Positions 1 to 64,000 of a DNA stretch of 64,000 nucleotides are shown one piece after another (positions within the stretch are counted from its first letter, which is position 1; every line of letters starts with the position of its first letter). The position numbers were made by a program, and so were the translations under genes. Under the pieces are notes generated by a model. The model searched no databases and had not been told where the DNA came from. It saw nothing but the letters and a program-made list of their open reading frames with translations. The DNA is from Emcibacter nanhaiensis (GTDB taxonomy: Bacteria; Pseudomonadota; Alphaproteobacteria; Sphingomonadales; Emcibacteraceae), in contig NZ_VFIY01000004.1 of the NCBI RefSeq assembly GCF_006385175.1, forward strand, positions 62,001 to 126,000. Reading direction: 5' to 3'.

Positions 1-441
1 TCGATTCTTCAGGAAAATGCCCGTATTACCAATCACGAACTATCCCAGAAGGTAAACCTGTCCCCCAGCAGCTGTTTGCAGCGGGTGCGCAAGCTGGAAG
101 AGGACGGCTATATCGACAGCTATATGGCCAATATAAACCTGGACAAGATCTGCCGCACGGTGACGGTGCTGGTGACGGTCAGTCTGCATGATCACACCAA
201 TGCGAACTTCAAGGCGTTCGAGGAGGCCATGGCCGAGTTCCCGGAGATTGTCGAGTGTTATACGGTAAGCGGCAATTTCGATTATTTCCTTCGCGTGGTC
301 TGTCCTGACATGAACAGCTACCTCAAGCTGAACGACGACCTGATCGGCAAGATGGAAGGGGTCGCCAATATTTCGAGCCAGGTGGCGCTGGCCCACACCA
401 AACCCTTCCGGGGTTATGCGCTGGAGCGGTTGGTGGAGTAG
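1..441 (+). CDS. Lrp/AsnC-family transcriptional regulator (5' truncated)
   Basis: The open frame enters from the left edge, so the start codon and about the first 15-20 residues lie outside the window. What is visible begins inside the N-terminal helix-turn-helix (ITNHELSQKVNLSPSSCLQR is a typical AsnC-type HTH with its recognition helix), followed by a short linker and an alpha/beta RAM (ligand-sensing) domain, with the GNFDYFLRVVCPD segment typical of Lrp-like proteins. Family members bind DNA as dimers or octamers and respond to amino acids. No target can be read from the context; gatC downstream is 138 bp away and is probably a separate unit. Confidence 0.9.
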   Translation, partial: SILQENARITNHELSQKVNLSPSSCLQRVRKLEEDGYIDSYMANINLDKICRTVTVLVTVSLHDHTNANFKAFEEAMAEFPEIVECYTVSGNFDYFLRVVCPDMNSYLKLNDDLIGKMEGVANISSQVALAHTKPFRGYALERLVE

Positions 442-579
442 GGGACCTTTACCGTCCCGGCATACTTTCGGAAAACTTGATAAAAAGGGTGTGATTTTCC
501 CCAAACGCCCTCTTGCGGAAGCGGCTGCCCGGTGCTAGTTTCCGGCTTTTGGAAATTATCTCAACCTGTCAGGAAGAAC

Positions 580-867
580 ATGTCTGTTGATAAGGATACT
601 GTGGCGAAAATCGCCCATCTCGCCCGCATCAAAGTGCCTGAAGAAAAGCTGGAGCCTTTGGTGGGGGAACTGAACAATATTCTGGACTGGGTGGAAATGC
701 TGTCAGAGGTGGATACCGACGGCGTGGAACCCCTGACCAGCGTGGCCGATGTCACCCTGCCCATGCGGGAAGACAAAATCACCGACGGCGGCTATCGGGA
801 TGATGTCCTGGCCAATGCCCCCGAAGCGCAGCACGGCTTCTTTGCCGTGCCTAAAGTGATCGAGTAG
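580..867 (+). CDS. gatC: Asp-tRNA(Asn)/Glu-tRNA(Gln) amidotransferase subunit C
   Basis: GatC is the small subunit that holds GatA and GatB together in the heterotrimer that amidates mischarged Glu-tRNA(Gln)/Asp-tRNA(Asn). The 95-residue protein has the usual family length and pattern: [18 protein letters not shown] near the N-terminus, then [10 protein letters not shown] and a C-terminal VEPLTSV...LPMREDKI segment. An upstream GTG at 532 would extend the frame, but the ATG at 580 has an AGGAAG ribosome binding site directly before it and gives the standard N-terminus, so 580 is chosen. It leads a tight gatC-gatA-gatB operon (10 bp to gatA). Confidence 0.95.
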
Positions 868-877
868 GGAGGGCGAG

Positions 878-2362
878 ATGAGCGAACTGACAAAACTGAC
901 AATCGCTGAAGCCCGTGACGGATTCAAGAAGGGTGATTTTACCGCCCGCGAGGTGACGGCGGCTCATATTGAAGCCGTGGAAGCCGCGCGGGAGCTGAAC
1001 GCTTATGTGGCGGAAACGCCGGACCTGGCCCTGGAGATGGCTGATGCGGCCGACGCCATGATCAAGGCCGGCGACCAGAAGGGCATGACCGGGATCCCGG
1101 TCGGCGTCAAGGATCTGTTTTGCACCAAAGGGGTGCACAGCTGTTCCGCCAGCCACATCCTCGATGGTTTCGAGCCCCGCTATGAAAGCACCGTCACCCA
1201 GCAAATGTGGGATGACGGCGCCGTGATGCTCGGCAAACTGAACATGGATGAATTCGCCATGGGCTCTTCCAATGAAACCAGTTATTACGGACCGGTGAAA
1301 AATCCCTGGCGCGCCGAAGGCTACGGCCATGATCTGGTGCCGGGCGGTTCTTCCGGCGGCTCTGTCGCTGCCGTGGCCGCCGATATTGCCATTGCCGCGA
1401 CCGGCACCGACACCGGCGGTTCCATCCGCCAGCCCGCCAGCTTCACCAGCCTGGTTGGTCTGAAACCCACCTACGGACGCTGTTCCCGCTGGGGCATCAT
1501 TGCCTTTGCTTCTTCCCTGGATCAGGCCGGGCCGATCACCAAAACCGTGCGTGACGCGGCCATCATGCTGGAAAGCATGGCCGGCCACGATGCCAAGGAC
1601 AGCACCTCCGTGCCGTCGGCGGTGCCCAACTATGAAGCGGCGCTGACCGGGGATATTCGCGGACTGAAAGTTGGTATTCCCAAGGAATACCGCGTGGAAG
1701 GTATGCCGGAAGAGATCGAGAAGCTCTGGCAGCAGGGCATGGCCTGGCTGAAAGACGCCGGCGCGGAAATCGTCGACATTTCCCTGCCGCACACCAAATA
1801 TGCGCTGCCGACCTATTATATCGTGGCCCCGGCGGAAGCGTCTTCCAACCTGGCCCGCTACGACGGCGTGAAATACGGCCTGCGCGTGGATGGTGAAAAC
1901 CTGGCCGACATGTACAGCAATACCCGGGCCGAGGGTTTCGGTGACGAGGTCAAGCGCCGGATCCTGATCGGCACCTATGTGCTGTCCGCCGGCTATTATG
2001 ACGCCTATTACCTGAAGGCCCAGAAAGTCCGCAGCCTGATTGCCCGTGATTTCCGCGACGCCCATGAGCAGGTTGACGTGATCCTGACGCCGACAGCGCC
2101 GAGTGCCGCCTTTGCCTTGGGGGAGAAAACATCCGATCCGCTGTCCATGTATCTCAACGACGTCTTCACCGTGCCGGCGAGCCTGGCCGGTCTGCCGGGC
2201 ATTTCCGTGCCGGCCGGACTGAACAGCGAGGGACTGCCCCTCGGCCTGCAGCTTCTGGGACGGCCCTTTGACGAGGAAACTCTGCTCCGGGTGGCAGAGG
2301 TTCTGGAAGGGGCGGCCGACGTTAAGGCGAAACCTGTTAAATGGTGGGGAGGCAAATCATGA
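878..2362 (+). CDS. gatA: Asp-tRNA(Asn)/Glu-tRNA(Gln) amidotransferase subunit A
   Basis: GatA is the glutaminase of the amidotransferase; it releases ammonia from glutamine that GatB uses on the tRNA-bound acid. The 494-residue protein belongs to the amidase signature family. The Ser-cisSer-Lys triad is visible: Lys78 in GVKDLFC, the cis-Ser at about 158 in [11 protein letters not shown] and the nucleophile Ser182 in TGGSIRQPA. Length is normal for the family. Its stop codon overlaps the gatB start (ATGA at 2359-2362), which suggests translational coupling. Confidence 0.97.
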
Positions 2363-3843
2363 GCAAGCTAATTCAGGGAGCCACCGGTGACTGGGAAGTT
2401 GTCATCGGTCTGGAGGTCCATGCCCAGGTAATTTCCGAATCCAAACTCTTTTCCGGGTCCGCGACAGCCTTCGGCGCCGAACCCAACAGCCAGGTCAGCT
2501 TCGTGGACGCGGCCATGCCCGGCATGCTGCCGGTGATTAACGAGGAATGTGTCCGCCAGGCGATCCGTACCGGCCTCGCCATGGGGTCCAAGATCAACCT
2601 GCGTTCAATTTTTGACCGCAAGAACTATTTCTATGCCGATCTGCCGCAGGGCTACCAGATCAGCCAGTTCAAAGATCCCATTGTCGGTGAGGGCGAGATC
2701 GTGATCGAACTGGAAGATGGTTCAACCAAGGCCATCGGTGTCGAGCGCCTGCATCTGGAACAGGACGCCGGCAAGAGCATGCATGACCAGCATCCGACAA
2801 TGACCTATGTGGACCTGAATCGCTCCGGCGTGGCGCTGATGGAAATCGTCTCCATGCCGGATATGCGCTCTGCCGAGGAAGCCGGGGCCTATTTCCGCAA
2901 GCTGCGTTCTATCGTCCGTTATGCCGGCACCTGTGACGGTAATATGGAGCAGGGAAGTATGCGCGCCGACGTCAACGTGTCGGTGCGTCGTCCTGGCGAG
3001 CCGTTCGGCACCCGCACCGAAACCAAGAACGTAAACTCGATCCGGTTTGTGATGCAGGTGGTCGAGCATGAGGCCAATCGCCAGATCGCCGTCCTGGAAG
3101 ACGGCGGCACCATCGACCAGGAAACCCGGCTGTTCGATCCGGGTACCGGCACAACCCGGTCCATGCGCTCCAAAGAAGAAGCGCATGATTACCGCTATTT
3201 CCCGGATCCCGACCTGCTGCCGCTGGAATTTACCCAGGAGTTTGTGGATGAGATCGCCAAAACCCTGCCGGAACTTCCGGATATCAAGAAAAACCGCTTC
3301 GTCGAGGATCTGAAGATCAGCGCCTATAATGCCGGCGTTCTGGTGGCAGAGAAAGAAAATGCCGACTATTTCGAGGAAGTGCTGAGCCATCTTGAGAAAG
3401 CCAGCGGTAAGGACAAGCATGAGTTTGCCACCCTGACGTCCAACTGGGTGACCGGCGAGCTGTTCGGTGCCCTGAACAAGCTGGGTTGTTCCATTTCCAA
3501 TAGCCCGATTTCGGCCGAGCATGCTGCCGAACTTCTGGGGCTGCAGATGGACGGTACAATTTCCGGCCGTATTGCCAAGGATATCTTCGAGATCATGCTG
3601 GAAAGCGACCAGAGCCCGTCTGAGATTGTTGAGGAAAAAGGCCTCAAACAGGTGTCTGACACTGGCGCCATTGAAGCCTTTATCGATGAGGTGATGGCGG
3701 CCAACATGGACAAGGTTGAAGAATACCGCGGCGGCAAGGACAAGCTGCTCGGCTTCTTTGTCGGTCAGGTGATGAAGAAAACCCAGGGCAAGGCCAATCC
3801 ACAGGTGGTCAATGAACTGCTGCGGAAGAAACTTAACAGCTGA
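2359..3843 (+). CDS. gatB: Asp-tRNA(Asn)/Glu-tRNA(Gln) amidotransferase subunit B
   Basis: GatB is the kinase/transamidase subunit that activates the tRNA-bound glutamate or aspartate and transfers the ammonia. The 494-residue protein shows the family opening VIGLEVHAQ, the catalytic-core segments [18 protein letters not shown] and RMRADVNVS-like RADVNVSVR, and the C-terminal YqeY-like tail ending [11 protein letters not shown]. An in-frame ATG at 2341 exists, but the ATG at 2359 is preceded by a GGGGAGG ribosome binding site, overlaps the gatA stop, and gives the standard N-terminus. It closes the gatCAB operon and is followed by a strong terminator. Confidence 0.97.
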
Positions 3844-3861
3844 ATATTTCGATAGTTAAAG

Positions 3862-3898
3862 AAAAAAAGGTCGGAAATTTTCTGTTTCCGGCCTTTTT
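3862..3898 (+). terminator. Rho-independent terminator of gatCAB
   Basis: Stem AAAAGGTCGGAAA pairs with TTTCCGGCCTTTTT around a short TTTCTG loop, followed by a T-run. It lies 20 bp after the gatB stop codon. Confidence 0.85.
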
Positions 3899-3967
3899 CA
3901 TCATAAAATTGCCTTATTAACTATAATACTGTAGTCTTGCACTGGATATGACTTTCATATCTTTATT

Positions 3968-3979
3968 TAACTATAGTTA
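3968..3979. promoter_or_regulatory. TAACTATAGTTA palindrome before the Ala-rich lipoprotein gene
   Basis: This perfect 12-bp palindrome sits 16 bp upstream of the ATG at 3996. The half TTAACTATA also occurs in direct orientation 50 bp earlier, at 3917-3925, where TATAAT (3922-3927) could be a -10 box. A repressor or activator site is possible; the factor is unknown. Confidence 0.35.
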
Positions 3980-3995
3980 GTAGGGGACGAACAAC

Positions 3996-4322
3996 ATGTT
4001 GGACATCAGAAAATTACTCCTTTCTTCAGCGATTGCGGCCGTGGCTGCTTTCGGCCTGGCGGCTTGCGGTGAAGACGAGTCTTCTTCTTCAGCTCCGGCT
4101 GAAGCCGAGAAAGCTGTTGAAGAAAGCTCAACCGTGACCGATCAGGCGAAAGAAGCCGCTGATGAAGCCATGGATAAGGCTGGTGAAATGGCTGATGACG
4201 CTGCGGCAGCAGCAGGCGAAGCCATGGACGAAGCTGGCGAGGCCGTGGAAGGCGCTGCAGAAGACGCTAAAAAGGCGGCTGATGAGGCCATGGAAAAAGC
4301 CAAAGAGGCGATGCCGCAGTAA
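3996..4322 (+). CDS. Small Ala-rich lipoprotein with amphipathic repeats
   Basis: The 108-residue product begins with a signal peptide that ends in the lipobox LAAC, so it should be lipidated on the Cys at about residue 25. After a Ser-rich linker, the rest is built of repeats of the type KEAADEAMDKAGEMADDA, rich in Ala, Glu, Lys, Asp and Met, with no Pro apart from the C-terminal one, expected to form one long amphipathic helix or coiled coil. It resembles LEA-like or Lpp-like envelope proteins in composition, but I do not recognise a family. A monocistronic unit, flanked by the gatB terminator and its own terminator. Confidence 0.8.
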   Translation: MLDIRKLLLSSAIAAVAAFGLAACGEDESSSSAPAEAEKAVEESSTVTDQAKEAADEAMDKAGEMADDAAAAAGEAMDEAGEAVEGAAEDAKKAADEAMEKAKEAMPQ

Positions 4323-4377
4323 TTTTGTAGCTATCGAATTGGTTAATTCGGTATAATATTATTTGTTAAGAAATGCA

Positions 4378-4406
4378 ACGGGTCCCGCTTCGGGGCCCGT
4401 TTTTTG
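4378..4406 (+). terminator. Rho-independent terminator
   Basis: ACGGGTCCCG and CGGGGCCCGT pair around a CTT loop and are followed by T6. It ends the transcript of the Ala-rich lipoprotein. Confidence 0.9.
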
Positions 4407-4452
4407 TCCTATAAAGCTATAAAAAACAATGTGTTGTAAAGTTTTTCTTAGG

Positions 4453-4470
4453 GTTAACCAATTGTTTAAC
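4453..4470. promoter_or_regulatory. Imperfect GTTAA/TTAAC palindrome upstream of the Sel1 gene
   Basis: GTTAA and TTAAC flank CCAATTGT, giving an 18-bp near-palindrome about 90 bp before the Sel1 start. It resembles a CtrA site (TTAA-N7-TTAA) but the spacing is 8, so the assignment is left open. Confidence 0.3.
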
Positions 4471-4562
4471 GTTTGGCTGGCATTCTTGTCCTACAGACCG
4501 GGAAAAACGGTTTTGATTAACGCATACACCATTTAACAAGAAGGGTTTTATAGGAGAACAAA

Positions 4563-4832
4563 ATGGGGCAACTGAACCACAGCTATGTAAAGGAAAGAAT
4601 TTCCGCCGCTGACGAGGGTACTCCCGAAGCGCTTTACGACCTCGGCCTGCTGTATTCCATCGGCCAGGGTGTTGAGCAGAACAATGTGGAAGCTCATAAA
4701 TATTTCAATCTTGCATCTATCCGCGGCATGAAAAGCGCCCAGATCGATCGCGCCGAAGTGGCTGAATATATGACTGCTGCAGAAATCGCCATGGCCCAGA
4801 AAATGGCCCGCGAGTGGTTGTCCACCCACTAA
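4563..4832 (+). CDS. Sel1-like repeat protein (small)
   Basis: The 89-residue protein has no signal peptide and contains a single Sel1/TPR-like unit: GTPEALYDLGLLYSIGQGV followed by EAHKYFNLASIRGMKSAQ. Sel1 repeats are helical protein-binding modules. The C-terminal third is a charged helix ending in EWLSTH. A GGAGAAC ribosome binding site precedes the ATG. It is transcribed alone and ends in a terminator. The partner and role are unknown; similar stand-alone single-unit proteins are common in alphaproteobacteria. Confidence 0.8.
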   Translation: MGQLNHSYVKERISAADEGTPEALYDLGLLYSIGQGVEQNNVEAHKYFNLASIRGMKSAQIDRAEVAEYMTAAEIAMAQKMAREWLSTH

Positions 4833-4864
4833 AAGAAAGCATTCCATGTACGGTTTTGAGTAAA

Positions 4865-4897
4865 AACCTTCTCCCCGGTCGGGTGAGAGGGTTTTTT
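4865..4897 (+). terminator. Rho-independent terminator after the Sel1 gene
   Basis: AACCTTCTC pairs with GAGAGGGTT (one G-T pair) with an inner CCG/CGG, followed by T6. Confidence 0.85.
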
Positions 4898-4955
4898 GTT
4901 GCCGACAGTGAAGGTTATCTCCGGTCCGGTAGGAGCAAAAATCAGGACAAAGACA

Positions 4956-4984
4956 TTGACACCCTTGATCGACTTGGGTAAATA
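4956..4984 (+). promoter_or_regulatory. Sigma-70 promoter of tRNA-Ser
   Basis: TTGACA (4956-4961) and TAAATA (4979-4984) are separated by 17 bp, a near-consensus housekeeping promoter. The tRNA starts 10 bp later, which fits a transcription start just before it. Confidence 0.75.
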
Positions 4985-4994
4985 CGGCGTTGAC

Positions 4995-5085
4995 AGAGAG
5001 GTGGCTGAGTGGTCGAAAGCGCTCCCCTGCTAAGGGAGTATACCTGGATAAGGTATCGAGGGTTCGAATCCCTTCCTCTCTGCCA
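4995..5085 (+). tRNA. tRNA-Ser (anticodon GCU)
   Basis: The acceptor AGAGAGG (4995-5001) pairs with CCTCTCT, followed by discriminator G and an encoded CCA. The anticodon stem CTCCC/GGGAG encloses loop CTGCTAA with anticodon GCT at 5029-5031 (codons AGC/AGU). The long variable arm (TATACCTGGATAAGGTATC) is the hallmark of tRNA-Ser, and the T-loop GGTTCGAATCC is standard. Confidence 0.97.
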
Positions 5086-5095
5086 TTTCCCTCCG

Positions 5096-5115
5096 GCTCC
5101 GTTAGGAGCTTTTTT
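5096..5115 (+). terminator. Rho-independent terminator after tRNA-Ser
   Basis: GCTCC-GTTA-GGAGC hairpin followed by T6, 10 bp after the CCA end of the tRNA. Confidence 0.85.
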
Positions 5116-5268
5116 ATTTGTGCCTGACAATCTTCTGCTAATCGACGCCAAGCCACCAAAGCGACTATCAAGTTGCGCGATACGACGGGTTTGCCTATCT
5201 GATAAGTTGTAATCATTTCTGTATTCGGATATTGTTATACTATAACTGAATATAAAAAGGGGGTTTAC

Positions 5269-6435
5269 ATGATCAGGTTCCAAAAAAGTCTACTTATTCT
5301 CTGCATGTTGCCGGCTTTCCTTCTGCAGCAGCAGGCGGCTTATTCCGGGGACGCTCCAGAGGAATTTCCCCTGCCGGATATTTTTTTTGAATATGACCCG
5401 GCCTCAGAGATAGAAGTTGCCTATGATGATGTCACTTTTCTGCTGAGAACCCATGTAATGTTGAGCGGGAATGATGAGCGCGCAAAGGCGCCCAGGTCGG
5501 TTGCGCCAATCGGTACAAGATTTAAAGCAAAAAGAAATCTGCTTACTGTTCTGGAGGGAAACAAATTCTACTTCGATGCGTTCAAGGATGAAAACAGACG
5601 GACTTATCTTACCGCAGTCAGGAAAAGTCTTGAACGCCTCCCCAGGGAAATTCCCCTGAACCAATTAAACCGCAGAGAACAGCTGGCTTACTGGTTGAAT
5701 CTTTACAACGTCACCGTGCTGGAGCAAATCGTCAATAATCCCAGAAAAAATCTTAATCGGACAATTGTTGGTGATGATTCACTACTGGACAAAAAGCTGT
5801 TAAATGTCGCGGGAATTCCTCTCTCACTCAATGATATCGAGTATCGGATCCTGGCCCCTAATTACAAAGGCGAACCTCTTGTGATTTATGGTTTGTACCA
5901 GGGCTATATCGGTTCGCCGAGCATCCGTAAAAAAGCCTATACAGGTGAAACGGTCTATCGCGACCTGGAAAAGAATGCGGTCGAATTTATAAACTCCAAC
6001 CGCGGCACCTATTTTCGGGGAGGTGTGTTCAGGGTTTCGGGTTTTTACAAGAGAAACAAAGTCTTTTTTTCGGACTTCCAGCATGATCTGAAAAAACATA
6101 TTAACCAGTATATTGAATCGCCCTATTGGGAAAGATTGCAGGAAGCTGATACGTTAAAGGCGAACATCAACGACTGGATGATCGCGAGTGTTTTCGGCGA
6201 CAACAGGGATTACGGCGGGGCCGTATCCACCAATCATGCAGCGCTTTTTGATTCGTTCATCGCAGGAGGCGCCGGCGGACTGGTATTGGGGGACTATGTT
6301 ATGAATCAGGCGGAAAATAATGGTGTCTTGAGTCTCGACCAGGCAAAGATGCTGAAGCACCTGAATGACATGCGACTGAAAAACACCGGTATCGTTACCG
6401 TGGAAGAAATCCAGCGCAAAGATATAGAGGAATAG
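5269..6435 (+). CDS. DUF547 family exported protein
   Basis: The 388-residue protein has a Sec signal peptide (hydrophobic stretch LLILCMLPAFLLQQQAAYS) and a central DUF547 domain, recognisable from QLAYWLNLYNVTVLEQIV at about residues 140-157 and the following GDDSLLDKKLLNVAG and SLNDIEYRIL. DUF547 proteins are widespread exported or membrane-associated proteins of unknown biochemical role, thought to share a fold with papain-like enzymes; no activity is claimed. An AAAAAGGGGG ribosome binding site precedes the ATG. The gene faces the lipoprotein gene at 6461, and no terminator is evident in the 25-bp gap. Confidence 0.85.
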   Translation: MIRFQKSLLILCMLPAFLLQQQAAYSGDAPEEFPLPDIFFEYDPASEIEVAYDDVTFLLRTHVMLSGNDERAKAPRSVAPIGTRFKAKRNLLTVLEGNKFYFDAFKDENRRTYLTAVRKSLERLPREIPLNQLNRREQLAYWLNLYNVTVLEQIVNNPRKNLNRTIVGDDSLLDKKLLNVAGIPLSLNDIEYRILAPNYKGEPLVIYGLYQGYIGSPSIRKKAYTGETVYRDLEKNAVEFINSNRGTYFRGGVFRVSGFYKRNKVFFSDFQHDLKKHINQYIESPYWERLQEADTLKANINDWMIASVFGDNRDYGGAVSTNHAALFDSFIAGGAGGLVLGDYVMNQAENNGVLSLDQAKMLKHLNDMRLKNTGIVTVEEIQRKDIEE

Positions 6436-6460
6436 GAAAAAGATGAACTGGGGGGGCTGG

Positions 6461-7591
6461 TTATTTGTCCATAGCCAACACGGCGTCTGCTTTTTTCCTA
6501 TTTCCCAGCATCCTGTAGCTTTCGGCGAGAAGATCGTTGAAACGGGGGTCCTGTGTTTTCTTGCCGACAATTTTGGTGAGGGAGGCGACGGCTGAGTTAT
6601 AATCCCCGCTGTCAAATGCACTCTGTGCTTTGAAATAGTGATAATAGGGGTTTTGTTCCTGGTAATCCCGGGCTTTGGCGGCAAAATACTCTGCTTCTTC
6701 GTCGTCGCCTTTGATGTCATAGAGAATCGCCAGGTTAGACAGGGCAGAATGGTTGGACTGGTCGTATTTCAGGGCGGCGTGGTAAGCCATTTCCGCGTGA
6801 TCCAGAAGCTTGTTTTTGCGATAAAAAACGCCAAGATTAGACCAGAAAGAAGAGGTTTCCGGGGACAGCCGGATCGCCTTGACCATATAGCGGAAGGCAT
6901 TTTTCATATCGCCGCGGTCCAGAAACGCGGCTCCCTTGTTGCTGTAATAATGGGCTTCGGCTTCGGCATCGGACATGATTCGGGTCGGATAGCCGGGATC
7001 GATATTGACCTGGTCAATGTCCAGTGTGAAGTCGCGGCCGCTGCGGGACTGGACCCGAACGTTGACATGCCCCGTAGCGTATATGAGTTTCTCCTCGTCA
7101 GACGCCCACAGGGGAGGGATGTCAACTTCCTGAAAGGCGGCTTTCAGGCCCCGCTCGCGGGCCATCAGGACGGTGAGGTAGCTGAAGCCGAGGCAGTTGG
7201 CTTCAGCCTTCCGGAACGCTTCATCGGCACTGAGGGTCGCGGTCCTGTTGTAAGCCATATTCAGGCCATCCTCGGAAACAATGGAATTCGCCAGGGCGCG
7301 GACCTTTACGATTTCCGCATTTTTCAGCGGGATATGTCGTTCGGTGAAGGACTTTATTTCGGGGGTTAGCGCAAGAACATGATCTTCCGGCTCCGGCAGG
7401 TCGTCTGCCTCGGGACCCCAGAGGGCGTAGCCGCTGAGCAGGGCGCCACGGCCAATGAAGGTTTCGGAATAGTCGACCGGCGATGTCGATGAGGTGGTGG
7501 TGCAGCCGGCAAGGAAGAGGAACAACGGCAGAAGCATCAGCAGGGGGATGCTGATTGATCTATATATCATACCGTATGGTGCCCGGACCAT
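6461..7591 (-). CDS. Transglutaminase-like/TPR lipoprotein
   Basis: The 376-residue protein has a signal peptide ending in the lipobox LAGC. A papain/transglutaminase-like domain follows, with a Cys in EANCLGFSYLTV, His in ATGHVNVRV and Asp in LDIDQVN that could form the catalytic triad. The C-terminal half holds four or more TPRs (for example AFRYMVKAIRLSPETSSFWSNLG). Family members of this layout are envelope-associated; substrates are unknown. The ATG at 7591 is preceded on its strand by AAGGAGA, so it is preferred to the ATG at 7570. It is divergent from the prepilin peptidase, and a Pho box lies between the two. Confidence 0.85.
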   Translation of the reverse strand: MVRAPYGMIYRSISIPLLMLLPLFLFLAGCTTTSSTSPVDYSETFIGRGALLSGYALWGPEADDLPEPEDHVLALTPEIKSFTERHIPLKNAEIVKVRALANSIVSEDGLNMAYNRTATLSADEAFRKAEANCLGFSYLTVLMARERGLKAAFQEVDIPPLWASDEEKLIYATGHVNVRVQSRSGRDFTLDIDQVNIDPGYPTRIMSDAEAEAHYYSNKGAAFLDRGDMKNAFRYMVKAIRLSPETSSFWSNLGVFYRKNKLLDHAEMAYHAALKYDQSNHSALSNLAILYDIKGDDEEAEYFAAKARDYQEQNPYYHYFKAQSAFDSGDYNSAVASLTKIVGKKTQDPRFNDLLAESYRMLGNRKKADAVLAMDK

Positions 7592-7640
7592 ATTGTCTCC
7601 TTTTCCCGATATTCACCTCTTCCCTAATTTTTGTTTCAGC

Positions 7641-7669
7641 CTGTAATATTATTGTCACATAACTGAACT
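7641..7669 (+). promoter_or_regulatory. Candidate PhoB box before the prepilin peptidase
   Basis: Three 7-bp repeats start exactly 11 bp apart: CTGTAAT (7641), TTGTCAC (7652) and CTGAACT (7663), separated by the AT-rich tetranucleotides ATTA and ATAA. This is the layout of PhoB binding sites (7-bp direct repeats with 4-bp spacers). The box is 170 bp from the prepilin peptidase start and 50 bp from the divergent lipoprotein start, so it could serve either or both. PhoB control is inferred; no phoB gene is in the window. Confidence 0.6.
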
Positions 7670-7839
7670 ATTATTTCGAAAATAATACTACAATCAGCAG
7701 TTAATCTTTATGAACTTTTTGTTTCATGAGGGGCTTTCGCGCGGAAAACTGCCATTTCCTGGCGAAAAAAATTGCCGGACAGCCGAAAATAACCTATTGA
7801 AACCGGCTAGGGATTAACTTTTTCGGGGGCGGGACGCAT

Positions 7840-8382
7840 ATGGCGGACGTCTTAAAATGGGGATCTGTTCTGGCCCTGGCTGCGGCCGGTATCGCGTTAC
7901 TGCCAGCGAATCTTCAAATATGGGGGGCTGTCCTGTTCGTTCCCCTTATGGTCCTCAGCCTTATCGATTTGAAGACTTACCGCTTGCCGGATTATCTGAC
8001 CCTGCCTCTTGCCGGCGCCGGCCTGGCTTTCAGCTATTTGGGTTATCCGGCTTTTCCGGATTTTCTGCATAGCCTGATGGGGGCTGCTGCCGGCTATCTC
8101 TTTATATATATGGTGGCTCTGTCCTATCGGAAGGTCAGGGGGCGGGAAGGGATCGGCATGGGGGATGCCAAGCTTCTCGCCGCGGCTGGCGCCTGGGCCG
8201 GCGTATTATATCTGCCTTTTATCCTGCTTTTGGCGTCCGTCGCCGGATTGCTGGTTGTACTGGTCAGTAAACGGGGGGCGGCAACGCTGGAAACCATGAT
8301 GCCATTCGGACCGTTCCTGGCGGTTGGAACATGGCTGACCTGGGTTCTTAAACTGTCCTCTATATTAGTTTTGAGTAATTAA
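7840..8382 (+). CDS. gspO: Prepilin peptidase (A24), short form without methyltransferase domain
   Basis: A membrane aspartyl protease that cleaves the leader of type IV prepilin-like proteins at the cytoplasmic face. The two catalytic aspartates are visible in LIDLKTYRLPDYLTLPL (about residue 47) and GIGMGDAKLLAAAGAW (about residue 109), and PFGPFLAVGTW completes the family pattern. At 180 residues it lacks the N-terminal Cys-rich methyltransferase domain of full-length PilD/GspO. The expected substrates are the pseudopilins GspG-GspK encoded 12-15 kb downstream. The start is supported by a GGGGGCGGGA stretch. A CpaA-type role in tight-adherence pili is the alternative, but no such genes are nearby. 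Confidence 0.88.
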   Translation: MADVLKWGSVLALAAAGIALLPANLQIWGAVLFVPLMVLSLIDLKTYRLPDYLTLPLAGAGLAFSYLGYPAFPDFLHSLMGAAAGYLFIYMVALSYRKVRGREGIGMGDAKLLAAAGAWAGVLYLPFILLLASVAGLLVVLVSKRGAATLETMMPFGPFLAVGTWLTWVLKLSSILVLSN

Positions 8383-8495
8383 AAGAGACTCGCAGGGGCG
8401 GCCGCTCTTGTTACATTTCAGTTTAAAACTATTCGTCATTTCAGGCAGGATATTTTGAATCCGATGGTTGGAAAATAAATCCTGACGTTCAGTCT

Positions 8496-8509
8496 AGGTT
8501 GATCAACCT
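8496..8509. promoter_or_regulatory. Perfect palindrome AGGTTGATCAACCT
   Basis: A 14-bp perfect palindrome 190 bp upstream of the duplicated exported protein. It may be an operator for a dimeric regulator; none is identified. Confidence 0.35.
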
Positions 8510-8543
8510 CTTGAAAAATAAGTCATATTAAATGTGACTGGGC

Positions 8544-8595
8544 GTGTAACAAAATATTAAACTAACCGTAACAATTACTGAAGCATAACTGTCAC
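8544..8595 (+). promoter_or_regulatory. Candidate PhoB sites before the duplicated exported protein
   Basis: CTGAAGC (8578) and CTGTCAC (8589) start 11 bp apart with ATAA between them. Just upstream, GTGTAAC (8544) and CCGTAAC (8566) are 22 bp apart, with a one-base slip relative to the second pair. This is less regular than the boxes at 7641 and 14200, but it has the same half-site words. It ends about 100 bp before the start codon. Confidence 0.45.
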
Positions 8596-8697
8596 ATTTC
8601 CCTCCTAAAACCGCGACCTGATTAGTCCGGGGTGAATTGCGCCCGGATTGTCTGTCGAACTTAACTGTAATTTTTTTTTCTCGTTTAGGGGCGGAAA

Positions 8698-11481
8698 ATG
8701 ATCAAATCCATTAAACTCAGAACTGTACTGATTGCAGCCTGTGCCACTGTGGCGCTCGCAGGCGCTGGCTGTCAGGGCGACGATTCAATTGAACTGGCTT
8801 CACCGGGAACTACCGGTCCGAACCCGGGTACCGGCGACACTAGTGGTGATACCGGCGGCAGCGGCGGCAGCAGTGCCGGTAACTGCCCGTCTGGTACAGC
8901 AGACCTGACTGTTGGTACGGAAACACACTGTGAACTTTCCGGCACTCTGACGAGTAACATTACTCTTACTGCAGAAAACCTTTATGTGATCGACGGCCTG
9001 GTCATTGTTGGCGAAGACGTTGGCTATGACGGCACCGGCGGGGCACCGGTCACACTGACCATCGAGCCCGGCACAACAATCTACGGTAAAGACGAAAACT
9101 CTGTTCTGTCAGTTTCCCGTGGTTCGCAGCTCATGGCAGAAGGAAGCAATACAAACCCGATTATCTTTACTTCCGCTCAGGATCTTGGATTTGATGACGA
9201 GCTGGGGCTTGCCTCCCGCGCCGCTTATTCCGGTGCTCCTCTGGAAGAGCCCTGGTCCGGTGAATGGGGCGGTGTCGTCCTCAACGGTCGCGCCACCACC
9301 AACGTGAACTGCGTGGCCGGTGTCTGTGAAGGTATCGACGAGGTTACCAACGAGCTTTACGGCGGCGACGATGATGCCGACAGCAGCGGCTCCCTGAAAT
9401 TCGTTCAGGTCAAATATGCTGGCTTTAAAGTGAATGCCATCAGCGAACTGAATGGTATCGCCATGCAGGGTATCGGTAGCGGCACTGAAGTGGACTATGT
9501 TCAGGTTCACAACAACTCTGACGATGGTATCGAATTCTTCGGTGGTACCGTGAACGCCAAACACCTGGTGGTAACCGGTTCCGACGATGACAGCTTCGAC
9601 TGGACCTTCGGTTGGCGCGGCAACATCCAGTATGCTATCGCCATTCAGAACCCGAACCAGGAAAATACCGACCGTGGTATTGAAGCTGACAACAACGAAG
9701 ATGACAACACTCTGACTCCGCGGTCCAACCCGACCTGGTCAAACATCACCTTCGTGGGCATCGATTCCTCACCCTACGGCGATACAGGTATCGTCCTGCG
9801 CCGCGGTACGGCCGCAAGCTTCTACAACGCTGTTGTAACCGACTTCACCAGTGACTGTCTGGATGTTGACGGTTCAGAAAGTTATGCCCAGCTGAACGCC
9901 GGTGAGATTGTCATGGAATCAACGCTGCTGGATTGTACTTCCAACTTCGCAAATGAAGATGAAGACGGCGCGGATGAAGACAACCTGCCGACCTGGTTTG
10001 CTGACCAGGACAACAACACCCTGGCAACAAACTCACTGTCCGTTTTTGTGAACGGTGCAACAGAACAGGGTGTGACAGCGACTGACGCAAATGCCGTTAA
10101 CGCCTTCTTTGATACAACAGACTACATCGGTGCCGTTAACGGTCCGAACGATCCGGAAAACTGGACGCTCGGCTGGACTTACGGCATGAATGACGCGGCA
10201 GTATGCCCGACCGGTACGACAGACAACGGCGACGGTGGATGTGTGCTTGAAGGTACTTACACCGACACAATGCGCCTGGTTGCTGGTCTGGATTACTTCC
10301 TGCGTGGTCAGGTGAACATTGGTGTTGATGTGGGTTACGACGGAACCGATCCGGACGGTGATCCCGCAACGCTGATCGTTGATGCCGGTGTGACCATCTA
10401 TGGTGAGGACACCAATGCGGTACTCAACATCACTCGTGGATCCAAGATCTTTGTGAACGGTACTGAAGATGCTCCTGTCACCATGACAGCCACCAACGAT
10501 GGTGCCCGTGATATTGATACAGCCAGTGGCCTGTGGGGTGGTCTGATCCTCAATGGTCGTGCCTCTACCAACGTGAACTGCGTGGCCGGTGTCTGTGAAG
10601 GTATCGACGAGGTGACCGGCGATCTGTATGGCGGTGACGACGACACCGACAACAGCGGCCGCCTGAGTTATCTGGTGGTCAAATACGCCGGCTTTAAAGT
10701 GAATGCCATCAGCGAACTGAACGGTGTTGCCATGCAGGGTATCGGTAACGGTACTGAAGTGAACTATGTTCAGGTTCACAACAACTCTGACGATGGTTTT
10801 GAATTCTTCGGTGGTACCGTGAACGCCAAACACCTGGTGGTGACCGGTTCCGACGATGACAGCTTCGACTGGACTTTCGGTTGGCGCGGTAAGGTACAGT
10901 ATGCCATCGCCATTCAGAACCCGAACCAGCCCAACACCGACCGTGGTATTGAAGCTGACAACAACGAAGATGACAACACCCTGACTCCGCGGTCCAACCC
11001 GACCTGGTCAAACATCACCTTCGTGGGCATCGATTCCTCACCCTACGGCGATACAGGTATCGTCCTGCGCCGCGGTACGGCCGCAAGCTTCTACAACGCT
11101 GTTGTAGCCAGCTTCACCGATGACTGCCTGGATATCGACGGTTCAGAAAGCTATGACCAGCTGGATGCCGGCAACATTGTCATGCAGTCAACACTGCTGG
11201 ATTGTAACTCCAACTTCGCGAATGAAGACGAAGACGGCGCCGATGAAGACAACCTGCCGACCTGGTTTGCTGCTCAGGCCAACACTACCCTCGGTGGTTC
11301 AACCCTGGCTGTACCGTCTGACGGCACCAAAAAATATATCAATGGTACTGGTGAAGCAGCAGTAACTGCAACAGATGCAAATGCTGTAGACGCCTTCTTC
11401 GATACCACAAGCTATATCGGTGCGGTGGAGAACGCTGCTGGCGACTGGACTGCCGGCTGGACGGTCTGGATCCACGACTAA
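8698..11481 (+). CDS. Large exported, duplicated beta-helix-like protein (probable lipoprotein)
   Basis: The 927-residue protein begins with a signal peptide whose end, VALAGAGCQGDD, has a Cys in an acceptable lipobox position, followed by a Gly/Ser/Thr/Pro linker. The remainder is two copies of a module of about 430 residues (about 60-500 and 500-927). Each has a GYDGT...TIEPGTTIYG opening, NCVAGVCEGIDEV (a likely disulfide), an Asp-rich YGGDDD loop, VHNNSDDGIEFFGGTVNAKH, TGSDDDSFDWTFGWRG and IVLRRGTAASFYNAVV. The short repeating strands suggest a right-handed beta-helix with Ca-binding loops. I recognise such proteins only as partners of TonB receptors, without a known activity. The place between gspO, a TBDR and the gsp operon suggests a T2SS substrate. 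Confidence 0.8.
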   Translation: MIKSIKLRTVLIAACATVALAGAGCQGDDSIELASPGTTGPNPGTGDTSGDTGGSGGSSAGNCPSGTADLTVGTETHCELSGTLTSNITLTAENLYVIDGLVIVGEDVGYDGTGGAPVTLTIEPGTTIYGKDENSVLSVSRGSQLMAEGSNTNPIIFTSAQDLGFDDELGLASRAAYSGAPLEEPWSGEWGGVVLNGRATTNVNCVAGVCEGIDEVTNELYGGDDDADSSGSLKFVQVKYAGFKVNAISELNGIAMQGIGSGTEVDYVQVHNNSDDGIEFFGGTVNAKHLVVTGSDDDSFDWTFGWRGNIQYAIAIQNPNQENTDRGIEADNNEDDNTLTPRSNPTWSNITFVGIDSSPYGDTGIVLRRGTAASFYNAVVTDFTSDCLDVDGSESYAQLNAGEIVMESTLLDCTSNFANEDEDGADEDNLPTWFADQDNNTLATNSLSVFVNGATEQGVTATDANAVNAFFDTTDYIGAVNGPNDPENWTLGWTYGMNDAAVCPTGTTDNGDGGCVLEGTYTDTMRLVAGLDYFLRGQVNIGVDVGYDGTDPDGDPATLIVDAGVTIYGEDTNAVLNITRGSKIFVNGTEDAPVTMTATNDGARDIDTASGLWGGLILNGRASTNVNCVAGVCEGIDEVTGDLYGGDDDTDNSGRLSYLVVKYAGFKVNAISELNGVAMQGIGNGTEVNYVQVHNNSDDGFEFFGGTVNAKHLVVTGSDDDSFDWTFGWRGKVQYAIAIQNPNQPNTDRGIEADNNEDDNTLTPRSNPTWSNITFVGIDSSPYGDTGIVLRRGTAASFYNAVVASFTDDCLDIDGSESYDQLDAGNIVMQSTLLDCNSNFANEDEDGADEDNLPTWFAAQANTTLGGSTLAVPSDGTKKYINGTGEAAVTATDANAVDAFFDTTSYIGAVENAAGDWTAGWTVWIHD
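9301..10003 (+). repeat. Intragenic repeat, copy 1
   Basis: This segment (residues about 202-435) recurs 1,269 bp downstream at 10570-11272 with very few differences. By eye, positions 9712-9837 are identical to 10981-11106, far beyond what protein conservation requires, which points to a recent duplication or gene conversion. Confidence 0.85.
10570..11272 (+). repeat. Intragenic repeat, copy 2
   Basis: Second copy of the segment at 9301-10003 (residues about 625-858), in the same reading frame and orientation. Confidence 0.85.
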
Positions 11482-11494
11482 GCTTCAGTGATTG

Positions 11495-11526
11495 GCTGCG
11501 GCGGGCATTACTCTGCCTGCCGCAGC
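11495..11526 (+). other. Intercistronic hairpin between the exported protein and the TonB receptor
   Basis: GCTGCGGC and GCCGCAGC pair, with an inner GGC/GCC, around a short loop. No T-run follows, so it is more likely an mRNA-stabilising or processing hairpin than a terminator; the receptor gene starts 23 bp later. Confidence 0.55.
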
Positions 11527-11549
11527 TCTCTCATTTAAAAAAATCACAC

Positions 11550-14141
11550 ATGGTGCTTGATATGAAAAGTTATACTACAAATTTGAAGGGAGCCCTTCTG
11601 GCCAGTACGCTGATACTGGTTCCGGCAGGGGTTTACGCCCAGCAGGCAGAGCAGGCCGAGCCCAATCAGGATATCGAGGAAGTGACCGTTATGGGTCAGT
11701 ATATTCCTGATGAAAAGCGGTCTACCTCTGAAATTTCCAACATCCTCGATGCCGCCGACTTCTCCCGCCTCGGGGACAGCGATGTCGCGGGATCCCTGAA
11801 GCGTCTTACCGGTCTCAGCCTTGCTGAAGACGGCGTGGTCATTGTTCGCGGTCTTGGCGACCGTTATTCCAACGCACTGCTTGATGGCGCAAATCTTCCG
11901 AGCCCCGACCCGCTTCGTCGTGTCGTTCCTCTCGATATCTTTCCTGTGAACGTGCTGGACGGCGTGCTTGTTCAGAAAACCTTTTCACCGGAATATCCGG
12001 GTCACTTTGGTGGCGGCCTTATCGAAATGCGCACAAAGGCTGTGCCGGATGAAGATTTCTTCAAGGTTGGCATTTCCACAGCCTATAATACAATATCAAC
12101 TTTTGAAGACGGCCTGAGCTACGATCATTCCGACACCGACTGGCTCGGTTTTGACGATGGTCTTCGTGACCTTCCGGATGCCATTAAAGCTGATCCCTAT
12201 CTGGCAAATATGACAGACGAGGAACGGGAAGCGGCCGGTGAAGCCATTTCCAATATCTGGTCTGCTGATTTCCAGGAAAACCTGCCTGACTTCGGTCTGG
12301 AAGGCACTTTGGGCAAGCGCATTGAAATGGACGACAGCAGCCTGGGTGTTCTGTTTTCCGTCTCCTATGACAACCAGTACCGCAACAAAGAAGGTGTGTT
12401 TAACGAATACAGCAATACCTCTGAAGGTGCGGAACTCAACGGTCTGGGTATTCGGCCGGAAGCCTGTCTGGAATTCGAGGGTGCACCGCAGAACTGTGGC
12501 CTGAGAAGCACGACGTTTGAAGTGGACCTTAACGGTATTCTCAATGTCGGCTATGAATTCAACGGCAACAACAACATCCAGCTGACATCGCTGCTGCTGA
12601 GAAAATCATCTCGTTCCGCAACGATCTTCAGTGGTGATTTCGCCGCGGACCCGGGCCGGTTGCGTACGCTGACTCAGCTCGAGTGGGTTGAGCGCCAGGT
12701 ATGGTCAAACCAGCTGTCCGGTGACCATTTCTTTGACTTGAGTGATGCCGGGGAAACGGAACTCAAATGGCATGCTGTTTACGGAACAGCCAGCCGCGAC
12801 GTGCCGATGCGTAAGCAGTCCACCTATGAATACAACGAAGCTCTGGGCGCCAACATCCTGTCCACGCGTGAGAGTATCCAGCTGGGTAACGGGATTTTCT
12901 GGGGCGAGCTGGACGATACCATTTATGAATATGGTATGGATCTGAAACAGCCCGTTGAGTTCGGTGATGTCCAGGCAGATATTTCTGCTGGCGGAATGTA
13001 CTATAAAAAGGAACGTGAATCCTCATATCTGAGATACCGTTTCGGCTTCCCGGCCGGTGGCGCTTCTCCGGAGCTGAGAATGCTTGTTCCCGAGATCGTA
13101 TTTGGTACGTTCAACATCGCTCCCGACGGAATTCAGCTGCTGTCACAAACATTGGCAGGTGACTACTTTGAAGGAAGCGAAGAAGTCCTGGCCGGCTACA
13201 TCAAAGCTGATGCCCAGGTTTCTGAAGACATCCGCCTGGCTGTCGGCGGACGCTATGAAGATACCACGCAGAATATCGATACTGTGAACCTGTCTGTGCA
13301 GCCGGAGAGCCAGAGGTTCCTGCCGGCAGCGACTCTGACCTGGACCTTTGCGGAAAATATGCAGCTTCGTCTGGCCGCATCGCAGACCCTGTCCAGGCCT
13401 GACCTGAGGGAACTGGCTCCGGTTTCCTACTATGATGAGCTGGGCCGTTCCCGCACCGGTAATCCGGATCTCAAGACCGCGAAGGTCACCAATCTGGATG
13501 CCCGTTTCGAATGGTATTTCGGTGAAGATGAGTCAGTGACCATCGGTGCCTTCTACAAGGACTTCAAAGATCCGATTGAAGAAACCGTAACCATCATCGG
13601 TGACGGCACCAGGAACCTGAGTTACATCAACGCGGATTCAGGTGAACTGTATGGTGTCGAAATTGAGGCAAATATCAATATTCCGCTGGCTGAAACCTTT
13701 GAGGGTGAATTCTGGCAGAATCGTCTCTTTTACGTAAAGGCCAACGGAACATACATCAACTCTGAGGTTAATATTGCTCCAGAAGACCTGAATGTTCTGA
13801 CCAACGCGGTTCGTCCGATGCAGGGACAGTCTGAATGGCTCGGCAACCTGCAGCTGGGATGGGATGGTGAAGACGATCGCCTTACTATCCTTGTGAACTA
13901 CACCGGCGAGCGCATTGCCAGTGTCGGTACATACAGCCTGCCGGACCTGGTCGAGGATGCGACTGTTTTTGTAGACCTGGTTTATAAACGGGACATCGAA
14001 ATCGGCGGTGGCGAAATGGAGCTGAGCTTCAAAGTCGAGAATATTCTTGATGAAGATTATCAGGTTACTCAGGCTGGCTTCCTCGCTGAAAGCTATAACA
14101 TCGGCACTACATTCTCAGTGGGTGTAAGCCACACCTTCTAA
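11550..14141 (+). CDS. TonB-dependent outer-membrane receptor
   Basis: The 863-residue protein has a signal peptide ending VYAQQAEQ, a TonB-box-like EEVTVMG at about residue 43, a plug domain (DVAGSLKRLTGLSL, VIVRGLGDRYSNALLDGANL) and a beta-barrel that ends in the outer-membrane signature GVSHTF with C-terminal Phe. Such receptors take up scarce ligands with energy from TonB-ExbBD. The substrate cannot be read from the sequence. It follows the duplicated exported protein by 68 bp and probably shares its transcript; the next gene is gspC. ATG at 11550 is used; ATG at 11562 is an alternative. Neither has a strong ribosome binding site. Confidence 0.92.
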   Translation: MVLDMKSYTTNLKGALLASTLILVPAGVYAQQAEQAEPNQDIEEVTVMGQYIPDEKRSTSEISNILDAADFSRLGDSDVAGSLKRLTGLSLAEDGVVIVRGLGDRYSNALLDGANLPSPDPLRRVVPLDIFPVNVLDGVLVQKTFSPEYPGHFGGGLIEMRTKAVPDEDFFKVGISTAYNTISTFEDGLSYDHSDTDWLGFDDGLRDLPDAIKADPYLANMTDEEREAAGEAISNIWSADFQENLPDFGLEGTLGKRIEMDDSSLGVLFSVSYDNQYRNKEGVFNEYSNTSEGAELNGLGIRPEACLEFEGAPQNCGLRSTTFEVDLNGILNVGYEFNGNNNIQLTSLLLRKSSRSATIFSGDFAADPGRLRTLTQLEWVERQVWSNQLSGDHFFDLSDAGETELKWHAVYGTASRDVPMRKQSTYEYNEALGANILSTRESIQLGNGIFWGELDDTIYEYGMDLKQPVEFGDVQADISAGGMYYKKERESSYLRYRFGFPAGGASPELRMLVPEIVFGTFNIAPDGIQLLSQTLAGDYFEGSEEVLAGYIKADAQVSEDIRLAVGGRYEDTTQNIDTVNLSVQPESQRFLPAATLTWTFAENMQLRLAASQTLSRPDLRELAPVSYYDELGRSRTGNPDLKTAKVTNLDARFEWYFGEDESVTIGAFYKDFKDPIEETVTIIGDGTRNLSYINADSGELYGVEIEANINIPLAETFEGEFWQNRLFYVKANGTYINSEVNIAPEDLNVLTNAVRPMQGQSEWLGNLQLGWDGEDDRLTILVNYTGERIASVGTYSLPDLVEDATVFVDLVYKRDIEIGGGEMELSFKVENILDEDYQVTQAGFLAESYNIGTTFSVGVSHTF

Positions 14142-14199
14142 GGCTGAAGCCACGGTTAAACATCAAGGGCATCTGCGGCGGCAGGTGCCCTTTATTTTT

Positions 14200-14228
14200 A
14201 TGTAACAATACTATCACATTCCTGTAAC
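14200..14228 (+). promoter_or_regulatory. Candidate PhoB box before gspC
   Basis: Three 7-bp units start 11 bp apart: ATGTAAC (14200), CTATCAC (14211) and CTGTAAC (14222), with spacers AATA and ATTC. This is the most regular Pho-box-like array in the window. It ends 48 bp before the gspC start, a normal place for an activator site. PhoB as the binding protein is inferred from the motif. Confidence 0.65.
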
Positions 14229-14276
14229 AAACAGGTTCCACAAGATGAATCTTGGAAAATTTCAACGGGTTGTCGC

Positions 14277-14897
14277 GTGGCTGTAACAAAAACAAATTTC
14301 ACAGAAAAACTGGCCTTTTTCCGGGGGAGTCTGCAACGCCTGCCGGCGAGCAGGGGCGTCTCCGAGTCGAAAAACAGGACGCCCTTTCAGTATTTTGTGT
14401 GGTTTCTGGAAATAATTTTCGCGGCATTGCTCCTCTATGTTCTGGCGCTTTTGTTCTGGGACTTCACCTCGCCCAGGCTGCCGGTGGTGGAAGGGGGCGG
14501 TGTTGCTGTCACAAAACAGACAAAAAACCGGGCGGCGACGGACTGGTCGGTTTTTGCCTCGGTCAATCCCTTTTACCGGGATCAGAAGATTGAAGCCGTT
14601 GAGGAGACGGCGCTGACGGAAGCCCGCGAAACCAACCTTGATCTTGAGCTGTTCGGCATCCGCTATAGCCCGGACGGCAGCGGCGTGGCGATTATCCGTA
14701 CACCCGACAAACAGCAGGGGGCTTTCCGCGCCGGGGATGAGATTTTTGACGGCGTAATACTTAATCGGGTTCTCGAAGACCGGGTGGCCATTGAACGTTC
14801 CGGTGTGCTCGAGGTGCTGACCTTCCCGGGACAACAGGGGACGGGGCAGGTCGCAGCTGACGGCACACCCCGGAACCAGGCGGGACAACAACAATGA
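14277..14897 (+). CDS. gspC: T2SS inner-membrane protein GspC
   Basis: GspC links the inner-membrane platform to the secretin. The 206-residue protein has a short cytoplasmic N-terminus, one membrane span (FLEIIFAALLLYVLALLFW, about residues 45-63) and a periplasmic homology region (LELFGIRYSPDGSGVAIIRT followed by GDEIFDGVILNRVLEDRVAI). The C-terminal PDZ or coiled-coil part is absent or very short, so this is a minimal GspC. The start is a GTG at 14277; no ATG is available in frame and the ribosome binding site is weak. It heads gspCDEFGHIJKLMN and its stop overlaps gspD. Confidence 0.87.
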   Translation: MAVTKTNFTEKLAFFRGSLQRLPASRGVSESKNRTPFQYFVWFLEIIFAALLLYVLALLFWDFTSPRLPVVEGGGVAVTKQTKNRAATDWSVFASVNPFYRDQKIEAVEETALTEARETNLDLELFGIRYSPDGSGVAIIRTPDKQQGAFRAGDEIFDGVILNRVLEDRVAIERSGVLEVLTFPGQQGTGQVAADGTPRNQAGQQQ

Positions 14898-16900
14898 AAT
14901 CAGGACACAGACAAGGTTCAGGCAGGGATATGAGGAAACAGATCACAAGATATATTGTCGTGCTGGCAGCTCTGATAACGGCTATGGCGACCGAGGCCGT
15001 GGCGCAGAACAATGAACCGGCAGTACTGAACTATCGCCAGGCCGATATCAAGGCGGTGACCGAGGATATTTCCCTACTGACCGGCAGGTCCTTTATCATC
15101 GATCCCCGGGTCTCCGGTAAGGTAACCATCATCTCCCGCGAGCCGGTGGAACGCGCCGCGGTGCTGGAAACCTTCCTGTCCACCCTGAAGGTGCATGGTC
15201 TTGCCGTGCTGCCCACGCCGGGTGGCGCCTATAAGATCGTGCCCGAGGACCAGGCGGCGGTTGAGGGGCAGATCCTGTCGAGGCGGGACAAGCCCACCGA
15301 CCAGATGGTGACCGAAGTCATCAAACTGCGTCATCTCGATGTGACCCAGGCCTCCAACATGCTCAAGACCCTGGTCGGCAAATCCGGACGGGTATTGCCC
15401 TACCGGCCGTCCAATGTCCTGATTCTGGTGGATTTCGCCCCCAATGTCGAACGCCTCAAGGCGGTGCTGGCCGAGGTGGACAAGTCCCGCGATGTGGTGC
15501 GTATGATTTCGCTCAGCAACACCTCGCCCAGCGAAATGGCGGAAATTCTGGAACAGCTGAAGAGTGCTTCCGGCGCAGAGAATGCCATGTACAGCGGCTT
15601 TTCCGCCGTACCGGTGGACGCCAGCGACACCCTGATGCTGAAGGGCGACCAAAAGGTCATCGATGAGCTTATGCCGGTGATCGAACAACTGGATGCGCGG
15701 CGCAAGTCCAAAGGCGATCTCAGGGTGGTAAAACTCAATCACACCAGCGGCGAGACCCTGCTGCCGGTGCTGCAGGAAGTGAGCCAGTCCCTGGCCCAGA
15801 GCAAGGGGGAAAATGCCGGTGGAGGGCGTGCCGGAAAAACAAGCATTTCCCTGCATCCCTCCACCAATTCCCTGGTGATTAATGCCGACCCGGAAATGCA
15901 GAAGGCATTGGGTGACGTGATCCGGCAGCTGGATGTGCCCCGCGACCAGATCATGGTCGAAGGCATTATCGTCGAGGTGTCGGATACCACGGCCAAGGAA
16001 CTTGGCCTGCAGTATTTCCTGTCCGGCAGCCAGACCTCCGGCGTGCCGTTCGTCACCACCAATTATTCCAACAGCACACCCAATATCCTGGCCTCGGCCG
16101 GGGCGCTGCTGGCGGCCGATGAACTGGGCGAGGACAGTGACGCCCTGGCGGCGCTGCAGAGCAACGCCATTGACTCGATCCTCGGTATCAACGGCTTCGC
16201 CGGCGGTCTTGCCGGAAAATCGTCCAACGGCACCACTTTCGGCTTTATCCTCAATGCGCTGGACGAGGATATCACCTCCAACATCCTGTCCACGCCATCG
16301 GTCATTACCATCGACAACGAGGAAGCCCGCATTCTCGGCGGCCAGGAAATTCCCATTACCACCGGCGAAACGCTGAGCAGCAACAACTCCAACCCGTTCC
16401 GCACCGTGAACCGGGAGGATATCGGCGTGAAGCTGACCGTGCGTCCGCAAATCAACGGCGAGAACGGCATTCTCGCCCATATCCAGCAGGAGGTGTCCAG
16501 CGTTGCCGGCACCATCAGCAGCCAGTCCACCGACCTGATCACCAACAAGCGGGAAGTGGAAACCACCGTGATGCTGCAGGACGGCGAGATCATGGTGCTG
16601 GGCGGCCTGATCCAGCAGGATGAATCCGTGTCCATCAGCGGTGTGCCGCTCTTGAAGGATATCCCGGTGCTGGGCGAAGCCTTCAAGAGCCGGGCCAAGT
16701 CCCGCGAGCAGCGCAACCTGATGATTTTCCTGCGCATGACCATCATCCGCGACAAGGACCAGCTGCGCCGGGTCACCAACAAGAAATATGATTTCTTCCG
16801 TAATGACCCGCTGATGGAGGATGCCTACGGCGGTATCGGGCTCGACGGCGTCATGAACAAGGTGATCGGCGCCACGCCGGCAAAACCGGAAGGCGAATGA
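14894..16900 (+). CDS. gspD: T2SS outer-membrane secretin GspD
   Basis: GspD forms the outer-membrane channel. The 668-residue protein has a signal peptide, an N0 domain (NYRQADIKAVTEDISLLTG), several N1-N3 repeats (for example VIKLRHLDVTQASNMLKTLV) and a C-terminal secretin domain with VPLLKDIPVLGEAFKS. ATG 14894 overlaps the gspC stop (ATGA); ATG 14930 would give a more conventional signal peptide start (MRKQITRYIV) and is a real alternative. A pilotin is not obvious; the small lipoprotein at 24899 is a candidate by position only. Confidence 0.95.
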   Translation: MKSGHRQGSGRDMRKQITRYIVVLAALITAMATEAVAQNNEPAVLNYRQADIKAVTEDISLLTGRSFIIDPRVSGKVTIISREPVERAAVLETFLSTLKVHGLAVLPTPGGAYKIVPEDQAAVEGQILSRRDKPTDQMVTEVIKLRHLDVTQASNMLKTLVGKSGRVLPYRPSNVLILVDFAPNVERLKAVLAEVDKSRDVVRMISLSNTSPSEMAEILEQLKSASGAENAMYSGFSAVPVDASDTLMLKGDQKVIDELMPVIEQLDARRKSKGDLRVVKLNHTSGETLLPVLQEVSQSLAQSKGENAGGGRAGKTSISLHPSTNSLVINADPEMQKALGDVIRQLDVPRDQIMVEGIIVEVSDTTAKELGLQYFLSGSQTSGVPFVTTNYSNSTPNILASAGALLAADELGEDSDALAALQSNAIDSILGINGFAGGLAGKSSNGTTFGFILNALDEDITSNILSTPSVITIDNEEARILGGQEIPITTGETLSSNNSNPFRTVNREDIGVKLTVRPQINGENGILAHIQQEVSSVAGTISSQSTDLITNKREVETTVMLQDGEIMVLGGLIQQDESVSISGVPLLKDIPVLGEAFKSRAKSREQRNLMIFLRMTIIRDKDQLRRVTNKKYDFFRNDPLMEDAYGGIGLDGVMNKVIGATPAKPEGE

Positions 16901-16901
16901 C

Positions 16902-18413
16902 ATGGCGTCTGCGGAAGCACAGGTGAGCCAGACACCGATCTCCTACAGCTTCGCCCGGGAGAGGGGGGTGCTGGCGATTCCGGAGGAACAGGGACTGGTG
17001 CTTGGCCTCAGGCCCGACGCAGCGCTGGCGGACATCCTGGAGGCCCGGCGGGTATTGCCCGATCACATCCAGCTCCGCAAGCTGGACAAGGGCGAATTTG
17101 AAAAATACCTCTCTGACATCTATGCCATGGGCGACCTGGCGTCCGAAGACCTCAGCGACAGTCTGGAGGAGGAAAGCAGCCTCGACAGCTTTATCGAAGG
17201 CATGCCCAAGACTGCCGACCTGCTGGATAGCACCGATGATGCGCCGATTATCCGCCTGATCAACGGTCTGATCGCCCAGGCGGTGCGGCTCAAGGCCTCC
17301 GATATTCATCTGGAGCCGTTCGAAAGCCGCCTGTCGGTACGCACCCGGGTCGACGGGGTGATGCAGGAAATTCTCAGCCTCAACGCCCGGCTGTCTTCGC
17401 TGCTGGTGTCCCGGATCAAGGTGATGGCCCGGCTCGATATCGCCGAAAAACGCATTCCCCAGGACGGGCGCATTTCCCTGTCCCTGGGCGAGCGGACTCT
17501 GGACGTGCGCGTGTCCACGTTGCCGTCCCAGCATGGCGAACGGGTGGTGATGCGTCTGCTCGATAAGTCACAGGCGCAGCTGAGTCTGGGAGATCTCGGC
17601 ATGGAGCCGGATACCCGAACCCGGATGGAAGCGCTGCTGGAAGAGCCCAACGGCATTATCCTGGTGACCGGTCCGACCGGGTCCGGGAAAACCACCACCC
17701 TTTATGCCGCGCTGTCGCGGCTCAACAACTCCACCCGTAATATACTGACCGTGGAAGACCCGGTCGAATATGCCCTCGACGGCATCGGCCAGACCCAGGT
17801 CAACAGCAAGGTCGGCATGACCTTCGCCACCGGGTTGCGCGCCATCCTGCGCCAGGACCCGGATGTGGTGATGGTCGGCGAGATCCGCGACCCGGAAACG
17901 GTGGAAGTGGCGGTGCAGGCCTCGTTGACCGGCCATCTGGTGCTGTCCACTGTCCATACTAACAGCGCCGTCGGCGCCATCACCCGCCTGCGCGACATGG
18001 GCGTAGAGCCGTTTTTGCTGTCCTCCACCATCAAGGGGATCCTGGCCCAGCGTCTGGTGCGCCGCCTGTGTCCGCATTGCCGCAAGGAAAAAATCGTTAC
18101 CGCCACCGAACACCGCTTGTCCGGCGGTCACCTGATGGAAGGCGCAAAGGTCTTTGAAGCGGTCGGCTGCGACGCCTGCCACCATACCGGCTATACCGGC
18201 CGGATCGGTCTCTATGAACTGTTGGTCATCAACGAAAACCTGCGGCGGATGATTTATAATTCCGCCAGCGAGCAGGATATGGAAGCGGAAGCGTTCAAGA
18301 CCGCTGGCAGCCTGTTTGTCAACGGCCTGAAAGCGGTCCGGGAAGGCCAGACCTCGCTCGAGGAAGTGCTGAGAGTCTGTCGTCACCAGGAGGATGGTGA
18401 TGGCGGTCTATGA
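16902..18413 (+). CDS. gspE: T2SS ATPase GspE
   Basis: The cytoplasmic secretion ATPase that drives pseudopilus growth. In 503 residues it shows an N-terminal GspE/XpsE-N domain, the Walker A motif GPTGSGKTTT (about residue 257), the Asp box and Walker B region RQDPDVVMVGEIRDPETVE, the His box LSTVHTN, and the tetracysteine zinc site CPHC...CDACHHTGYTGR. All catalytic motifs are intact. One base separates it from the gspD stop. Confidence 0.97.
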   Translation: MASAEAQVSQTPISYSFARERGVLAIPEEQGLVLGLRPDAALADILEARRVLPDHIQLRKLDKGEFEKYLSDIYAMGDLASEDLSDSLEEESSLDSFIEGMPKTADLLDSTDDAPIIRLINGLIAQAVRLKASDIHLEPFESRLSVRTRVDGVMQEILSLNARLSSLLVSRIKVMARLDIAEKRIPQDGRISLSLGERTLDVRVSTLPSQHGERVVMRLLDKSQAQLSLGDLGMEPDTRTRMEALLEEPNGIILVTGPTGSGKTTTLYAALSRLNNSTRNILTVEDPVEYALDGIGQTQVNSKVGMTFATGLRAILRQDPDVVMVGEIRDPETVEVAVQASLTGHLVLSTVHTNSAVGAITRLRDMGVEPFLLSSTIKGILAQRLVRRLCPHCRKEKIVTATEHRLSGGHLMEGAKVFEAVGCDACHHTGYTGRIGLYELLVINENLRRMIYNSASEQDMEAEAFKTAGSLFVNGLKAVREGQTSLEEVLRVCRHQEDGDGGL

Positions 18414-19620
18414 ATATGTGGCGCTCGACCACAAGGGCAAGAAACAGAAAGGCGTGATCTCCGCTGACAGCAGCCGCCAGGCGCGCAAGGACCTGCAGGA
18501 ACGGCAGCTGATGCCGGTCAGCCTGGACAAGGTGGACAAATCTGCCGAGGCCTCTTCGCTGGGCAAGTGGCTCGGCGGGGGCCGGATCGGCAACAAGGAA
18601 CTGGCCATGCTGACCCGCCAGCTCGCCACCATGATCAATGCCGCGGCCCCGGTCGAGGAAGCGCTGTCAATGACTGCTGAGCAGGTGGAAAATCCCGCCG
18701 CTTCCAAGAAACTGATGGCGGTGCGGGCCCGGGTGATGGAGGGGCGCAGGTTCTCAGAAGCGCTGGCATTATACCCTAATGATTTCAATCAGTTCTATCG
18801 TTCTCTTATAGCATCAGGTGAAGTATCAGGTGCGCTGGGGCAGGTGCTGGAACGGCTTGCCGACCATCTGGAAAAATCGCAGCAGCTGCGCAATAAAATT
18901 CTCACCGCCACCCTCTATCCCGCCATGCTGGCGCTGGTCGCCGTGGTAGTGGTGATCATCCTGATGACCTTCATTGTGCCCAAGGTGGCGGGCCAGTTTG
19001 AGAGCATGGGCCAGACCCTGCCGTTCCTGACCCGCACCATGATTTTCCTGTCGGACATGATGCGGGACTATGGCATCTTCATTCTGCTGGCTCTGGCCTT
19101 GGCGATCCTCCTGTTCCTGCGGCAGCTCAAGCAGGAAAAATTCCGCCGCCGCTGTGACGGCTGGATGTTGCGCCTGCCGCTGATTGGCAAACTGGTGCGC
19201 GGCCTCTATGCCGCCCGGCTGGCCCGCACGCTGTCGACCCTGATTGCCAGCGGCTCGCCGGTGATGGAAGGCTTGCGCTCCGCCGGCCAGACCATGCAGA
19301 ACCTGGTCATGCGCGAAGCGGTTGAAAAAATGGTCACCCAGATCAGTGAAGGCAGCAGCCTGTCCCGGGCGCTCCGCAACTCCGGCGTCTTTCCCGGCAT
19401 TGTCGTCTATATGGCCGGGGCGGGGGAGAAAAGCGGCCAGCTGCCGGACATGCTGGAAAAGTCCGCCGACTATCTGGAAGGCGATTTCGAAACCTTTATC
19501 GCCACGGCGCTCAGCCTGCTGGAGCCCGGCATTATCATTATCATGGGGGCCATTGTCGCCCTGATTGTTTTGTCCATCCTGCTGCCGATTCTGCAGCTCA
19601 ATACGATGGCGCTTGGTTAA
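18400..19620 (+). CDS. gspF: T2SS inner-membrane platform protein GspF
   Basis: Polytopic platform protein that couples GspE to pseudopilin assembly. The 406-residue protein opens with MAVYEYVALDHKGKK, as is standard, and has two T2SSF domains (LTRQLATMINAAAPVEEAL and LARTLSTLIASGSPVMEGL), each followed by hydrophobic spans. ATG 18394 and GTG 18397 are also in frame, but AGGAGG at 18388-18393 is correctly spaced only for ATG 18400. The start lies inside the end of gspE, a 14-bp overlap. Confidence 0.96.
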   Translation: MAVYEYVALDHKGKKQKGVISADSSRQARKDLQERQLMPVSLDKVDKSAEASSLGKWLGGGRIGNKELAMLTRQLATMINAAAPVEEALSMTAEQVENPAASKKLMAVRARVMEGRRFSEALALYPNDFNQFYRSLIASGEVSGALGQVLERLADHLEKSQQLRNKILTATLYPAMLALVAVVVVIILMTFIVPKVAGQFESMGQTLPFLTRTMIFLSDMMRDYGIFILLALALAILLFLRQLKQEKFRRRCDGWMLRLPLIGKLVRGLYAARLARTLSTLIASGSPVMEGLRSAGQTMQNLVMREAVEKMVTQISEGSSLSRALRNSGVFPGIVVYMAGAGEKSGQLPDMLEKSADYLEGDFETFIATALSLLEPGIIIIMGAIVALIVLSILLPILQLNTMALG

Positions 19621-19636
19621 TATACGGAGAGAGAAT

Positions 19637-20095
19637 ATGTCTGCACAGCCTGAACATGATGCGCAGCAGCCTGAAGTAACGAAAGAGTCCGGTTTTACCC
19701 TGGTGGAGCTGATGGTGGTGATCGTCATCATCGGCCTGCTGGCGACGGTGGTGGTGATCAATGTGCTGCCGAGCCAGGACAAGGCCATGGTGGAAAAAGC
19801 CAAGACCGATATCAGCCGCCTGCAGATGGCACTGGAAATGTACAAGAAGGATAACCTCGGCTTTCCGACCACCGAGCAGGGGCTGGACGCGCTGGTCTCC
19901 GAGCCGGCTGGACTCAAGCGCCCGGAACGTTACCAGAAGGGCGGCTATATCCGCGAGCTGCCGGAAGATCCCTGGGGCACGCCGTACCAGTATCTGATGC
20001 CGGGCGAGCATGGTGATTATGACATTTACTCGCTCGGCGCCGATGGCCGTCTCGGCGGGGAAGACCTGGACAAGGATATCGGAAGCTGGAAGTAG
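19637..20095 (+). CDS. gspG: T2SS major pseudopilin GspG
   Basis: Main subunit of the pseudopilus. The 152-residue precursor has an 18-residue leader ending ESG before the cleavage site and mature N-terminus FTLVELMVVIVIIGLLA with Glu+5. The C-terminal part carries the GspG signature PEDPWGTPYQYLMPGEHGDYDIYSLGADG (parts), including the calcium-binding loop. An upstream in-frame start at 19565 lies within gspF; ATG 19637 has a GGAGAGAG ribosome binding site. Processing by the prepilin peptidase at 7840 is expected. Confidence 0.97.
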   Translation: MSAQPEHDAQQPEVTKESGFTLVELMVVIVIIGLLATVVVINVLPSQDKAMVEKAKTDISRLQMALEMYKKDNLGFPTTEQGLDALVSEPAGLKRPERYQKGGYIRELPEDPWGTPYQYLMPGEHGDYDIYSLGADGRLGGEDLDKDIGSWK

Positions 20096-20125
20096 CATGA
20101 CGCAGGGCAAATAGCATGACGCAGG
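20093..20125 (+). repeat. 19-bp-spaced duplication of the gspH start region
   Basis: TAGCATGACGCAGG occurs at 20093-20106 and again at 20112-20125. The first copy contains the gspG stop and starts a minicistron (ATG ACG CAG GGC AAA TAG) that ends just before the ATG of gspH, which lies in the second copy. Confidence 0.7.
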
Positions 20126-20595
20126 ATAGGCAGGCAGGATTTACTCTGGTCGAGTTGATGGTGGTGATCGTCATCATCGGCATGATCTCTGCCGTGGTGG
20201 TGCTGAATATGCCGTCGCCGGCCTCAGATCTGGAACAGGAAACAGAGAAGCTTGCCGCCCGGCTGCGTCTGGCGGCCGAGGAAAGCATCATGGCCGGGGA
20301 ACTGACCGGGGTCCGCATCACGCCGGAAGGATATGCATTTGTCATCTACCGGCGCGGCCACTGGCTGCCGCTGGACCTGCCGTCCGGGCAGTGGCCGGAA
20401 GGCGCGGTGGTGCGCCTGGTGCGGGACAGGTTGCCCGTCGAACTGACGGAAAATTTGCCTGAGAACAGCCCGTCAATCTGGTTTGATCCTCTGGGAAATC
20501 AGATGTCTTTCTCTATAGATATCAGTGGAATAGATGATAATATTAAAGTGTCAGGAGAGGAAAATGGCGAGATCATTGTCAACCCTGTCTCCTGA
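20116..20595 (+). CDS. gspH: T2SS minor pseudopilin GspH
   Basis: A 159-residue minor pseudopilin with leader MTQDRQAG and mature FTLVELMVVIVIIGMISAV, followed by an Ala/Leu/Glu-rich helix (EKLAARLRLAAEESIMAGEL) and GVRITPEGYAFVIYRRGHW, typical of the GspH fold. The C-terminal third is more A/T-rich than neighbouring genes. The start region is locally duplicated (20093-20125). It overlaps gspI by 32 bp. Confidence 0.92.
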   Translation: MTQDRQAGFTLVELMVVIVIIGMISAVVVLNMPSPASDLEQETEKLAARLRLAAEESIMAGELTGVRITPEGYAFVIYRRGHWLPLDLPSGQWPEGAVVRLVRDRLPVELTENLPENSPSIWFDPLGNQMSFSIDISGIDDNIKVSGEENGEIIVNPVS

Positions 20596-20959
20596 TCGAA
20601 AATCAGAGCAGGGCTTTTCCCTGGCGGAAGTCATGGTGGCGCTGTTTGTCTTCAGCATTGCCGCCCTGGCCCTGATCAAGATGGGCGGGGAAAATGTCCG
20701 TAACCTGTCCCTGATCGAGCAGCAGACCCTGGCCTCTATTGTGGCGGAAAACCAGCTGGCCCTGGCCGTCACCCGCAAAGGGGAAATCCGTCCCGGCGTG
20801 CGCAGCGGCACCGAGGAGCAGGACGGCATCGACTTTGCCTGGCAGCTGCAGGTTCGCCCGGCGCCGGATCCAAAAATCTATGAAGTGCGGGTCCGGGTGA
20901 CGGAACAGACAAGCGGGCAGGAGCTTGCCCTGCTGACCGGCTACAGGGGGCGCGAATGA
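20564..20959 (+). CDS. gspI: T2SS minor pseudopilin GspI
   Basis: Tip pseudopilin of 131 residues. It has a leader of about 15 residues ending EQG and mature FSLAEVMVALFVFSIAALAL, then the GspI features LIEQQTLASIVAENQLA and a C-terminal beta-rich part. ATG 20564 follows GGAGAGG and is preferred to ATG 20534. Its stop overlaps the gspJ start (ATGA). Confidence 0.93.
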   Translation: MARSLSTLSPDRKSEQGFSLAEVMVALFVFSIAALALIKMGGENVRNLSLIEQQTLASIVAENQLALAVTRKGEIRPGVRSGTEEQDGIDFAWQLQVRPAPDPKIYEVRVRVTEQTSGQELALLTGYRGRE

Positions 20960-21570
20960 GCAACGATCGCGGTTTTACCCTGGTGGAGGTGATGGTGTCG
21001 CTGACCGTCTTTGCCCTGCTGTCGGTGATGGGCATTGCCATCCTGTCTTCGGCGGTCTCCAGCCAGGAGTCTGTGGAGGATGGATCGGAACGCCTGCGCG
21101 AAATCCAGGTCAGTCGCGCCCTGCTGAAATCCGATTTCATGCAGCTGGCCCGCCGCCAGGTGCGGGATGCGTACGGCGGCCCATTGCAGAATGTCTTTGC
21201 CGGCTATCAGCCCGAGGGGCGTGACGCGTTCCTGACATTCGTACGCAGCGGCTGGATCAATCCGGGGCAGATGCAGCGCCGGGCCGAACTGCAACGGGTC
21301 AGTTACGAGCTCAAGGACGGGGATCTGGTCCGCCGGACCTCGTCCCATCTCGACCCGGCGAAGGAAGAGGATCGTTCCGAACGGGTGGTACTGTCCGGGA
21401 TCAAATCGCTGGAAACCTCCTTCTACATCAACGGCCAGTGGTTCGACGTCTATGAGAGCCGGACCGGTGAGAAAGTGACCCTGCCGCAACTGGTTTCGGT
21501 TGAGGTGGAGTTCCGGGACGGCCGCCACCTGAAACAAATTTTCATCACCTCCCAGGGGCGGGTTTCATGA
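20956..21570 (+). CDS. gspJ: T2SS minor pseudopilin GspJ
   Basis: Tip pseudopilin of 204 residues with a very short leader (MSNDRG) and mature FTLVEVMVSLTVFALLSVMG. The family segment RALLKSDFMQLARRQVRDAYG follows, and later the repeated strand segments of the GspJ fold. It overlaps its neighbours by 4 bp on each side, as expected for a coupled gspI-J-K set. Confidence 0.93.
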   Translation: MSNDRGFTLVEVMVSLTVFALLSVMGIAILSSAVSSQESVEDGSERLREIQVSRALLKSDFMQLARRQVRDAYGGPLQNVFAGYQPEGRDAFLTFVRSGWINPGQMQRRAELQRVSYELKDGDLVRRTSSHLDPAKEEDRSERVVLSGIKSLETSFYINGQWFDVYESRTGEKVTLPQLVSVEVEFRDGRHLKQIFITSQGRVS

Positions 21571-22568
21571 TTTGGCGGCAGAAAGTCACATATGACCGGG
21601 AGAGCGGGGCGGCGCTGCTGACCGTGCTGCTGCTGGTGGCGATCATCTCCGCCCTGGTGGTAGGCATGCTGGACCAGCTCCGCTTTAATGTCCGTCGCGC
21701 CGGCACGCTGGAAAAACAGCAGCAGGCGGAATGGTATGCCGTGGGCCTGGAGGAATATGCTGGCGGCATGATGAAAAGCCTGCACAAGCTGTCTGCCGAC
21801 AAGACCACCCGCCGGCAGCTGGATCGGGTGGCGGCCTTCAGTGTGCCCATAGAGGATGGGGTGATCCGCGGCCAGGTGACTGACGGCGGCAACTGTTTCA
21901 ATCTCAACAGCGTGGTAGAACGCCGTGACGGCAACCGTTATCTGATGCGCGAGAGCGGGCGCGAGCAATATGTCACCCTGCTGAAGACACTGGGTATTCC
22001 CGGCGGCGATGCCGTGATTCTGGCCAACCGGCTGGTGGACTGGGTCGACAGCGACAGCGCGCCCATGACCTGGGGCGCCGAGGATTATCACTATATGGGG
22101 CTGCAGAATCCCTACCGGACCGCCAACACTTTGCTCGCCAATGTGAGCGAGCTCAGGCAAATCGAAGGCTACACGCCGGAGGTGCTCTATCTGATCCGCG
22201 ACTATGTCTGTACCCTGCCGACCCCGGAGCTGAGCCCGATCAATATCAACACCCTGAAGCGGGAGCAGGCCCCATTGCTGGTCATGCTGCTGGGGGAAAA
22301 ACTTCTACTGCAGAAGGCGGAGCAGGTGATCGATAATCGTCCGGACGGTGGCTATGACAGCCCGCAGGCCTTCTGGGCGGATCGGCTGCTGGCCGACACG
22401 CCGCCGACAGTGGATGTGCAGGATCAGGTAGTGCTCGCCACCCGTTATTTTGAACTGACTGCGGATGTCAGCTGGCAGGATCGCTATCTGGCCATGACAT
22501 CGCTGCTGGAGCTGGAGAATACCGGCGATGTGCGCCTGGTGTCCCGCCAATTTGGAGAAAAACTGTGA
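21567..22568 (+). CDS. gspK: T2SS minor pseudopilin GspK
   Basis: The large tip-capping pseudopilin (333 residues). The prepilin-like start is GAALLTVLLLVAIISALVVG, without the Glu+5 seen in the other pseudopilins, as usual for GspK. Downstream are GQVTDGGNCFNLNSVVER, the helical SAM-like insert and NINTLKREQAPLL, all typical of the family. Together with GspI and GspJ it should form the pseudopilus tip complex. Confidence 0.94.
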   Translation: MIWRQKVTYDRESGAALLTVLLLVAIISALVVGMLDQLRFNVRRAGTLEKQQQAEWYAVGLEEYAGGMMKSLHKLSADKTTRRQLDRVAAFSVPIEDGVIRGQVTDGGNCFNLNSVVERRDGNRYLMRESGREQYVTLLKTLGIPGGDAVILANRLVDWVDSDSAPMTWGAEDYHYMGLQNPYRTANTLLANVSELRQIEGYTPEVLYLIRDYVCTLPTPELSPININTLKREQAPLLVMLLGEKLLLQKAEQVIDNRPDGGYDSPQAFWADRLLADTPPTVDVQDQVVLATRYFELTADVSWQDRYLAMTSLLELENTGDVRLVSRQFGEKL

Positions 22569-23695
22569 GTATCGGGGTAATCATTTATATCGATCCCGCG
22601 GGGGAAAATATCTGGCGCCGGGCTGGGGACAGCGGACAGGCGCCACGGGCTCTGGGTGACGGCACCGCCTGTCGGGCGGCCATCGATGAAGACCGCTCGC
22701 GGAGCGTACGACTGGTGCTGCCGGGCAATAAAGTCACTGCTCGCCTGCTGGAGATGCCGGAGACGTCAGAGGAAAATGCCCGCGCCGCGGTCAGCTTCCT
22801 GATGGAGGACCATCTGGCAGCGCCGGTGGCGAAAACCCACCTGGTCAGCAGGAAGCTGGAAGAGGGCAAGCGCCTGGCGCTCGCGGTGGCCCATGCGGAC
22901 ATGGAAGCCTGGCTTGCGCACCTGAAAGAGATGGATATCCGGCCAGATGAAGTGGCAGTGGATTTCCAGCTGCTGGCGCCGGCCGGGGAAGAGGCAAGCC
23001 TGGAGGTTGGAGATTTCCACTACAGTCTGGACGCTGACGGTGCGGGATTTGTGATGGACCGGCAGACCCTCGCCCTGTTGCAGCAGAATGGCCTCGGCGA
23101 GGCGGGGGATATGGCGCCCCCGGCAACTCTGGACTCCGCGGCGCTGTTTGATCGCTTTGCAGTCCCTGAACTCCCGCTCAATCTGCTGCAGGGCGCATAC
23201 GGCACCCAGGCCTCGCTGATGGAATATTTCCGGCCGCTGACCCGGGTGGCGGTGCTGGCGCTGGTGCTGTTTGTTTTTTACCTCGGCCACCTGGGACTGG
23301 AGGCTCATTCCTGGCGCCAGGCGGCGGACGTGCTCGACCAGCAGGCCGAACTGATGGTCAAGAAGGCCTTCCCGGAGACCAGCCGCATCGTCAACATCCG
23401 CGCCCAGCTGAGATCAAAACTGTCCATCTCCGAGGAGGGGGGAGAGAATGTCTTTATGCAGGTCAACAGCCGCCTGTTGGCGGCACTGGACAAGACCCCG
23501 GAAGTGCAGCTCGACAAGCTGCGCTTCAACAGCAGCGACAACCGGCTTTATGTCACCCTGTCCACCGGCAGTTTCGAACTCCTCGACGCCTTCAAACGGG
23601 AACTGACCTCAGGCAGCCTGCTGGTCGAGGACCAGGGGGCGCGGCAGGACGGCAACCGGGTCAGTGGTGATTTTGCCCTGGAGGTGGTCTCATGA
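22565..23695 (+). CDS. gspL: T2SS platform protein GspL
   Basis: A 376-residue inner-membrane protein with an actin-like cytoplasmic domain that recruits GspE, one membrane span (VAVLALVLFVFYLGHLGLEA, about residues 230-249) and a periplasmic ferredoxin-like domain. The start is GTG, overlapping the gspK stop (GTGA). Sequence conservation in this family is low; the call rests on architecture and on the position between gspK and gspM. Confidence 0.88.
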   Translation: MSIGVIIYIDPAGENIWRRAGDSGQAPRALGDGTACRAAIDEDRSRSVRLVLPGNKVTARLLEMPETSEENARAAVSFLMEDHLAAPVAKTHLVSRKLEEGKRLALAVAHADMEAWLAHLKEMDIRPDEVAVDFQLLAPAGEEASLEVGDFHYSLDADGAGFVMDRQTLALLQQNGLGEAGDMAPPATLDSAALFDRFAVPELPLNLLQGAYGTQASLMEYFRPLTRVAVLALVLFVFYLGHLGLEAHSWRQAADVLDQQAELMVKKAFPETSRIVNIRAQLRSKLSISEEGGENVFMQVNSRLLAALDKTPEVQLDKLRFNSSDNRLYVTLSTGSFELLDAFKRELTSGSLLVEDQGARQDGNRVSGDFALEVVS

Positions 23696-24171
23696 CGTGG
23701 TTCATGCATTTATCAAGCCGGGACCGGGCGATTGTGGTCGGGGTCGGCATCCTTGCCCTGCTGGTTTTCGGCTGGCTCGCGATCTGGCGGCCGGTGACGG
23801 GTTATCATGCCGATGAAAAACAGAATTATATCCGCGCCTCGGGCGACTATGATTTTGTCCGTCAGAGCCTGGCCAATATGCCGGTGCAGAAAAATACCGC
23901 GGCGGAACAGGCCGGGGACCAGGGCGGCTCCCTGCGCCAGACGGCCGGACAGGCAGCCCGCAGCATGGGCCTTGCCATCACCCGCCTGCAGCCGGGGGAG
24001 GAAGACAGCCTGACCATGTGGCTCGACAGCGCCGACGGCGGCCTGCTGTACCAGTGGCTGGCCCTGATCGGCCAGCGCTACGACATCCGGGTCAAGAATA
24101 TCTCAGTCAGCAAGAATGAGGGCCAGGGCACGGTGCGGGTCCAGGTGACGCTGGTGAGGGGCGGGGCATGA
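23692..24171 (+). CDS. gspM: T2SS platform protein GspM
   Basis: A 159-residue bitopic protein with a short cytoplasmic N-terminus, LSSRDRAIVVGVGILALLV followed by FGWLAIWRPV as a membrane span, and a small periplasmic domain. It pairs with GspL. The DRAIV...WRPV pattern is typical of GspM. It overlaps gspL and gspN by 4 bp each. Confidence 0.88.
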   Translation: MTWFMHLSSRDRAIVVGVGILALLVFGWLAIWRPVTGYHADEKQNYIRASGDYDFVRQSLANMPVQKNTAAEQAGDQGGSLRQTAGQAARSMGLAITRLQPGEEDSLTMWLDSADGGLLYQWLALIGQRYDIRVKNISVSKNEGQGTVRVQVTLVRGGA

Positions 24172-24899
24172 GCAAAGTCCTGAAGATTGCCATTCCGGGC
24201 CTGGTGCTGTTTCTGCTGGCGCTGGCGAGCCTGCTGCCGTTGCGCACAGCCACGGAAATCTTCGGCCCGGCGGGCTTCGGCTACCAGCGGGTCGAAGGCA
24301 CGGTGTGGCACGGCATGTTTCACTATCCGCGCCTTGGCCGGCAGGAAGCGCGGTCACTGGCGGTCTCGCTGTCGCCCGCAGGCCTGCTCACCGGCACCGC
24401 GGTGGCGGACTTCCGCCTCACCGGCGAGCACGTTTCCGGCAGCGGCACCCTGAGCCTGTCCGGCAGCACAACACAGCTTCGGGACGCGGGCATTGATCTC
24501 AACCTTGACCGCCGGGCGGGGGATATGCGCTTTCGCGGCACACTCTACCTCAGCATTGACCGGCTGGCGCTGACCGACAAGGGCTGCGAACAGATCGACG
24601 GCCTGTTCCGCACCGATATTCTCGGACCGCTGAAGAGCATGGGCCTGTGGAGCGCGGCGGAGGCGACCGGCGACCTCGCCTGCAACGACGGGCGGATCAA
24701 CATCGCCATGACTGACGGTGAGGGCGAGGGGGCCGAGAGCCGCCGGCTGAGCTTCAGCTTTGATCCGTTGCAAATGCGCCTCGATACTGATATCTCAGTG
24801 AAAACAGTTTCTGCGGAACTCGTCAACAAACTAACGCGGGCCGGTTTCAGAAAGCGCAATGACCGCTGGGTCTGGCATCATCAGGAGAGGATCGGCTAA
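24168..24899 (+). CDS. gspN: T2SS protein GspN
   Basis: A 243-residue accessory T2SS protein with one N-terminal membrane anchor (GLVLFLLALASLLPL) and a periplasmic part that contains the GYQRVEGTVWHG motif typical of GspN. GspN is dispensable in some systems. Its TAA overlaps the ATG of the following lipoprotein gene by one base. Confidence 0.87.
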   Translation: MSKVLKIAIPGLVLFLLALASLLPLRTATEIFGPAGFGYQRVEGTVWHGMFHYPRLGRQEARSLAVSLSPAGLLTGTAVADFRLTGEHVSGSGTLSLSGSTTQLRDAGIDLNLDRRAGDMRFRGTLYLSIDRLALTDKGCEQIDGLFRTDILGPLKSMGLWSAAEATGDLACNDGRINIAMTDGEGEGAESRRLSFSFDPLQMRLDTDISVKTVSAELVNKLTRAGFRKRNDRWVWHHQERIG

Positions 24900-25399
24900 T
24901 GGCCATAGGAAAAACAAGCGGCGCCCTGACGGCTGTGCTGGCGCTGGTCCTGCTGGCCGGCTGCACCACCTCCGGCAGTGATGCGGCCAAAAAGGACAGC
25001 GCACCCGCCATCCAGAGCTTTACTTTTGAATCCGGCATTTCCACCCTGCCGCCACGGGAAATGCAGCCGGGCCAGTGCGGCCTGTTTCTCTGGTCCAAGG
25101 TGCCGCAGCGGGAACTGGTGTTTTATTCCAACAGTGCCGATATGACCGGCGACATGATGATCGACGGCGCCGCCCGCTCGCTCACCCGCACGTCGGCAGA
25201 GGGCGAGGGTTTCTACGGCCAGTTTACCCGCCAGGTCTTTGACGGCGAGGGCTATAGTGTGCAGTTGCTGCTGGAGCCGGAACTGCGCGACGGCATGGCC
25301 AACTCCGTGGTGATCCCCCGCGGCAGCCTGCGCCTGACCAAGCCCGACGGCTGGGAGCATGTCATGGCCGTCGGCGGCCTGATCAGCTGCCAGAAATGA
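24899..25399 (+). CDS. Lipoprotein encoded at the end of the gsp operon
   Basis: A 166-residue protein with a lipoprotein signal peptide (lipobox LAGC, about residue 22) and a small domain with two conserved-looking Cys (QCGLFLW and GLISCQK) that could form a disulfide. I do not recognise a family. The one-base overlap with gspN places it in the T2SS operon. A pilotin-like or assembly role for the secretin is an inference from position only. No terminator is seen in the 90 bp that follow. Confidence 0.75.
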   Translation: MAIGKTSGALTAVLALVLLAGCTTSGSDAAKKDSAPAIQSFTFESGISTLPPREMQPGQCGLFLWSKVPQRELVFYSNSADMTGDMMIDGAARSLTRTSAEGEGFYGQFTRQVFDGEGYSVQLLLEPELRDGMANSVVIPRGSLRLTKPDGWEHVMAVGGLISCQK

Positions 25400-25450
25400 T
25401 CCCATCGCAGTGATCTGATACTTTCCGGCACTTGCCTTTCCGCCTCCTGA

Positions 25451-25469
25451 AGGTTTAAACTTTAAACCT
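25451..25469. promoter_or_regulatory. Perfect inverted repeat AGGTTTAAA-C-TTTAAACCT
   Basis: Nine-base arms around one central base, ending 20 bp before the acylase ATG. It is positioned to act as an operator over the promoter or ribosome binding region. No regulator gene is adjacent. Confidence 0.55.
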
Positions 25470-25489
25470 AAAATATAGGGAGAGCCGTC

Positions 25490-27976
25490 ATGAAAAAAAT
25501 CCTGTCCACCGTTGCGCTGACTGTTGCACTGGGCGCTGCCCCCGTTGTCGCCCACGCTGCCGACAGCGGCTCTGTCAAGATCATTCGCGACGGCTATGGT
25601 GTGCCGCACATTTATGCCGACGAAACTTATGGGCTGTTTTACGGCTATGGCTATGCGGTGGCCCAGGACCGGCTGTTCCAGATCGAGATGATCCGCCGCT
25701 CGGCCATGGGCACGGTGGCGGAGGTGCTGGGGCCGGACTATCTCTCCTTCGACAAGAAAATCCGCGCCTCCTATGACCTGCGTTCGATCAAGGCCCAGGT
25801 TGCGGCCCTGCCCAAGGAACGCCGCGATATCCTTGACGGCTATGCCGCGGGCATGAACGCCTGGATCAAAGAGGTCGAGAAAGCCCCGGAAAAATGGCTG
25901 CCCCGGGAATATAGCGAGTATGGCTTCACGCCGTCAAAGTGGACCGCAGAGGATGTGGCCATGGTGTTTGTCGGCGCCATCGCCCATCGCTTTTCCGATT
26001 TCAATACCGAGCTTGAGAATCTGGCCTACCTCAATGACCTGATCGCCCGCCACGGCAAGGAGACGGGCTGGCAGATTTTCAACCAGACCAACTGGATCAA
26101 TGACCCCACCGCACCGACCACGGTGCCGGGCCGGAACGCAGGGAAAGTTGCTGAAACGCGTGAAATGCCGACCTATCTCGCAGGGCTTCAGGGCTCCAGC
26201 AAACAGAGGCTGTTGCTCGACCGCGACGGCAGCTATTTTGACGGCACAGAAGAGGAGGCCGAGGCCTACCGGGCAAAAGAACTGGCCGCCACAGGCCTCA
26301 GTGGTCCTGCCGGCTATCCCTCGGCCAGCAATATCTGGGTGGTCGGCAAAAAGAAAGCCAAAGGCGTCAACGGCGTGCTCCTTAACGGACCGCAGTTCGG
26401 CTGGATCACCCCGTCCTATGTCTATAACGTCGGCCTGCATGGCGCCGGCTATGACCTGGTCGGCAATGCCTATTTTGCCTCGCCCGCGGTCTTTTTCGGC
26501 CGCAACGACAAGATCAGCTGGGGCAGCACCGCCGGCATGGGCGACACGGTCGATATCTATGCGGAAAAGCTCAATCCCGCCAATCCCCGCGAATATCTGT
26601 TCGACGGCGTCTATAAGCCCATGGACAAGCGGCTCGAGGTGATCAAAGTCAAAGGCGGGGCGCCGGTAACCATTGAGGTCTGGAGCAGCGTGCACGGCGC
26701 GGTGGAGCAGATGTCTGTGGCCGAGGGCGTCGCCTACACCCGCAAGCGCACCTGGGAGGGCAGGGAGCTCGCCACCCTGATGGCCTTCGTCGATGAAAAT
26801 ACCGCGACCGACTGGGAAAGCTTCATGGAGGCGGCGGCGCGCTGCGCTGTGTCGGTGAACTGGTACTTCCTCGACCAGGCCGGCAACATCGGTTACGCCA
26901 TCGGCGGCCACTATCCGGAGCGTCCCGCGGGCCAGGATCCGCGCCTGCCGGCCAGTGGCACCGGCGACATGGAATGGCAGGGCATGAAACCTTTCTCCAG
27001 CAATGCCCAGGTCTATAATCCTGACACCGGCTATATCGTCAACTGGAACAACAAGCCGTCCGACGACTGGGACAATGCCGATCCCTGGTATTTCATCTGG
27101 ACCAAAGCAGACCGGGTCAATGCGCTCATGCGGGAACTGGAGGCCAAGGACAAGCTCACCGTCAAGGATGTGGAGAAGGTCAATCTCGCTGGTTCCTTCG
27201 CCGATGTGAATGTTCGTTTCTTCCTGCCGCACCTCGAGCGCGCGGTGGCGTCGCTGCCCGACGGTGCGCCGGAAAAACGCCTGGTCAGGCTGCTCGCCGA
27301 CTGGGACAAGCAATGGACCGATGACGACCGGGACGGCTATTACGACAGCCCGGCCAACGCCATCATGCACCAGTGGCTGACCCTGATGCTGGAAAAGACC
27401 CTCAAGGATGACGTGGGCGACAAATTCTTCTATTTCTATGCCTCGCCGGGATACGCCACCGAGCCCATGACTGCCTCGGTCAATGTCTCGCCCGGCGCCC
27501 GGGTGCTCTATAATGCGCTGCAGGGGACAGCAGCCGGGGTGCCGCAAGTCTATGATTTCTTCAACGGCGAGGACAAGGACGTCCTGATCCGCAAGGCGCT
27601 GACCGAGACCCGCAGCGCGCTCAGCAACCGCTTCGGCGGCGATGTGGACCAGTGGCTGCTGCCGGTCGCCAGGCAGATTTTCCGCGGCTATAACTTCTAC
27701 GGCATTCCCCAGACCACGCCCGAACACGCCAAGGCCGCTTATATCAACCTCAACCGCGGTTCGGAAAATAATGTGGTGGTGATGACCGACAAGGGCATCA
27801 CGTCAAAGGATGTGGTGGCCCCGGGGCAATCGGGCTTCATCGCCCCTGACGGTACCGAGGACAGGCACTTCAACGACCAGATGAAGCTTTATGAAAACTT
27901 CCGCTACAAGCCGCTGCCCTTTACCGAGAAGGACGTGAAAAAAGCGGCCAAGAGCACGGTGGTGCTGGAGTATTAG
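25490..27976 (+). CDS. Penicillin acylase family (S45) periplasmic hydrolase
   Basis: The 828-residue precursor has a Sec signal peptide (cleavage near AHAADS) and the layout of N-terminal nucleophile acylases: an alpha chain starting SVKIIRDGYGVPHIYA, a spacer, and a beta chain whose expected N-terminal nucleophile is Ser280 in SASNIWVVG. Further family marks are GPQFGW, SWGSTAGMGD and VNWNNKPSDDWDNADPW. After self-cleavage such enzymes hydrolyse amide bonds of acylated compounds: beta-lactams, acyl-homoserine lactones or N-acyl amino acids. The true substrate is unknown. It ends 4 bp from a convergent gene. Confidence 0.93.
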   Translation: MKKILSTVALTVALGAAPVVAHAADSGSVKIIRDGYGVPHIYADETYGLFYGYGYAVAQDRLFQIEMIRRSAMGTVAEVLGPDYLSFDKKIRASYDLRSIKAQVAALPKERRDILDGYAAGMNAWIKEVEKAPEKWLPREYSEYGFTPSKWTAEDVAMVFVGAIAHRFSDFNTELENLAYLNDLIARHGKETGWQIFNQTNWINDPTAPTTVPGRNAGKVAETREMPTYLAGLQGSSKQRLLLDRDGSYFDGTEEEAEAYRAKELAATGLSGPAGYPSASNIWVVGKKKAKGVNGVLLNGPQFGWITPSYVYNVGLHGAGYDLVGNAYFASPAVFFGRNDKISWGSTAGMGDTVDIYAEKLNPANPREYLFDGVYKPMDKRLEVIKVKGGAPVTIEVWSSVHGAVEQMSVAEGVAYTRKRTWEGRELATLMAFVDENTATDWESFMEAAARCAVSVNWYFLDQAGNIGYAIGGHYPERPAGQDPRLPASGTGDMEWQGMKPFSSNAQVYNPDTGYIVNWNNKPSDDWDNADPWYFIWTKADRVNALMRELEAKDKLTVKDVEKVNLAGSFADVNVRFFLPHLERAVASLPDGAPEKRLVRLLADWDKQWTDDDRDGYYDSPANAIMHQWLTLMLEKTLKDDVGDKFFYFYASPGYATEPMTASVNVSPGARVLYNALQGTAAGVPQVYDFFNGEDKDVLIRKALTETRSALSNRFGGDVDQWLLPVARQIFRGYNFYGIPQTTPEHAKAAYINLNRGSENNVVVMTDKGITSKDVVAPGQSGFIAPDGTEDRHFNDQMKLYENFRYKPLPFTEKDVKKAAKSTVVLEY

Positions 27977-27979
27977 GGC

Positions 27980-28789
27980 TTAGAGGAACCGTGCAATCAC
28001 ATCCCGGTAATTGCGGCTGACCTGCAGCTCGGCGCCGCCGTCGAGCACGATCTCATATTTCCCGCCGGAGGTCGGGCGCAGTTCCTTGACCTTGTTGAGA
28101 TTGATGATGGTGGAGCGATGGACCCGCTGGAATATCTCAGGGTTGAGCCTCTTGACCATATTCTTCATGGTTTCGCGCAGGATATGGGTCTTGCCCTCCG
28201 CATGCAGGCACATATAGTCGCCGGCGGCGTCGATCCAGTCGATGGTGCTGACATCCACCCGGGTGATCTGGCCCCGGTCCTTGATGCTGAGGTGGCTTTC
28301 AAAGGGGGAGGAGGCGCTGAGCTCGGTATTGTTGATGATTTCGCTGAGCTCTTCCGGCGGCTCGTCCATAGAGCGCATCAGGTCCACCAGGCGCGCATTC
28401 TGCTCGATGGCGAGCCGTTCCTGCAGTTGTTCGCGCACCCGCTGGATACTTTGCGCGAGCCGGTCTTCCTCCACCGGTTTCAGCAAATAATCGAGCGCGT
28501 GGGATTCAAAGGCCTGGATGGCGTAATTGTCATAGGCGGTGACAAACACAATCAGCGGCAGTTCCTCGCGGATCAGGCTTTTGACCACGGCGAAACCGTC
28601 AAAGCCCGGCATCTGGATGTCGAGGAACACCAGGTCCGGTTTTTCGGTTTTAATGGCCTTGATGGCCTCGCGGCCGTTGGCGCAGGTGCCGATGATTTCT
28701 ATATCGTCGAATTCCTCGAGACGGATCTGCAACCCGCGCAGGGCCAGGGGTTCGTCGTCTACCAGCAGGGTTCTTATCTTTTTTGTCAT
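27980..28789 (-). CDS. LytTR-family response regulator
   Basis: A 269-residue regulator with a receiver domain (LLVDDEP, phosphoacceptor Asp57 in FLDIQMPG, switch Thr in VTAYD, Lys in LLKP) and a C-terminal LytTR DNA-binding domain (IDWIDAAGDYMCLHAEG, VHRSTIINLNKV). It overlaps the upstream kinase gene by 4 bp and is the last gene of the RND-adaptor-kinase-regulator unit, so its likely target is this operon or genes for envelope stress. DNA binding sites were not identified. Confidence 0.94.
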   Translation of the reverse strand: MTKKIRTLLVDDEPLALRGLQIRLEEFDDIEIIGTCANGREAIKAIKTEKPDLVFLDIQMPGFDGFAVVKSLIREELPLIVFVTAYDNYAIQAFESHALDYLLKPVEEDRLAQSIQRVREQLQERLAIEQNARLVDLMRSMDEPPEELSEIINNTELSASSPFESHLSIKDRGQITRVDVSTIDWIDAAGDYMCLHAEGKTHILRETMKNMVKRLNPEIFQRVHRSTIINLNKVKELRPTSGGKYEIVLDGGAELQVSRNYRDVIARFL

Positions 28790-29886
28790 TCTGCAACCTC
28801 AGGCAATTTTTCCTCTTTGACTTCGTAGGGAATTTTTATGGTTATTTTCAGCCCCTTGGGCGAATTGGAGCCGATGGTCAGTTCATGGTCATCGGGATAA
28901 AGCTGTTCCAGCCGGTTACGGGTATTGGCAATGCCGACGCCGCTGGAGGTCATGGGAATTTCCTTGTGCACGGCGAGGCCCGGGCCGTTGTCGGACAGCA
29001 CGATGACCAGCTTGTCATCCTCGACCGTGGCGCGGAGCGTGATCCTGCCGCCGTCTTCCAGCGGCGCGATGGCGTATTTGATGGCGTTCTCGACCAGCGG
29101 CTGCAACAGCAGGCTCGGGATCATGGCGAGCTTGGCCTGTTCAGAGACCTCGAAATCCAGCTCGAGCCGGTCCTGGAAGCGCACTTTCTCGATATCGAGA
29201 TAGAGCCACAGGGCATAGAGCTCCTCGTCCACCGTCATTTTCTGCATGGGCTGGCTGACCAGGCTGAACCGCAAAAAGGCACTGAGCTTGGACAGCATAT
29301 TGTTGGCTTCCTTGGTCTGTTTGTCCAGCACCAGCGTGGAGATGGCGTTGAGGGTGTTGAACAGGAAATGCGGGTTCAGCTGATAGCGCAGCATCTTGAG
29401 CTGAGCCTGATGGGCCTGAGCCATGGCCTGCAGGTATTTTTCCCGCTGTTCCTGCAGTTCGATCTGGTTGTTGATGATAAAATAAAGCCCGGTCCAGGTC
29501 AGCAGCACGAATACGTCATAGAGCGCGTTGGACAGGAATTCCCAGCCGCGCGGGTTCCAGTCCGGCTCGTAAGTCTGCACGTAAGTCCAGACCTCGACCG
29601 TGGAAAAGATCAGTGAACCAATCACCACGGCGGTGGTCACCGACAGCAGCATGGTCACCGGCGGCGGCGAGACCTGCCGCAGTTTCTGGTAAATATAGCG
29701 CAGCCCCAGGGTGATGATAAAACCGCCGAGGGTGCCGAACAGGGTGGCATAGAAATATTCCGGATCCCGGCCGTGGGCGTAGCCGTTCAGGGTGCGGATG
29801 GCGCAGAAAGCAATCCAGCCGGTGACCTGCAACAGCCAGAAAATGCTTTCCTTATACTGGATGATATTCCTGAGTTTAGTCTTCAA
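28786..29886 (-). CDS. LytS/YehU-type sensor histidine kinase
   Basis: A 366-residue membrane kinase with four predicted membrane segments in residues 15-140, a short coiled coil (QIELQEQREKYLQAMAQAHQ), the His_kinase domain with phosphoacceptor His173 in QLNPHFLFNTLNAIS, and a HATPase with N-box PLVENAIKYAI and G-box SDNGPGLAV. There is no separate sensor domain; the signal is probably sensed in the membrane. It follows the adaptor gene by 29 bp. Confidence 0.93.
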   Translation of the reverse strand: MKTKLRNIIQYKESIFWLLQVTGWIAFCAIRTLNGYAHGRDPEYFYATLFGTLGGFIITLGLRYIYQKLRQVSPPPVTMLLSVTTAVVIGSLIFSTVEVWTYVQTYEPDWNPRGWEFLSNALYDVFVLLTWTGLYFIINNQIELQEQREKYLQAMAQAHQAQLKMLRYQLNPHFLFNTLNAISTLVLDKQTKEANNMLSKLSAFLRFSLVSQPMQKMTVDEELYALWLYLDIEKVRFQDRLELDFEVSEQAKLAMIPSLLLQPLVENAIKYAIAPLEDGGRITLRATVEDDKLVIVLSDNGPGLAVHKEIPMTSSGVGIANTRNRLEQLYPDDHELTIGSNSPKGLKITIKIPYEVKEEKLPEVAE

Positions 29887-29915
29887 ACGATCTCAAGTCC
29901 CTGTTCAACGTTACT

Positions 29916-31022
29916 TCAGGACAGGTCGCTGCCGGAGACCACCTCCACATCCTGTCCTGCCCTCAGGGTTTCACCGCCACGGATGATGACCCTGTCACCG
30001 GCCTTCAGGTTACCCTGCACCTCGATCAGATTGTCTTCAACGGCGCCGGTATTGACGGCGACATTTTCCGACTTGCCCTCATCATTGACCCGGAACACAT
30101 AATTGCGGCCGGCGCGGACGATCAGGGCATCCCTCGGGATGGCCGTGACCGTGCGGGGCAGATCCTTCGGCAGGTTAACCCTGACGGCAGACCCTATTAT
30201 CCACAAGTTTTCAGGGATTTCCAGACGGATTTCCACCATGCGGCTGACATTGTCGCCAACCGGGATGATGGCGCGGATCGGGGTGGCGATGCGCTCGGTC
30301 CCGTTTGTCACGGTGATATTCATGCCGGCTTTCAGTCCTTTCACCAGGGCGAGGGGAGCCTGGGCGGTGATTTCCGTCTCCTTGGTGTCGACCAGGCGCA
30401 CCACTTCGCTGCCGGCGGAGACATATTCACCGACCGAGATAAAGCGTTCGACCACCCAGCCCGGGACCGGGGCCCGGATCACGCTTTTGTCCAGCAGGTA
30501 TTTGGTCCGGTCCCGTTCCGCCTTGGCCTGTTCCAGCTGTTGCTTGAGCACGTCGAGGGCGGAGACGGCTTCGTCATAGCGGGCTTCGGATATATTGTCC
30601 CTTTTCAGCAGGGTTGCGAGGCGGGCGACTTCCTTCTGCCGGAAGGTGATCTGGGCTTCGGCGCTTTTGATATCCGCTTCCCGGTTGGTGAGGTCAAGGG
30701 TCAGCAGCCGGGTGTTCAGGCGGGCGACGGGATCACCCTGTTTGACCTGGGTGCCCACTTCCGCGACCCAGTCCACCGTGGCGGAGGTTTCTGCCGCCAG
30801 GCGGGAATCATGCATGCTGATGACGCTGCCCGGCACCGTCAGGGTCGGCGCCATTTCGGTGCTGACCACTTTCTCCACGACCACCCGCGGTTTCGGCATG
30901 TCCTGGGCCTGTGCGCCCATTGGCGCGGCGACGGGCAGGGCCAGCAGCAACAGCAGGCCGGCTTTTCCGCTCGCACGGGTAAATTTATTTATTCCATTAT
31001 GGAGAACCGCAGAAAGGGTCAT
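29916..31022 (-). CDS. RND efflux periplasmic adaptor (membrane fusion protein)
   Basis: A 368-residue HlyD/AcrA-type adaptor with a signal peptide (LLLLLALPVAAPMGAQA), a barrel-sandwich hybrid (DWVAEVGTQVKQGDPVARL and APVPGWVVERFISVGEYV), a short alpha-hairpin with EAQITFRQKEVARLATLLKR, and a beta-barrel domain. It bridges the inner-membrane pump and an outer-membrane channel. Its start overlaps the end of the pump gene by 4 bp. No channel gene is in the cluster; the TolC protein at 61537 is a candidate. Confidence 0.94.
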   Translation of the reverse strand: MTLSAVLHNGINKFTRASGKAGLLLLLALPVAAPMGAQAQDMPKPRVVVEKVVSTEMAPTLTVPGSVISMHDSRLAAETSATVDWVAEVGTQVKQGDPVARLNTRLLTLDLTNREADIKSAEAQITFRQKEVARLATLLKRDNISEARYDEAVSALDVLKQQLEQAKAERDRTKYLLDKSVIRAPVPGWVVERFISVGEYVSAGSEVVRLVDTKETEITAQAPLALVKGLKAGMNITVTNGTERIATPIRAIIPVGDNVSRMVEIRLEIPENLWIIGSAVRVNLPKDLPRTVTAIPRDALIVRAGRNYVFRVNDEGKSENVAVNTGAVEDNLIEVQGNLKAGDRVIIRGGETLRAGQDVEVVSGSDLS

Positions 31023-34000
31023 TCTCCCACTCCTATCATTTTATCGTCTTCTTGTGCGTAAGTCCGGTTGCTGACCACAATCTTCGGGCGCAGGTTGCTA
31101 CGGCCCAGCTGCAGCAGGCTCGGCATCAGCAACAGGGTAAAGATGGTGCTGACCGTCATGCCGCCGACAATGCTGGCGGCGAGGCCGCGGTAAATGGCGC
31201 TGCCTTCACCCGGGAACATCAGCAGCGGCAGCATGCCGACAATGCTGGTCAGGGTGCTCATCAGGATCGGCCGCATGCGCAGTTCAAGGGCGGTTTGCAC
31301 GGCTTCGGAACGCTCTGAGCCTTCACTTTCCGCCTTGCGGGTCTGTACCACCAGCAGGATGGCGTTATTGACCACCAGGCCGAGCAGGATGATGAAACCG
31401 ATCATGGTCAGCAGGTCCAGCGGCTGGAAGGTTATCAGGTTCAGCAGCCGGATGGCAGCCACGCCGCCAACGGTGGCCAGCGGGATGGAGATCACCACCA
31501 GCGCCGCGTCTTTCGGTGACTTGAACAGGGCGGCCAGGATCAGGAACAGCAGGCCGAAAGCGAGCAGGAAGTTGGTGCCGAGGCTGTTGACGGCCTGTTT
31601 GAGCTGGTTGGCGCTACCACCGTAAATGATGCTGCCTTCCTCACCCAGGGCTTCCCGGGCGGCGGGCTCGACTTTTTCCCTGATGATTTCCAGCGCTTCC
31701 TGCAGCGCCATGCCTTTGGGCGGCACCACGTCGATGCTCATGGTCCGGCGGCCGTTGGTGCGTTTGATAAACTGCGGGCCGACAGTGGCCTCCACATTGG
31801 CCAGTTCGCCAAGCTGCATGATGCCGCCGCTAGTGGTGGCCAGCGGAATGGCGGCAATATCTTCGCCATTTTCGCCGGGCGCGGTTTTCAGGATGATGTT
31901 CATCCGTTTGTCGCCGTCGAAATATTCACCAACATAGAGGCCGCTGCCGAGGGTCTGGACCACCCGGGCTACTTCATTTCGGCTCCAGCCGGCTTCCTGG
32001 ATGCGGCGGTCGTTAGGGGTGATAATCAGCTGCGGCTGGGTCTGTTCGCCGGATTGCTGGGCCCGGACCATGGCCTCGGGCATGACCTCGCGGATCAACT
32101 CCGTGACCCTGGCGGACGCTTTCGCGAGAACCTCTTCATCCGAAGACTGGACATTAATTTCGATGCTGCCGTTGCCGCCAAAGCCGCCGAACAGGTTACC
32201 CTGGCCGCCAAAGGCCTGGACATCGGGCAGGCCGGCGGTGATTTCCTCTTTGACGACTTTTTCCAGTTCCTTAACCATGCCTTGGTCCTTGGCGCGGATG
32301 CCGATGGTGCCGCCCTGTCCGCCGTTCCAGGTCAGGATGTAATAGTTCTTGAGGGCCGGCTGTTTTTCGCCTTTCATATAGGGATCAAGCCGTTCGACAA
32401 TGGTGGCGGTGATTTCGTTGCGCAACACGTCGGACGATGTGCCGGGAGGAATCTGCAGGAACATGTCCACGGCGTCGCGTTTCACCGGCGGCAGATAGTC
32501 CATTTTCGGGAACATCAGCCAGCTGCTGAGGAGCGACAGGCCGATCAGGCCGAAAATCCAGCCATAGCGTTTTCTCGGCGTATTGGTGACTTTCATGATG
32601 CCGGCGGAAATGCGCTTCCAGGTGGCCTTGTTGCGGTCTTCCGGCATCTTGCCGTGCATGAAGTGCTTGTTGGCGACGGGCAGAATCGTCACCGCCACCA
32701 CCAGCGAGAAGCTGACGGCAATGGCAATGGTCAGGGCCAGGTCGGCAAACAGCTGTCCTTCAACATCCTCGAGGAACAGCACCGGGATAAAGATCGCCAC
32801 GGTTGTCGCCGTGGAAGCCAGCAGCGCGCCCCAGACCTGCTGGGCGCCTACCTGGCAGGCGTCGGTATCCTTGAGGCCCTTTTCCCGGAGACGGCAGATG
32901 TTTTCCATCACCACGATGGCGGCGTCAAGCACCATACCGGTGGCGAAGGCAAGACCGGCCAGGGAAATCACATTGAGGCTGCGGCCGGTCAGTTGCAGGA
33001 CGATGAAAGTGGCGAGCAGGCAGACCGGGATCGTGGTGGCGATAATGAAGGTGGCCCGGGTCTGGCGCAGGAACCACCACAGGATGCCGACGGCAAAAGC
33101 CACACCGATCAGAAGGTTGGAGCTGAGCAGTCCGATCGCCCGTTTGATGAAAACGGAAGGATCGAAGGACTTCTGCATGGTCAGGCCCTTTTCCTTCAGG
33201 ATGGTTTCATTCAGTTCGTCCGCCAGAGCATTGACCCGCTCGATGGTGGCCAGGGTATTGGCACCCGGCTCCTTGAAAATATTCAGCGACAGGGCCGGGT
33301 TGCCGTTCTGGATGCCCACGTCGGTCAGTGTGCCGCGCTGGACCTTGATGTCGGCGATATCGCCCAGGCGGATCGGGGTGCCGTCGCGCCAGTCCAGGAT
33401 CATGTTGCTGAGATATTCCGGTGTATAGCGGCCCTGGAACCTCAGGGTATAGCGCTTGCGGCCTTCCTCGATGGTGCCGCCGGACACATCACGGGACTGG
33501 CCGGCAAGCTGGGCCACGCGGGGGATCTGGATATTCAGCTGCGCCGCCTTGAAGGGGTCGAAAATGATCTGGACCTCTTCCTCTGGCATATTGGTTTCAT
33601 TGTCGACCCTGGCCACGCCTTCCAGCGATTCAATCCGCGGGATAATAGTGTCGTTGACATACTGCATATAGTCCTCGACATCATTCGAGTTACCCGGCAG
33701 TTTCTGGATGAAATAATAAATCAGCCGGTCGCTGTCCTGACCGCCGCCCATGTTCAGGACGGGCTGGTCCGCATCGGCGGGCAGGGGGGGCATGCGGTTG
33801 AGCCGGCTGATAACATCCAGCAGGGTTTTGTCCATATTGGTGGAAATGCCGAACTGAAGGTTGGCCCAGGCGCCGCCCTGGTTGGAATAGACATTCAGTT
33901 CCTCGAGCCCGGGAATGCCCTGGAGAATATCCTCAAGGGGCTCGGTGATTTCAGACTCCACTTCGGTGGGGGAGGCCGCCCGCCAGGGCGTCCAGATGGA

Positions 34001-34135
34001 AACCTGGGGGTATTCGATATTGGGGAACAGCTGGACCGGCAGTTTGCTGATGCTGAAGGCGCCGAAAAGAAAGATAATGGCCACGATAACGGCAACGACG
34101 GCCGGGTTTTTCAGGCTTTTCTCTGTCCAATTCAT
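31019..34135 (-). CDS. RND efflux pump, inner-membrane permease
   Basis: A 1,038-residue resistance-nodulation-division transporter (AcrB superfamily). It shows the first span after MNWTEKSLKNP, the EVESEITEPLEDILQGIPG porter loop, the GMVLDAAIVVMENI span with the proton-relay Asp, and a second half with GLVVNNAILLV. Length is normal. Its divergence from the HAE-1 multidrug type leaves the substrate open (drugs, lipids or metals). It is the first gene of a reverse-strand operon; its leader RNA can fold over the ribosome binding site. Confidence 0.95.
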   Translation of the reverse strand: MNWTEKSLKNPAVVAVIVAIIFLFGAFSISKLPVQLFPNIEYPQVSIWTPWRAASPTEVESEITEPLEDILQGIPGLEELNVYSNQGGAWANLQFGISTNMDKTLLDVISRLNRMPPLPADADQPVLNMGGGQDSDRLIYYFIQKLPGNSNDVEDYMQYVNDTIIPRIESLEGVARVDNETNMPEEEVQIIFDPFKAAQLNIQIPRVAQLAGQSRDVSGGTIEEGRKRYTLRFQGRYTPEYLSNMILDWRDGTPIRLGDIADIKVQRGTLTDVGIQNGNPALSLNIFKEPGANTLATIERVNALADELNETILKEKGLTMQKSFDPSVFIKRAIGLLSSNLLIGVAFAVGILWWFLRQTRATFIIATTIPVCLLATFIVLQLTGRSLNVISLAGLAFATGMVLDAAIVVMENICRLREKGLKDTDACQVGAQQVWGALLASTATTVAIFIPVLFLEDVEGQLFADLALTIAIAVSFSLVVAVTILPVANKHFMHGKMPEDRNKATWKRISAGIMKVTNTPRKRYGWIFGLIGLSLLSSWLMFPKMDYLPPVKRDAVDMFLQIPPGTSSDVLRNEITATIVERLDPYMKGEKQPALKNYYILTWNGGQGGTIGIRAKDQGMVKELEKVVKEEITAGLPDVQAFGGQGNLFGGFGGNGSIEINVQSSDEEVLAKASARVTELIREVMPEAMVRAQQSGEQTQPQLIITPNDRRIQEAGWSRNEVARVVQTLGSGLYVGEYFDGDKRMNIILKTAPGENGEDIAAIPLATTSGGIMQLGELANVEATVGPQFIKRTNGRRTMSIDVVPPKGMALQEALEIIREKVEPAAREALGEEGSIIYGGSANQLKQAVNSLGTNFLLAFGLLFLILAALFKSPKDAALVVISIPLATVGGVAAIRLLNLITFQPLDLLTMIGFIILLGLVVNNAILLVVQTRKAESEGSERSEAVQTALELRMRPILMSTLTSIVGMLPLLMFPGEGSAIYRGLAASIVGGMTVSTIFTLLLMPSLLQLGRSNLRPKIVVSNRTYAQEDDKMIGVGE

Positions 34136-34141
34136 GTCAAT

Positions 34142-34195
34142 CCCCTGTCCCTGGATGATGTCCTTAGGTTGTTCTCATCATCCGGGATACAGGGG
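34142..34195 (-). promoter_or_regulatory. Leader hairpin sequestering the ribosome binding site of the RND gene
   Basis: Read on the minus strand, CCCCTGT-AT-CCC-GGATGATG (34195 to 34176) can pair with CATCATCC-A-GGG-ACAGGGG (34160 to 34142) around a 15-nt loop. That makes 18 base pairs with two small bulges. The 3' arm ends in CAGGGG, 6 nt before the ATG, and is the only good Shine-Dalgarno sequence, so the fold would block translation. There is no T-run, so it is not a terminator. Confidence 0.6.
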
Positions 34196-34277
34196 AAATT
34201 ATACAATTGGTATCTGTTTGCGATAAGCCGTTGGAAATTGGCGACGAACGGCTTAACGCTATTTGAAATAGTGGTTT

Positions 34278-35132
34278 TTAGCCCTGGCTCGGCATGGAAA
34301 TGACATGCATATCCATCTGCGGATAGGGGATATTGATGCCTTTTTCATCCAGCTTGTGCTTGATGTTTTTGGTCAGGGCGAATTTCACCGGCCAGTAGTT
34401 GGCGTTGGCCGCCCAGGCCCGGACAATAATATTGACGGAACTGTCGCCAAGTTCGCCGACAAACATGGCGGCCTCGGGATCCTTCAGCACGCGCTCGTCG
34501 GCATCAAGGACCTCGCCGATCGCCTTCATGGCGTCATCGATATTGTCGTCATAGCCGATGCCGATGACCAGGTCCACACGACGGTTGGTATGGTGGCTGT
34601 AATTCTTGATGGAAGAGCCCCAGATGGCGCTGTTGGGAACAACAATCTGGATATTGTCACCGGTGGCCATTTCGGTCACAAACAGGCCGAGATTTTTAAC
34701 GGATCCTGCATGGCCGGCAGCTTCGATAAAGTCCCCGACCTTGAACGGTCGGAAGATCAGCAGCATGACGCCGGCGGCCACATTGCTGAGCGTGCCCTGC
34801 AAAGCCAGGCCGATGGCGAGGGAGGCGGCACCGAGGATGGCGATCAGGCTGGCGGTTTCCACGCCGAACCGGCCCAGGACCGCGATCAAGGTGAAGATCA
34901 GGATGACATAGCGGACCAGGCTGGCAAAAAAGGAAGTCAGGGTTGCGTCGACTTTTTCGCTCTTGCTGAGCAGTTTCCTCGTCCCGTTGCGGGCCCAGTT
35001 GGCGATGATCCAACCGACGATCAGGGTCAACAGGGCAAACAGGACATTCAGTCCGTAGGTTTCAACATAAAACATGATGGTATCCATATTTTCCATCACT
35101 GTTTTTTGCACTTGTTCTACATTTTCTTCCAT
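34278..35132 (-). CDS. mscS: MscS-family small-conductance mechanosensitive channel
   Basis: A 284-residue protein with three membrane segments; the pore helix TM3 is LAIGLALQGTLSNVAAG, followed by the MscS beta domain signature FRPFKVGDFIEAAG and NSAIWGSSIKNYSHHTNRR. Length matches E. coli MscS. Channels of this family open on hypo-osmotic shock. It is encoded alone, with a 142-bp gap to the RND operon on the same strand. Confidence 0.95.
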   Translation of the reverse strand: MEENVEQVQKTVMENMDTIMFYVETYGLNVLFALLTLIVGWIIANWARNGTRKLLSKSEKVDATLTSFFASLVRYVILIFTLIAVLGRFGVETASLIAILGAASLAIGLALQGTLSNVAAGVMLLIFRPFKVGDFIEAAGHAGSVKNLGLFVTEMATGDNIQIVVPNSAIWGSSIKNYSHHTNRRVDLVIGIGYDDNIDDAMKAIGEVLDADERVLKDPEAAMFVGELGDSSVNIIVRAWAANANYWPVKFALTKNIKHKLDEKGINIPYPQMDMHVISMPSQG

Positions 35133-35659
35133 AGCGGGGGTCCTTTGGGTTGTTCCCTGTTTATAGTTAATAAAGAGTAAATTTGATTATTAGCAAAATG
35201 ACTACAAAAGCAATATCTAATGAATAATACAGGGAAAATTCCCGTAGCGGTCACTGTGTAAAAGGGGGGGGAGGGACCTGGCATATGTTGGGTTTGGATG
35301 GGTGGATTGGGCATATGCCAGGTCAGGGTATTCATAGGGTATATGTACCAACCGGAGGACGGCGGAAGATTCTAAAAAGACCAAAAAAGAAGCGTCCGCC
35401 GCGGCAATATCAGGGATGCTCCCCACTGAGTATCGCCAGTTCCTGTTGGTGAGTCTCAATATACAGCGATTTCTGATAATGTAAATAAGAATTATTATTA
35501 ATTATGCATTTTTAATTTTTGGTCGCAACTATTATTCCGGCCTACTTTAGGTCTTCCAAAAGCAATATCGAATGCGTTATTATAAGAAAAAATCAGGGCT
35601 GCATTTCTGGGTAGTTGTTTACTTTTCATGGGATATGGAAGAGTTTGTCAGAGATTTTT
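35133..35659. other. 527-bp gene-free region between mscS and a binding-protein gene
   Basis: No convincing gene is present. The mscS-proximal part holds a small GGGAA-AA-TTCCC repeat (35232-35243), a G8AG3 run (35264-35275) and a 12-bp inverted repeat with a G-rich loop (35276-35323). The part from 35460 to 35610 is A/T-rich and probably carries the promoter of the gene at 35660. Confidence 0.6.
35276..35323. repeat. 12-bp perfect inverted repeat with a G-rich 24-nt loop
   Basis: ACCTGGCATATG (35276-35287) and CATATGCCAGGT (35312-35323) are exact reverse complements. The + strand loop has no C and contains three GGG and two GG tracts, and it follows a G8AG3 run. It could form a cruciform or a G-quadruplex, or be two operator half-sites. 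Confidence 0.7.
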
Positions 35660-36415
35660 ATGCCTATAGCCACCGTTTTCAGGATTTTCCTCATATTACT
35701 TGCCGGAGTTATTGCCAGCTCTTCCGTCCGGGCGGAAGATAAGGGCTCAATTGTTATCTACAGCCTGGATATTGAGGGGCTGATCGGCAATTCAAAAGGA
35801 TCGAAATATAATACCCTGCTGGACAGGGTGAGCCGGGAAACAGGTCTGAACATCATTTTGAAGGCTTATCCCGGAAACCGCCTGATGCGGGAATTCGAAA
35901 AATCGCACGGGGCCTGTTTGTTCCCGGATTACAGGGCGCCGGAGGGCCAAGGCTTTATTTTTACCGTCCCCTTCAACCAGGCGTTGGGCCATCTGGTCAC
36001 TCTGAAAAAGGATAATGGCGAACCGCTCAGGGGAATTGACGGCCTGAGAGTGGGGATTGTCAATGGGTACGGATATGATTTTACCGGCCTGGACAAGGCC
36101 GCCAGCCTTGTTGGTGTGGAAACCGAACGCCAGAATCTCAACCTGCTGCTATTCGGTCGTGTGGAAGCTATTTTGTCGTATTTTCCTGATCTGCCGCTCG
36201 TGGCAACTGCTGAGGAAATGGACCAGTTGATATTTGACGAGAAGAAGCCTGTCTTCACGGCTCCTGAAAGGTTTGCCTGTGTCGATACGCCTGAAAACCG
36301 CCGGTTTCTGAAACAGTTTGATGCGGTTGTCGCGCGCCTGTATGAGAGCGGGGAACTTCGCGATATCCTGAGCCCCTTTTTTTACGGACTGCCGGAACAG
36401 GACAGAGCGCACTAG
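35660..36415 (+). CDS. Periplasmic substrate-binding-like protein (SBP_bac_3 fold)
   Basis: The 251-residue protein has a signal peptide (FLILLAGVIASSSVRA) and the layout of a small type II periplasmic binding domain: YNTLLDRVSRETGLNI, LFPDYRAPEGQGFIFTVPF, LRVGIVNGYGYDF and a C-terminal KQFDAVVARLYESGELRDIL. No transporter genes are adjacent, so it may act as a stand-alone sensor or scavenger. A TTG at 35615 would extend the frame, but the ATG at 35660 gives a clean signal peptide. The ribosome binding site is weak. Confidence 0.78.
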   Translation: MPIATVFRIFLILLAGVIASSSVRAEDKGSIVIYSLDIEGLIGNSKGSKYNTLLDRVSRETGLNIILKAYPGNRLMREFEKSHGACLFPDYRAPEGQGFIFTVPFNQALGHLVTLKKDNGEPLRGIDGLRVGIVNGYGYDFTGLDKAASLVGVETERQNLNLLLFGRVEAILSYFPDLPLVATAEEMDQLIFDEKKPVFTAPERFACVDTPENRRFLKQFDAVVARLYESGELRDILSPFFYGLPEQDRAH

Positions 36416-36473
36416 TCGTTTACACAAAGTTGTGAACGGCTGTGACTGTATCCGCCTGGGTGCTTTTGTTATG

Positions 36474-36508
36474 TGTTGATGGCTAACAAACAAGTATATG
36501 CATCAACA
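36474..36508. promoter_or_regulatory. TGTTGATG/CATCAACA inverted repeat before the first bufferin gene
   Basis: Eight-base arms at 36474-36481 and 36501-36508 with a 19-nt gap, ending 18 bp before the precursor start codon. It could be an operator or a leader hairpin just ahead of the ribosome binding site. Confidence 0.35.
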
Positions 36509-36526
36509 TCAGAAAAGGACTTACTA

Positions 36527-36781
36527 ATGAGCACAACTATGAAAACAGCCGGGCTGGCCATGGCCGTGGCTGCAGCCGGTTTCTTTGCCGCTGCTCCTGC
36601 CACGGCAACCGCCGGCGAGGGTGCGAAAGTAAAATGTCACGGCGTGAACGCCTGCAAAGGCCACAATGACTGTAAAACGGCAAATAACGCCTGCAAGGGC
36701 CACGCTGCCTGCAAGGGGCAGGGCTTTGTCGTCATGTCTGAAGAAGCCTGCCAGAAAATCGGCGGCAAGGTCGAAAAATAA
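36527..36781 (+). CDS. bufA: Bufferin-type RiPP precursor (DUF2282 group), six-Cys form
   Basis: An 84-residue precursor with an N-terminal Sec signal peptide ([19 protein letters not shown]) instead of a classic RiPP leader, and a core with six Cys in a repeating pattern: [31 protein letters not shown] and a final EACQKIGG. Known bufferins are exported peptides whose Cys are turned into thiooxazoles by an MNIO enzyme and that protect against copper. ATG 36527 follows AAAAGGAC. The matching enzyme and partner genes follow directly. I assign the family from memory of the motif. Confidence 0.85.
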
Positions 36782-36807
36782 TCGTTCCGCGAATATTTTA
36801 AAGACGT

Positions 36808-36839
36808 AAAATAGCGGCTTCACAGGGGCCGCTATTTTT
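36808..36839 (+). terminator. Attenuator-like terminator between bufferin precursor and MNIO gene
   Basis: AAAATAGCGGC (36808-36818) and GCCGCTATTTT (36828-36838) form an 11-bp perfect stem with loop TTCACAGGG, followed by a T5 run that ends at the base before the ATG of the enzyme gene. Part of the only Shine-Dalgarno candidate (AGGGG, 36824-36828) lies in this hairpin. It should reduce expression of the enzyme relative to the precursor. Confidence 0.7.
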
Positions 36840-37685
36840 ATGGATACCATGACACAAGAACATTTTCTGGGATATGGATTAGGGCTGCGGACGGATCATT
36901 ACGAGGAGATTCTGTCCGGCGGACCGGCCGTGGAAAATCACGTTGACTGGTTCGAGATCATCTCGGAAAACTATATGGTGCCGGGGGGCAAGCCTCTCTA
37001 TTACCTGGACCGGATCGCGGAACGATATCCGCTGGTCATGCACGGGGTTTCCCTGTCTATCGGTGGCACCGATCCTCTTGATCTGGACTATCTGCGGGAC
37101 CTGAAAAAGCTGGCTGATCGCATCGATCCCCACTGGATCTCTGATCATTTATGCTGGACCGGACAGGGCGGGCATAATCTGCATGACCTGATGCCGCTGC
37201 CCTACAGCGAAGATGCCCTGGACCATGTGGCGGCGCGTATCAATCAGGTGCAGGATTTTCTCGGTCGCCGTATCCTGCTGGAAAATGTGTCCAGCTACCT
37301 GACATACAAGAAGTCGGACATGACGGAGTGGGAGTTCCTGGCGGAACTGGCCAATCGGGCTGATTGCCTGATTCTGCTTGATATCAATAATATCTTCGTC
37401 AGCGCCTTTAATCACGAATTCGATCCCATAGACTATTTAAAAGCAATGCCGGCCGACAGGGTGCGGCAGTTCCATCTGGCCGGTCATCAGAATAACGGCG
37501 ACTATATTGTGGACACCCACGACCAGGATGTGCCGGGGGATGTTTGGAACCTGTACCGAAAGGCGCTGGAGCTGTTCGGACCGGTGTCGACCATGATTGA
37601 ACGGGACGACAATATCCCGCCGCTGGCCGACTTGCTGGCGGAACTGGACATGGCCCGGGCCATCGGGGCGGAGGTGCTGTCATGA
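36840..37685 (+). CDS. bufB: MNIO (DUF692) bufferin-modifying enzyme
   Basis: A 281-residue DUF692 TIM-barrel protein, the multinuclear non-heme iron oxidase family that modifies Cys in bufferin-like peptides. Motifs expected to supply metal ligands are visible: [48 protein letters not shown] and MIERDDNIP. Its substrate should be the peptide at 36527. The ATG at 36840 abuts the terminator-like hairpin; ATG 36849 is an alternative start. Its stop overlaps the next gene. Confidence 0.93.
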
Positions 37686-38482
37686 CGTCTCTGGCGGATC
37701 TGCAGAAAATGTTCAAAAGCGCGGTGATGGAAAGAGCAGAGGAATTACTGCCGGAAATCGCCGAGGGCGGACGGATCACGCCGGAAAAACGCCTCGCCAT
37801 TTATGCCTATGCCTATGGCGCCAGGCTGCGCGAGACTTTGGAAAAGGATTATCCGGTCCTGCACAGCCTGCTGGGCGACGACCAGTTTCATGATCTGTGC
37901 AACGGGTATATTGCGGCATTTCCGTCGCAACATCCCTCTCTGCGATTTTTCGGTCAACGGCTGGCGGAGTATCTGCAGGAAGGGGCCTTCAGCGGGCAGC
38001 CTTTCCTGGCCGAGATGGCCAGGTTCGAATGGACCTTTATCGACGCCTTTGATGCGCCGGACATATCGCCGGTCACGGTAGAAGAGGTTGGCACCCTCGA
38101 CCCCGGCGCCTGGACCACTCTGAGGTTTGAGTTTCATCCGTCCCTGAACCTGAATTATTTCGACTGGAATGTCCCCGTTCTGTGGTCAGCGATAAACCGG
38201 ATGAATGAGGGCGGAGAACCGGAGGCTATCCATCCGGAGAAAAATGACACCCCCACTGCAGTCATTCAGTGGCGTAGTGAGATGGTGAGCTACTTCCGCT
38301 CTCTGGAGAGAGATGAAGCAGAGGTCCTGGCGCGGGCGCGCCGGGGGGCGGACTTCCCGGTCCTATGCGGACTTCTGGGGAGCTATCACGGGGACATGGC
38401 CCCCATGAAGGCGGCGGAATATCTCAAGATATGGATTGCCGAGGGACTGGTCTGCGCCCTTGAGTATGCTCACGTCGGCTGA
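37682..38482 (+). CDS. bufC: DUF2063 bufferin partner protein
   Basis: A 266-residue protein with the N-terminal DUF2063 domain ([51 protein letters not shown] in part). In RiPP systems the family acts with the MNIO enzyme, probably by recognising the precursor. The 4-bp overlap with the enzyme gene (ATGA) supports complex formation. Confidence 0.9.
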
Positions 38483-38643
38483 CTTCACGGCAGTTCACAA
38501 AATTTCACAGGGAATGTGATGAACTGTGATTTTCCTCTTCACGGCAATTGTGGGAAACAGGATGTACCGGTTTGCCCGGGAGTTCCGGGGAAAAAAGTTT
38601 TCCTGCGGCTCCCTGAAAATCGCTCATTGAAGAAGGAAAGAGA

Positions 38644-38919
38644 ATGAACAAGACCACCGTTAAAACTACATCCACCCTGCTGGCGTCGGCGCTGATGGCG
38701 GCAGTTGCCATGGCGGGATCCACGTCATCGGCACAGGCCGGCGAAAATAAAACCGAAAAATGCTATGGCGTCGTCAAGGCCGGCAAGAACGATTGCCAGA
38801 CAGCGACCAGTTCCTGCGCGGGGACCTCAAAAGTCGACGGCCAGGGCGATGCCTGGATATTACTGCCCAAAGGAACCTGTGAAAAACTGGTCGGCGGCAG
38901 CACGTCACCGAAAAAATAA
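38644..38919 (+). CDS. bufA: Bufferin-type RiPP precursor (DUF2282), four-Cys form
   Basis: A 91-residue precursor with signal peptide (LLASALMAAVAMAGSTSSAQA) and the classic DUF2282 core: EKCYGVVKAGKNDC, SSCAGTSKVDGQGDAW and LPKGTCEKLVGG, with four conserved Cys. This is the pattern I associate with the Caulobacter bufferin/GigA type. An AAGGAAAGAG ribosome binding site precedes the ATG. Its own MNIO and partner genes follow, so it forms a second, separate cassette after a 161-bp gap. Confidence 0.88.
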   Translation: MNKTTVKTTSTLLASALMAAVAMAGSTSSAQAGENKTEKCYGVVKAGKNDCQTATSSCAGTSKVDGQGDAWILLPKGTCEKLVGGSTSPKK

Positions 38920-38937
38920 CCCGGCGGACGGATCCCC

Positions 38938-39816
38938 ATGAACAGCATCATGTCCGCGTCCAACCCTCACTTGGTGGACATGCCGGTCCCGGCTTCGGCC
39001 GGGATCGGGCTCAAATCCTGTCATTTTGAGGAAATCCTTGATACCCGGCCCGATGTCGGCTGGTTCGAGGTCCATACGGAAAATTACATGGGGGAAGGGG
39101 GGCTTGCCCATTATTTCCTGGAGTGGATCAGGGAGCGTTATCCGCTGTCCATGCATGGCGTCGGTCTTTCCCTGGGAAGTGCCGCAGGGCTCGACCCGGA
39201 TCATGTTGAGCGCGTGCGGCGAGCGGTGGACCGTTACCGGCCCGACCTGGTGTCGGAGCATGTTTCCTTCAGCACCGTTGACGGCAAATTCCTGAATGAC
39301 CTTCTGCCGCTGCCTTATACGGAAGAGGCGCTGGACATCATCTGCCGCAATATTGATCACCTGCAGGAAACCCTGGGACGCCCTATTCTGGTGGAAAATC
39401 CCTCCACCTACCTTGAGTATAATCTGAGCAAAATATCAGAACCGGAATTTCTGAACGAGGTTTGCAGAAGAACCGGCTGCGGGCTGCTGCTGGATATCAA
39501 CAATATTTACGTCAGTTGCTGGAATTGCGGCGGCGACGCCGCGGCATATATCAGGCAGATCACGCCGCGCCATGTCGGCGAATATCACCTGGCCGGCCAT
39601 GCGGAAAAGAAGTGGCAGGACCGGATTATCCGGATCGATGATCACGGCAGCAATGTCTGCGGCAGGGTATGGCAGCTCTATGACCTGGCGCTGGACTGTA
39701 TCGGCGCACGGCCGACCCTTGTCGAGTGGGACTGCAATATCCCGTCGCTGATGACCTTGCTGCAGGAAGCGGGCCGGGCGGAGAATGCCCTGGCCGGGCG
39801 GGAAGCCGCACAATGA
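38938..39816 (+). CDS. bufB: MNIO (DUF692) bufferin-modifying enzyme, second cassette
   Basis: A 292-residue DUF692 protein with the same signature order as the enzyme at 36840 (SMHGVGLSLG, VSEHVSFST, ILVENPSTYLEY, LLLDINNIYVSCWN, EYHLAGHAEKKW, VEWDCNIPS), but clearly diverged from it across the length. Each enzyme is therefore probably matched to its own precursor. It starts 18 bp after the four-Cys precursor gene with no hairpin between them, unlike the first cassette. Confidence 0.93.
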   Translation: MNSIMSASNPHLVDMPVPASAGIGLKSCHFEEILDTRPDVGWFEVHTENYMGEGGLAHYFLEWIRERYPLSMHGVGLSLGSAAGLDPDHVERVRRAVDRYRPDLVSEHVSFSTVDGKFLNDLLPLPYTEEALDIICRNIDHLQETLGRPILVENPSTYLEYNLSKISEPEFLNEVCRRTGCGLLLDINNIYVSCWNCGGDAAAYIRQITPRHVGEYHLAGHAEKKWQDRIIRIDDHGSNVCGRVWQLYDLALDCIGARPTLVEWDCNIPSLMTLLQEAGRAENALAGREAAQ

Positions 39817-40595
39817 AACTGGCGCGGCTTCAGGCAAAATTCAAAAACTTCCTCCTGGAGGGGGCGGCGGCCCCGCTCGAACGGCATGTCCGGAACCAGG
39901 GCCGGCATGCGGACGAACGACTGATGATTCACTATAATAACTGCCGGATCACGCTGGAGGCGGCGCTGGCGGATAATTTTCCCGTGCTGTGCCGGTTGGT
40001 GGGGCCGGCTTTTTTCAGGCAATTGGCGCGTCGCTACATCAAGAGTTGTCCGCCGGAGTCCCCGGTGCTGGCTGAATACGGAGAGCATTTGCCGGATTTT
40101 ATCGCCGGTATCGAGGAGCTTGAGGACTACGGCTATCTGCAGGACATGGCCCGACTGGAAAACGCCTGGAACCGGGCCCTGCATAGTCGCAATGCGGTTC
40201 CGCTCGGTCCGGCGGAGCTGTCCGGAATGGAGATGACCTCGCCCGGGGACCTCTATTTTACTTTTCTGCCGTCCCTGTCCCTGGTCTCCAGCCGCTACCC
40301 GTTGCGCCGCATCTGGCAAGCCAACAGGCATGAGGGGGCTGTTGTGCAGGAAGTCGATCTGGATGACGGCCCCGATCATATCCTCCTCTATCGCCCGGAA
40401 TGGCATGTGGAAGCCATCAGCGTTGAACAGGACGTGTTTGATTTTGTCCGGTTGCTCAAGGCCGGGCACAGCCTGGGCCAGGCGGTTGAGAAAATTTGTG
40501 AGGAAAAGGCTGATTTCAGGCTGCCGGAGGCGCTGGGCCTGATTTTCACGTCACGACTGATAACGGAAATTTCCAATGGAAGGATAATAACATGA
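39813..40595 (+). CDS. bufC: DUF2063 bufferin partner protein, second cassette
   Basis: A 260-residue protein with DUF2063 features (LARLQAKFKNFLLEGAA, LMIHYNNCRITLEAALADNF, PVLCRLVGPAFFRQLARRYI). The longer upstream frame from 39726 lies inside the enzyme gene; ATG 39813 overlaps its stop and gives the standard N-terminus. It overlaps the DoxX gene by 4 bp. Confidence 0.88.
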   Translation: MKLARLQAKFKNFLLEGAAAPLERHVRNQGRHADERLMIHYNNCRITLEAALADNFPVLCRLVGPAFFRQLARRYIKSCPPESPVLAEYGEHLPDFIAGIEELEDYGYLQDMARLENAWNRALHSRNAVPLGPAELSGMEMTSPGDLYFTFLPSLSLVSSRYPLRRIWQANRHEGAVVQEVDLDDGPDHILLYRPEWHVEAISVEQDVFDFVRLLKAGHSLGQAVEKICEEKADFRLPEALGLIFTSRLITEISNGRIIT

Positions 40596-41104
40596 CACTG
40601 GGACAGCGGGTGCCTGTTCAGAAATGGCACCGGATTACGGAAATGTTCGAAAAGATTCCGGCGCCCCTGCTACTTTTGCTGGCCCGGCTGGGAATGGCGG
40701 GTATTTTCTGGCGCTCCGGCATGACCAAGATAACCATCGATGCAGACGTGTCGAATTTTTCCCTGCAGCAAATGTGGGCGGTGGCCAGTTTGAACTGGTC
40801 GGTGTCCGACTTCACCTACATCCTGTTTGAAAATGACTATGCCCTGCCGTTTCTTGCTCCCCGGATTGCCGCTCACCTGGCCCTGCTGGCAGAACTGACG
40901 TTACCGGTCCTTCTGGCCCTGGGGCTGTTTACTCGCCTGTCCGCCCTCGCCATGCTGGGTATGACGCTGGTGATCCAGCTGTTTGTCTTCCCGTACCTCT
41001 GGCCTGATCATAGTTTATGGGCGGCAGCGCTGCTCCTGCTCGTCGCGAAGGGAGCGGGGTGCTGGTCGCTGGATTTTCTGGTGGTCAAAGGCCTGAAATG
41101 CTAA
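40592..41104 (+). CDS. DoxX-family membrane protein of the bufferin operon
   Basis: A 170-residue protein with four membrane segments (PLLLLLARLGMAGIFWRSG; an internal pair around HLALLAELTLPVLLALG and LTRLSALAMLGMTLVIQLFV; and a C-terminal span), typical of DoxX. Such proteins are frequent last genes of bufferin operons (GigD in Caulobacter) and may tie the system to membrane redox or quinone chemistry; the exact role is unknown. Confidence 0.88.
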   Translation: MTLGQRVPVQKWHRITEMFEKIPAPLLLLLARLGMAGIFWRSGMTKITIDADVSNFSLQQMWAVASLNWSVSDFTYILFENDYALPFLAPRIAAHLALLAELTLPVLLALGLFTRLSALAMLGMTLVIQLFVFPYLWPDHSLWAAALLLLVAKGAGCWSLDFLVVKGLKC

Positions 41105-41107
41105 CCC

Positions 41108-41548
41108 TCAATCATCGGTTTCCCCGGACATGGCCCGGATCAGGGCCTCGAAGGGCAGGGTCACGCACCTGTAGCGGTTTTTATGTTCCGCCACCGGCGA
41201 GAAAATTGACAGTTGTTGCCATTTTTCCGCCGGCCAATCGACATTTTCCAGGGCGTCGCTCTCAAGGCCTTCCAGCAGGAGAGACTGCACCTGTTCGAGA
41301 CTTTCCACGGTCTCTCCCGGTGCCGTTTCCGCCAACAGGGCGGCATTGGCCTGGCACAGCACGCAGGCTTTGGTTTCATGGCCCATCGACGAAATCCGGT
41401 TATTCTCCAGGCTCAGATGCACGGTAATGCGGTCGCCGCAAAGGGGATTTTGCAGCGTATAACTGATATCCGAATCTGCCGGGCGGCCATGGCCCGTTGC
41501 CCGGGCGGCCTGACTGAGAATGGCTTTCTGATAGAGTTTGTCGATCAT
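41108..41548 (-). CDS. SufU/NifU-like iron-sulfur cluster scaffold protein
   Basis: A 146-residue IscU/SufU-fold protein. The three conserved Cys are present in [23 protein letters not shown] and [12 protein letters not shown]. Alphaproteobacterial members of this type accompany the SUF pathway. No suf genes are nearby; it is convergent with the DoxX gene and divergent from nhaB. Confidence 0.88.
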
Positions 41549-41729
41549 TCTGCCTGCCTTAATCGATCACAAAAGTGATGTCCAGCCTTTTTGCACCGTG
41601 CAAATGGCGAATCCATACCGATTTTTTCCGGTTTCGCTTGATCTTGGGGGGCTTGTATCAGTATGTAAGAGCGGAGCCTTTCCTGATCAGGGAAAATTGG
41701 ATAAATCTTTGGAAGGTGTAGTAAGTCAG

Positions 41730-43328
41730 ATGGTAAGAACCCTCACGCAAGGTCTGGTCAAAAATTTTATGGGCCATTCCCCGGAATGGTACAAGCTGAC
41801 CATTCTCGGTTTTTTAATGCTTAATCCATTTTTGTATGCGGTGCTCGGTCATGAAACCGGACCTTATGTGGTCGGTTGGATCCTGGTGCTTGAATTTATT
41901 TTCACCCTGGCGATGGCCTTGAAATGCTATCCGCTGCTGCCGGGGGGGCTGCTGGCGCTTGAAGCCTTGTTCATGAGGTTGACCACTCCGGGTGGTGTTT
42001 TTTATGAAGTCAGGCACGGTCTCGAAGTGATCCTGCTTCTGGTCTTCATGGTGGCCGGTATCTATTTTATGCAGAACCTGCTGCTGTTCACCTTCACCAA
42101 AATCCTGCTCAAGGTTCGTTCCAAGGTTACCCTTTCGCTGCTGTTTTCCTTCGTTGCGGCTGTTCTGTCGGCCTTTCTCGACGCCCTGACGGTGACCGCC
42201 GTGGTGATTACTGTGGCCGTTGGTTTTTACGCCATCTTCCATAAGGTGGCGTCAGGCAAACATTTTCATCACGAACATGATCATTCTTCTGATGAGTCCG
42301 TGGAAGAGCTCCACCGTTCCGACCTTGAACAGTTCCGTTCCTTCCTGCGCAGCCTGATGATGCATGCTGCTGTCGGTACGGCGCTGGGGGGCGTCTGCAC
42401 CCTGGTGGGTGAGCCCCAGAACCTGATCATCGGTGGTGTTGCCGGCTGGAACTTTGTCGAGTTTGCCATTCGCATGGCGCCGGTGACCATGCCGGTCCTG
42501 GTGTGCGGCCTGATGACCTGCTTCCTGCTGGAGAAAACAGGGATGTTCGGCTATGGCGCCACTCTGCCGGAAAAAGTACGTCATATTCTCCAGGATTATG
42601 ATGCGGAACAGTCCGCGAAACGCAGCAACGCCGAAAAGGCCGCGCTGATTGTACAGGGGATTGTCGCCCTGTGGCTGGTGATCGGCCTGATGTTCCACCT
42701 GGCAACAGTGGGCCTGATCGGCCTGTCCGTCATCGTATTGCTGACCGCATTCAACGGTGTCACCGAAGAGCATCAGATCGGCAAGGCCTTTGAAGAGGGG
42801 CTGCCCTTTACCGCGCTGCTGGTGGTCTTCTTCGCCATCGTCTCCGTGATCAACGACCAGGAACTGTTCAAACCGGTTATTGACTATGTGCTCAGCCTTG
42901 AAGGCACCCATAAAATTGCCGGCTTCTATGTCGCCAACGGCGTTCTGTCGGCGATCAGCGACAATGTGTTCGTGGCGACGGTCTATATCACCGAGGTCCG
43001 CAATGCGTTGCTGCATGGCCTGATCGAGCGTGATGTCTTTGACCTGATGGCGGTGGCAATCAATACCGGGACCAATATCCCCAGTGTCGCAACCCCGAAC
43101 GGTCAGGCCGCATTCCTGTTCCTGCTGACCTCTGCTCTGGCGCCGCTGATCCGCCTGTCCTATGTACGGATGGTGATCATGGCGCTGCCCTATACGATTG
43201 TGATGTCCATTGTCGGGCTGATGGCGGTAATCTATCTGCTCATCCCCTATACCAATCACATGTATGAAACCGGCATGATTACCCATCATAGCAAAGCCGA
43301 GCTCAACGTTGAGGGTGAACATCACTGA
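41730..43328 (+). CDS. nhaB: Na+/H+ antiporter NhaB
   Basis: A 532-residue polytopic antiporter with the NhaB pattern: [22 protein letters not shown] (part) at the start, [58 protein letters not shown] and [13 protein letters not shown]. The frame stays open upstream to 41538, but ATG 41730 with GGAAGGTG before it matches the family start. It exports Na+ in exchange for protons, as expected in a marine or salt-exposed organism. Confidence 0.95.
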
Positions 43329-43378
43329 TGTATATGCGGGACTAAAAGATCCGCAAAACAATTGAAAAATCAAACATT

Positions 43379-43410
43379 AGGCAGGGTTTTTACAATCCTG
43401 CCTTTTCTTT
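43379..43410 (+). terminator. Rho-independent terminator of nhaB
   Basis: AGGCAGG and CCTGCCT pair around an 11-nt loop, followed by TTTCTTT. Confidence 0.8.
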
Positions 43411-43535
43411 AGGGGTTTGTAATATTTTTAAACCTATGGTTGGCCTTTCTTCGAATACGTGCTATTATTAGATCGTTGAATTGAGAGTAATGTACAAATT
43501 ACCTTTTGGGGAAGAATACACGGGAAGTAGGTACA

Positions 43536-44141
43536 ATGGAGTCAGGTGCTGCAGTTGGTGCGCAGGTAGAACTGGAAAATGTTGACAGTCATGCCGGGGC
43601 GGAAATAGAGGAAAAAAAGGCTCAGAAGATCCAGAATAATTCGGAGCCTTTTGAAGAGGTGGACGGAGCTGTTAAGTGGTTTGACGCCGTCAAGGGCTAC
43701 GGCTTTGTCGATGCCAACGATCACAAGGGTGATATCCTTGTTCATTTTTCCATTTTGAAGGAACTTGGACGTCGCTCCCTGCCAGAGGGCGCCACGGTCA
43801 AATGTCTTTCTGCGGATCGCCCCAAGGGTCGTCAGGCCGTAAAAATCCTCGAATACGATCTTTCGACGGCTGTCGAAAAAAGCGAAAACCCGGCCTCCCG
43901 CATTGACGAAAATATCGATATCAGCGAGCTTGAGTTTGTTGAAGCGACCGTCAAATGGTTCAACCGGGTGCGCGGTTACGGTTTTGTAAATCGCGGCGAC
44001 GGTGGTCAGGACATCTTTATCCATATGGAAATCCTGCGTCATTTCGGTATGGACCACCTTGTGCCGGGACAGACCGTTCAGGTCGCCATTGATGAAGGCG
44101 ACCGTGGTCTGATGGTCAAGGCCATTAAATCCTTCAGCTGA
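43536..44141 (+). CDS. Double cold-shock-domain protein
   Basis: A 201-residue RNA-binding protein with an acidic N-terminal tail and two cold-shock domains, each with RNP motifs: [16 protein letters not shown] with DILVHFSIL, and [16 protein letters not shown] with DIFIHMEIL. Tandem CSD proteins are typical of alphaproteobacteria. ATG 43536 follows CGGGAAG; an upstream TTG at 43506 is less likely. Between nhaB's terminator and this gene lies a 125-bp A/T-rich leader that may be important for expression. Confidence 0.94.
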
Positions 44142-44200
44142 TCAAACTTGCCTTTTAATTGCCGGAATTTTCTGACATCCTGCCAGTGAAGGGATGGCGG

Positions 44201-44743
44201 ATGACAAGAACTATTTTTCCAGTCGCATTACGAAAAGACAAGAGGTTTGCCAAAGGTGTGGCAGCTGTTCTGATCTTGCCTGTTCTGGTCCTTGTTTTAT
44301 GGGCCGGTTCGATTGGGCAGGTGGCGGGACAGGATTTTGGAACCGTTCAAAAAACACAATCAGAGGTTGTAATTGAGGGCGGGGGTGAGAGCCATGGCTT
44401 CCGGGTGGAACTGGCTGCGACACCCTCCCATCGGGCCCAGGGGCTGATGTATCGAGAGGCGCTCGCTGACAGCGAGGGTATGTTGTTTTTGTTTGACGAG
44501 GTGGCGCCGGTGGTCATGTGGATGAAAAACACCTTCATCTCGCTTGATATGCTGTTCGTGGATGAAAGTGGCAAAATCGTCAATATTGCCCATTCAACGA
44601 CACCGCTTTCCCTGACCCGTATTCCGTCGCGCTATCCGGTGCTGGCGGTTCTGGAAATCAGGGGCGGACTTTCCCGCGAACTTGGCATCAAGGTCGGGGA
44701 CCGGCTCCGACATGAGGCTTTCGCACATTCTGCGGCGAAGTAA
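44201..44743 (+). CDS. DUF192 family exported protein
   Basis: A 180-residue protein with an N-terminal membrane segment or signal peptide (VAAVLILPVLVLVLWAGSI) and a DUF192 domain: VELAATPSHRAQGLMYRE, GMLFLF, VMWMKNTFISLDMLFVDE and AVLEIRGG. The function of the family is unknown. ATG 44201 follows GAAGGGA and is preferred to the TTG at 44159. It lies just after the cold-shock gene and may be cotranscribed with it. Confidence 0.9.
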   Translation: MTRTIFPVALRKDKRFAKGVAAVLILPVLVLVLWAGSIGQVAGQDFGTVQKTQSEVVIEGGGESHGFRVELAATPSHRAQGLMYREALADSEGMLFLFDEVAPVVMWMKNTFISLDMLFVDESGKIVNIAHSTTPLSLTRIPSRYPVLAVLEIRGGLSRELGIKVGDRLRHEAFAHSAAK

Positions 44744-44751
44744 CCTGCCGC

Positions 44752-44793
44752 CCGATGGTTTTCCGCCGATGGCTTTCCCCCCGATGGTTTTCC
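44752..44793 (+). repeat. Three short tandem repeats of CCGATGGTTTTCC
   Basis: CCGATGGTTTTCC at 44752, CCGATGGCTTTCC at 44766 and CCGATGGTTTTCC at 44781, with 14- and 15-bp periods, just after the DUF192 stop codon. No function can be assigned. Confidence 0.6.
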
Positions 44794-44829
44794 CCAGGCG
44801 GTAAAAAACGCTCCGACCCGTAAAAAAGC

Positions 44830-44858
44830 TTGCCCTTGGCATGGGGATCAAGTATGAA
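44830..44858 (+). promoter_or_regulatory. Candidate promoter of tRNA-Pro
   Basis: TTGCCC (44830-44835) and TATGAA (44853-44858) with a 17-bp spacer; the tRNA begins 12 bp later. Confidence 0.5.
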
Positions 44859-44870
44859 CCCGCCATGACC

Positions 44871-44948
<78 letters not shown>

Positions 44949-45072
44949 CCTTCTCTGAAAATTCCGAATTTTTCCCGATTAAACAAGCCGCAGGCGATTT
45001 TTCTGCTTTCCCTTCAGGGGGCTTTGCGATAAACAACTGAGAACGATTGAGCCAACGGTGACAGGTGAAAAA

Positions 45073-45360
45073 ATGACGGTACGCATATACAAACCGGCCA
45101 AGAACGCCATGCAGTCCGGAACCCGCAAGACCAGCAAATGGGTGCTGGAATACAGCCCGGAACAGCACAAGCATTTGGACCCCCTGATGGGCTGGACCGG
45201 ATCCGGCGACATGCACGGCCAGGTCAGGCTCAAATTTGACAGCCGCGAGCATGCCATTGCCTATGCGGAAAAGAACGGCCTTGACTATGAGGTGATCGAA
45301 CCCCATGTGCGCAAGCCCCGCATCAAATCCTACGCGGATGCGTTTGCCTTCAAAGGCTAG
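45073..45360 (+). CDS. NADH dehydrogenase accessory subunit, NDUFS4 type (ETC complex I)
   Basis: A 95-residue protein of the ETC_C1_NDUFA4 (NDUFS4/18-kDa) family, an accessory subunit of complex I in alphaproteobacteria and mitochondria. Marks are VRIYKPAKNAMQSGTR, KWVLEYSPE, MGWTGSGDM, LKFDSREHAIAYAEKNG and RKPRIKSYADAFAFK. ATG 45073 with AGGTGAAAAA upstream is preferred to the GTG at 45058. It is flanked by two tRNA genes, 13 bp before tRNA-Arg, an order common in this class. Confidence 0.94.
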   Translation: MTVRIYKPAKNAMQSGTRKTSKWVLEYSPEQHKHLDPLMGWTGSGDMHGQVRLKFDSREHAIAYAEKNGLDYEVIEPHVRKPRIKSYADAFAFKG

Positions 45361-45373
45361 AGAACAGAATAAA

Positions 45374-45450
45374 GGCTCCGTAGCTCAGCTGGATAGAGCA
45401 ACTGACTTCTAATCAGTAGGTCGCAGGTTCGAATCCTGCCGGAGTCGCCA
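45374..45450 (+). tRNA. tRNA-Arg (anticodon UCU)
   Basis: Acceptor GGCTCCG pairs with CGGAGTC (one G-U pair), discriminator G and encoded CCA. Anticodon stem ACTGA/TCAGT encloses CTTCTAA with anticodon TCT at 45408-45410. It is probably cotranscribed with the complex I subunit gene. Confidence 0.96.
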
Positions 45451-45458
45451 TGTATTTC

Positions 45459-45493
45459 AAGGGCTTAGTGGATATTCTGCTGAGCCCTTTCTG
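45459..45493 (+). terminator. Probable terminator after tRNA-Arg
   Basis: AAGGGCT and AGCCCTT pair, with an inner AG/CT, around a 14-nt loop, followed by a short TTCTGT tract. The T-run is weak. Confidence 0.5.
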
Positions 45494-45598
45494 TATGGCG
45501 ATCAGCCCCTGCCGTTCGCGACCACACGCCGGTCATATTTTGACTGGAATACTTGCATGCCAGAGTGTAGGTTTGTACCTTGCGTGGGAGGATTGGGT

Positions 45599-46900
45599 AT
45601 GGAAACGTCTGCTGCAACTTCAGGGGCTTCGGTAAAGGTCAGCCGCAAGGCCTGGATCATTCTGGCCTTGCTGACCGTGGCGATGGCGATCAGCTATGTG
45701 GATCGTTTTGTCCTTGCCATGCTGATCCAGCCGGTCAAGATGGAGCTGGACCTGTCCGATACCGAGATCGGCATTGTCACCGGTTTTGCCTTTTCCGCCT
45801 TTTACGCCCTGTTCGGCCTGGTGATGGCCCGCTTCGCCGACACCAGGGGTGTGCGCAAGGTCTTTGTCGGGTCGCTGCTGGTCTGGAGCGCCATGACGGC
45901 GCTGTGCGGCGTGGCCCAGAATTTCTTCCATATGCTTGTCGCCCGCTTTGGGGTCGGCGCCGGTGAGGCCGGGGTGGCGCCGGCGGGACATGCCACCCTG
46001 GCCCGGGTGTTTCCGGCCGAGCGGCACAGCATGGCGTTGGCGGTCTTCAGCGCCGGCGGTCCGGTGGGAATCATGCTGGCGCTGTTTGTCACCGGGGTGG
46101 TTGAAGCGGCGGTGGGCTGGCGCTGGACCTTTGTCCTGATGGGGGTGCCCGGGGTTGTCCTGGCGCTGGTGATGCTGTTGGCCGGTGGGATTTTTCCGGC
46201 CCGGGCCGAGTCCCTGCCTGGCGACCAGCCGCCGGAAAACCTGCTGTCCGCCGTCAAAAGACTGGTGCGGATGCCGATCTTTATCGGCGTCAATCTGCTG
46301 ATGTCGTCTGTGATTTTTCTGGGGTTTGGCGTCGGCCAGTGGATTCCGGCCTATTTCGAACGCACTTTTGCTGTGACCCGGGCCGAGCTTGGCGTGAGTC
46401 TCGCTTTGACCCAGGGGATCGGCATGCTGGCGGGCAGCGTCGGCGGTGGCCTGGCGGCAGACTGGCTCATGCGGCGGGAGAAAAAATGGCGCAACTATTT
46501 TATCGTCGGCACCATCCTGATCGCCATCCCCCTGTCAATCAGCGTTTATTTCGCGGGTAACGTGACATCGGCATCGTTGCTGGTCGGGCTCGCGATCTTC
46601 TTTATGGCCATGCCGGTCGGGGCCATGTGGGCGACGGTCCAGGATGTGGCGCCGGAGGAACATCGCGCCACTGGTTCCGCGATCACCATGATGGTCGGCT
46701 TTGTGATCGGGCAGGGGGTTGGTCCTTTTGCCATCGGGCTGGCCAGCGATTTTTTGTATAACAGTTACGGTATCCTGTCACTCCGCTACGCCCTGATTAT
46801 CTGTGTCTCCTCGGCAGCGGTGCTGATGCTGATTCCTTTGTTTTTGCTGGGCGCCCATACCCGGCGCGGCGGCGGCGAGCCACAGCCGAGCGAGCTCTGA
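45599..46900 (+). CDS. MFS transporter (spinster-like)
   Basis: A 433-residue major facilitator with 12 membrane segments. The early motif ISYVDRFVLAMLIQPVKMEL followed by DTEIGIVTGFAFSAFYALFG and the loop ARFADTRGVRKV are typical of the spinster-like subfamily often annotated as MFS/Spns transporter. ATG 45599 follows GGGAGGATTGGG and is preferred to the upstream ATG at 45557. The substrate is unknown; it is the only transporter near the molybdenum hydroxylase genes, but is 155 bp away. Confidence 0.9.
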   Translation: METSAATSGASVKVSRKAWIILALLTVAMAISYVDRFVLAMLIQPVKMELDLSDTEIGIVTGFAFSAFYALFGLVMARFADTRGVRKVFVGSLLVWSAMTALCGVAQNFFHMLVARFGVGAGEAGVAPAGHATLARVFPAERHSMALAVFSAGGPVGIMLALFVTGVVEAAVGWRWTFVLMGVPGVVLALVMLLAGGIFPARAESLPGDQPPENLLSAVKRLVRMPIFIGVNLLMSSVIFLGFGVGQWIPAYFERTFAVTRAELGVSLALTQGIGMLAGSVGGGLAADWLMRREKKWRNYFIVGTILIAIPLSISVYFAGNVTSASLLVGLAIFFMAMPVGAMWATVQDVAPEEHRATGSAITMMVGFVIGQGVGPFAIGLASDFLYNSYGILSLRYALIICVSSAAVLMLIPLFLLGAHTRRGGGEPQPSEL

Positions 46901-47054
46901 AATGGTGCGCCGGGTGGACCTCATATGCCGGATATTTGCAGCCTCAAAAAAAACGTTAGTGTAGCAAACTTTTTTGCCGATAACCTGTTCAAATAATCCG
47001 GGGGCTGTGCTATGACGTACCAGCAACGGGTATATCAATTCTGGATGGGTAAAA

Positions 47055-47510
47055 ATGACCAAATTCAAGCTCAATGGCGAAAGCCGCACCTATGACGGTG
47101 ACGGGGACATGCCGCTTCTGTGGTATCTCAGGGACGAGGCCGGACTGACCGGCACTAAATTCGGCTGCGGTGTCGGCCAGTGCGGCGCCTGCACGGTCCA
47201 TGTGGGGGGCGAGGCGGTGCGCAGCTGCCTCACTTTCATGGAAGACCTGGAGGGTGAGGAAGTGACCACCATCGAGGGCCTGTCAGAGACCGGCGATCAT
47301 CCGCTGCAGCAAGCCTGGGCCGACCATGATGTGCCCCAGTGCGGCTATTGCCAGTCCGGCCAGATCATGCAGGCCGCGACCCTGCTCAGGGACAATCCCA
47401 ATCCGAGCGACCAGGATATTGTCGACCATATGAACGGCAACCTGTGCCGTTGCGGCACCTACCAGCGCATCCGCAAAGCGATTAAATCAGCAACGGAGGC
47501 GTCCAAATGA
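47055..47510 (+). CDS. (2Fe-2S)-binding subunit of a molybdenum hydroxylase (IorA-type)
   Basis: A 151-residue small subunit with two [2Fe-2S] clusters. The plant-ferredoxin-type site is [16 protein letters not shown] with VRSC; the second, helical site is [10 protein letters not shown] with [11 protein letters not shown]. It passes electrons from the molybdopterin subunit encoded next (4-bp overlap). It matches the alpha subunit of isoquinoline 1-oxidoreductase and related aldehyde dehydrogenases; the substrate is open. Confidence 0.93.
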
Positions 47511-49759
47511 ACCAGATTACACGACGTTCCATTCTCAAGGGGGCTGCCGCCGGCAGCCTGGTGCTGACGGTCCAGATGGGCGGCTTTAACATGGCCCGGG
47601 CCATGTCCGGCCGGGAACAGCCGCTCGCCCCCAACCTGTTTGTGGTCATTGAACCGGACGGCACCGTCTTGATCACTGCCCATCGCTCGGAAATGGGCCA
47701 GGGCAGCAAGACCGGCCTGCCGCAGATTGTCGCCGACGAACTGGGCGCTGACTGGGCCAAAGTGAAAGTGATTCAGGCCGACGGCGACGCGCGGCTTGGC
47801 GACCAGAATACCGATGGTTCCCGCTCCGTGCGCTGGTTTTATGTCAAAATGCGGGAAATGGGCGCCATGGCCCGCCTGATGCTGCAGCGGGCCGCGGCCC
47901 GGGAATGGGGCGTGGAGGCCAGCGCCGTCAAGGTGGACATGCACAAGCTGACTTATGGCAATAAAGAAATGGGCTTTGGCGAGGCCGCGGTGCTGGCGGC
48001 GGAAGATCCGGTGCCGGCGGTTGAGGAACTGACCTTCAAGTCGCCTGCGGAATTCACCTATATCGGCAAGCCGGTCAAGATCGTCGACCTTGGCGACATG
48101 GTGACCGGCAGGGCCATGTACGGCCAGGATATGAAGATCGACGGCATGCTCTATGCCCTGGTTGCCCGCCCGCCGGTGCAGGGTGGCAAGGTCAAGTCGT
48201 TTGACGCCTCTGCGGCGCGCCAGGTCAAGGGCGTGATCGACGTGATCGAAATGCCGGCCGTGTCGGTGCCGACCATGTTCAACCCGGTCGGCGGCGTCGC
48301 CGTGCTGGCCAACAGCACCTGGGCCGCCATGAAGGGGCGCGAGGCGCTGGACATTGAGTGGGATGCTGGCGCCGACCATCCTGACAGTGTCGATTTGCAC
48401 AAGCAACTGCTGGAAACGGCGAAAATGCCGGGTGTCTATACCGGCCGGGCCGAAGGTGATGTGGACAAGGCGCTGGGGGAGGCAGACCGGGTGATCGAAG
48501 CCAGTTACCAGATGCCTTACTATGCCCATGTGCCGATGGAGCCGCCGGCGGCGCTCGCCAGTGTCACGGCGGAAGGCGCCGAAATCTGGGCCTGTGTTCA
48601 GGACCCGCAGTCGGTGCAGGATGTGGTGGCCGCCACCCTCGGCTATATGACCACCAATGACAAGGGGCAGCCAATGCCGGACCGCTCCAGGGTCACGGCG
48701 CATGTGACCCTGCTGGGCGGCGCTTTCGGACGTAAATCCAAGCCGGATTTCTGCGCCGAGGCGGCTTATCTGTCGCAAAAGACCGGCAAACCGGTCAAGG
48801 TGGTGTGGACCCGCGAGGATGACATTCGCCATGATTATTTCCATGCCATCAGCGCCCAGCACTTCAAAGGCGGGCTGGACAAGGACGGCAAGGTTACGGC
48901 CTGGGACCATAACACGGTGTTCCCCAGCATCCTGTCCATTTTCAATCCGGCAGCCGATCAGCCGAGCCCGTTTGAAATGGGGCAGGGGCAGGTAGACCTG
49001 CCCTATAATTTCCCCAACACGCGCATGACCTGCGGCAAGGCCAGGACCAACCTGCGCATCGGCTGGCTGCGTTCGGTCATCAATATCCCGCACGGTTTTG
49101 GTATTGGTTCCTTCCTTGACGAACTGGCTCATGCAGCCGGGCAGGACCCGAAGGAGTTCCTGCTGGAGTATCTATCCCCGGACCATCTGGTGCCGGTGGA
49201 TGACTTCCCGGCCAAATTCAATTACGGCGAAAGCGGCAAGGATTATCCGTTCGAGACCGCCCGGCTGAAGAATGTGCTGAACCTGGCCGCCGACGGTATC
49301 GGCTGGGGCCGTAAGGTCCCCGAGGGGCACGGCCTCGGCATTGCCTGTCACTACAGCTTCCTGACCCATGTGGCCGTGGCCATGGAAGTGGCGGTCAAGG
49401 ACGGGGGGCTCAGCATCCCGAAAGTGGATATCGCCGTCGACTGCGGTCGTTATGTCAACCCGGACCGGGTCAAGGCCCAGATGGAAGGGGCGGTGATCTT
49501 CGGCCTGTCCCATGCGCTCTATTCGGAAGTGACCACCACTGGCGGCGCCGTGGACCAGAGCAACTTCCATGATTACCTGCTGACCCGCATGGACATGGCG
49601 CCGGACGTCACCGTGCATCTGGTGGACAGCGACGACAAGCCGCGCGGGGTGGGTGAGCCCGGTGTGCCGCCGGTCACCGCCGCGCTGTGCAACGCCATCT
49701 TCGCCGCCACCGGCAAGCGTATTCGCAAGCTGCCGCTCGGCGATCAGCTGGAAAGCTAA
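47507..49759 (+). CDS. Molybdopterin-binding subunit of a xanthine dehydrogenase-family enzyme (IorB-type)
   Basis: A 750-residue catalytic subunit with an N-terminal twin-arginine motif ([12 protein letters not shown]), so the enzyme is probably exported folded by Tat together with its iron-sulfur partner. Family marks are [43 protein letters not shown] and the C-terminal [10 protein letters not shown] containing the catalytic Glu. No FAD subunit and no cytochrome gene are adjacent, as in other IorAB pairs whose electron acceptor is encoded elsewhere. Confidence 0.93.
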
Positions 49760-49765
49760 ACGTGA

Positions 49766-50182
49766 TCAGTCGGAGGAGCCGTAGAGCTCCTCCGGCGATT
49801 TTTCCACCTCGGCGATTTCTTTGAGCCCTTCGTCGGTGACTTCGGTATAGAAACAGGTCCGCCGCCCGGTGTGGCAGGCGACGCCTTCCTGGTCGACCAG
49901 CAGCAACAGCGTATCGCCGTCGCAGTCGATGCGGAAATTCTTCAGGGTCTGCACCTGGCCGGAGCTTTCGCCCTTGTGCCACAGCTTCTCCCGCGAGCGG
50001 GAAAAATAACAGACCCGGCCGTTGTTCAGGGTCTCGATCACCGCTTCCCGGTTCATCCAGGCCATCATCAATACCTCGCCGGTGTCATGCTGCTGGGCGA
50101 TGGCCGGCACCAGGCCGTCGTCGTTGAAGCTGATGGCCGCCAGGGCCTTTTCGATGGTGTTTGCGGACAGGGGATAAGTCAT
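49766..50182 (-). CDS. hisI: Phosphoribosyl-AMP cyclohydrolase
   Basis: Third step of histidine synthesis (opening of the purine ring of PR-AMP). The 138-residue protein has the metal-binding signature DCDGDTLLLLVDQEGVACHT followed by GRRTCFY, and VLMMAWMNREA and REKLWHKGESSGQ upstream. It is the stand-alone HisI form, without the HisE pyrophosphatase part. It is divergent from zur. Confidence 0.95.
   Translation of the reverse strand: MTYPLSANTIEKALAAISFNDDGLVPAIAQQHDTGEVLMMAWMNREAVIETLNNGRVCYFSRSREKLWHKGESSGQVQTLKNFRIDCDGDTLLLLVDQEGVACHTGRRTCFYTEVTDEGLKEIAEVEKSPEELYGSSD
49771..49803 (+). terminator. Probable terminator of the iorAB-type operon
   Basis: CGGAGGAGC and GCTCCTCCG form a perfect 9-bp stem with a 6-nt loop; T5 follows after GCGA. 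The hairpin lies inside the 3' end of the convergent hisI gene. Confidence 0.55.
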
Positions 50183-50267
50183 GGGCGGTTACCGGTTTTG
50201 AGTCATTTAATTTCAATTATGCCTGAAGACTTGAAATTGGTTGCGTCTCAGGCCACTATTACCTAAA

Positions 50268-50282
50268 TGTTATGCCATAACA
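50268..50282. promoter_or_regulatory. Zur box TGTTAT-GCC-ATAACA
   Basis: A perfect 15-bp palindrome 18 bp upstream of the zur ATG, matching the known alphaproteobacterial Zur consensus (TGTTATnnnATAACA). It implies zinc-dependent autorepression of zur-znuC-znuB. Confidence 0.8.
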
Positions 50283-50300
50283 ATACAAGAACAGCCAGTA

Positions 50301-50768
50301 ATGACACAAGCAGCTCATAAGCACGATCACGACAAATGTATCGAACAGGCCCTGCAGACGGCGCGGGAAATCTGTGACCAGCGGGAAACCCGTTTCACAC
50401 CGCTGCGCCGGAGTGTGCTGGAACTGGTGTGGCGCGGGCACAAGCCGGTGACCGCGTACGAGCTGTTGGACATGCTGAGCCAGCAAGGCAAGAAACGGGT
50501 GGCGCCGCCGACCGTCTATCGGGCGCTGGATTTCCTGATCGAGGAGGGGCTGGTGCACCGGCTCGAATCCCTCAATGCCTTCATCGGCTGTCCGGATCCC
50601 TCTCACAAACACCAGGGCCACTTCCTGATCTGCCGCAACTGCCGCACGGTCAAGGAAGTCAACGACAAGGGTTTGCACAATAAAATCGCCAAAGTGGCCG
50701 AGGACAACGGCTATACCTGCGAGCACAGCATGCTTGAAATCATGGGGCTCTGTGACAGCTGCCGCTGA
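50301..50768 (+). CDS. zur: Zinc uptake regulator Zur (Fur family)
   Basis: A 155-residue Fur-family repressor with a His-rich N-terminus, a winged helix (TAYELLDMLSQQ, PPTVYRALDFLIEEGLVHRL) and a dimerisation domain with structural zinc Cys pairs (CRNC and CDSC) and HKHQGHFLI. The neighbours znuC and znuB and the palindrome upstream identify it as Zur rather than Fur or PerR. ATG 50301 gives the expected start; the TTG at 50241 is less likely. Confidence 0.93.
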   Translation: MTQAAHKHDHDKCIEQALQTAREICDQRETRFTPLRRSVLELVWRGHKPVTAYELLDMLSQQGKKRVAPPTVYRALDFLIEEGLVHRLESLNAFIGCPDPSHKHQGHFLICRNCRTVKEVNDKGLHNKIAKVAEDNGYTCEHSMLEIMGLCDSCR

Positions 50769-50778
50769 CGTGACCCCG

Positions 50779-51540
50779 ATGAGCACTCTTCTTGACCTGA
50801 AAAATATCACCAAAAGCTTCGGCGGCCGGACCGTGCTGCAGGATGTGGACCTGAGCGTGGATGCACGGGAAATCGTCACCCTGATCGGGCCAAACGGCGC
50901 CGGTAAAAGCACCTTGATGAAAATCGCCCTTGGCCTGACGGCGCCGGACAGCGGCGAGGTGGGGCGCAAAAAGGGGCTGGTGATCGGCTATATGCCGCAG
51001 AAACTTGCCATTGATGACACCCTGCCGCTGCAGGTGGAGGATTTCCTCAAGCTGCGTCCCGGCGTGACAGGCGAAGCTGTCGACGAGGTGCTGGAGACCG
51101 TCCGGCTCAGCCGGTTCTGCAAAAGCCCGGTGCAACGGCTGTCCGGCGGCGAGATGCAGCGTCTGTTGATGGCCCGGGCCTTGCTCGGCAACCCCGATCT
51201 CCTGGTGCTGGACGAGCCGGTGCAGGGTATCGATATTGCCGGGCAGGAGGAGATTTACCGCCTGATCAAGCAGACCCGGGACGACCGCGGCTGCAGCGTA
51301 CTGATGATCTCCCATGACCTGCATCTGGTGATGTCGGCCACCGACCGGGTGATCTGCCTCAATCACCATATCTGCTGCCAGGGCGCGCCGGAATCCGTGC
51401 GCGACAATCCGGACTATCATGCCCTGTTTGCCGGCAGTGCCGAAAATATCTCCATGTATACCCACCATCATGACCACCATCATGACAGCCGGGGCAATAT
51501 CGTGCCCGGCCCCCATGACGAGGCGTGCGATCATGACTGA
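50779..51540 (+). CDS. znuC: Zinc ABC transporter ATP-binding protein ZnuC
   Basis: A 253-residue ABC ATPase: Walker A GPNGAGKSTL, Q-loop YMPQKL, signature LSGGEMQRL, Walker B LLVLDEPVQGID and switch His SHDLHLV. The C-terminus carries a His/Asp-rich tail (YTHHHDHHHDSRG and a terminal CDHD) that could bind zinc, as in some ZnuC proteins. ATG 50779 gives the standard start (the open frame extends to 50734). It starts 10 bp after zur and overlaps znuB by 8 bp. Confidence 0.94.
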   Translation: MSTLLDLKNITKSFGGRTVLQDVDLSVDAREIVTLIGPNGAGKSTLMKIALGLTAPDSGEVGRKKGLVIGYMPQKLAIDDTLPLQVEDFLKLRPGVTGEAVDEVLETVRLSRFCKSPVQRLSGGEMQRLLMARALLGNPDLLVLDEPVQGIDIAGQEEIYRLIKQTRDDRGCSVLMISHDLHLVMSATDRVICLNHHICCQGAPESVRDNPDYHALFAGSAENISMYTHHHDHHHDSRGNIVPGPHDEACDHD

Positions 51541-52357
51541 CAATATTATCTACAATTTTCTGAGTGCGATTGACGATTTTATCCTTTATGCCCTGGCGGC
51601 GGGAATATTGGTGGCGATTGCCGCCGGGCCGCTGGGCTGTTTCCTGGTGTGGCGGCGCATGGCCTATTTCGGCGATACCGTGGCCCATTCCGCCCTGATG
51701 GGGGTGGCGCTCGGCTTTGCCCTTGGCACCACCAATCCAATTGTCATGATCCTGGTTTGCGCGGCGGTGGCCCTGTTTCTGCTGTTGCTGCAACGTGACC
51801 GCAGCCTGTCGTCGGATGCCCTGCTCGGCATTCTCGCCCACAGCGCGCTGTCCATCGGCCTGATCATGATCGCGCTGCAGGAAAGCGTGCGCCAGAACAT
51901 GATGTTTTTCCTGATCGGCGATATCCTGGCCATTGATACCGTCGACCTGTATCAGCTGTCGGCCATGTGCCTGGCGGTGCTGGTGATCATGGCCCTGATC
52001 TGGAAAAACCTGCTGTCGGCCACGGTGCATGAGGACCTGGCGCGGGTTGAAGGCGTGCCGGTGACCCGCACCAAGATCATCTATATGCTGATGATCGCCA
52101 CCCTGGTGGCGCTGGCGCTGAAAGTGACCGGAGTGTTGCTGGTCACCGCCCTGATGATCATCCCCGCCGCCGGGGCGCGCAATATCGCCCGCAGTCCGGG
52201 GGTGATGGTCGGACTGGCGGTGCTGATTGGCGTGCTGTCGGTAATCAGCGGCGTATTTGTCTCGTCAACCTGGGATGTGCCCACCGGGCCGGCCATTGTG
52301 CTGTCGGCCACGGTGGCGTTTGTGGTGACCCGGATCGCCTGCCTGCAGCGGGCCTGA
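51533..52357 (+). CDS. znuB: Zinc ABC transporter permease ZnuB
   Basis: A 274-residue ABC-3 family permease with about eight membrane segments; GPLGCFLVWRRMAYFGDTVA, HSALMGVALG, GILAHSALSIGL and VTALMIIPAAGARNIA are family marks. ATG 51533 lies inside the end of znuC; the longer frame from 51419 is out of place. No znuA (binding protein) follows; the next gene is convergent, so ZnuA must be encoded elsewhere. Confidence 0.94.
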   Translation: MTDNIIYNFLSAIDDFILYALAAGILVAIAAGPLGCFLVWRRMAYFGDTVAHSALMGVALGFALGTTNPIVMILVCAAVALFLLLLQRDRSLSSDALLGILAHSALSIGLIMIALQESVRQNMMFFLIGDILAIDTVDLYQLSAMCLAVLVIMALIWKNLLSATVHEDLARVEGVPVTRTKIIYMLMIATLVALALKVTGVLLVTALMIIPAAGARNIARSPGVMVGLAVLIGVLSVISGVFVSSTWDVPTGPAIVLSATVAFVVTRIACLQRA

Positions 52358-52359
52358 GG

Positions 52360-53529
52360 CTAGTTGTCGATCCGGGCAAAACCCTTTTCCAGGTCTTCGA
52401 TCAGGTCGTCGGCATTCTCAAGGCCGATATGCAGCCGCACCAGCGGGCCCTTGGCCTGCCATTTGACGGCGGTACGGTTTTTATCGAGACCATGCGCCGG
52501 CAGGATCAGGCTTTCATAGCCGCCCCAGGAGAAGCCCATCTTGAACAGTTCCATATTGTCGAGCATGGGCGTGAGCTGGCTTTCCTTATAGTTGTCGGTC
52601 ATAACGAAGGAAAACAGGCCGCAACTGCCGAGGAAGTCGCGCTTGAAGAATTCATGGCCCGGGCAGCTTTCCAGCGCCGGGTGACGGACATGGTCCACTT
52701 CCGGCCGGCTCGCTAACCAGTCGGCGACTTTGAGGGCATTTTCCTCATGCTGTTCCAGGCGCAGGCCCATGGTCCTGAGCCCCCGCAGGCCGAGATAGAC
52801 ATCATCCGGCGCCGCGCAATAGCCGAGCTGCAGGCTCATTTCCCGAAGCTGGTCCCAGCATTTTTCATTGGCGGTCGCGGTGCCGAGCATGGCGTCGGAA
52901 TGGCCGACGATATACTTGGTTGCCGCCTGGATCGAAACATCCACGCCGTGTTCGAACGGCTTGAAGTTGAATGGGGTGCCCCAGGTATTGTCCATCAGCA
53001 CGATCGCGCCCTTGTCATGGGCGGCTTTGGCGATGGCCGGGACGTCCTGCACTTCCATGGTCAGGGAGCAGGGGCTTTCCACAAACACCATCCTGGTATT
53101 GTCTCGGATCAGTTCACTGATCCCGGACCCGATCAGCGGGTCGTAATAGGTGGTCTCCACGCCCATATTTTTCAGATAACCGTCGCACAGGGTGCGGGTC
53201 GGCTCGTAGGCGCCGTCGACCATCAGCAGATGATCGCCGCTTTCAAGGAACGACAGCATGGCGCCGGTCACCGCCGCCAGGCCGCTGGGGTACAGCGCGC
53301 ATCCCACACCGCCTTCCAGTTCGCACATCGCATCCTGCAGGGCAAAATGGGTCGGCGTGCCGCGCCGGCCGTAATACATGTGGCTCCTGGCGCGGTTGCG
53401 CACCGCCTCGCGCATGTCGGCGACAGTGTCGAAAACAACAGTGGAGGCATGGTAGACAGGCGGGTTGACGACGCCGCCGGTCCATTGTTTTTTGCGTCCG
53501 GCTTCAACCAGTCTGGTTTCTTTCTTCAT
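52360..53529 (-). CDS. metC: Cystathionine beta-lyase
   Basis: A 389-residue PLP enzyme of the Cys/Met metabolism family that cleaves cystathionine to homocysteine. The PLP Lys is in QAATKYIVGHSDAMLGT; other marks are SHMYYGRRGTPT, LYPSGLAAVTGAML and FVESPCSLTMEVQD. The alphaproteobacterial MetC end GFARID is present. It is the last gene of the reverse-strand ACT-cysK-sseA-metC set, 15 bp after sseA. Confidence 0.92.
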   Translation of the reverse strand: MKKETRLVEAGRKKQWTGGVVNPPVYHASTVVFDTVADMREAVRNRARSHMYYGRRGTPTHFALQDAMCELEGGVGCALYPSGLAAVTGAMLSFLESGDHLLMVDGAYEPTRTLCDGYLKNMGVETTYYDPLIGSGISELIRDNTRMVFVESPCSLTMEVQDVPAIAKAAHDKGAIVLMDNTWGTPFNFKPFEHGVDVSIQAATKYIVGHSDAMLGTATANEKCWDQLREMSLQLGYCAAPDDVYLGLRGLRTMGLRLEQHEENALKVADWLASRPEVDHVRHPALESCPGHEFFKRDFLGSCGLFSFVMTDNYKESQLTPMLDNMELFKMGFSWGGYESLILPAHGLDKNRTAVKWQAKGPLVRLHIGLENADDLIEDLEKGFARIDN

Positions 53530-53544
53530 CGGGCAGGACTTTCC

Positions 53545-54393
53545 TCAGGCCGGGTGAACCGGCGTATCCGGGTGGGATCCCCATTCGCTCCAGGATCCGT
53601 CATAGAGCGCATATTGGTGGTTGCCGATCATGGACAGAGCCAGGCACAAGACCGCCGCTGTGCCGCCAGAGCCACAGGTGGTGACGATGGGCTGGCTGAG
53701 GTCGACGCCGGCATCCGCGAAGACCTGCTCCATTTCCTCAGGCGATTTATAGGTGCCGTTCTCATTGAACAGCCGTTCGTAGGGCAGGTTGAGGCTGCCG
53801 GGGATATGACCGGATTTCATGCCGGGCCGTGGTTCTTCGGATTCCGCATTGAAGCGGGCGGCGCTGCGGGCGTCCACGACCTGTTCCCGTTTGCTGTTGA
53901 GATTTTCCATCATCTGGTCCAGTTCGCGCACCAGAGTGGCGTTGAAGCGGGCGGTGAAATGTCTCGGCCCCGGCACCGGGGGAATGTCTTCGGTCGGCTT
54001 GCCTTCGGCCCGCCACTTCTGGAAGCCGCCGTCCAGTACCGCCACATCGCGGTGGCCGAAGGCCTTGAGCATGAACCAGACCCGGGCGGCAGAACGGATG
54101 TCGCTGTTGTCATAAACCACGATCCGCATGCCGTCGCCAAGGCCGAGCTTGCGCATCCGGCTCGACATTTTTTCCGGGCTCGGCAGCATGTGCGGGAGGT
54201 GACTGTCGGTATCGCAGATTTCTTCCTGATCGAAAAAGACGGCGCCGGGGATATGGGATTCTTCATACTCGGCCTTGCCGTCACGCTCCGCCCAGGGCAA
54301 ATGCCAGGAGGCGTCCACTACCCGCACATCCGGGGCTTCGAGATGTTGCAGCAGCCAGTCTGTACTTACCAGGGCGTTTTTCTCGTCAATCAT
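53545..54393 (-). CDS. sseA: 3-mercaptopyruvate sulfurtransferase (two-rhodanese protein)
   Basis: A 282-residue protein with two rhodanese domains. The catalytic loop in the second domain is CGSGGTAAVL, the CGSGVT-like form of mercaptopyruvate sulfurtransferases rather than thiosulfate types. The first domain has VVDASWHLP, HIPGAVFFD and VVYDNSDIRSAARVWFML. It transfers sulfur from mercaptopyruvate (made from Cys) to thiols. It sits between cysK and metC. Confidence 0.92.
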   Translation of the reverse strand: MIDEKNALVSTDWLLQHLEAPDVRVVDASWHLPWAERDGKAEYEESHIPGAVFFDQEEICDTDSHLPHMLPSPEKMSSRMRKLGLGDGMRIVVYDNSDIRSAARVWFMLKAFGHRDVAVLDGGFQKWRAEGKPTEDIPPVPGPRHFTARFNATLVRELDQMMENLNSKREQVVDARSAARFNAESEEPRPGMKSGHIPGSLNLPYERLFNENGTYKSPEEMEQVFADAGVDLSQPIVTTCGSGGTAAVLCLALSMIGNHQYALYDGSWSEWGSHPDTPVHPA

Positions 54394-54430
54394 GTCAGTT
54401 TCCTCGTCAAGTTGCCTCGAGACACTATGC

Positions 54431-55429
54431 TTACAGCCAGTCGGGGCAGGGCAGTCCCTTTTCCTTCAGGAATTCCGGGTTGAATATTTTGCTCTGATAG
54501 CGGGCGCCGTTATCGCAGAGTACGGTTGCGATAGTATGGCCGGGGCCCATCTCCTTTGCAAGCCGGATGGCGGATGCCACATTGATGCCGCTGGAGGAGC
54601 CCAGGCACAGCCCCTCATGCTTCAGCAGGTCGAAGATCACTTCCAGGGCCTCCGCATCGGGAATCTGGTAGGCGTCATCCACCTCGATACCTTCCAGGTT
54701 GGCGGTGATCCGCCCCTGGCCGATGCCTTCGGTGATGGACGAGCCTTCCGCTTTCAACTCGCCGTGCTTGTAATAATTGAACAGTGCTGCGCCCATGGGA
54801 TCGGCAAGGACGATCTTGACATCCTTGTTGCGTTCCTTGAGTGCCATGGAAACGCCGCCCAGGGTGCCGCCGCTGCCCACCGCACAGGTAAAGGCGTCTA
54901 TGGTGCCGTCGGTCTGGTTCCAGATTTCCGGTCCGGTGCCATAATAGTGGGCGTCCCGGTTGGCGGTATTGTCAAACTGGTTGGCCCAGACGGCGCCGTT
55001 GGGCGAGGTGGCGGCGATTTCCTCAGCCAGTCGCCCGGAGTATTTCACATAGTTGTTGGGGTCCCGGTAAGGCACGGCGGGCACCAGCCTGAGGTCACAG
55101 CCGCACAGTCGCAGCATGTCCTTTTTTTCCTGGGACTGGGTTTCCGGCATGACAATGACGGTCTTATAACCCAAGGCGTTGCCGACCAGGGCAAGTCCAA
55201 TGCCGGTATTGCCGGCGGTCCCTTCGACGATTGTGCCGCCCGGCTTCAGAAGGCCCTTCTTTTCCGCATCCCGTACAATATAGAGCGCCGCCCGATCCTT
55301 GATCGAGCCACCGGGATTCATAAATTCGGCCTTGCCCAGAATGGTGCAGCCGGTTTCTTCAGAGGCTTTCTTCAGTTTGATGAGAGGGGTATTGCCAATA
55401 ACCCCGACGAAACCGTCTCGGATATCCAT
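54431..55429 (-). CDS. cysK: Cysteine synthase
   Basis: A 332-residue O-acetylserine sulfhydrylase of the PLP beta family. The PLP Lys is in NPGGSIKDRAALYIV, the phosphate loop is EGTAGNTGIGLALVG, and GSGGTLGGVSMAL with GSSSGINVASAI complete the site. The protein is closer in pattern to the CysK/CysM-like forms that open DGFVGVIGNTPLIKL. It is preceded by the ACT gene (63 bp) and followed by sseA. Confidence 0.93.
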   Translation of the reverse strand: MDIRDGFVGVIGNTPLIKLKKASEETGCTILGKAEFMNPGGSIKDRAALYIVRDAEKKGLLKPGGTIVEGTAGNTGIGLALVGNALGYKTVIVMPETQSQEKKDMLRLCGCDLRLVPAVPYRDPNNYVKYSGRLAEEIAATSPNGAVWANQFDNTANRDAHYYGTGPEIWNQTDGTIDAFTCAVGSGGTLGGVSMALKERNKDVKIVLADPMGAALFNYYKHGELKAEGSSITEGIGQGRITANLEGIEVDDAYQIPDAEALEVIFDLLKHEGLCLGSSSGINVASAIRLAKEMGPGHTIATVLCDNGARYQSKIFNPEFLKEKGLPCPDWL

Positions 55430-55492
55430 AGTTGAACCTTATGCTTTTTTGAATGTCCTATAAATAAGCCCCGGCACCCATCGCCGCAAGGG

Positions 55493-55786
55493 TTAAGATG
55501 CAAGTTTTGCCTGTCCCGCGCCGAGGATGACTTCACGGCGTAAATGGGAAACACCGACCAGGGCGGAAAGTTTTCCGCTCAGGCGTTGCTGGAGATGCTC
55601 TTCCACGCCTTCAGTATAGACATCAACGGCAAGCAGGCCGTCAACAAAATGACTGGCTTTTACAAGCTGCGGGCACAGCCCCGCCCGCTCGAAAACCGCA
55701 AGGATGCGGGGCAGGGATCCCGGTGTGTTTTCTGCTGTCAGGGAAAAATGGACGGTATGATGGAAACAATTCAGACGCGACGACAT
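55493..55786 (-). CDS. Small ACT-domain protein
   Basis: A 97-residue protein that is almost only one ACT domain: VHFSLTAENTPGSLPRILAV, FERAGLCPQLVKAS, LAVDVYTEG and RREVIL. It resembles the small acetolactate synthase subunit IlvM, but no ilv gene is near. ATG at 55786 has AGGAGAA before it and is preferred to the longer frame from 55828. As the first gene of a cysteine/methionine set it may sense an amino acid, which is an inference. Confidence 0.82.
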   Translation of the reverse strand: MSSRLNCFHHTVHFSLTAENTPGSLPRILAVFERAGLCPQLVKASHFVDGLLAVDVYTEGVEEHLQQRLSGKLSALVGVSHLRREVILGAGQAKLAS

Positions 55787-55829
55787 GTGCGTTCTCCTGT
55801 AAACGAGTGATTTCTTGAAAAATGGCAAC

Positions 55830-55868
55830 GCCCGAACGGGCTTTTCCCGGTTTTACGCGAAAACCGGG
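55830..55868 (-). promoter_or_regulatory. Structured leader of the sulfur amino-acid operon
   Basis: On the minus strand, a 9-bp hairpin (CCCGGTTTT-CGCGT-AAAACCGGG, 55868-55846) is followed 4 nt later by GCCC-GTTC-GGGC (55841-55830), then GTTGCCATTTTTC. The pair lies 44 bp before the ACT start codon. It could be an attenuator or a cis-regulatory RNA; I could not match it to a known SAM riboswitch class. Confidence 0.45.
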
Positions 55869-55962
55869 CTCATAATTCGGGAAATACACATTCGTTTCAG
55901 GCAATAATGTTTCATGGTTTGATCTCTAGGGAAAAGGGAGTCATAAGTCAAAGAATAGTTTT

Positions 55963-55980
55963 GCGGACTTCGGCGTCCGC
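55963..55980 (+). promoter_or_regulatory. Leader hairpin before queF
   Basis: GCGGAC-TTCGGC-GTCCGC, a perfect 6-bp stem 26 bp upstream of queF. No T-run follows. It does not match the preQ1-I consensus. Confidence 0.4.
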
Positions 55981-56006
55981 TAATTTCTGATTTTGAGGAC
56001 AAGGAA

Positions 56007-56471
56007 ATGTCAAAAGAAGTCTATCAGGGTCTCTCCCAACTGGGCGGCAGTTCACAACTTCCCGAGAATCCCGACGAGGCCGTTCTGGAAAAGGTGAAAA
56101 ATCCCCGGCCGGAATCCGCCTATTTCGTGCGCTTTACCTGTCCCGAGTTTACCTCGCTATGCCCGGTCACGGGACAGCCGGATTTTGCCCACCTGGTGAT
56201 CGACTATGTGCCGGGCGAACTTCTGGTCGAGAGTAAATCACTCAAGCTCTACCTCCATTCCTTCCGCAATCATGCCGGCTTCCACGAGGACTGTACCGTC
56301 GGTATTGCGGAACGGCTGGTCGACGAACTGAAGCCGGTGTGGCTGAGAATCGGCGGCTATTGGTATCCGCGCGGCGGCATCCCGATTGACGTGTTTTTCC
56401 AGACCGGTGAGCCGCCCGAAGGCGTCTGGATTCCGGACCAGGGCGTCCCGCCCTATCGCGGAAGGGGTTAA
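56007..56471 (+). CDS. queF: NADPH-dependent 7-cyano-7-deazaguanine reductase
   Basis: QueF reduces preQ0 to preQ1 in queuosine synthesis. The 154-residue protein is the short (unimodular, YkvM) form: catalytic Cys in [15 protein letters not shown], the QueF motif [15 protein letters not shown] with the substrate-binding Glu, and an Asp in FHEDCTVGI. An ACAAGGAAATG ribosome binding site is present. It stands next to queE and queC on the opposite strand. Confidence 0.96.
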
Positions 56472-56505
56472 AATGTTCGTAGATGCAGGTAATGATTGAA
56501 GTTCC

Positions 56506-56523
56506 CTTTACGTTAAGGTAAAG
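56506..56523. promoter_or_regulatory. CTTTAC-GTTAAG-GTAAAG inverted repeat
   Basis: Six-base arms around a 6-bp centre, 68 bp before the MarR start, flanked by two AAGTTCCC-type repeats (56499 and 56522). It may be the autoregulatory site of the MarR protein; the shape also resembles operators of MerR-family regulators. Confidence 0.45.
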
Positions 56524-56590
56524 TTCCCAGAACCGACAGTGTTACAAACAAAATTCCATCTCCACTGTCGACAACAGGATGGTTGGTAGT

Positions 56591-57052
56591 ATGAATCCGA
56601 GTACCGAAGAAAAGGCCTTGATCGCGGAGGCCTTAGAAACTTGTGCCTGCCTGGGACTGCGTAAAACCTCGCGCGCAGTAACGAGACGCTTTGATACAAT
56701 TCTTGATCCGAGTTCGCTCCGATCGACGCAGGTCGTGATCCTGCTGGAACTTGCCCACAACGGCACAATGACGCTGAGCCAGTTGGCGGATGCCATGTTT
56801 ATGGAAAAGTCGTCCATGTCGAGGATGGTCAAAACCCTGGCGGACCGGGGATATATTTCCATCGAATATTCCGGGGGCAAGAGATATGCCTCCTATACCC
56901 TCGAACCGGAAGGGCTTGAGGCGATCCGCAATGTGGTGCCTTACTGGATGAAAGCACAGCAGGAATTCATTGACGCCCTTGGCGAGAATGACTGGAAGGA
57001 TATCCGCGAGGCTCTGCTTGCCGCCGCCAAGACCATGGCGGGCAAATCCTGA
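56591..57052 (+). CDS. MarR-family transcriptional regulator
   Basis: A 153-residue winged-helix regulator: LRSTQVVILLELAHNGTMTLSQLADAMFM (parts) includes the first HTH helices, MEKSSMSRMVKTLADRGYI the recognition helix, and YASYTLEPEGLEAI the wing and following helix. ATG 56591 is chosen because the AGGATGG upstream can then act as ribosome binding site; ATG 56579 would overlap it. The inverted repeat at 56506 may be its operator. It lies within the queuosine genes, but a link is not shown. Confidence 0.88.
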   Translation: MNPSTEEKALIAEALETCACLGLRKTSRAVTRRFDTILDPSSLRSTQVVILLELAHNGTMTLSQLADAMFMEKSSMSRMVKTLADRGYISIEYSGGKRYASYTLEPEGLEAIRNVVPYWMKAQQEFIDALGENDWKDIREALLAAAKTMAGKS

Positions 57053-57058
57053 TCGCGC

Positions 57059-57718
57059 CTAGGGAATATCAAGTATTTTATGAGTCTGCAGACTGACGCG
57101 CCATTTCGGGTGACGCCGACAGTATTCCACCACTTTTTGTGTATTGGCCAGGCGCGTGGTCTCGGCGTCCGCCCCGATCCCGTCCATCGGCTGCAGGAAA
57201 AAATATTCAAAGTCCAGATGAGCCACGTCTTCAGGGGAAATGTCCTTCTGCGGATAGACCAGTTTTAACTCGTGGCCGCTGGTTTGCTCCAGCTTGTCGA
57301 GCCTTTTCGGGCTGACACAAATCCAGTCCAGGTCCGCAGGGGCGGGCAGGGTGCCGTTGGTTTCCACCGCCACCTCAAAACCTTTGGCATGAAAGGCTTG
57401 TATCAGGGGAGCATCAAGTTGCAGCAACGGCTCGCCGCCGGTACAGACGATGTAGGGGATGCCGCTATCGTCAGCCTCATTGTCCCATAGCGCCCGGGCG
57501 GCCAGCGCCAGTTTTTCCGCTGAGGCGAATTTTCCGCCGCCGGGACCGCCGGTGCCGACAAAGTCAGTATCGCAGAAGGTGCATTCCGCCGCTGCCCGGT
57601 CTTCCTCGCGCCCGCTCCACAGGTTGCAGCCGGCAAAGCGGCAGAAGACGGCGGCCCGCCCGGCCTGGGCGCCTTCACCCTGCAGCGTGTAAAACAGTTC
57701 CTTGACGGTATAGGTCAT
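57059..57718 (-). CDS. queE: 7-carboxy-7-deazaguanine synthase
   Basis: A radical SAM enzyme that contracts the pterin ring to CDG in preQ0 synthesis. In 219 residues it opens with VKELFYTLQGEG and has the unusual CX14CX2C cluster motif (GCNLWSGREEDR...ECTFCDTDF) found in QueE of several proteobacteria, plus TGGEPLLQ and VETNGT. ATG 57718 gives the standard start; the open frame runs to 57769 into queC. It starts 7 bp after the queC stop. Confidence 0.95.
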   Translation of the reverse strand: MTYTVKELFYTLQGEGAQAGRAAVFCRFAGCNLWSGREEDRAAAECTFCDTDFVGTGGPGGGKFASAEKLALAARALWDNEADDSGIPYIVCTGGEPLLQLDAPLIQAFHAKGFEVAVETNGTLPAPADLDWICVSPKRLDKLEQTSGHELKLVYPQKDISPEDVAHLDFEYFFLQPMDGIGADAETTRLANTQKVVEYCRRHPKWRVSLQTHKILDIP

Positions 57719-57725
57719 ATTCGGT

Positions 57726-58433
57726 TTAGTCCTGATAGGCGACCGGGTCAGTGGTGCCGGCTTCGGCAAATCCTTTCAGGCGCAGCTGGCAGGCATCACA
57801 ATGGCCGCAGGCGCGCCCCTGTTCATCCGGATCATAGCAGCTTATGGTCTGGCTGTAATCAACGCCGAGCGCAAGCCCGGTTTTGACAATCTCCCCCTTG
57901 GTCATGTCAATCAGCGGCGTATGGATGGTCAGATGCCGGGCATCCTGGGTGCCGGCCCTGGTGGCCAGGTTGGCCATGACTTCATAGGCCTTGATGAATT
58001 CGGGCCGGCAGTCGGGATAGCCGCTGTAATCCATGGCATTGACGCCAATAAAGATATCGTCAGCGCCCAGCACCTCGGCCCAGCCCAGGGCAAAGGACAG
58101 GAAGATGGTATTGCGGGCCGGCACATAAGTCACCGGGACATCGGCGCCCATGTCTTCGTGGCTGCGGTCCTTGGGCACCGGAATATCATCGGTCAGGGCG
58201 GAGCCGCCGAAAGCCGCCAGGTCGATATTGGCAATCACATGTTTCCTGATGCCCATCGCTTGCGCCACCCGTTTGGCGGCGTCCAGTTCAATGGTATGGC
58301 GCTGGCCGTAGCTGAAGCTGAGGCCATAGACTTCATAGCCTTCCTTCTGGGCAATGGCGACACAGGTGGACGAATCCAGCCCGCCACTGAGCAGGACAAC
58401 AGCTTTTTTCGGTTCCGCAGTTGACTCGGACAT
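57726..58433 (-). CDS. queC: 7-cyano-7-deazaguanine synthase
   Basis: QueC converts CDG and ammonia to preQ0 at the cost of ATP. The 235-residue protein has the PP-loop [35 protein letters not shown], and the C-terminal zinc site [20 protein letters not shown]. It is the first gene of the queC-queE operon. queD is not in the window. Confidence 0.96.
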
Positions 58434-58594
58434 TTGATCCTCTTTCCTTAAAAACAGGCCTCACATACCGCAATTTGCTTCAAAGAGCCAGAAAGATTCC
58501 GTATATCATCCCTACCGGACTATGCATATCCAGCGTTTGACCGCCCGGGCATGTGCTGAGATAATATCCTAAAGACCAGTATAGAGGATCACCG

Positions 58595-59179
58595 ATGCCA
58601 CTTTCCAGCCCCGCCCCCCGCAAGCACCTGCATACCAGGACCATCACCTACACCGGCTATGAGCGCGACGACGGGCTGTGGGATATCGAGGGGCATATGA
58701 CGGACACCAAGACCTATGCCTTTGAAAACCAGTGGCGCGGCGAAATCCAGCCGGGTGAGCCGGTGCACGAAATGTGGGTACGCCTGACCCTGGATGACAA
58801 TTATGTCATTCAGGATATCGAGGCAGTGACCGACAATAGTCCGTTTGAAATGTGTCCCGCCATTGTTTCCTCCTATAAAAGGCTGATCGGGGTCAGGATC
58901 GGCGCCGGCTGGCGCAAACATATCCGCGAGCGAGTTGGCGGGGTGGCGGGCTGCACCCATATCACCGAACTTCTCTATCCGCTCGGCACCGCGGCCATGC
59001 AGACCATGACGCCCGGGCTGATGAAAAAGGCGGAAGAGGCAGGGGAAGACCTCACCCGGCCCAGACAGCGTCCGCCGGTACTCAACACCTGCCATGCCTG
59101 GGCGACCACGTCACCGGCGGTGAAACAGTTCCTGCCCGATTATTATGAGGGGCCGAAATCTGAAGAGGGGGAAGAGTAG
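58595..59179 (+). CDS. DUF2889 family protein
   Basis: A 194-residue cytoplasmic protein with the DUF2889 pattern: HTRTITYTGYERDDGLWDIE, EMWVRLTLDDNYVIQDIEAV and GVRIGAGWRKHIRERVGG followed by CTHITELLYPL. The function is unknown. The conserved Cys/His in GCTHITEL and a late NTCHAW suggest a metal or active site. The acidic C-terminus ends close to the convergent DUF4169 gene. Confidence 0.9.
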   Translation: MPLSSPAPRKHLHTRTITYTGYERDDGLWDIEGHMTDTKTYAFENQWRGEIQPGEPVHEMWVRLTLDDNYVIQDIEAVTDNSPFEMCPAIVSSYKRLIGVRIGAGWRKHIRERVGGVAGCTHITELLYPLGTAAMQTMTPGLMKKAEEAGEDLTRPRQRPPVLNTCHAWATTSPAVKQFLPDYYEGPKSEEGEE

Positions 59180-59182
59180 GGG

Positions 59183-59371
59183 TTATTCTTCTTCGTCGCT
59201 GCCGAGCTTGCTCTGGTCCAGCCGCTTGGTCTCAAGCTCGGTGGATTTGCGACCGAATTCCTTTTCCGCTTTGGTGCGGCCGAATTTGACGCGGTTTTCC
59301 TCTGCCTGTTTTTCTTTTGCCTTGCGGGCCAATTGTTTTTTGGCCCGGGCAAAGCTGATGACGTTATTCAT
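59183..59371 (-). CDS. DUF4169 family small protein
   Basis: A 62-residue, highly charged helical protein: MNNVISFARAKKQLARK, ENRVKFGRTKAEKE and TKRLDQSKL match DUF4169, a small family of alphaproteobacteria with no known role. It is convergent with the DUF2889 gene (3-bp gap). Confidence 0.88.
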   Translation of the reverse strand: MNNVISFARAKKQLARKAKEKQAEENRVKFGRTKAEKEFGRKSTELETKRLDQSKLGSDEEE

Positions 59372-59440
59372 GCTAAATCCCCTTTTGGGCGCGCACTATA
59401 GCACACTAGAGCGGCGGGTCCAGAGGGGACGTGAAGAAAA

Positions 59441-59475
59441 GAAAAAGGGTCCGGCCTGTTCAGGCGGACCCTTTT
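59441..59475 (-). terminator. Terminator of tRNA-Asn
   Basis: On the minus strand AAAAGGGTCCG and CGGACCCTTTTT form an 11-bp stem with T5, 6 bp after the CCA end of the tRNA. Confidence 0.85.
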
Positions 59476-59480
59476 GGTAT

Positions 59481-59556
59481 TGGCTCCCCGAGCAGGACTC
59501 GAACCTGCGACAAATAGATTAACAGTCTACTGCTCTACCAACTGAGCTATCGGGGA
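59481..59556 (-). tRNA. tRNA-Asn (anticodon GUU)
   Basis: On the minus strand, acceptor TCCCCGA pairs with TCGGGGA-type 3' sequence followed by G and encoded CCA. The anticodon loop CTGTTAA carries GTT. The D arm (TAGCTCAGTTGGTAGAGCA) and T arm (CAGGTTCGAGTCCTG) are standard; length 76. Confidence 0.96.
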
Positions 59557-59592
59557 TCATGGCAGATGCCGGACTTGCGTGCCGACGGCCAC

Positions 59593-59621
59593 CTTATACA
59601 GAGAGAAAAAAGCTCTGCCAA
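59593..59621 (-). promoter_or_regulatory. Candidate promoter of tRNA-Asn
   Basis: On the minus strand, TTGGCA (59621-59616) and TATAAG (59598-59593) are separated by 17 bp, 36 bp before the 5' end of the tRNA. Confidence 0.5.
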
Positions 59622-59912
59622 CAGAAAAATTCAAAAAAATGCAATCAGAATCACCAGTGCTGGATCAACGGGAGAAACAAGCCGGAGTCGGGTGCGAGTC
59701 TCTGGTTTGTCGAGGTTTCGAGAGCGTCGCAAAATGGCATGGTTAAGAATAGTTAACTATAACCGATTGTAAATAAAGACTATATCAGAACGTTGTCAAT
59801 AATGATTCATAGTCGTTGACGCCGGGCGGCTGGAATGCCTAGACTTTTTACAGTTTTACCGGAATAGTTGTATTTCAAAGAATTAGCTTTTTCGAACATA
59901 TTTCGGACATTT

Positions 59913-59932
59913 TTATCACTTAGCTGTGATAA
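59913..59932. promoter_or_regulatory. TTATCAC-TTAGCT-GTGATAA inverted repeat
   Basis: Perfect 7-bp arms around 6 bp, 43 bp before the start codon at 59976. The place and symmetry suggest an operator; the regulator is unknown. Confidence 0.5.
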
Positions 59933-59975
59933 GGCACGAATGTGTTGATGGCTTGATTTAAGGATTTTTTTTGGA

Positions 59976-60389
59976 ATGAATTTAACGTCACCTGACGCTG
60001 ATCTGGTTCATATTGAGTGGCTTGATCAGAAAATCGGCATTTTACGGGTCTATGAGTCCCCGGTAACGCCAGCCCAGATCGCGAAAGGGATCCCCTATAT
60101 CTTTTTTACGGTGGTCCAGGTTACGGAGGAAGGGGATGCCCTGTTGAAAGGGGCCCTGGAATTTCCCATGCGGGCGCTGAAACTGATTATCCGTTTTGCC
60201 CAGCGGAAAACAAACTGGAACATGCTGCTGTGGGAACGTCCCTCCGTCGGCTATGATGTCTTTCTCAAGATCCGGGAAAACGGCATCGACGGCTGCAAGA
60301 TGATCAAGAAATTCTATAATTCAACATCCGAAAGCCTGTACGACAGGGAATATGTTTCCGCCGAGCAGACCATGCTGTCCGTCGCCTGA
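59976..60389 (+). CDS. Unrecognised 137-residue cytoplasmic protein
   Basis: I do not recognise this protein. It has no signal peptide or membrane span and a mixed alpha/beta composition: two early strands (LVHIEWLDQKIGILRVY), the segment GIPYIFFTVVQVTEEGDALL, a basic helix (LKLIIRFAQRKTNW) and a C-terminal EYVSAEQTML. Codon use looks normal for the window. AAGGA lies 11 bp before the ATG. It is monocistronic behind a symmetric operator-like site and is followed by the convergent tRNA-Cys gene. Confidence 0.65.
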   Translation: MNLTSPDADLVHIEWLDQKIGILRVYESPVTPAQIAKGIPYIFFTVVQVTEEGDALLKGALEFPMRALKLIIRFAQRKTNWNMLLWERPSVGYDVFLKIRENGIDGCKMIKKFYNSTSESLYDREYVSAEQTMLSVA

Positions 60390-60429
60390 ACCGGGACGGC
60401 CATTCCATATCTTGCGGAGAGTAGGGGAA

Positions 60430-60503
60430 TGGAGGTGCGGACCGGAATCGAACCGGTGTACACGGATTTGCAATCCGCTGCGTAGCCACTCCGCCACCGC
60501 ACC
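60430..60503 (-). tRNA. tRNA-Cys (anticodon GCA)
   Basis: On the minus strand, acceptor GGTGCGG pairs with CCGCACC, discriminator T and encoded CCA. The anticodon arm GGATTGCAAATCC carries GCA (60471-60469). T arm CCGGTTCGATTCCGG; 74 nt. Confidence 0.96.
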
Positions 60504-60660
60504 AAGGTGTGACGACTTTTATTTCCATTGACCCGTAAAAGCAAGCGCTTTTTACATATGACTGTTTTTGCAGCCCGCCTGGATTTTTTCCTGTTTTTCC
60601 GCAGATATGAATGAAATAATGAAACTTGTCGATAAGAATGGTTCTCTTGTCGAGAGAATG

Positions 60661-60689
60661 TTGTCATTCGCAGCGCAAGACTATATATA
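60661..60689 (+). promoter_or_regulatory. Candidate promoter of pcm
   Basis: TTGTCA (60661-60666) and TATATA (60684-60689) with a 17-bp spacer, 49 bp before the pcm start codon. Confidence 0.6.
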
Positions 60690-60738
60690 GACATCAACAA
60701 TTCGAAAAACAGGCCAATATTATTTAGGAACGTTTCAA

Positions 60739-61392
60739 ATGACTAATTCAGCCCAGGCCAGAAGCAGCATGATCGAGGGGCAGCTTCGTCCCAACAATAT
60801 TACGGATGAGCGTGTTATCGAGGCGATTGCTTCGGTGAACCGGGAAAAATTTGTCCCCAAGGCCTATGCTGGCGTCGCTTATGTGGATGAAGACATCCGC
60901 GTTGCTGAAGGGCGTTATCTGATGGAGCCGATGGTCTTTGCCCGCCTGTTGAGCGAAGCCCACGTCAAGCCGACCGACCTGGCGCTGGATATCGCTTGTG
61001 GCACCGGGTACTCCTCCGCCATTCTTGGACGCCTGGCCGAGGCCGTGGTTGCCCTTGAGGAAGATGAGGATCTGGTCAACTCTGCAACGGCGGTCCTGGC
61101 TGAGGAAGCCTGTGACAATGTGGCGGTCGTCAAGGGTGACGTTACCGCTGGACTGGCCAAACAGGGCCCCTATGATCTGATTTTTATCAACGGCATGGTT
61201 GATGAAATTCCGGAGGCGATCCTCGATCAGCTGTCTGAAGAGGGACGGGTTGTTTGCGTGCTTAATGATCGTGGCGTCGGGAAAGCCTGTCTGGTGACGT
61301 ATAAGGACAAGGTGCGCGGCGTGCGCATCCTTTTTGATGCCGCGATACCGCCGTTGGCGGCATTTGCAAAGAAAGCCGAATTCAGTTTCTGA
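60739..61392 (+). CDS. pcm: Protein-L-isoaspartate O-methyltransferase family protein
   Basis: A 217-residue class I methyltransferase of the PCMT family: MIEGQLRPNNITDERVIEAI and REKFVPKAYAGVAYVDEDI in the N-terminal part, the SAM-binding motif ALDIACGTGYSSAILGRLA, and acidic VVALEEDEDL. The IEGQLRP opening is typical of the alphaproteobacterial form encoded next to tolC, which may not have the classic repair activity. The usual PCMT motif is only partly conserved, so the substrate is left open. Confidence 0.92.
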   Translation: MTNSAQARSSMIEGQLRPNNITDERVIEAIASVNREKFVPKAYAGVAYVDEDIRVAEGRYLMEPMVFARLLSEAHVKPTDLALDIACGTGYSSAILGRLAEAVVALEEDEDLVNSATAVLAEEACDNVAVVKGDVTAGLAKQGPYDLIFINGMVDEIPEAILDQLSEEGRVVCVLNDRGVGKACLVTYKDKVRGVRILFDAAIPPLAAFAKKAEFSF

Positions 61393-61536
61393 AGCTGAAT
61401 TCTGCCTCCATTATTGTGCACGGGGACAATTTATTGATTGAGCACAATAATTTATCAATGTTTATGGGGTAGTGAGGGGCGTGCATTACTTTTGGGAAAG
61501 GGGATGGAAGTCCCTATACACCAGGGAAAGAATAAT

Positions 61537-62898
61537 ATGAAAAAATCGTTATGCGGAGTCGCAGTATCTGCCCTTACCTGTCTGGGGATGTCCGTTTCGG
61601 CGAATTCCGAGACACTTGATGAAGTACTGGCCCAGGCCTATATGAGCAACCCGACACTGGAGGCGCAACGGGCGTCACTTCGGGCCACGGACGAAAATAT
61701 CAACCAGGCCCGGTCCGGCTGGTTGCCCAATATCACTGCCAACGGCAGTGTATCCTATCAGGATACGCAGACCGACAGCCTGTTCGGTCGGAGTGGAACA
61801 ATTTATCCCAAATCTGCCAGCATTACCCTGCAGCAGAATCTCTTCACCGGCTTCCAGACCGTCAATACTACCAAGCAGGCCCGTAAGGAAGTGGAAGCGG
61901 CCCGCCAGAGCCTGCTGGACACCGAGCAGTCGGTCCTGCTGCAGGCTGTTTCAGCTTATGTGGATGTGAAGCGCGACGAGGCCGTGCTTGAACTGACTAA
62001 AAATAACGTCAAGGTTCTGCAGCGTCAGCTCGAGGCTAGCGAGGACCGGTTCCGGGTCGGGGAGATTACCCGAACTGATGTGGCCCAGTCCAAGGCCCGC
62101 CTGTCCGGCGCCATCACGGAGCGGATTCAGGCGGAAGCTAACCTGACCGCCAGCCGGTCCGCCTTTATGCGGGTGGTCGGCGACGCGCCGGCAACGCTGG
62201 AGGAAATTGAGGGCCTGCCGGCAATGCCGGCGTCCGAGGATGCCGCCCTGGATATGGCCCTGCGCTATTCGCCGACCCTGAATTCCGCCAAATATGTGGA
62301 AGAGGCCGCGAAATATAACGTGAAAAGCCAGTATGGCGGCCTGAGCCCGAGAGTAAGCCTGGAGGCAAGTTATGCCAAGTCATGGGATGCCAGCACCGTG
62401 ACCACCAATGTGACGTCCAAGGAAGTGGTCGCCCGCATGACGGTTCCGCTGTACCAGAGCGGCGCCCAGTCTTCCCGTATCCGTCAGGCCAAACAGCTGG
62501 AAAGTCAGCGTCGCCTTGAAGTCATCGCGGCGGAGCGCCAGGTGCGGGAGAATGTACAAAATGCCTGGGAAGGGTATCGCGAAGCTTCAGCCCGCATTGA
62601 ATCCACCCGCTCCCAGGTGGAAGCCAACGAGATTGCCCTTGAAGGTGTTCGCCAGGAAGCAGAAGTGGGCTCCCGTACCACACTGGACGTTCTGGATGCC
62701 GAACAGGAGCTGCTGACCTCTCGTGTCGAGAATGTCCGCTCCCGCCGCGACCAGATCGTTGCCGCCTTTACGCTGCTGCAGGCTATGGGCAAGCTGACGG
62801 CGCAGGATCTTCAGCTGGAAGCGGCCTATTATGACTCCCGCAAGAATACCGATCGTGTGGACGGTAAGCTGTACGGATTTGGCTCTGGGGAAGAATAA
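61537..62898 (+). CDS. tolC: TolC-family outer-membrane channel
   Basis: A 453-residue outer-membrane efflux/secretion channel with a signal peptide (ALTCLGMSVSANS), the opening ETLDEVLAQAYMSNPTLEAQRA, repeated long helices, and the conserved FTGFQTVNTTKQARKEVEAA and late EVGSRTTLDVLDAEQEL segments of both TolC halves. ATG 61537 follows AGGGAAAG and is preferred to the upstream frame. It is a likely outer component for the RND pump at 31019-34135, whose cluster has none. Confidence 0.95.
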   Translation: MKKSLCGVAVSALTCLGMSVSANSETLDEVLAQAYMSNPTLEAQRASLRATDENINQARSGWLPNITANGSVSYQDTQTDSLFGRSGTIYPKSASITLQQNLFTGFQTVNTTKQARKEVEAARQSLLDTEQSVLLQAVSAYVDVKRDEAVLELTKNNVKVLQRQLEASEDRFRVGEITRTDVAQSKARLSGAITERIQAEANLTASRSAFMRVVGDAPATLEEIEGLPAMPASEDAALDMALRYSPTLNSAKYVEEAAKYNVKSQYGGLSPRVSLEASYAKSWDASTVTTNVTSKEVVARMTVPLYQSGAQSSRIRQAKQLESQRRLEVIAAERQVRENVQNAWEGYREASARIESTRSQVEANEIALEGVRQEAEVGSRTTLDVLDAEQELLTSRVENVRSRRDQIVAAFTLLQAMGKLTAQDLQLEAAYYDSRKNTDRVDGKLYGFGSGEE

Positions 62899-62929
62899 GC
62901 GGGTGCAGGCCCGGTAAATGATTAAAATC

Positions 62930-62967
62930 GCTGTCGACGGGCCGATATTCCCCGCCGACGGCTTTTT
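62930..62967 (+). terminator. Rho-independent terminator of tolC
   Basis: GCTGTCG-a-CGGG pairs with CCCG-CCGACGGC (one G-U pair) and T6 follows. Confidence 0.8.
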
Positions 62968-63105
62968 TGTATAAAGAGGGGTGAAAAAACCTTGATAATC
63001 GGCCATAATTCAATAAAGGTGTACTGTTAAAAGGAAAACTGACACCCTAGAGCGGGCAAATGGGGAGCACCGGACGGCTCCAGAATCTAGTGAGACGATA
63101 AAAAA

Positions 63106-63687
63106 ATGAGCGAAACGGACGGCCAAGAAGAACCAAGTATGGAGGAAATCCTTGCTTCGATTCGCCGAATTATTTCGGAGGACGAGGAAGAGGAAAAACC
63201 GGCGGAAGAGGCTGCTGCCGAACCGGAACCTGAGCCGGAACCTGAACCTGAGCCGGAGCCGGAACCGGAACCCGAAGAAGAGGTCCTGGAACTTACCGAG
63301 CTTGTGGAAGAGGAGCCCGAGGATATCGAACTGGAAATCGATGACGAGTTCGAGGCCGAATTCGAACCCGAGCCCGAGCCTGAACCCGAGCCTGAACCCG
63401 AGCCTGAACCGGTTGCTGCCGCTATGGATATTGATGACGTTGACCCGGCAGCGGGAGGCGACGTCCTTATGTCCGAAGAGCCGTCGCTCGAGGCCATGGA
63501 ACAGTTCAGCCAGCTGTCCGCCCTTCTGACCACTGGATATGAAGGTTCCGGGAACACCCTGGAAGACTTGGTGCGCGAGCTGTTGAAGCCGATGTTGAGG
63601 GTCTGGCTGGACGACAATCTGCCGCCCATTGTTGAACGGATGGTGGCCAAGGAAATCGCGCGGCTGGCCCGGACCAAGAAACCCTGA
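63106..63687 (+). CDS. popZ: PopZ-like polar organizing protein (DUF2497)
   Basis: A 193-residue protein with the three-part layout of PopZ: an N-terminal helix ([20 protein letters not shown]) that binds client proteins, a long acidic Pro-rich linker made mainly of Glu-Pro repeats (about residues 38-110), and a C-terminal oligomerisation region ([35 protein letters not shown]). In Caulobacter PopZ forms polar condensates that tether the chromosome. The position just before valS is the conserved one in this class. Confidence 0.92.
63217..63412 (+). repeat. Glu-Pro codon repeats in popZ
   Basis: Two arrays of GAACCT/GAGCCG-type hexanucleotides (about 63217-63275 and 63364-63412) encode (EP)n and are separated by an acidic stretch. 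Such arrays change length easily by slippage. Confidence 0.8.
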
Positions 63688-63755
63688 ACAAAAGCACCAT
63701 GATAGGGGTGGATTTTTAGAGTAAGGCCGACTATTTTAGCCGCGGTCAGAAAGGC

Positions 63756-63787
63756 AGAAGGGCCCATGAGGCTCTTCTCTTTTTTTT
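63756..63787 (+). terminator. Rho-independent terminator after popZ
   Basis: AGAAGGGCC and GGCTCTTCT (one G-U pair) around CATGA, followed after C by T8. valS starts 46 bp later. Confidence 0.75.
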
Positions 63788-63832
63788 CGCCGCCCATTGA
63801 TAAAAGACAAAAGACGATACGGAAGACCCGAT

Positions 63833-64000
63833 ATGCTGGAAAAAACCTTCGATTTTTCAACAGCGGAAAAAAGAATTTATGACGCCTGGGAAGACAGCGG
63901 CGCCTTTCAGGGCGGCCGCCCGGAGCGCGCGGATGCAGAACCCTATACCATTGTGTTGCCGCCGCCGAACGTGACCGGCAGCCTGCATATCGGCCATGCC
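63833..64000 (+). CDS. valS: Valyl-tRNA synthetase (3' truncated by the window)
   Basis: Only the first 56 codons are inside the window. The protein opens [20 protein letters not shown] and reaches the class I signature [14 protein letters not shown], containing the HIGH motif, at the right edge. ValRS charges tRNA-Val. Position after popZ matches other alphaproteobacteria. Confidence 0.95.

Follow-up and report, generated by a model that had tools for sequence, protein, structure and literature searches.

Pho-box-like arrays before three gene groups of a type II secretion island in Emcibacter nanhaiensis and their probable link to phosphate starvation

Analysis of a type II secretion (T2SS) island of Emcibacter nanhaiensis revealed three arrays of tandem 11-bp direct repeats, which we take, with a probability of roughly 85%, to be Pho boxes bound by PhoB, the island thereby belonging to the phosphate-starvation regulon. 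The arrays match the sites of the organism's own phosphate-starvation switch, and the island is therefore probably activated at phosphate depletion, resembling the Caulobacter island. All positions below refer to the window, which is the whole stretch of 64,000 nt that was analysed (GCF_006385175.1, NZ_VFIY01000004.1, 62,001–126,000, forward strand).

The first array (7641..7669, plus strand) lies upstream of the prepilin peptidase gene and has three 11-bp units, at 7641 (CTGTAAT), 7652 (TTGTCAC) and 7663 (CTGAACT). The array before gspC (14200..14228, plus strand) also has three, at 14200 (ATGTAAC), 14211 (CTATCAC) and 14222 (CTGTAAC). The original prediction had named these positions and their 11-bp register 5′ of the two genes, and both were confirmed. 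It had further named a weaker pair at 8578 (CTGAAGC) and 8589 (CTGTCAC), which is present on the plus strand before the elpS-like gene and forms the end of a longer array (8544..8595), where an extra set of units at 8544, 8555 and 8566 precedes it by a 12-bp step. The arrays of the island thus consist of tandem 11-bp direct repeats of the CTGTCAT type, as Pho boxes do.

A 29-bp scoring matrix whose training set was pstS promoters alone, from 28 of 31 loci, ranked 14200 (28.6 bits), 7641 (25.7 bits), 8544 and 8578 (17.5 and 16.9 bits) first to fourth in the window on both strands, and no site of at least 12 bits was found there outside the three arrays. Scoring with a PhoB matrix had been proposed as a check, and by this measure the arrays are not at background level. 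In the whole genome the first match of the same matrix was the pstS gene of the phoB cluster, followed by 7641 (second) and 14200 (third), with 8578 eleventh; the words match the pstS Pho boxes of this genome and of relatives, which agrees with the PhoB-site form ascribed to them. Taken alone, the genome-wide E-values of the island sites are modest (0.072, 0.078 and 2.5), and some other high-scoring genome sites have no evident phosphate gene downstream of them; one such site, C5:519430, exceeds the elpS sites with 23.7 bits. We also considered whether the 7641 array serves the divergent gene at 6461–7591; this was rejected because the best minus-strand score there is low, all minus-strand sites being below 12 bits.

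The island encodes, all on the plus strand, the prepilin peptidase (Peptidase_A24, 7840..8382; PF01478, E 2.8e-22), an ElpS-like exported lipoprotein of 927 aa with two tandem beta-helix repeats (8698..11481), a TonB-dependent receptor (11550..14141; PF00593, PF07715), GspC (14277..14897; PF11356, E 5e-22) and GspD, E, F, G, H, I, J, K, L, M and N (14894..24899). Secretin, ATPase, platform and pseudopilins (GspC-N) thus occur together with the peptidase, as in a T2SS, and gspC-N are directly preceded by the lipoprotein and TonB-receptor genes, as in a Caulobacter-type elpS-receptor-T2SS island. A terminator-like hairpin with a 12-bp stem and a T-rich tail (14165..14192, plus strand) was identified between the receptor gene and gspC; terminator-like sites in the scan were not in excess (6 versus 6.3 in shuffles). 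Because this hairpin and a new Pho-box array precede gspC, we rejected the island as one operon. It looks like three transcription units: the peptidase gene, elpS with the TonB-receptor gene, and gspC-N. The idea that the whole island is one PhoB regulon unit is thus retained for PhoB control, given the pstS-like boxes and genome ranks, but not for the single unit.

No ordinary −35/−10 promoter was found in the three intergenic stretches. In E. coli phoA, the −10 lies about 10–11 bp from the last unit. A −10-like hexamer at 10–11 bp past the last unit was identified in two of the three promoters: TAAAAC before elpS (8606..8611, plus strand, gap 10) and AATAAT before the peptidase gene (7681–7686, plus strand, gap 11), where TACAAT (7689–7694, plus strand, gap 19) is another candidate. 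The gspC array has no good −10 at gap 10. The elpS gap of 10 bp is identical in the seven relatives examined. Over 15 promoters the mean −10 score had its maximum at gap 10 among 28 gaps; in the relatives the position of the last unit was set manually, so a bias towards one gap is possible. The organism's own pstS has a gap of 10 only when a poor fourth unit is counted. PhoB promoters are described as having strict spacing to the −10 (PMC10294691).

Conservation was strongest for the elpS array, which was detected in 18 of the 19 relatives that could be tested (p ≤ 0.05), whereas the junction between elpS and the receptor gene gave 0 of 19; one row at a contig edge (L090) was left out of the relatives' counts. 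A longer list of named loci was assessed by its best 80, which include some near-duplicates (e.g., L201 and L202) and were assigned to alpha- or gammaproteobacteria from record titles. In these, the elpS array reached p ≤ 0.02 in 29 of 42 alphaproteobacterial loci versus 5 of 112 other genes, and in 25 of 35 gammaproteobacterial loci versus 9 of 105, with misses (p > 0.05) in 7/42 and 5/35; loci with less than 150 bp upstream (2 of 44 alpha, 1 of 36 gamma) were left out. The gspC array was found in 7 of 15 relatives and in 6 of 30 named loci from the same best 80, and is lineage-limited as judged from these sequences. As a peptidase promoter, the 7641 array was not conserved in relatives. The proposed conservation of the boxes therefore holds for elpS, partly for gspC, and not for the peptidase gene; the elpS set called weaker does rank only third and fourth in the window, yet it is the most conserved array.

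Lasting PhoB control might then be confined to the elpS promoter, the gspC and peptidase arrays being recent lineage-limited gains of little effect and the T2SS being otherwise constitutive. The narrow distribution of the gspC array and its lack of a good −10 agree with this, as does the report of Le Blastier et al. (2010), in which the Caulobacter T2SS and receptor are termed constitutive (PMC2996285). However, no sites in the window score higher than the gspC and peptidase arrays, which rank third and second in the genome, and each of the six genomes tested from genus g5 retains the gspC array. We consider such confinement to elpS unlikely.

The phoB gene of E. nanhaiensis, which scores above the family cut-off, clusters with pstS, pstC, pstA, pstB, phoU and a PhoR-like kinase gene. 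The PhoB profile matched 43 places in the genome at E ≤ 0.001, which indicates many related receiver or DNA-binding proteins, and sites of related OmpR-family regulators may look alike. A different OmpR-family regulator could therefore act on the 11-bp direct repeats. But pstS promoters were the source of the matrix, which finds its best match in the genome at the pstS of the phoB cluster, and boxes of the same kind are also carried by a phosphate-selective porin gene and PhoX, which makes another regulator very unlikely.

The intergenic stretches are A+T-rich, and genome-wide the loose pattern CTGTMAY N4 CTGTMAY with at most two mismatches is barely enriched (218 versus 186 for the reversed pattern). 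With a bare E. coli consensus, 7641 ranked first, 8578 second and 14200 only sixth in the window, non-array sites being among the top five, and 0 (peptidase), 12 (elpS) and 7 (gspC) of 2000 dinucleotide shuffles reached the intergenic maximum. With the pstS-trained matrix the corresponding numbers were 0, 1 and 0 of 2000, and the best window match of 300 column-permuted matrices had a mean of 12.0 and a maximum of 24.4, so that 25.7 and 28.6 were never attained. That the repeats are chance words of A+T-rich DNA is hardly credible, being contradicted by the shuffles and by conservation above that of the controls.

Under PhoB control, PhoR would phosphorylate PhoB when phosphate falls, and PhoB on the tandem 11-bp units would recruit sigma-70 polymerase to promoters that have no −35 and whose −10 lies about 10–11 bp downstream of the units. 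Transcription would start at three places, serving the prepilin peptidase, elpS with the TonB receptor, and gspC-N past their own terminator. The DNA itself shows the sites, how closely they resemble the pstS boxes, the spacing and the elpS-array conservation; PhoB binding and induction at the arrays would be their expected consequence.

The 927-aa protein is called ElpS-like because of its place in the gene order, its signal peptide and its size class, and belongs to no Pfam or NCBIfam family. Its two repeats are 72% identical, and its structure model has a pLDDT of 95. The repeat gave only weak GlmU matches against PDB sequences and no Foldseek match at E ≤ 0.001, while VIA-align returned Z values of 18.5–23.1 among the 50 matches listed, many of them right-handed beta-helix proteins. 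This fold is common, so no function was inferred from it. By analogy with Caulobacter, the protein may reach the surface and be released in a T2SS-dependent manner; the receptor may import a phosphorus compound, and the island may serve phosphorus scavenging. In 289 genomes of the class, the ElpS repeat was found in 9, GspC in 13 and both in 6. An uncultured Kordiimonas has PstA/PstB-like genes and phoU just upstream of its island. The consulted parts of the Pseudoalteromonas tunicata genome paper (PMC2536512) contain nothing on the elpS-receptor pair.

We tentatively propose, as a possibility rather than an expectation, that alpha- and gammaproteobacteria share a so far unrecognised core unit of their phosphate regulon, the Pho-box-elpS-TonB-receptor pair, in which a beta-helix lipoprotein at the surface, belonging to no named family, and its receptor capture and import a phosphorus-bearing polymer, some alphaproteobacteria putting the whole T2SS under the same switch. 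The probable PhoB control of the island gives a testable prediction, that in environmental bacteria phosphate starvation governs an entire secretion machine together with a surface lipoprotein-receptor pair that is widespread but unnamed. The conserved gammaproteobacterial elpS box would generalise the Caulobacter observation and raise the question of which phosphorus source the pair handles.

The elpS-receptor-T2SS arrangement is already known from Caulobacter crescentus, where PMC2996285 describes an elpS (cc0170)-cc0171-gspC-N island with elpS induced by phosphate starvation, and later RNA-seq places the Caulobacter T2SS within the PhoB regulon (PMC11208175). That this T2SS secretes a lipoprotein on phosphate starvation, as the original prediction stated, applies to ElpS release, for which the system is required, but not to passage through the outer membrane (PMC2996285). 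The order of lipoprotein gene, TonB-receptor gene and gspC-N is the same in E. nanhaiensis. Compared with the Caulobacter island as described in these sources, the lipoprotein here has two repeats and 927 aa, whereas the Caulobacter protein runs at about 50 kDa; here, too, the peptidase gene is found upstream in the same orientation, and a terminator and a separate Pho-box array precede gspC. This separate gspC box and the extension of the elpS box to gammaproteobacteria appear to go beyond both accounts. The E. coli Pho box is described as 11-nt direct repeat units of the CTGTCAT type, in which seven bases are conserved and the other four less so (PMC4415409, PMC10294691). The arrays here are of the same kind, but have three to five units per promoter and commonly contain CTGTAAC, CTGAAAC and like variants, as the pstS promoters of relatives do.

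PhoB control of the T2SS island, as put forward in the original prediction, appears highly probable (about 0.85) from its pstS-type boxes, the second and third genome ranks of two of them and the conserved array upstream of elpS. A role of the island in phosphorus scavenging is plausible and hypothetical. The proposed repeats were all present with exact 11-bp register, upstream of the prepilin peptidase gene (7641-7669), the elpS-like gene (8544-8595) and gspC (14200-14228). The elpS array was found to contain an extra three-unit set at 8544/8555/8566, plus one 12-bp step.

For a non-circular test, 31 pstS loci of this genome and its relatives served as the training source, with T2SS sequences excluded. 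The E. coli consensus was the seed for finding the top CTGTCAT-type array before each pstS; 28 of the 31 passed and were built into a 29-bp matrix. On both strands of the 64-kb window, this matrix placed the island arrays at the top four positions, with 28.6 bits at 14200, 25.7 at 7641, 17.5 at 8544 and 16.9 at 8578; the sole further position of at least 12 bits, 7652, is a shift within the 7641 array. The observed maximum was reached by 0/2000 shuffles for the peptidase array, 1/2000 for elpS and 0/2000 for gspC. When the bare E. coli consensus was used instead, these numbers were 0/2000, 12/2000 and 7/2000, respectively, and 14200 was only sixth in the window.

We then ranked candidates in the whole genome (G000; contigs denoted by C) using a sequence-only model of 25 distinct training sites, own pstS included; 150 of 514 first-look candidates were scored. 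Among the 11 matches listed, pstS was first (E 0.0007), 7641 second (E 0.072), 14200 third (E 0.078) and 8578 eleventh (E 2.5). Two listed sites were upstream of a phosphate-selective porin O/P gene (G000:C14:236317) and a CHAD gene (C5:523519). Five others had no clearly facing phosphate gene: C5:388077 is near an unnamed exported-looking ORF, C18:372240 adjoins a histidine kinase, C5:610436 is directed away from a Na/Pi cotransporter gene, C5:519430 (23.7 bits) had no facing gene upon search, and C4:14441 is associated with a protein without a Pfam family. The PhoX gene has an 18.5-bit box upstream of the open frame (C8:44354), which is absent from the 11 matches. On contig 18, phoB, phoU, pstB, pstA, pstC, pstS and a PhoR-like kinase gene are clustered. 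Of these, phoB (TIGR02154), phoU, pstB, pstA and pstC were above their cut-offs, and pstS and the kinase were below theirs.

Among 60 genomes of the order, an elpS-like gene was identified in 23, GspC in 20 (19 above the cut-off), and both in 19. The order peptidase-elpS-receptor-gspD was kept in 12 of 20 regions; three of the rest had no peptidase match, four had no nearby gsp match, and one was cut by a contig end. The array upstream of elpS was detected at p<=0.05 in 18 of 19 testable relatives (12 at p<=0.01), while the control, the elpS-receptor junction, had an array in 0/19. In named loci, the best 80 of a longer list, the region upstream of elpS reached p<=0.02 in 29/42 alphaproteobacterial and 25/35 gammaproteobacterial cases, against 5/112 and 9/105 for other genes of the same loci (Fisher p 2e-16 and 1e-12, assuming an independence of loci that is only partly true); the junction did so in 1/42 and 1/36. 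Conservation of the gspC array held in six genomes of one genus, g5, and not overall: an array was found in the receptor-gspC gap of 7/15 relatives, six of them g5, and of 6/30 named loci at p<=0.02. The elpS upstream box of L160, a locus from a record labelled Verrucomicrobiales, is the same as that of the alphaproteobacterial single-cell genome L159, and L160 is probably mis-binned.

The 7641 array was not kept as a peptidase promoter in relatives, because the left border of the island differs in g5 and Kordiimonas. In five of six g5 genomes (L081, L083, L085, L086 and L087), strong arrays on the opposite (minus) strand are found ~570-610 bp ahead of the peptidase ORF, upstream of an exported-looking protein of 183-205 aa which adjoins a small exported-looking protein; the sixth sequence stops at a contig edge. 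No Pfam family was found in the one 183-205 aa protein scanned. In Kordiimonas, arrays of 13-19 bits are directed at a small gene that precedes the peptidase gene. In L089 (uncultured Kordiimonas), PstA-like and PstB-like genes and phoU (312-3197) are immediately before the island, and pstS is 7.8 kb from elpS. In the window, the divergent gene at 6461-7591 (minus strand) encodes TPR repeats with a weak match to the C39 cysteine peptidase family.

A receptor match was present in 78 of the 80 best named loci, GspD was matched in 30/44 alphaproteobacterial loci, and GspC-F matches were found in 0/36 gammaproteobacterial loci within up to 8 kb of flank. Because of this distribution, box-elpS-receptor looks like the core unit, to which the T2SS would have been joined in alphaproteobacteria. 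Four loci (L094, L096, L097 and L098) have a single-repeat elpS-like gene and receptor with no gsp nearby, and still have the upstream array; their neighbour genes looked VirB-like by eye.

In this genome and seven relatives, a TA-starting hexamer is located 10 bp past the last unit of the elpS promoter (candidate -10 elements TAAAAC, TATGTA, TATGAA and similar), and the gspC promoters of the six g5 genomes have TAAAA at gap 10. With the last unit placed by hand, the mean -10 score over 15 promoters (elpS set, g5 gspC, own gspC) peaked at gap 10 among 28 gaps. Downstream of the peptidase array, AATAAT is at gap 11, and TACAAT at gap 19 is the better -10 candidate; no good -10 was found downstream of the own gspC array, and for the own pstS a poor fourth unit must be counted to obtain gap 10. 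The two ordinary -35/-10 promoters detected in a scan both fall within the receptor gene (11550-14141); the three array stretches had none. A putative terminator at 14165-14192 (12-bp stem, T-rich tail), immediately ahead of the gspC array, would close the receptor transcription unit; terminator-like sites in the same scan were not above shuffles in number. Between the elpS-like and receptor genes, a 14-bp stem-loop without a T-run (11494-11527) might raise the abundance of elpS over that of the receptor.

The ElpS-like protein (927 aa; 8698-11481) consists of two tandem repeats, 72% identical, and matched no family in Pfam or NCBIfam. Among 47 ElpS-like repeat sequences, none matched an NCBIfam family and five matched the Pfam Beta_helix model. 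Repeat 1 was modelled with confidence as a right-handed beta-helix (pLDDT 95), a fold common to polysaccharide lyases, epimerases, tailspikes and others; surface polymer binding is our guess. Some order relatives have one repeat, and L217 (8001-11459) and L231 (4193-7648) have three.

Two more weak GspC-like matches in this genome (G000:C15:19874-20194 and C8:37335-37715) possibly belong to another T2SS-like system. In a partial literature search, no report was found of a gammaproteobacterial Pho box conserved upstream of elpS, or of a separate gspC Pho box. According to Le Blastier et al. (PMC2996285), who described Caulobacter cc0170-cc0171-gspC-N, phosphate starvation induces elpS, ElpS release is T2SS-dependent, and the T2SS and receptor are constitutive. 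Another report (PMC11208175) lists the T2SS among the members of the PhoB regulon, together with TonB receptors and Pst. Since elpS induction in Caulobacter and T2SS in the PhoB regulon have been described, the idea of the original prediction is known biology in another lineage.
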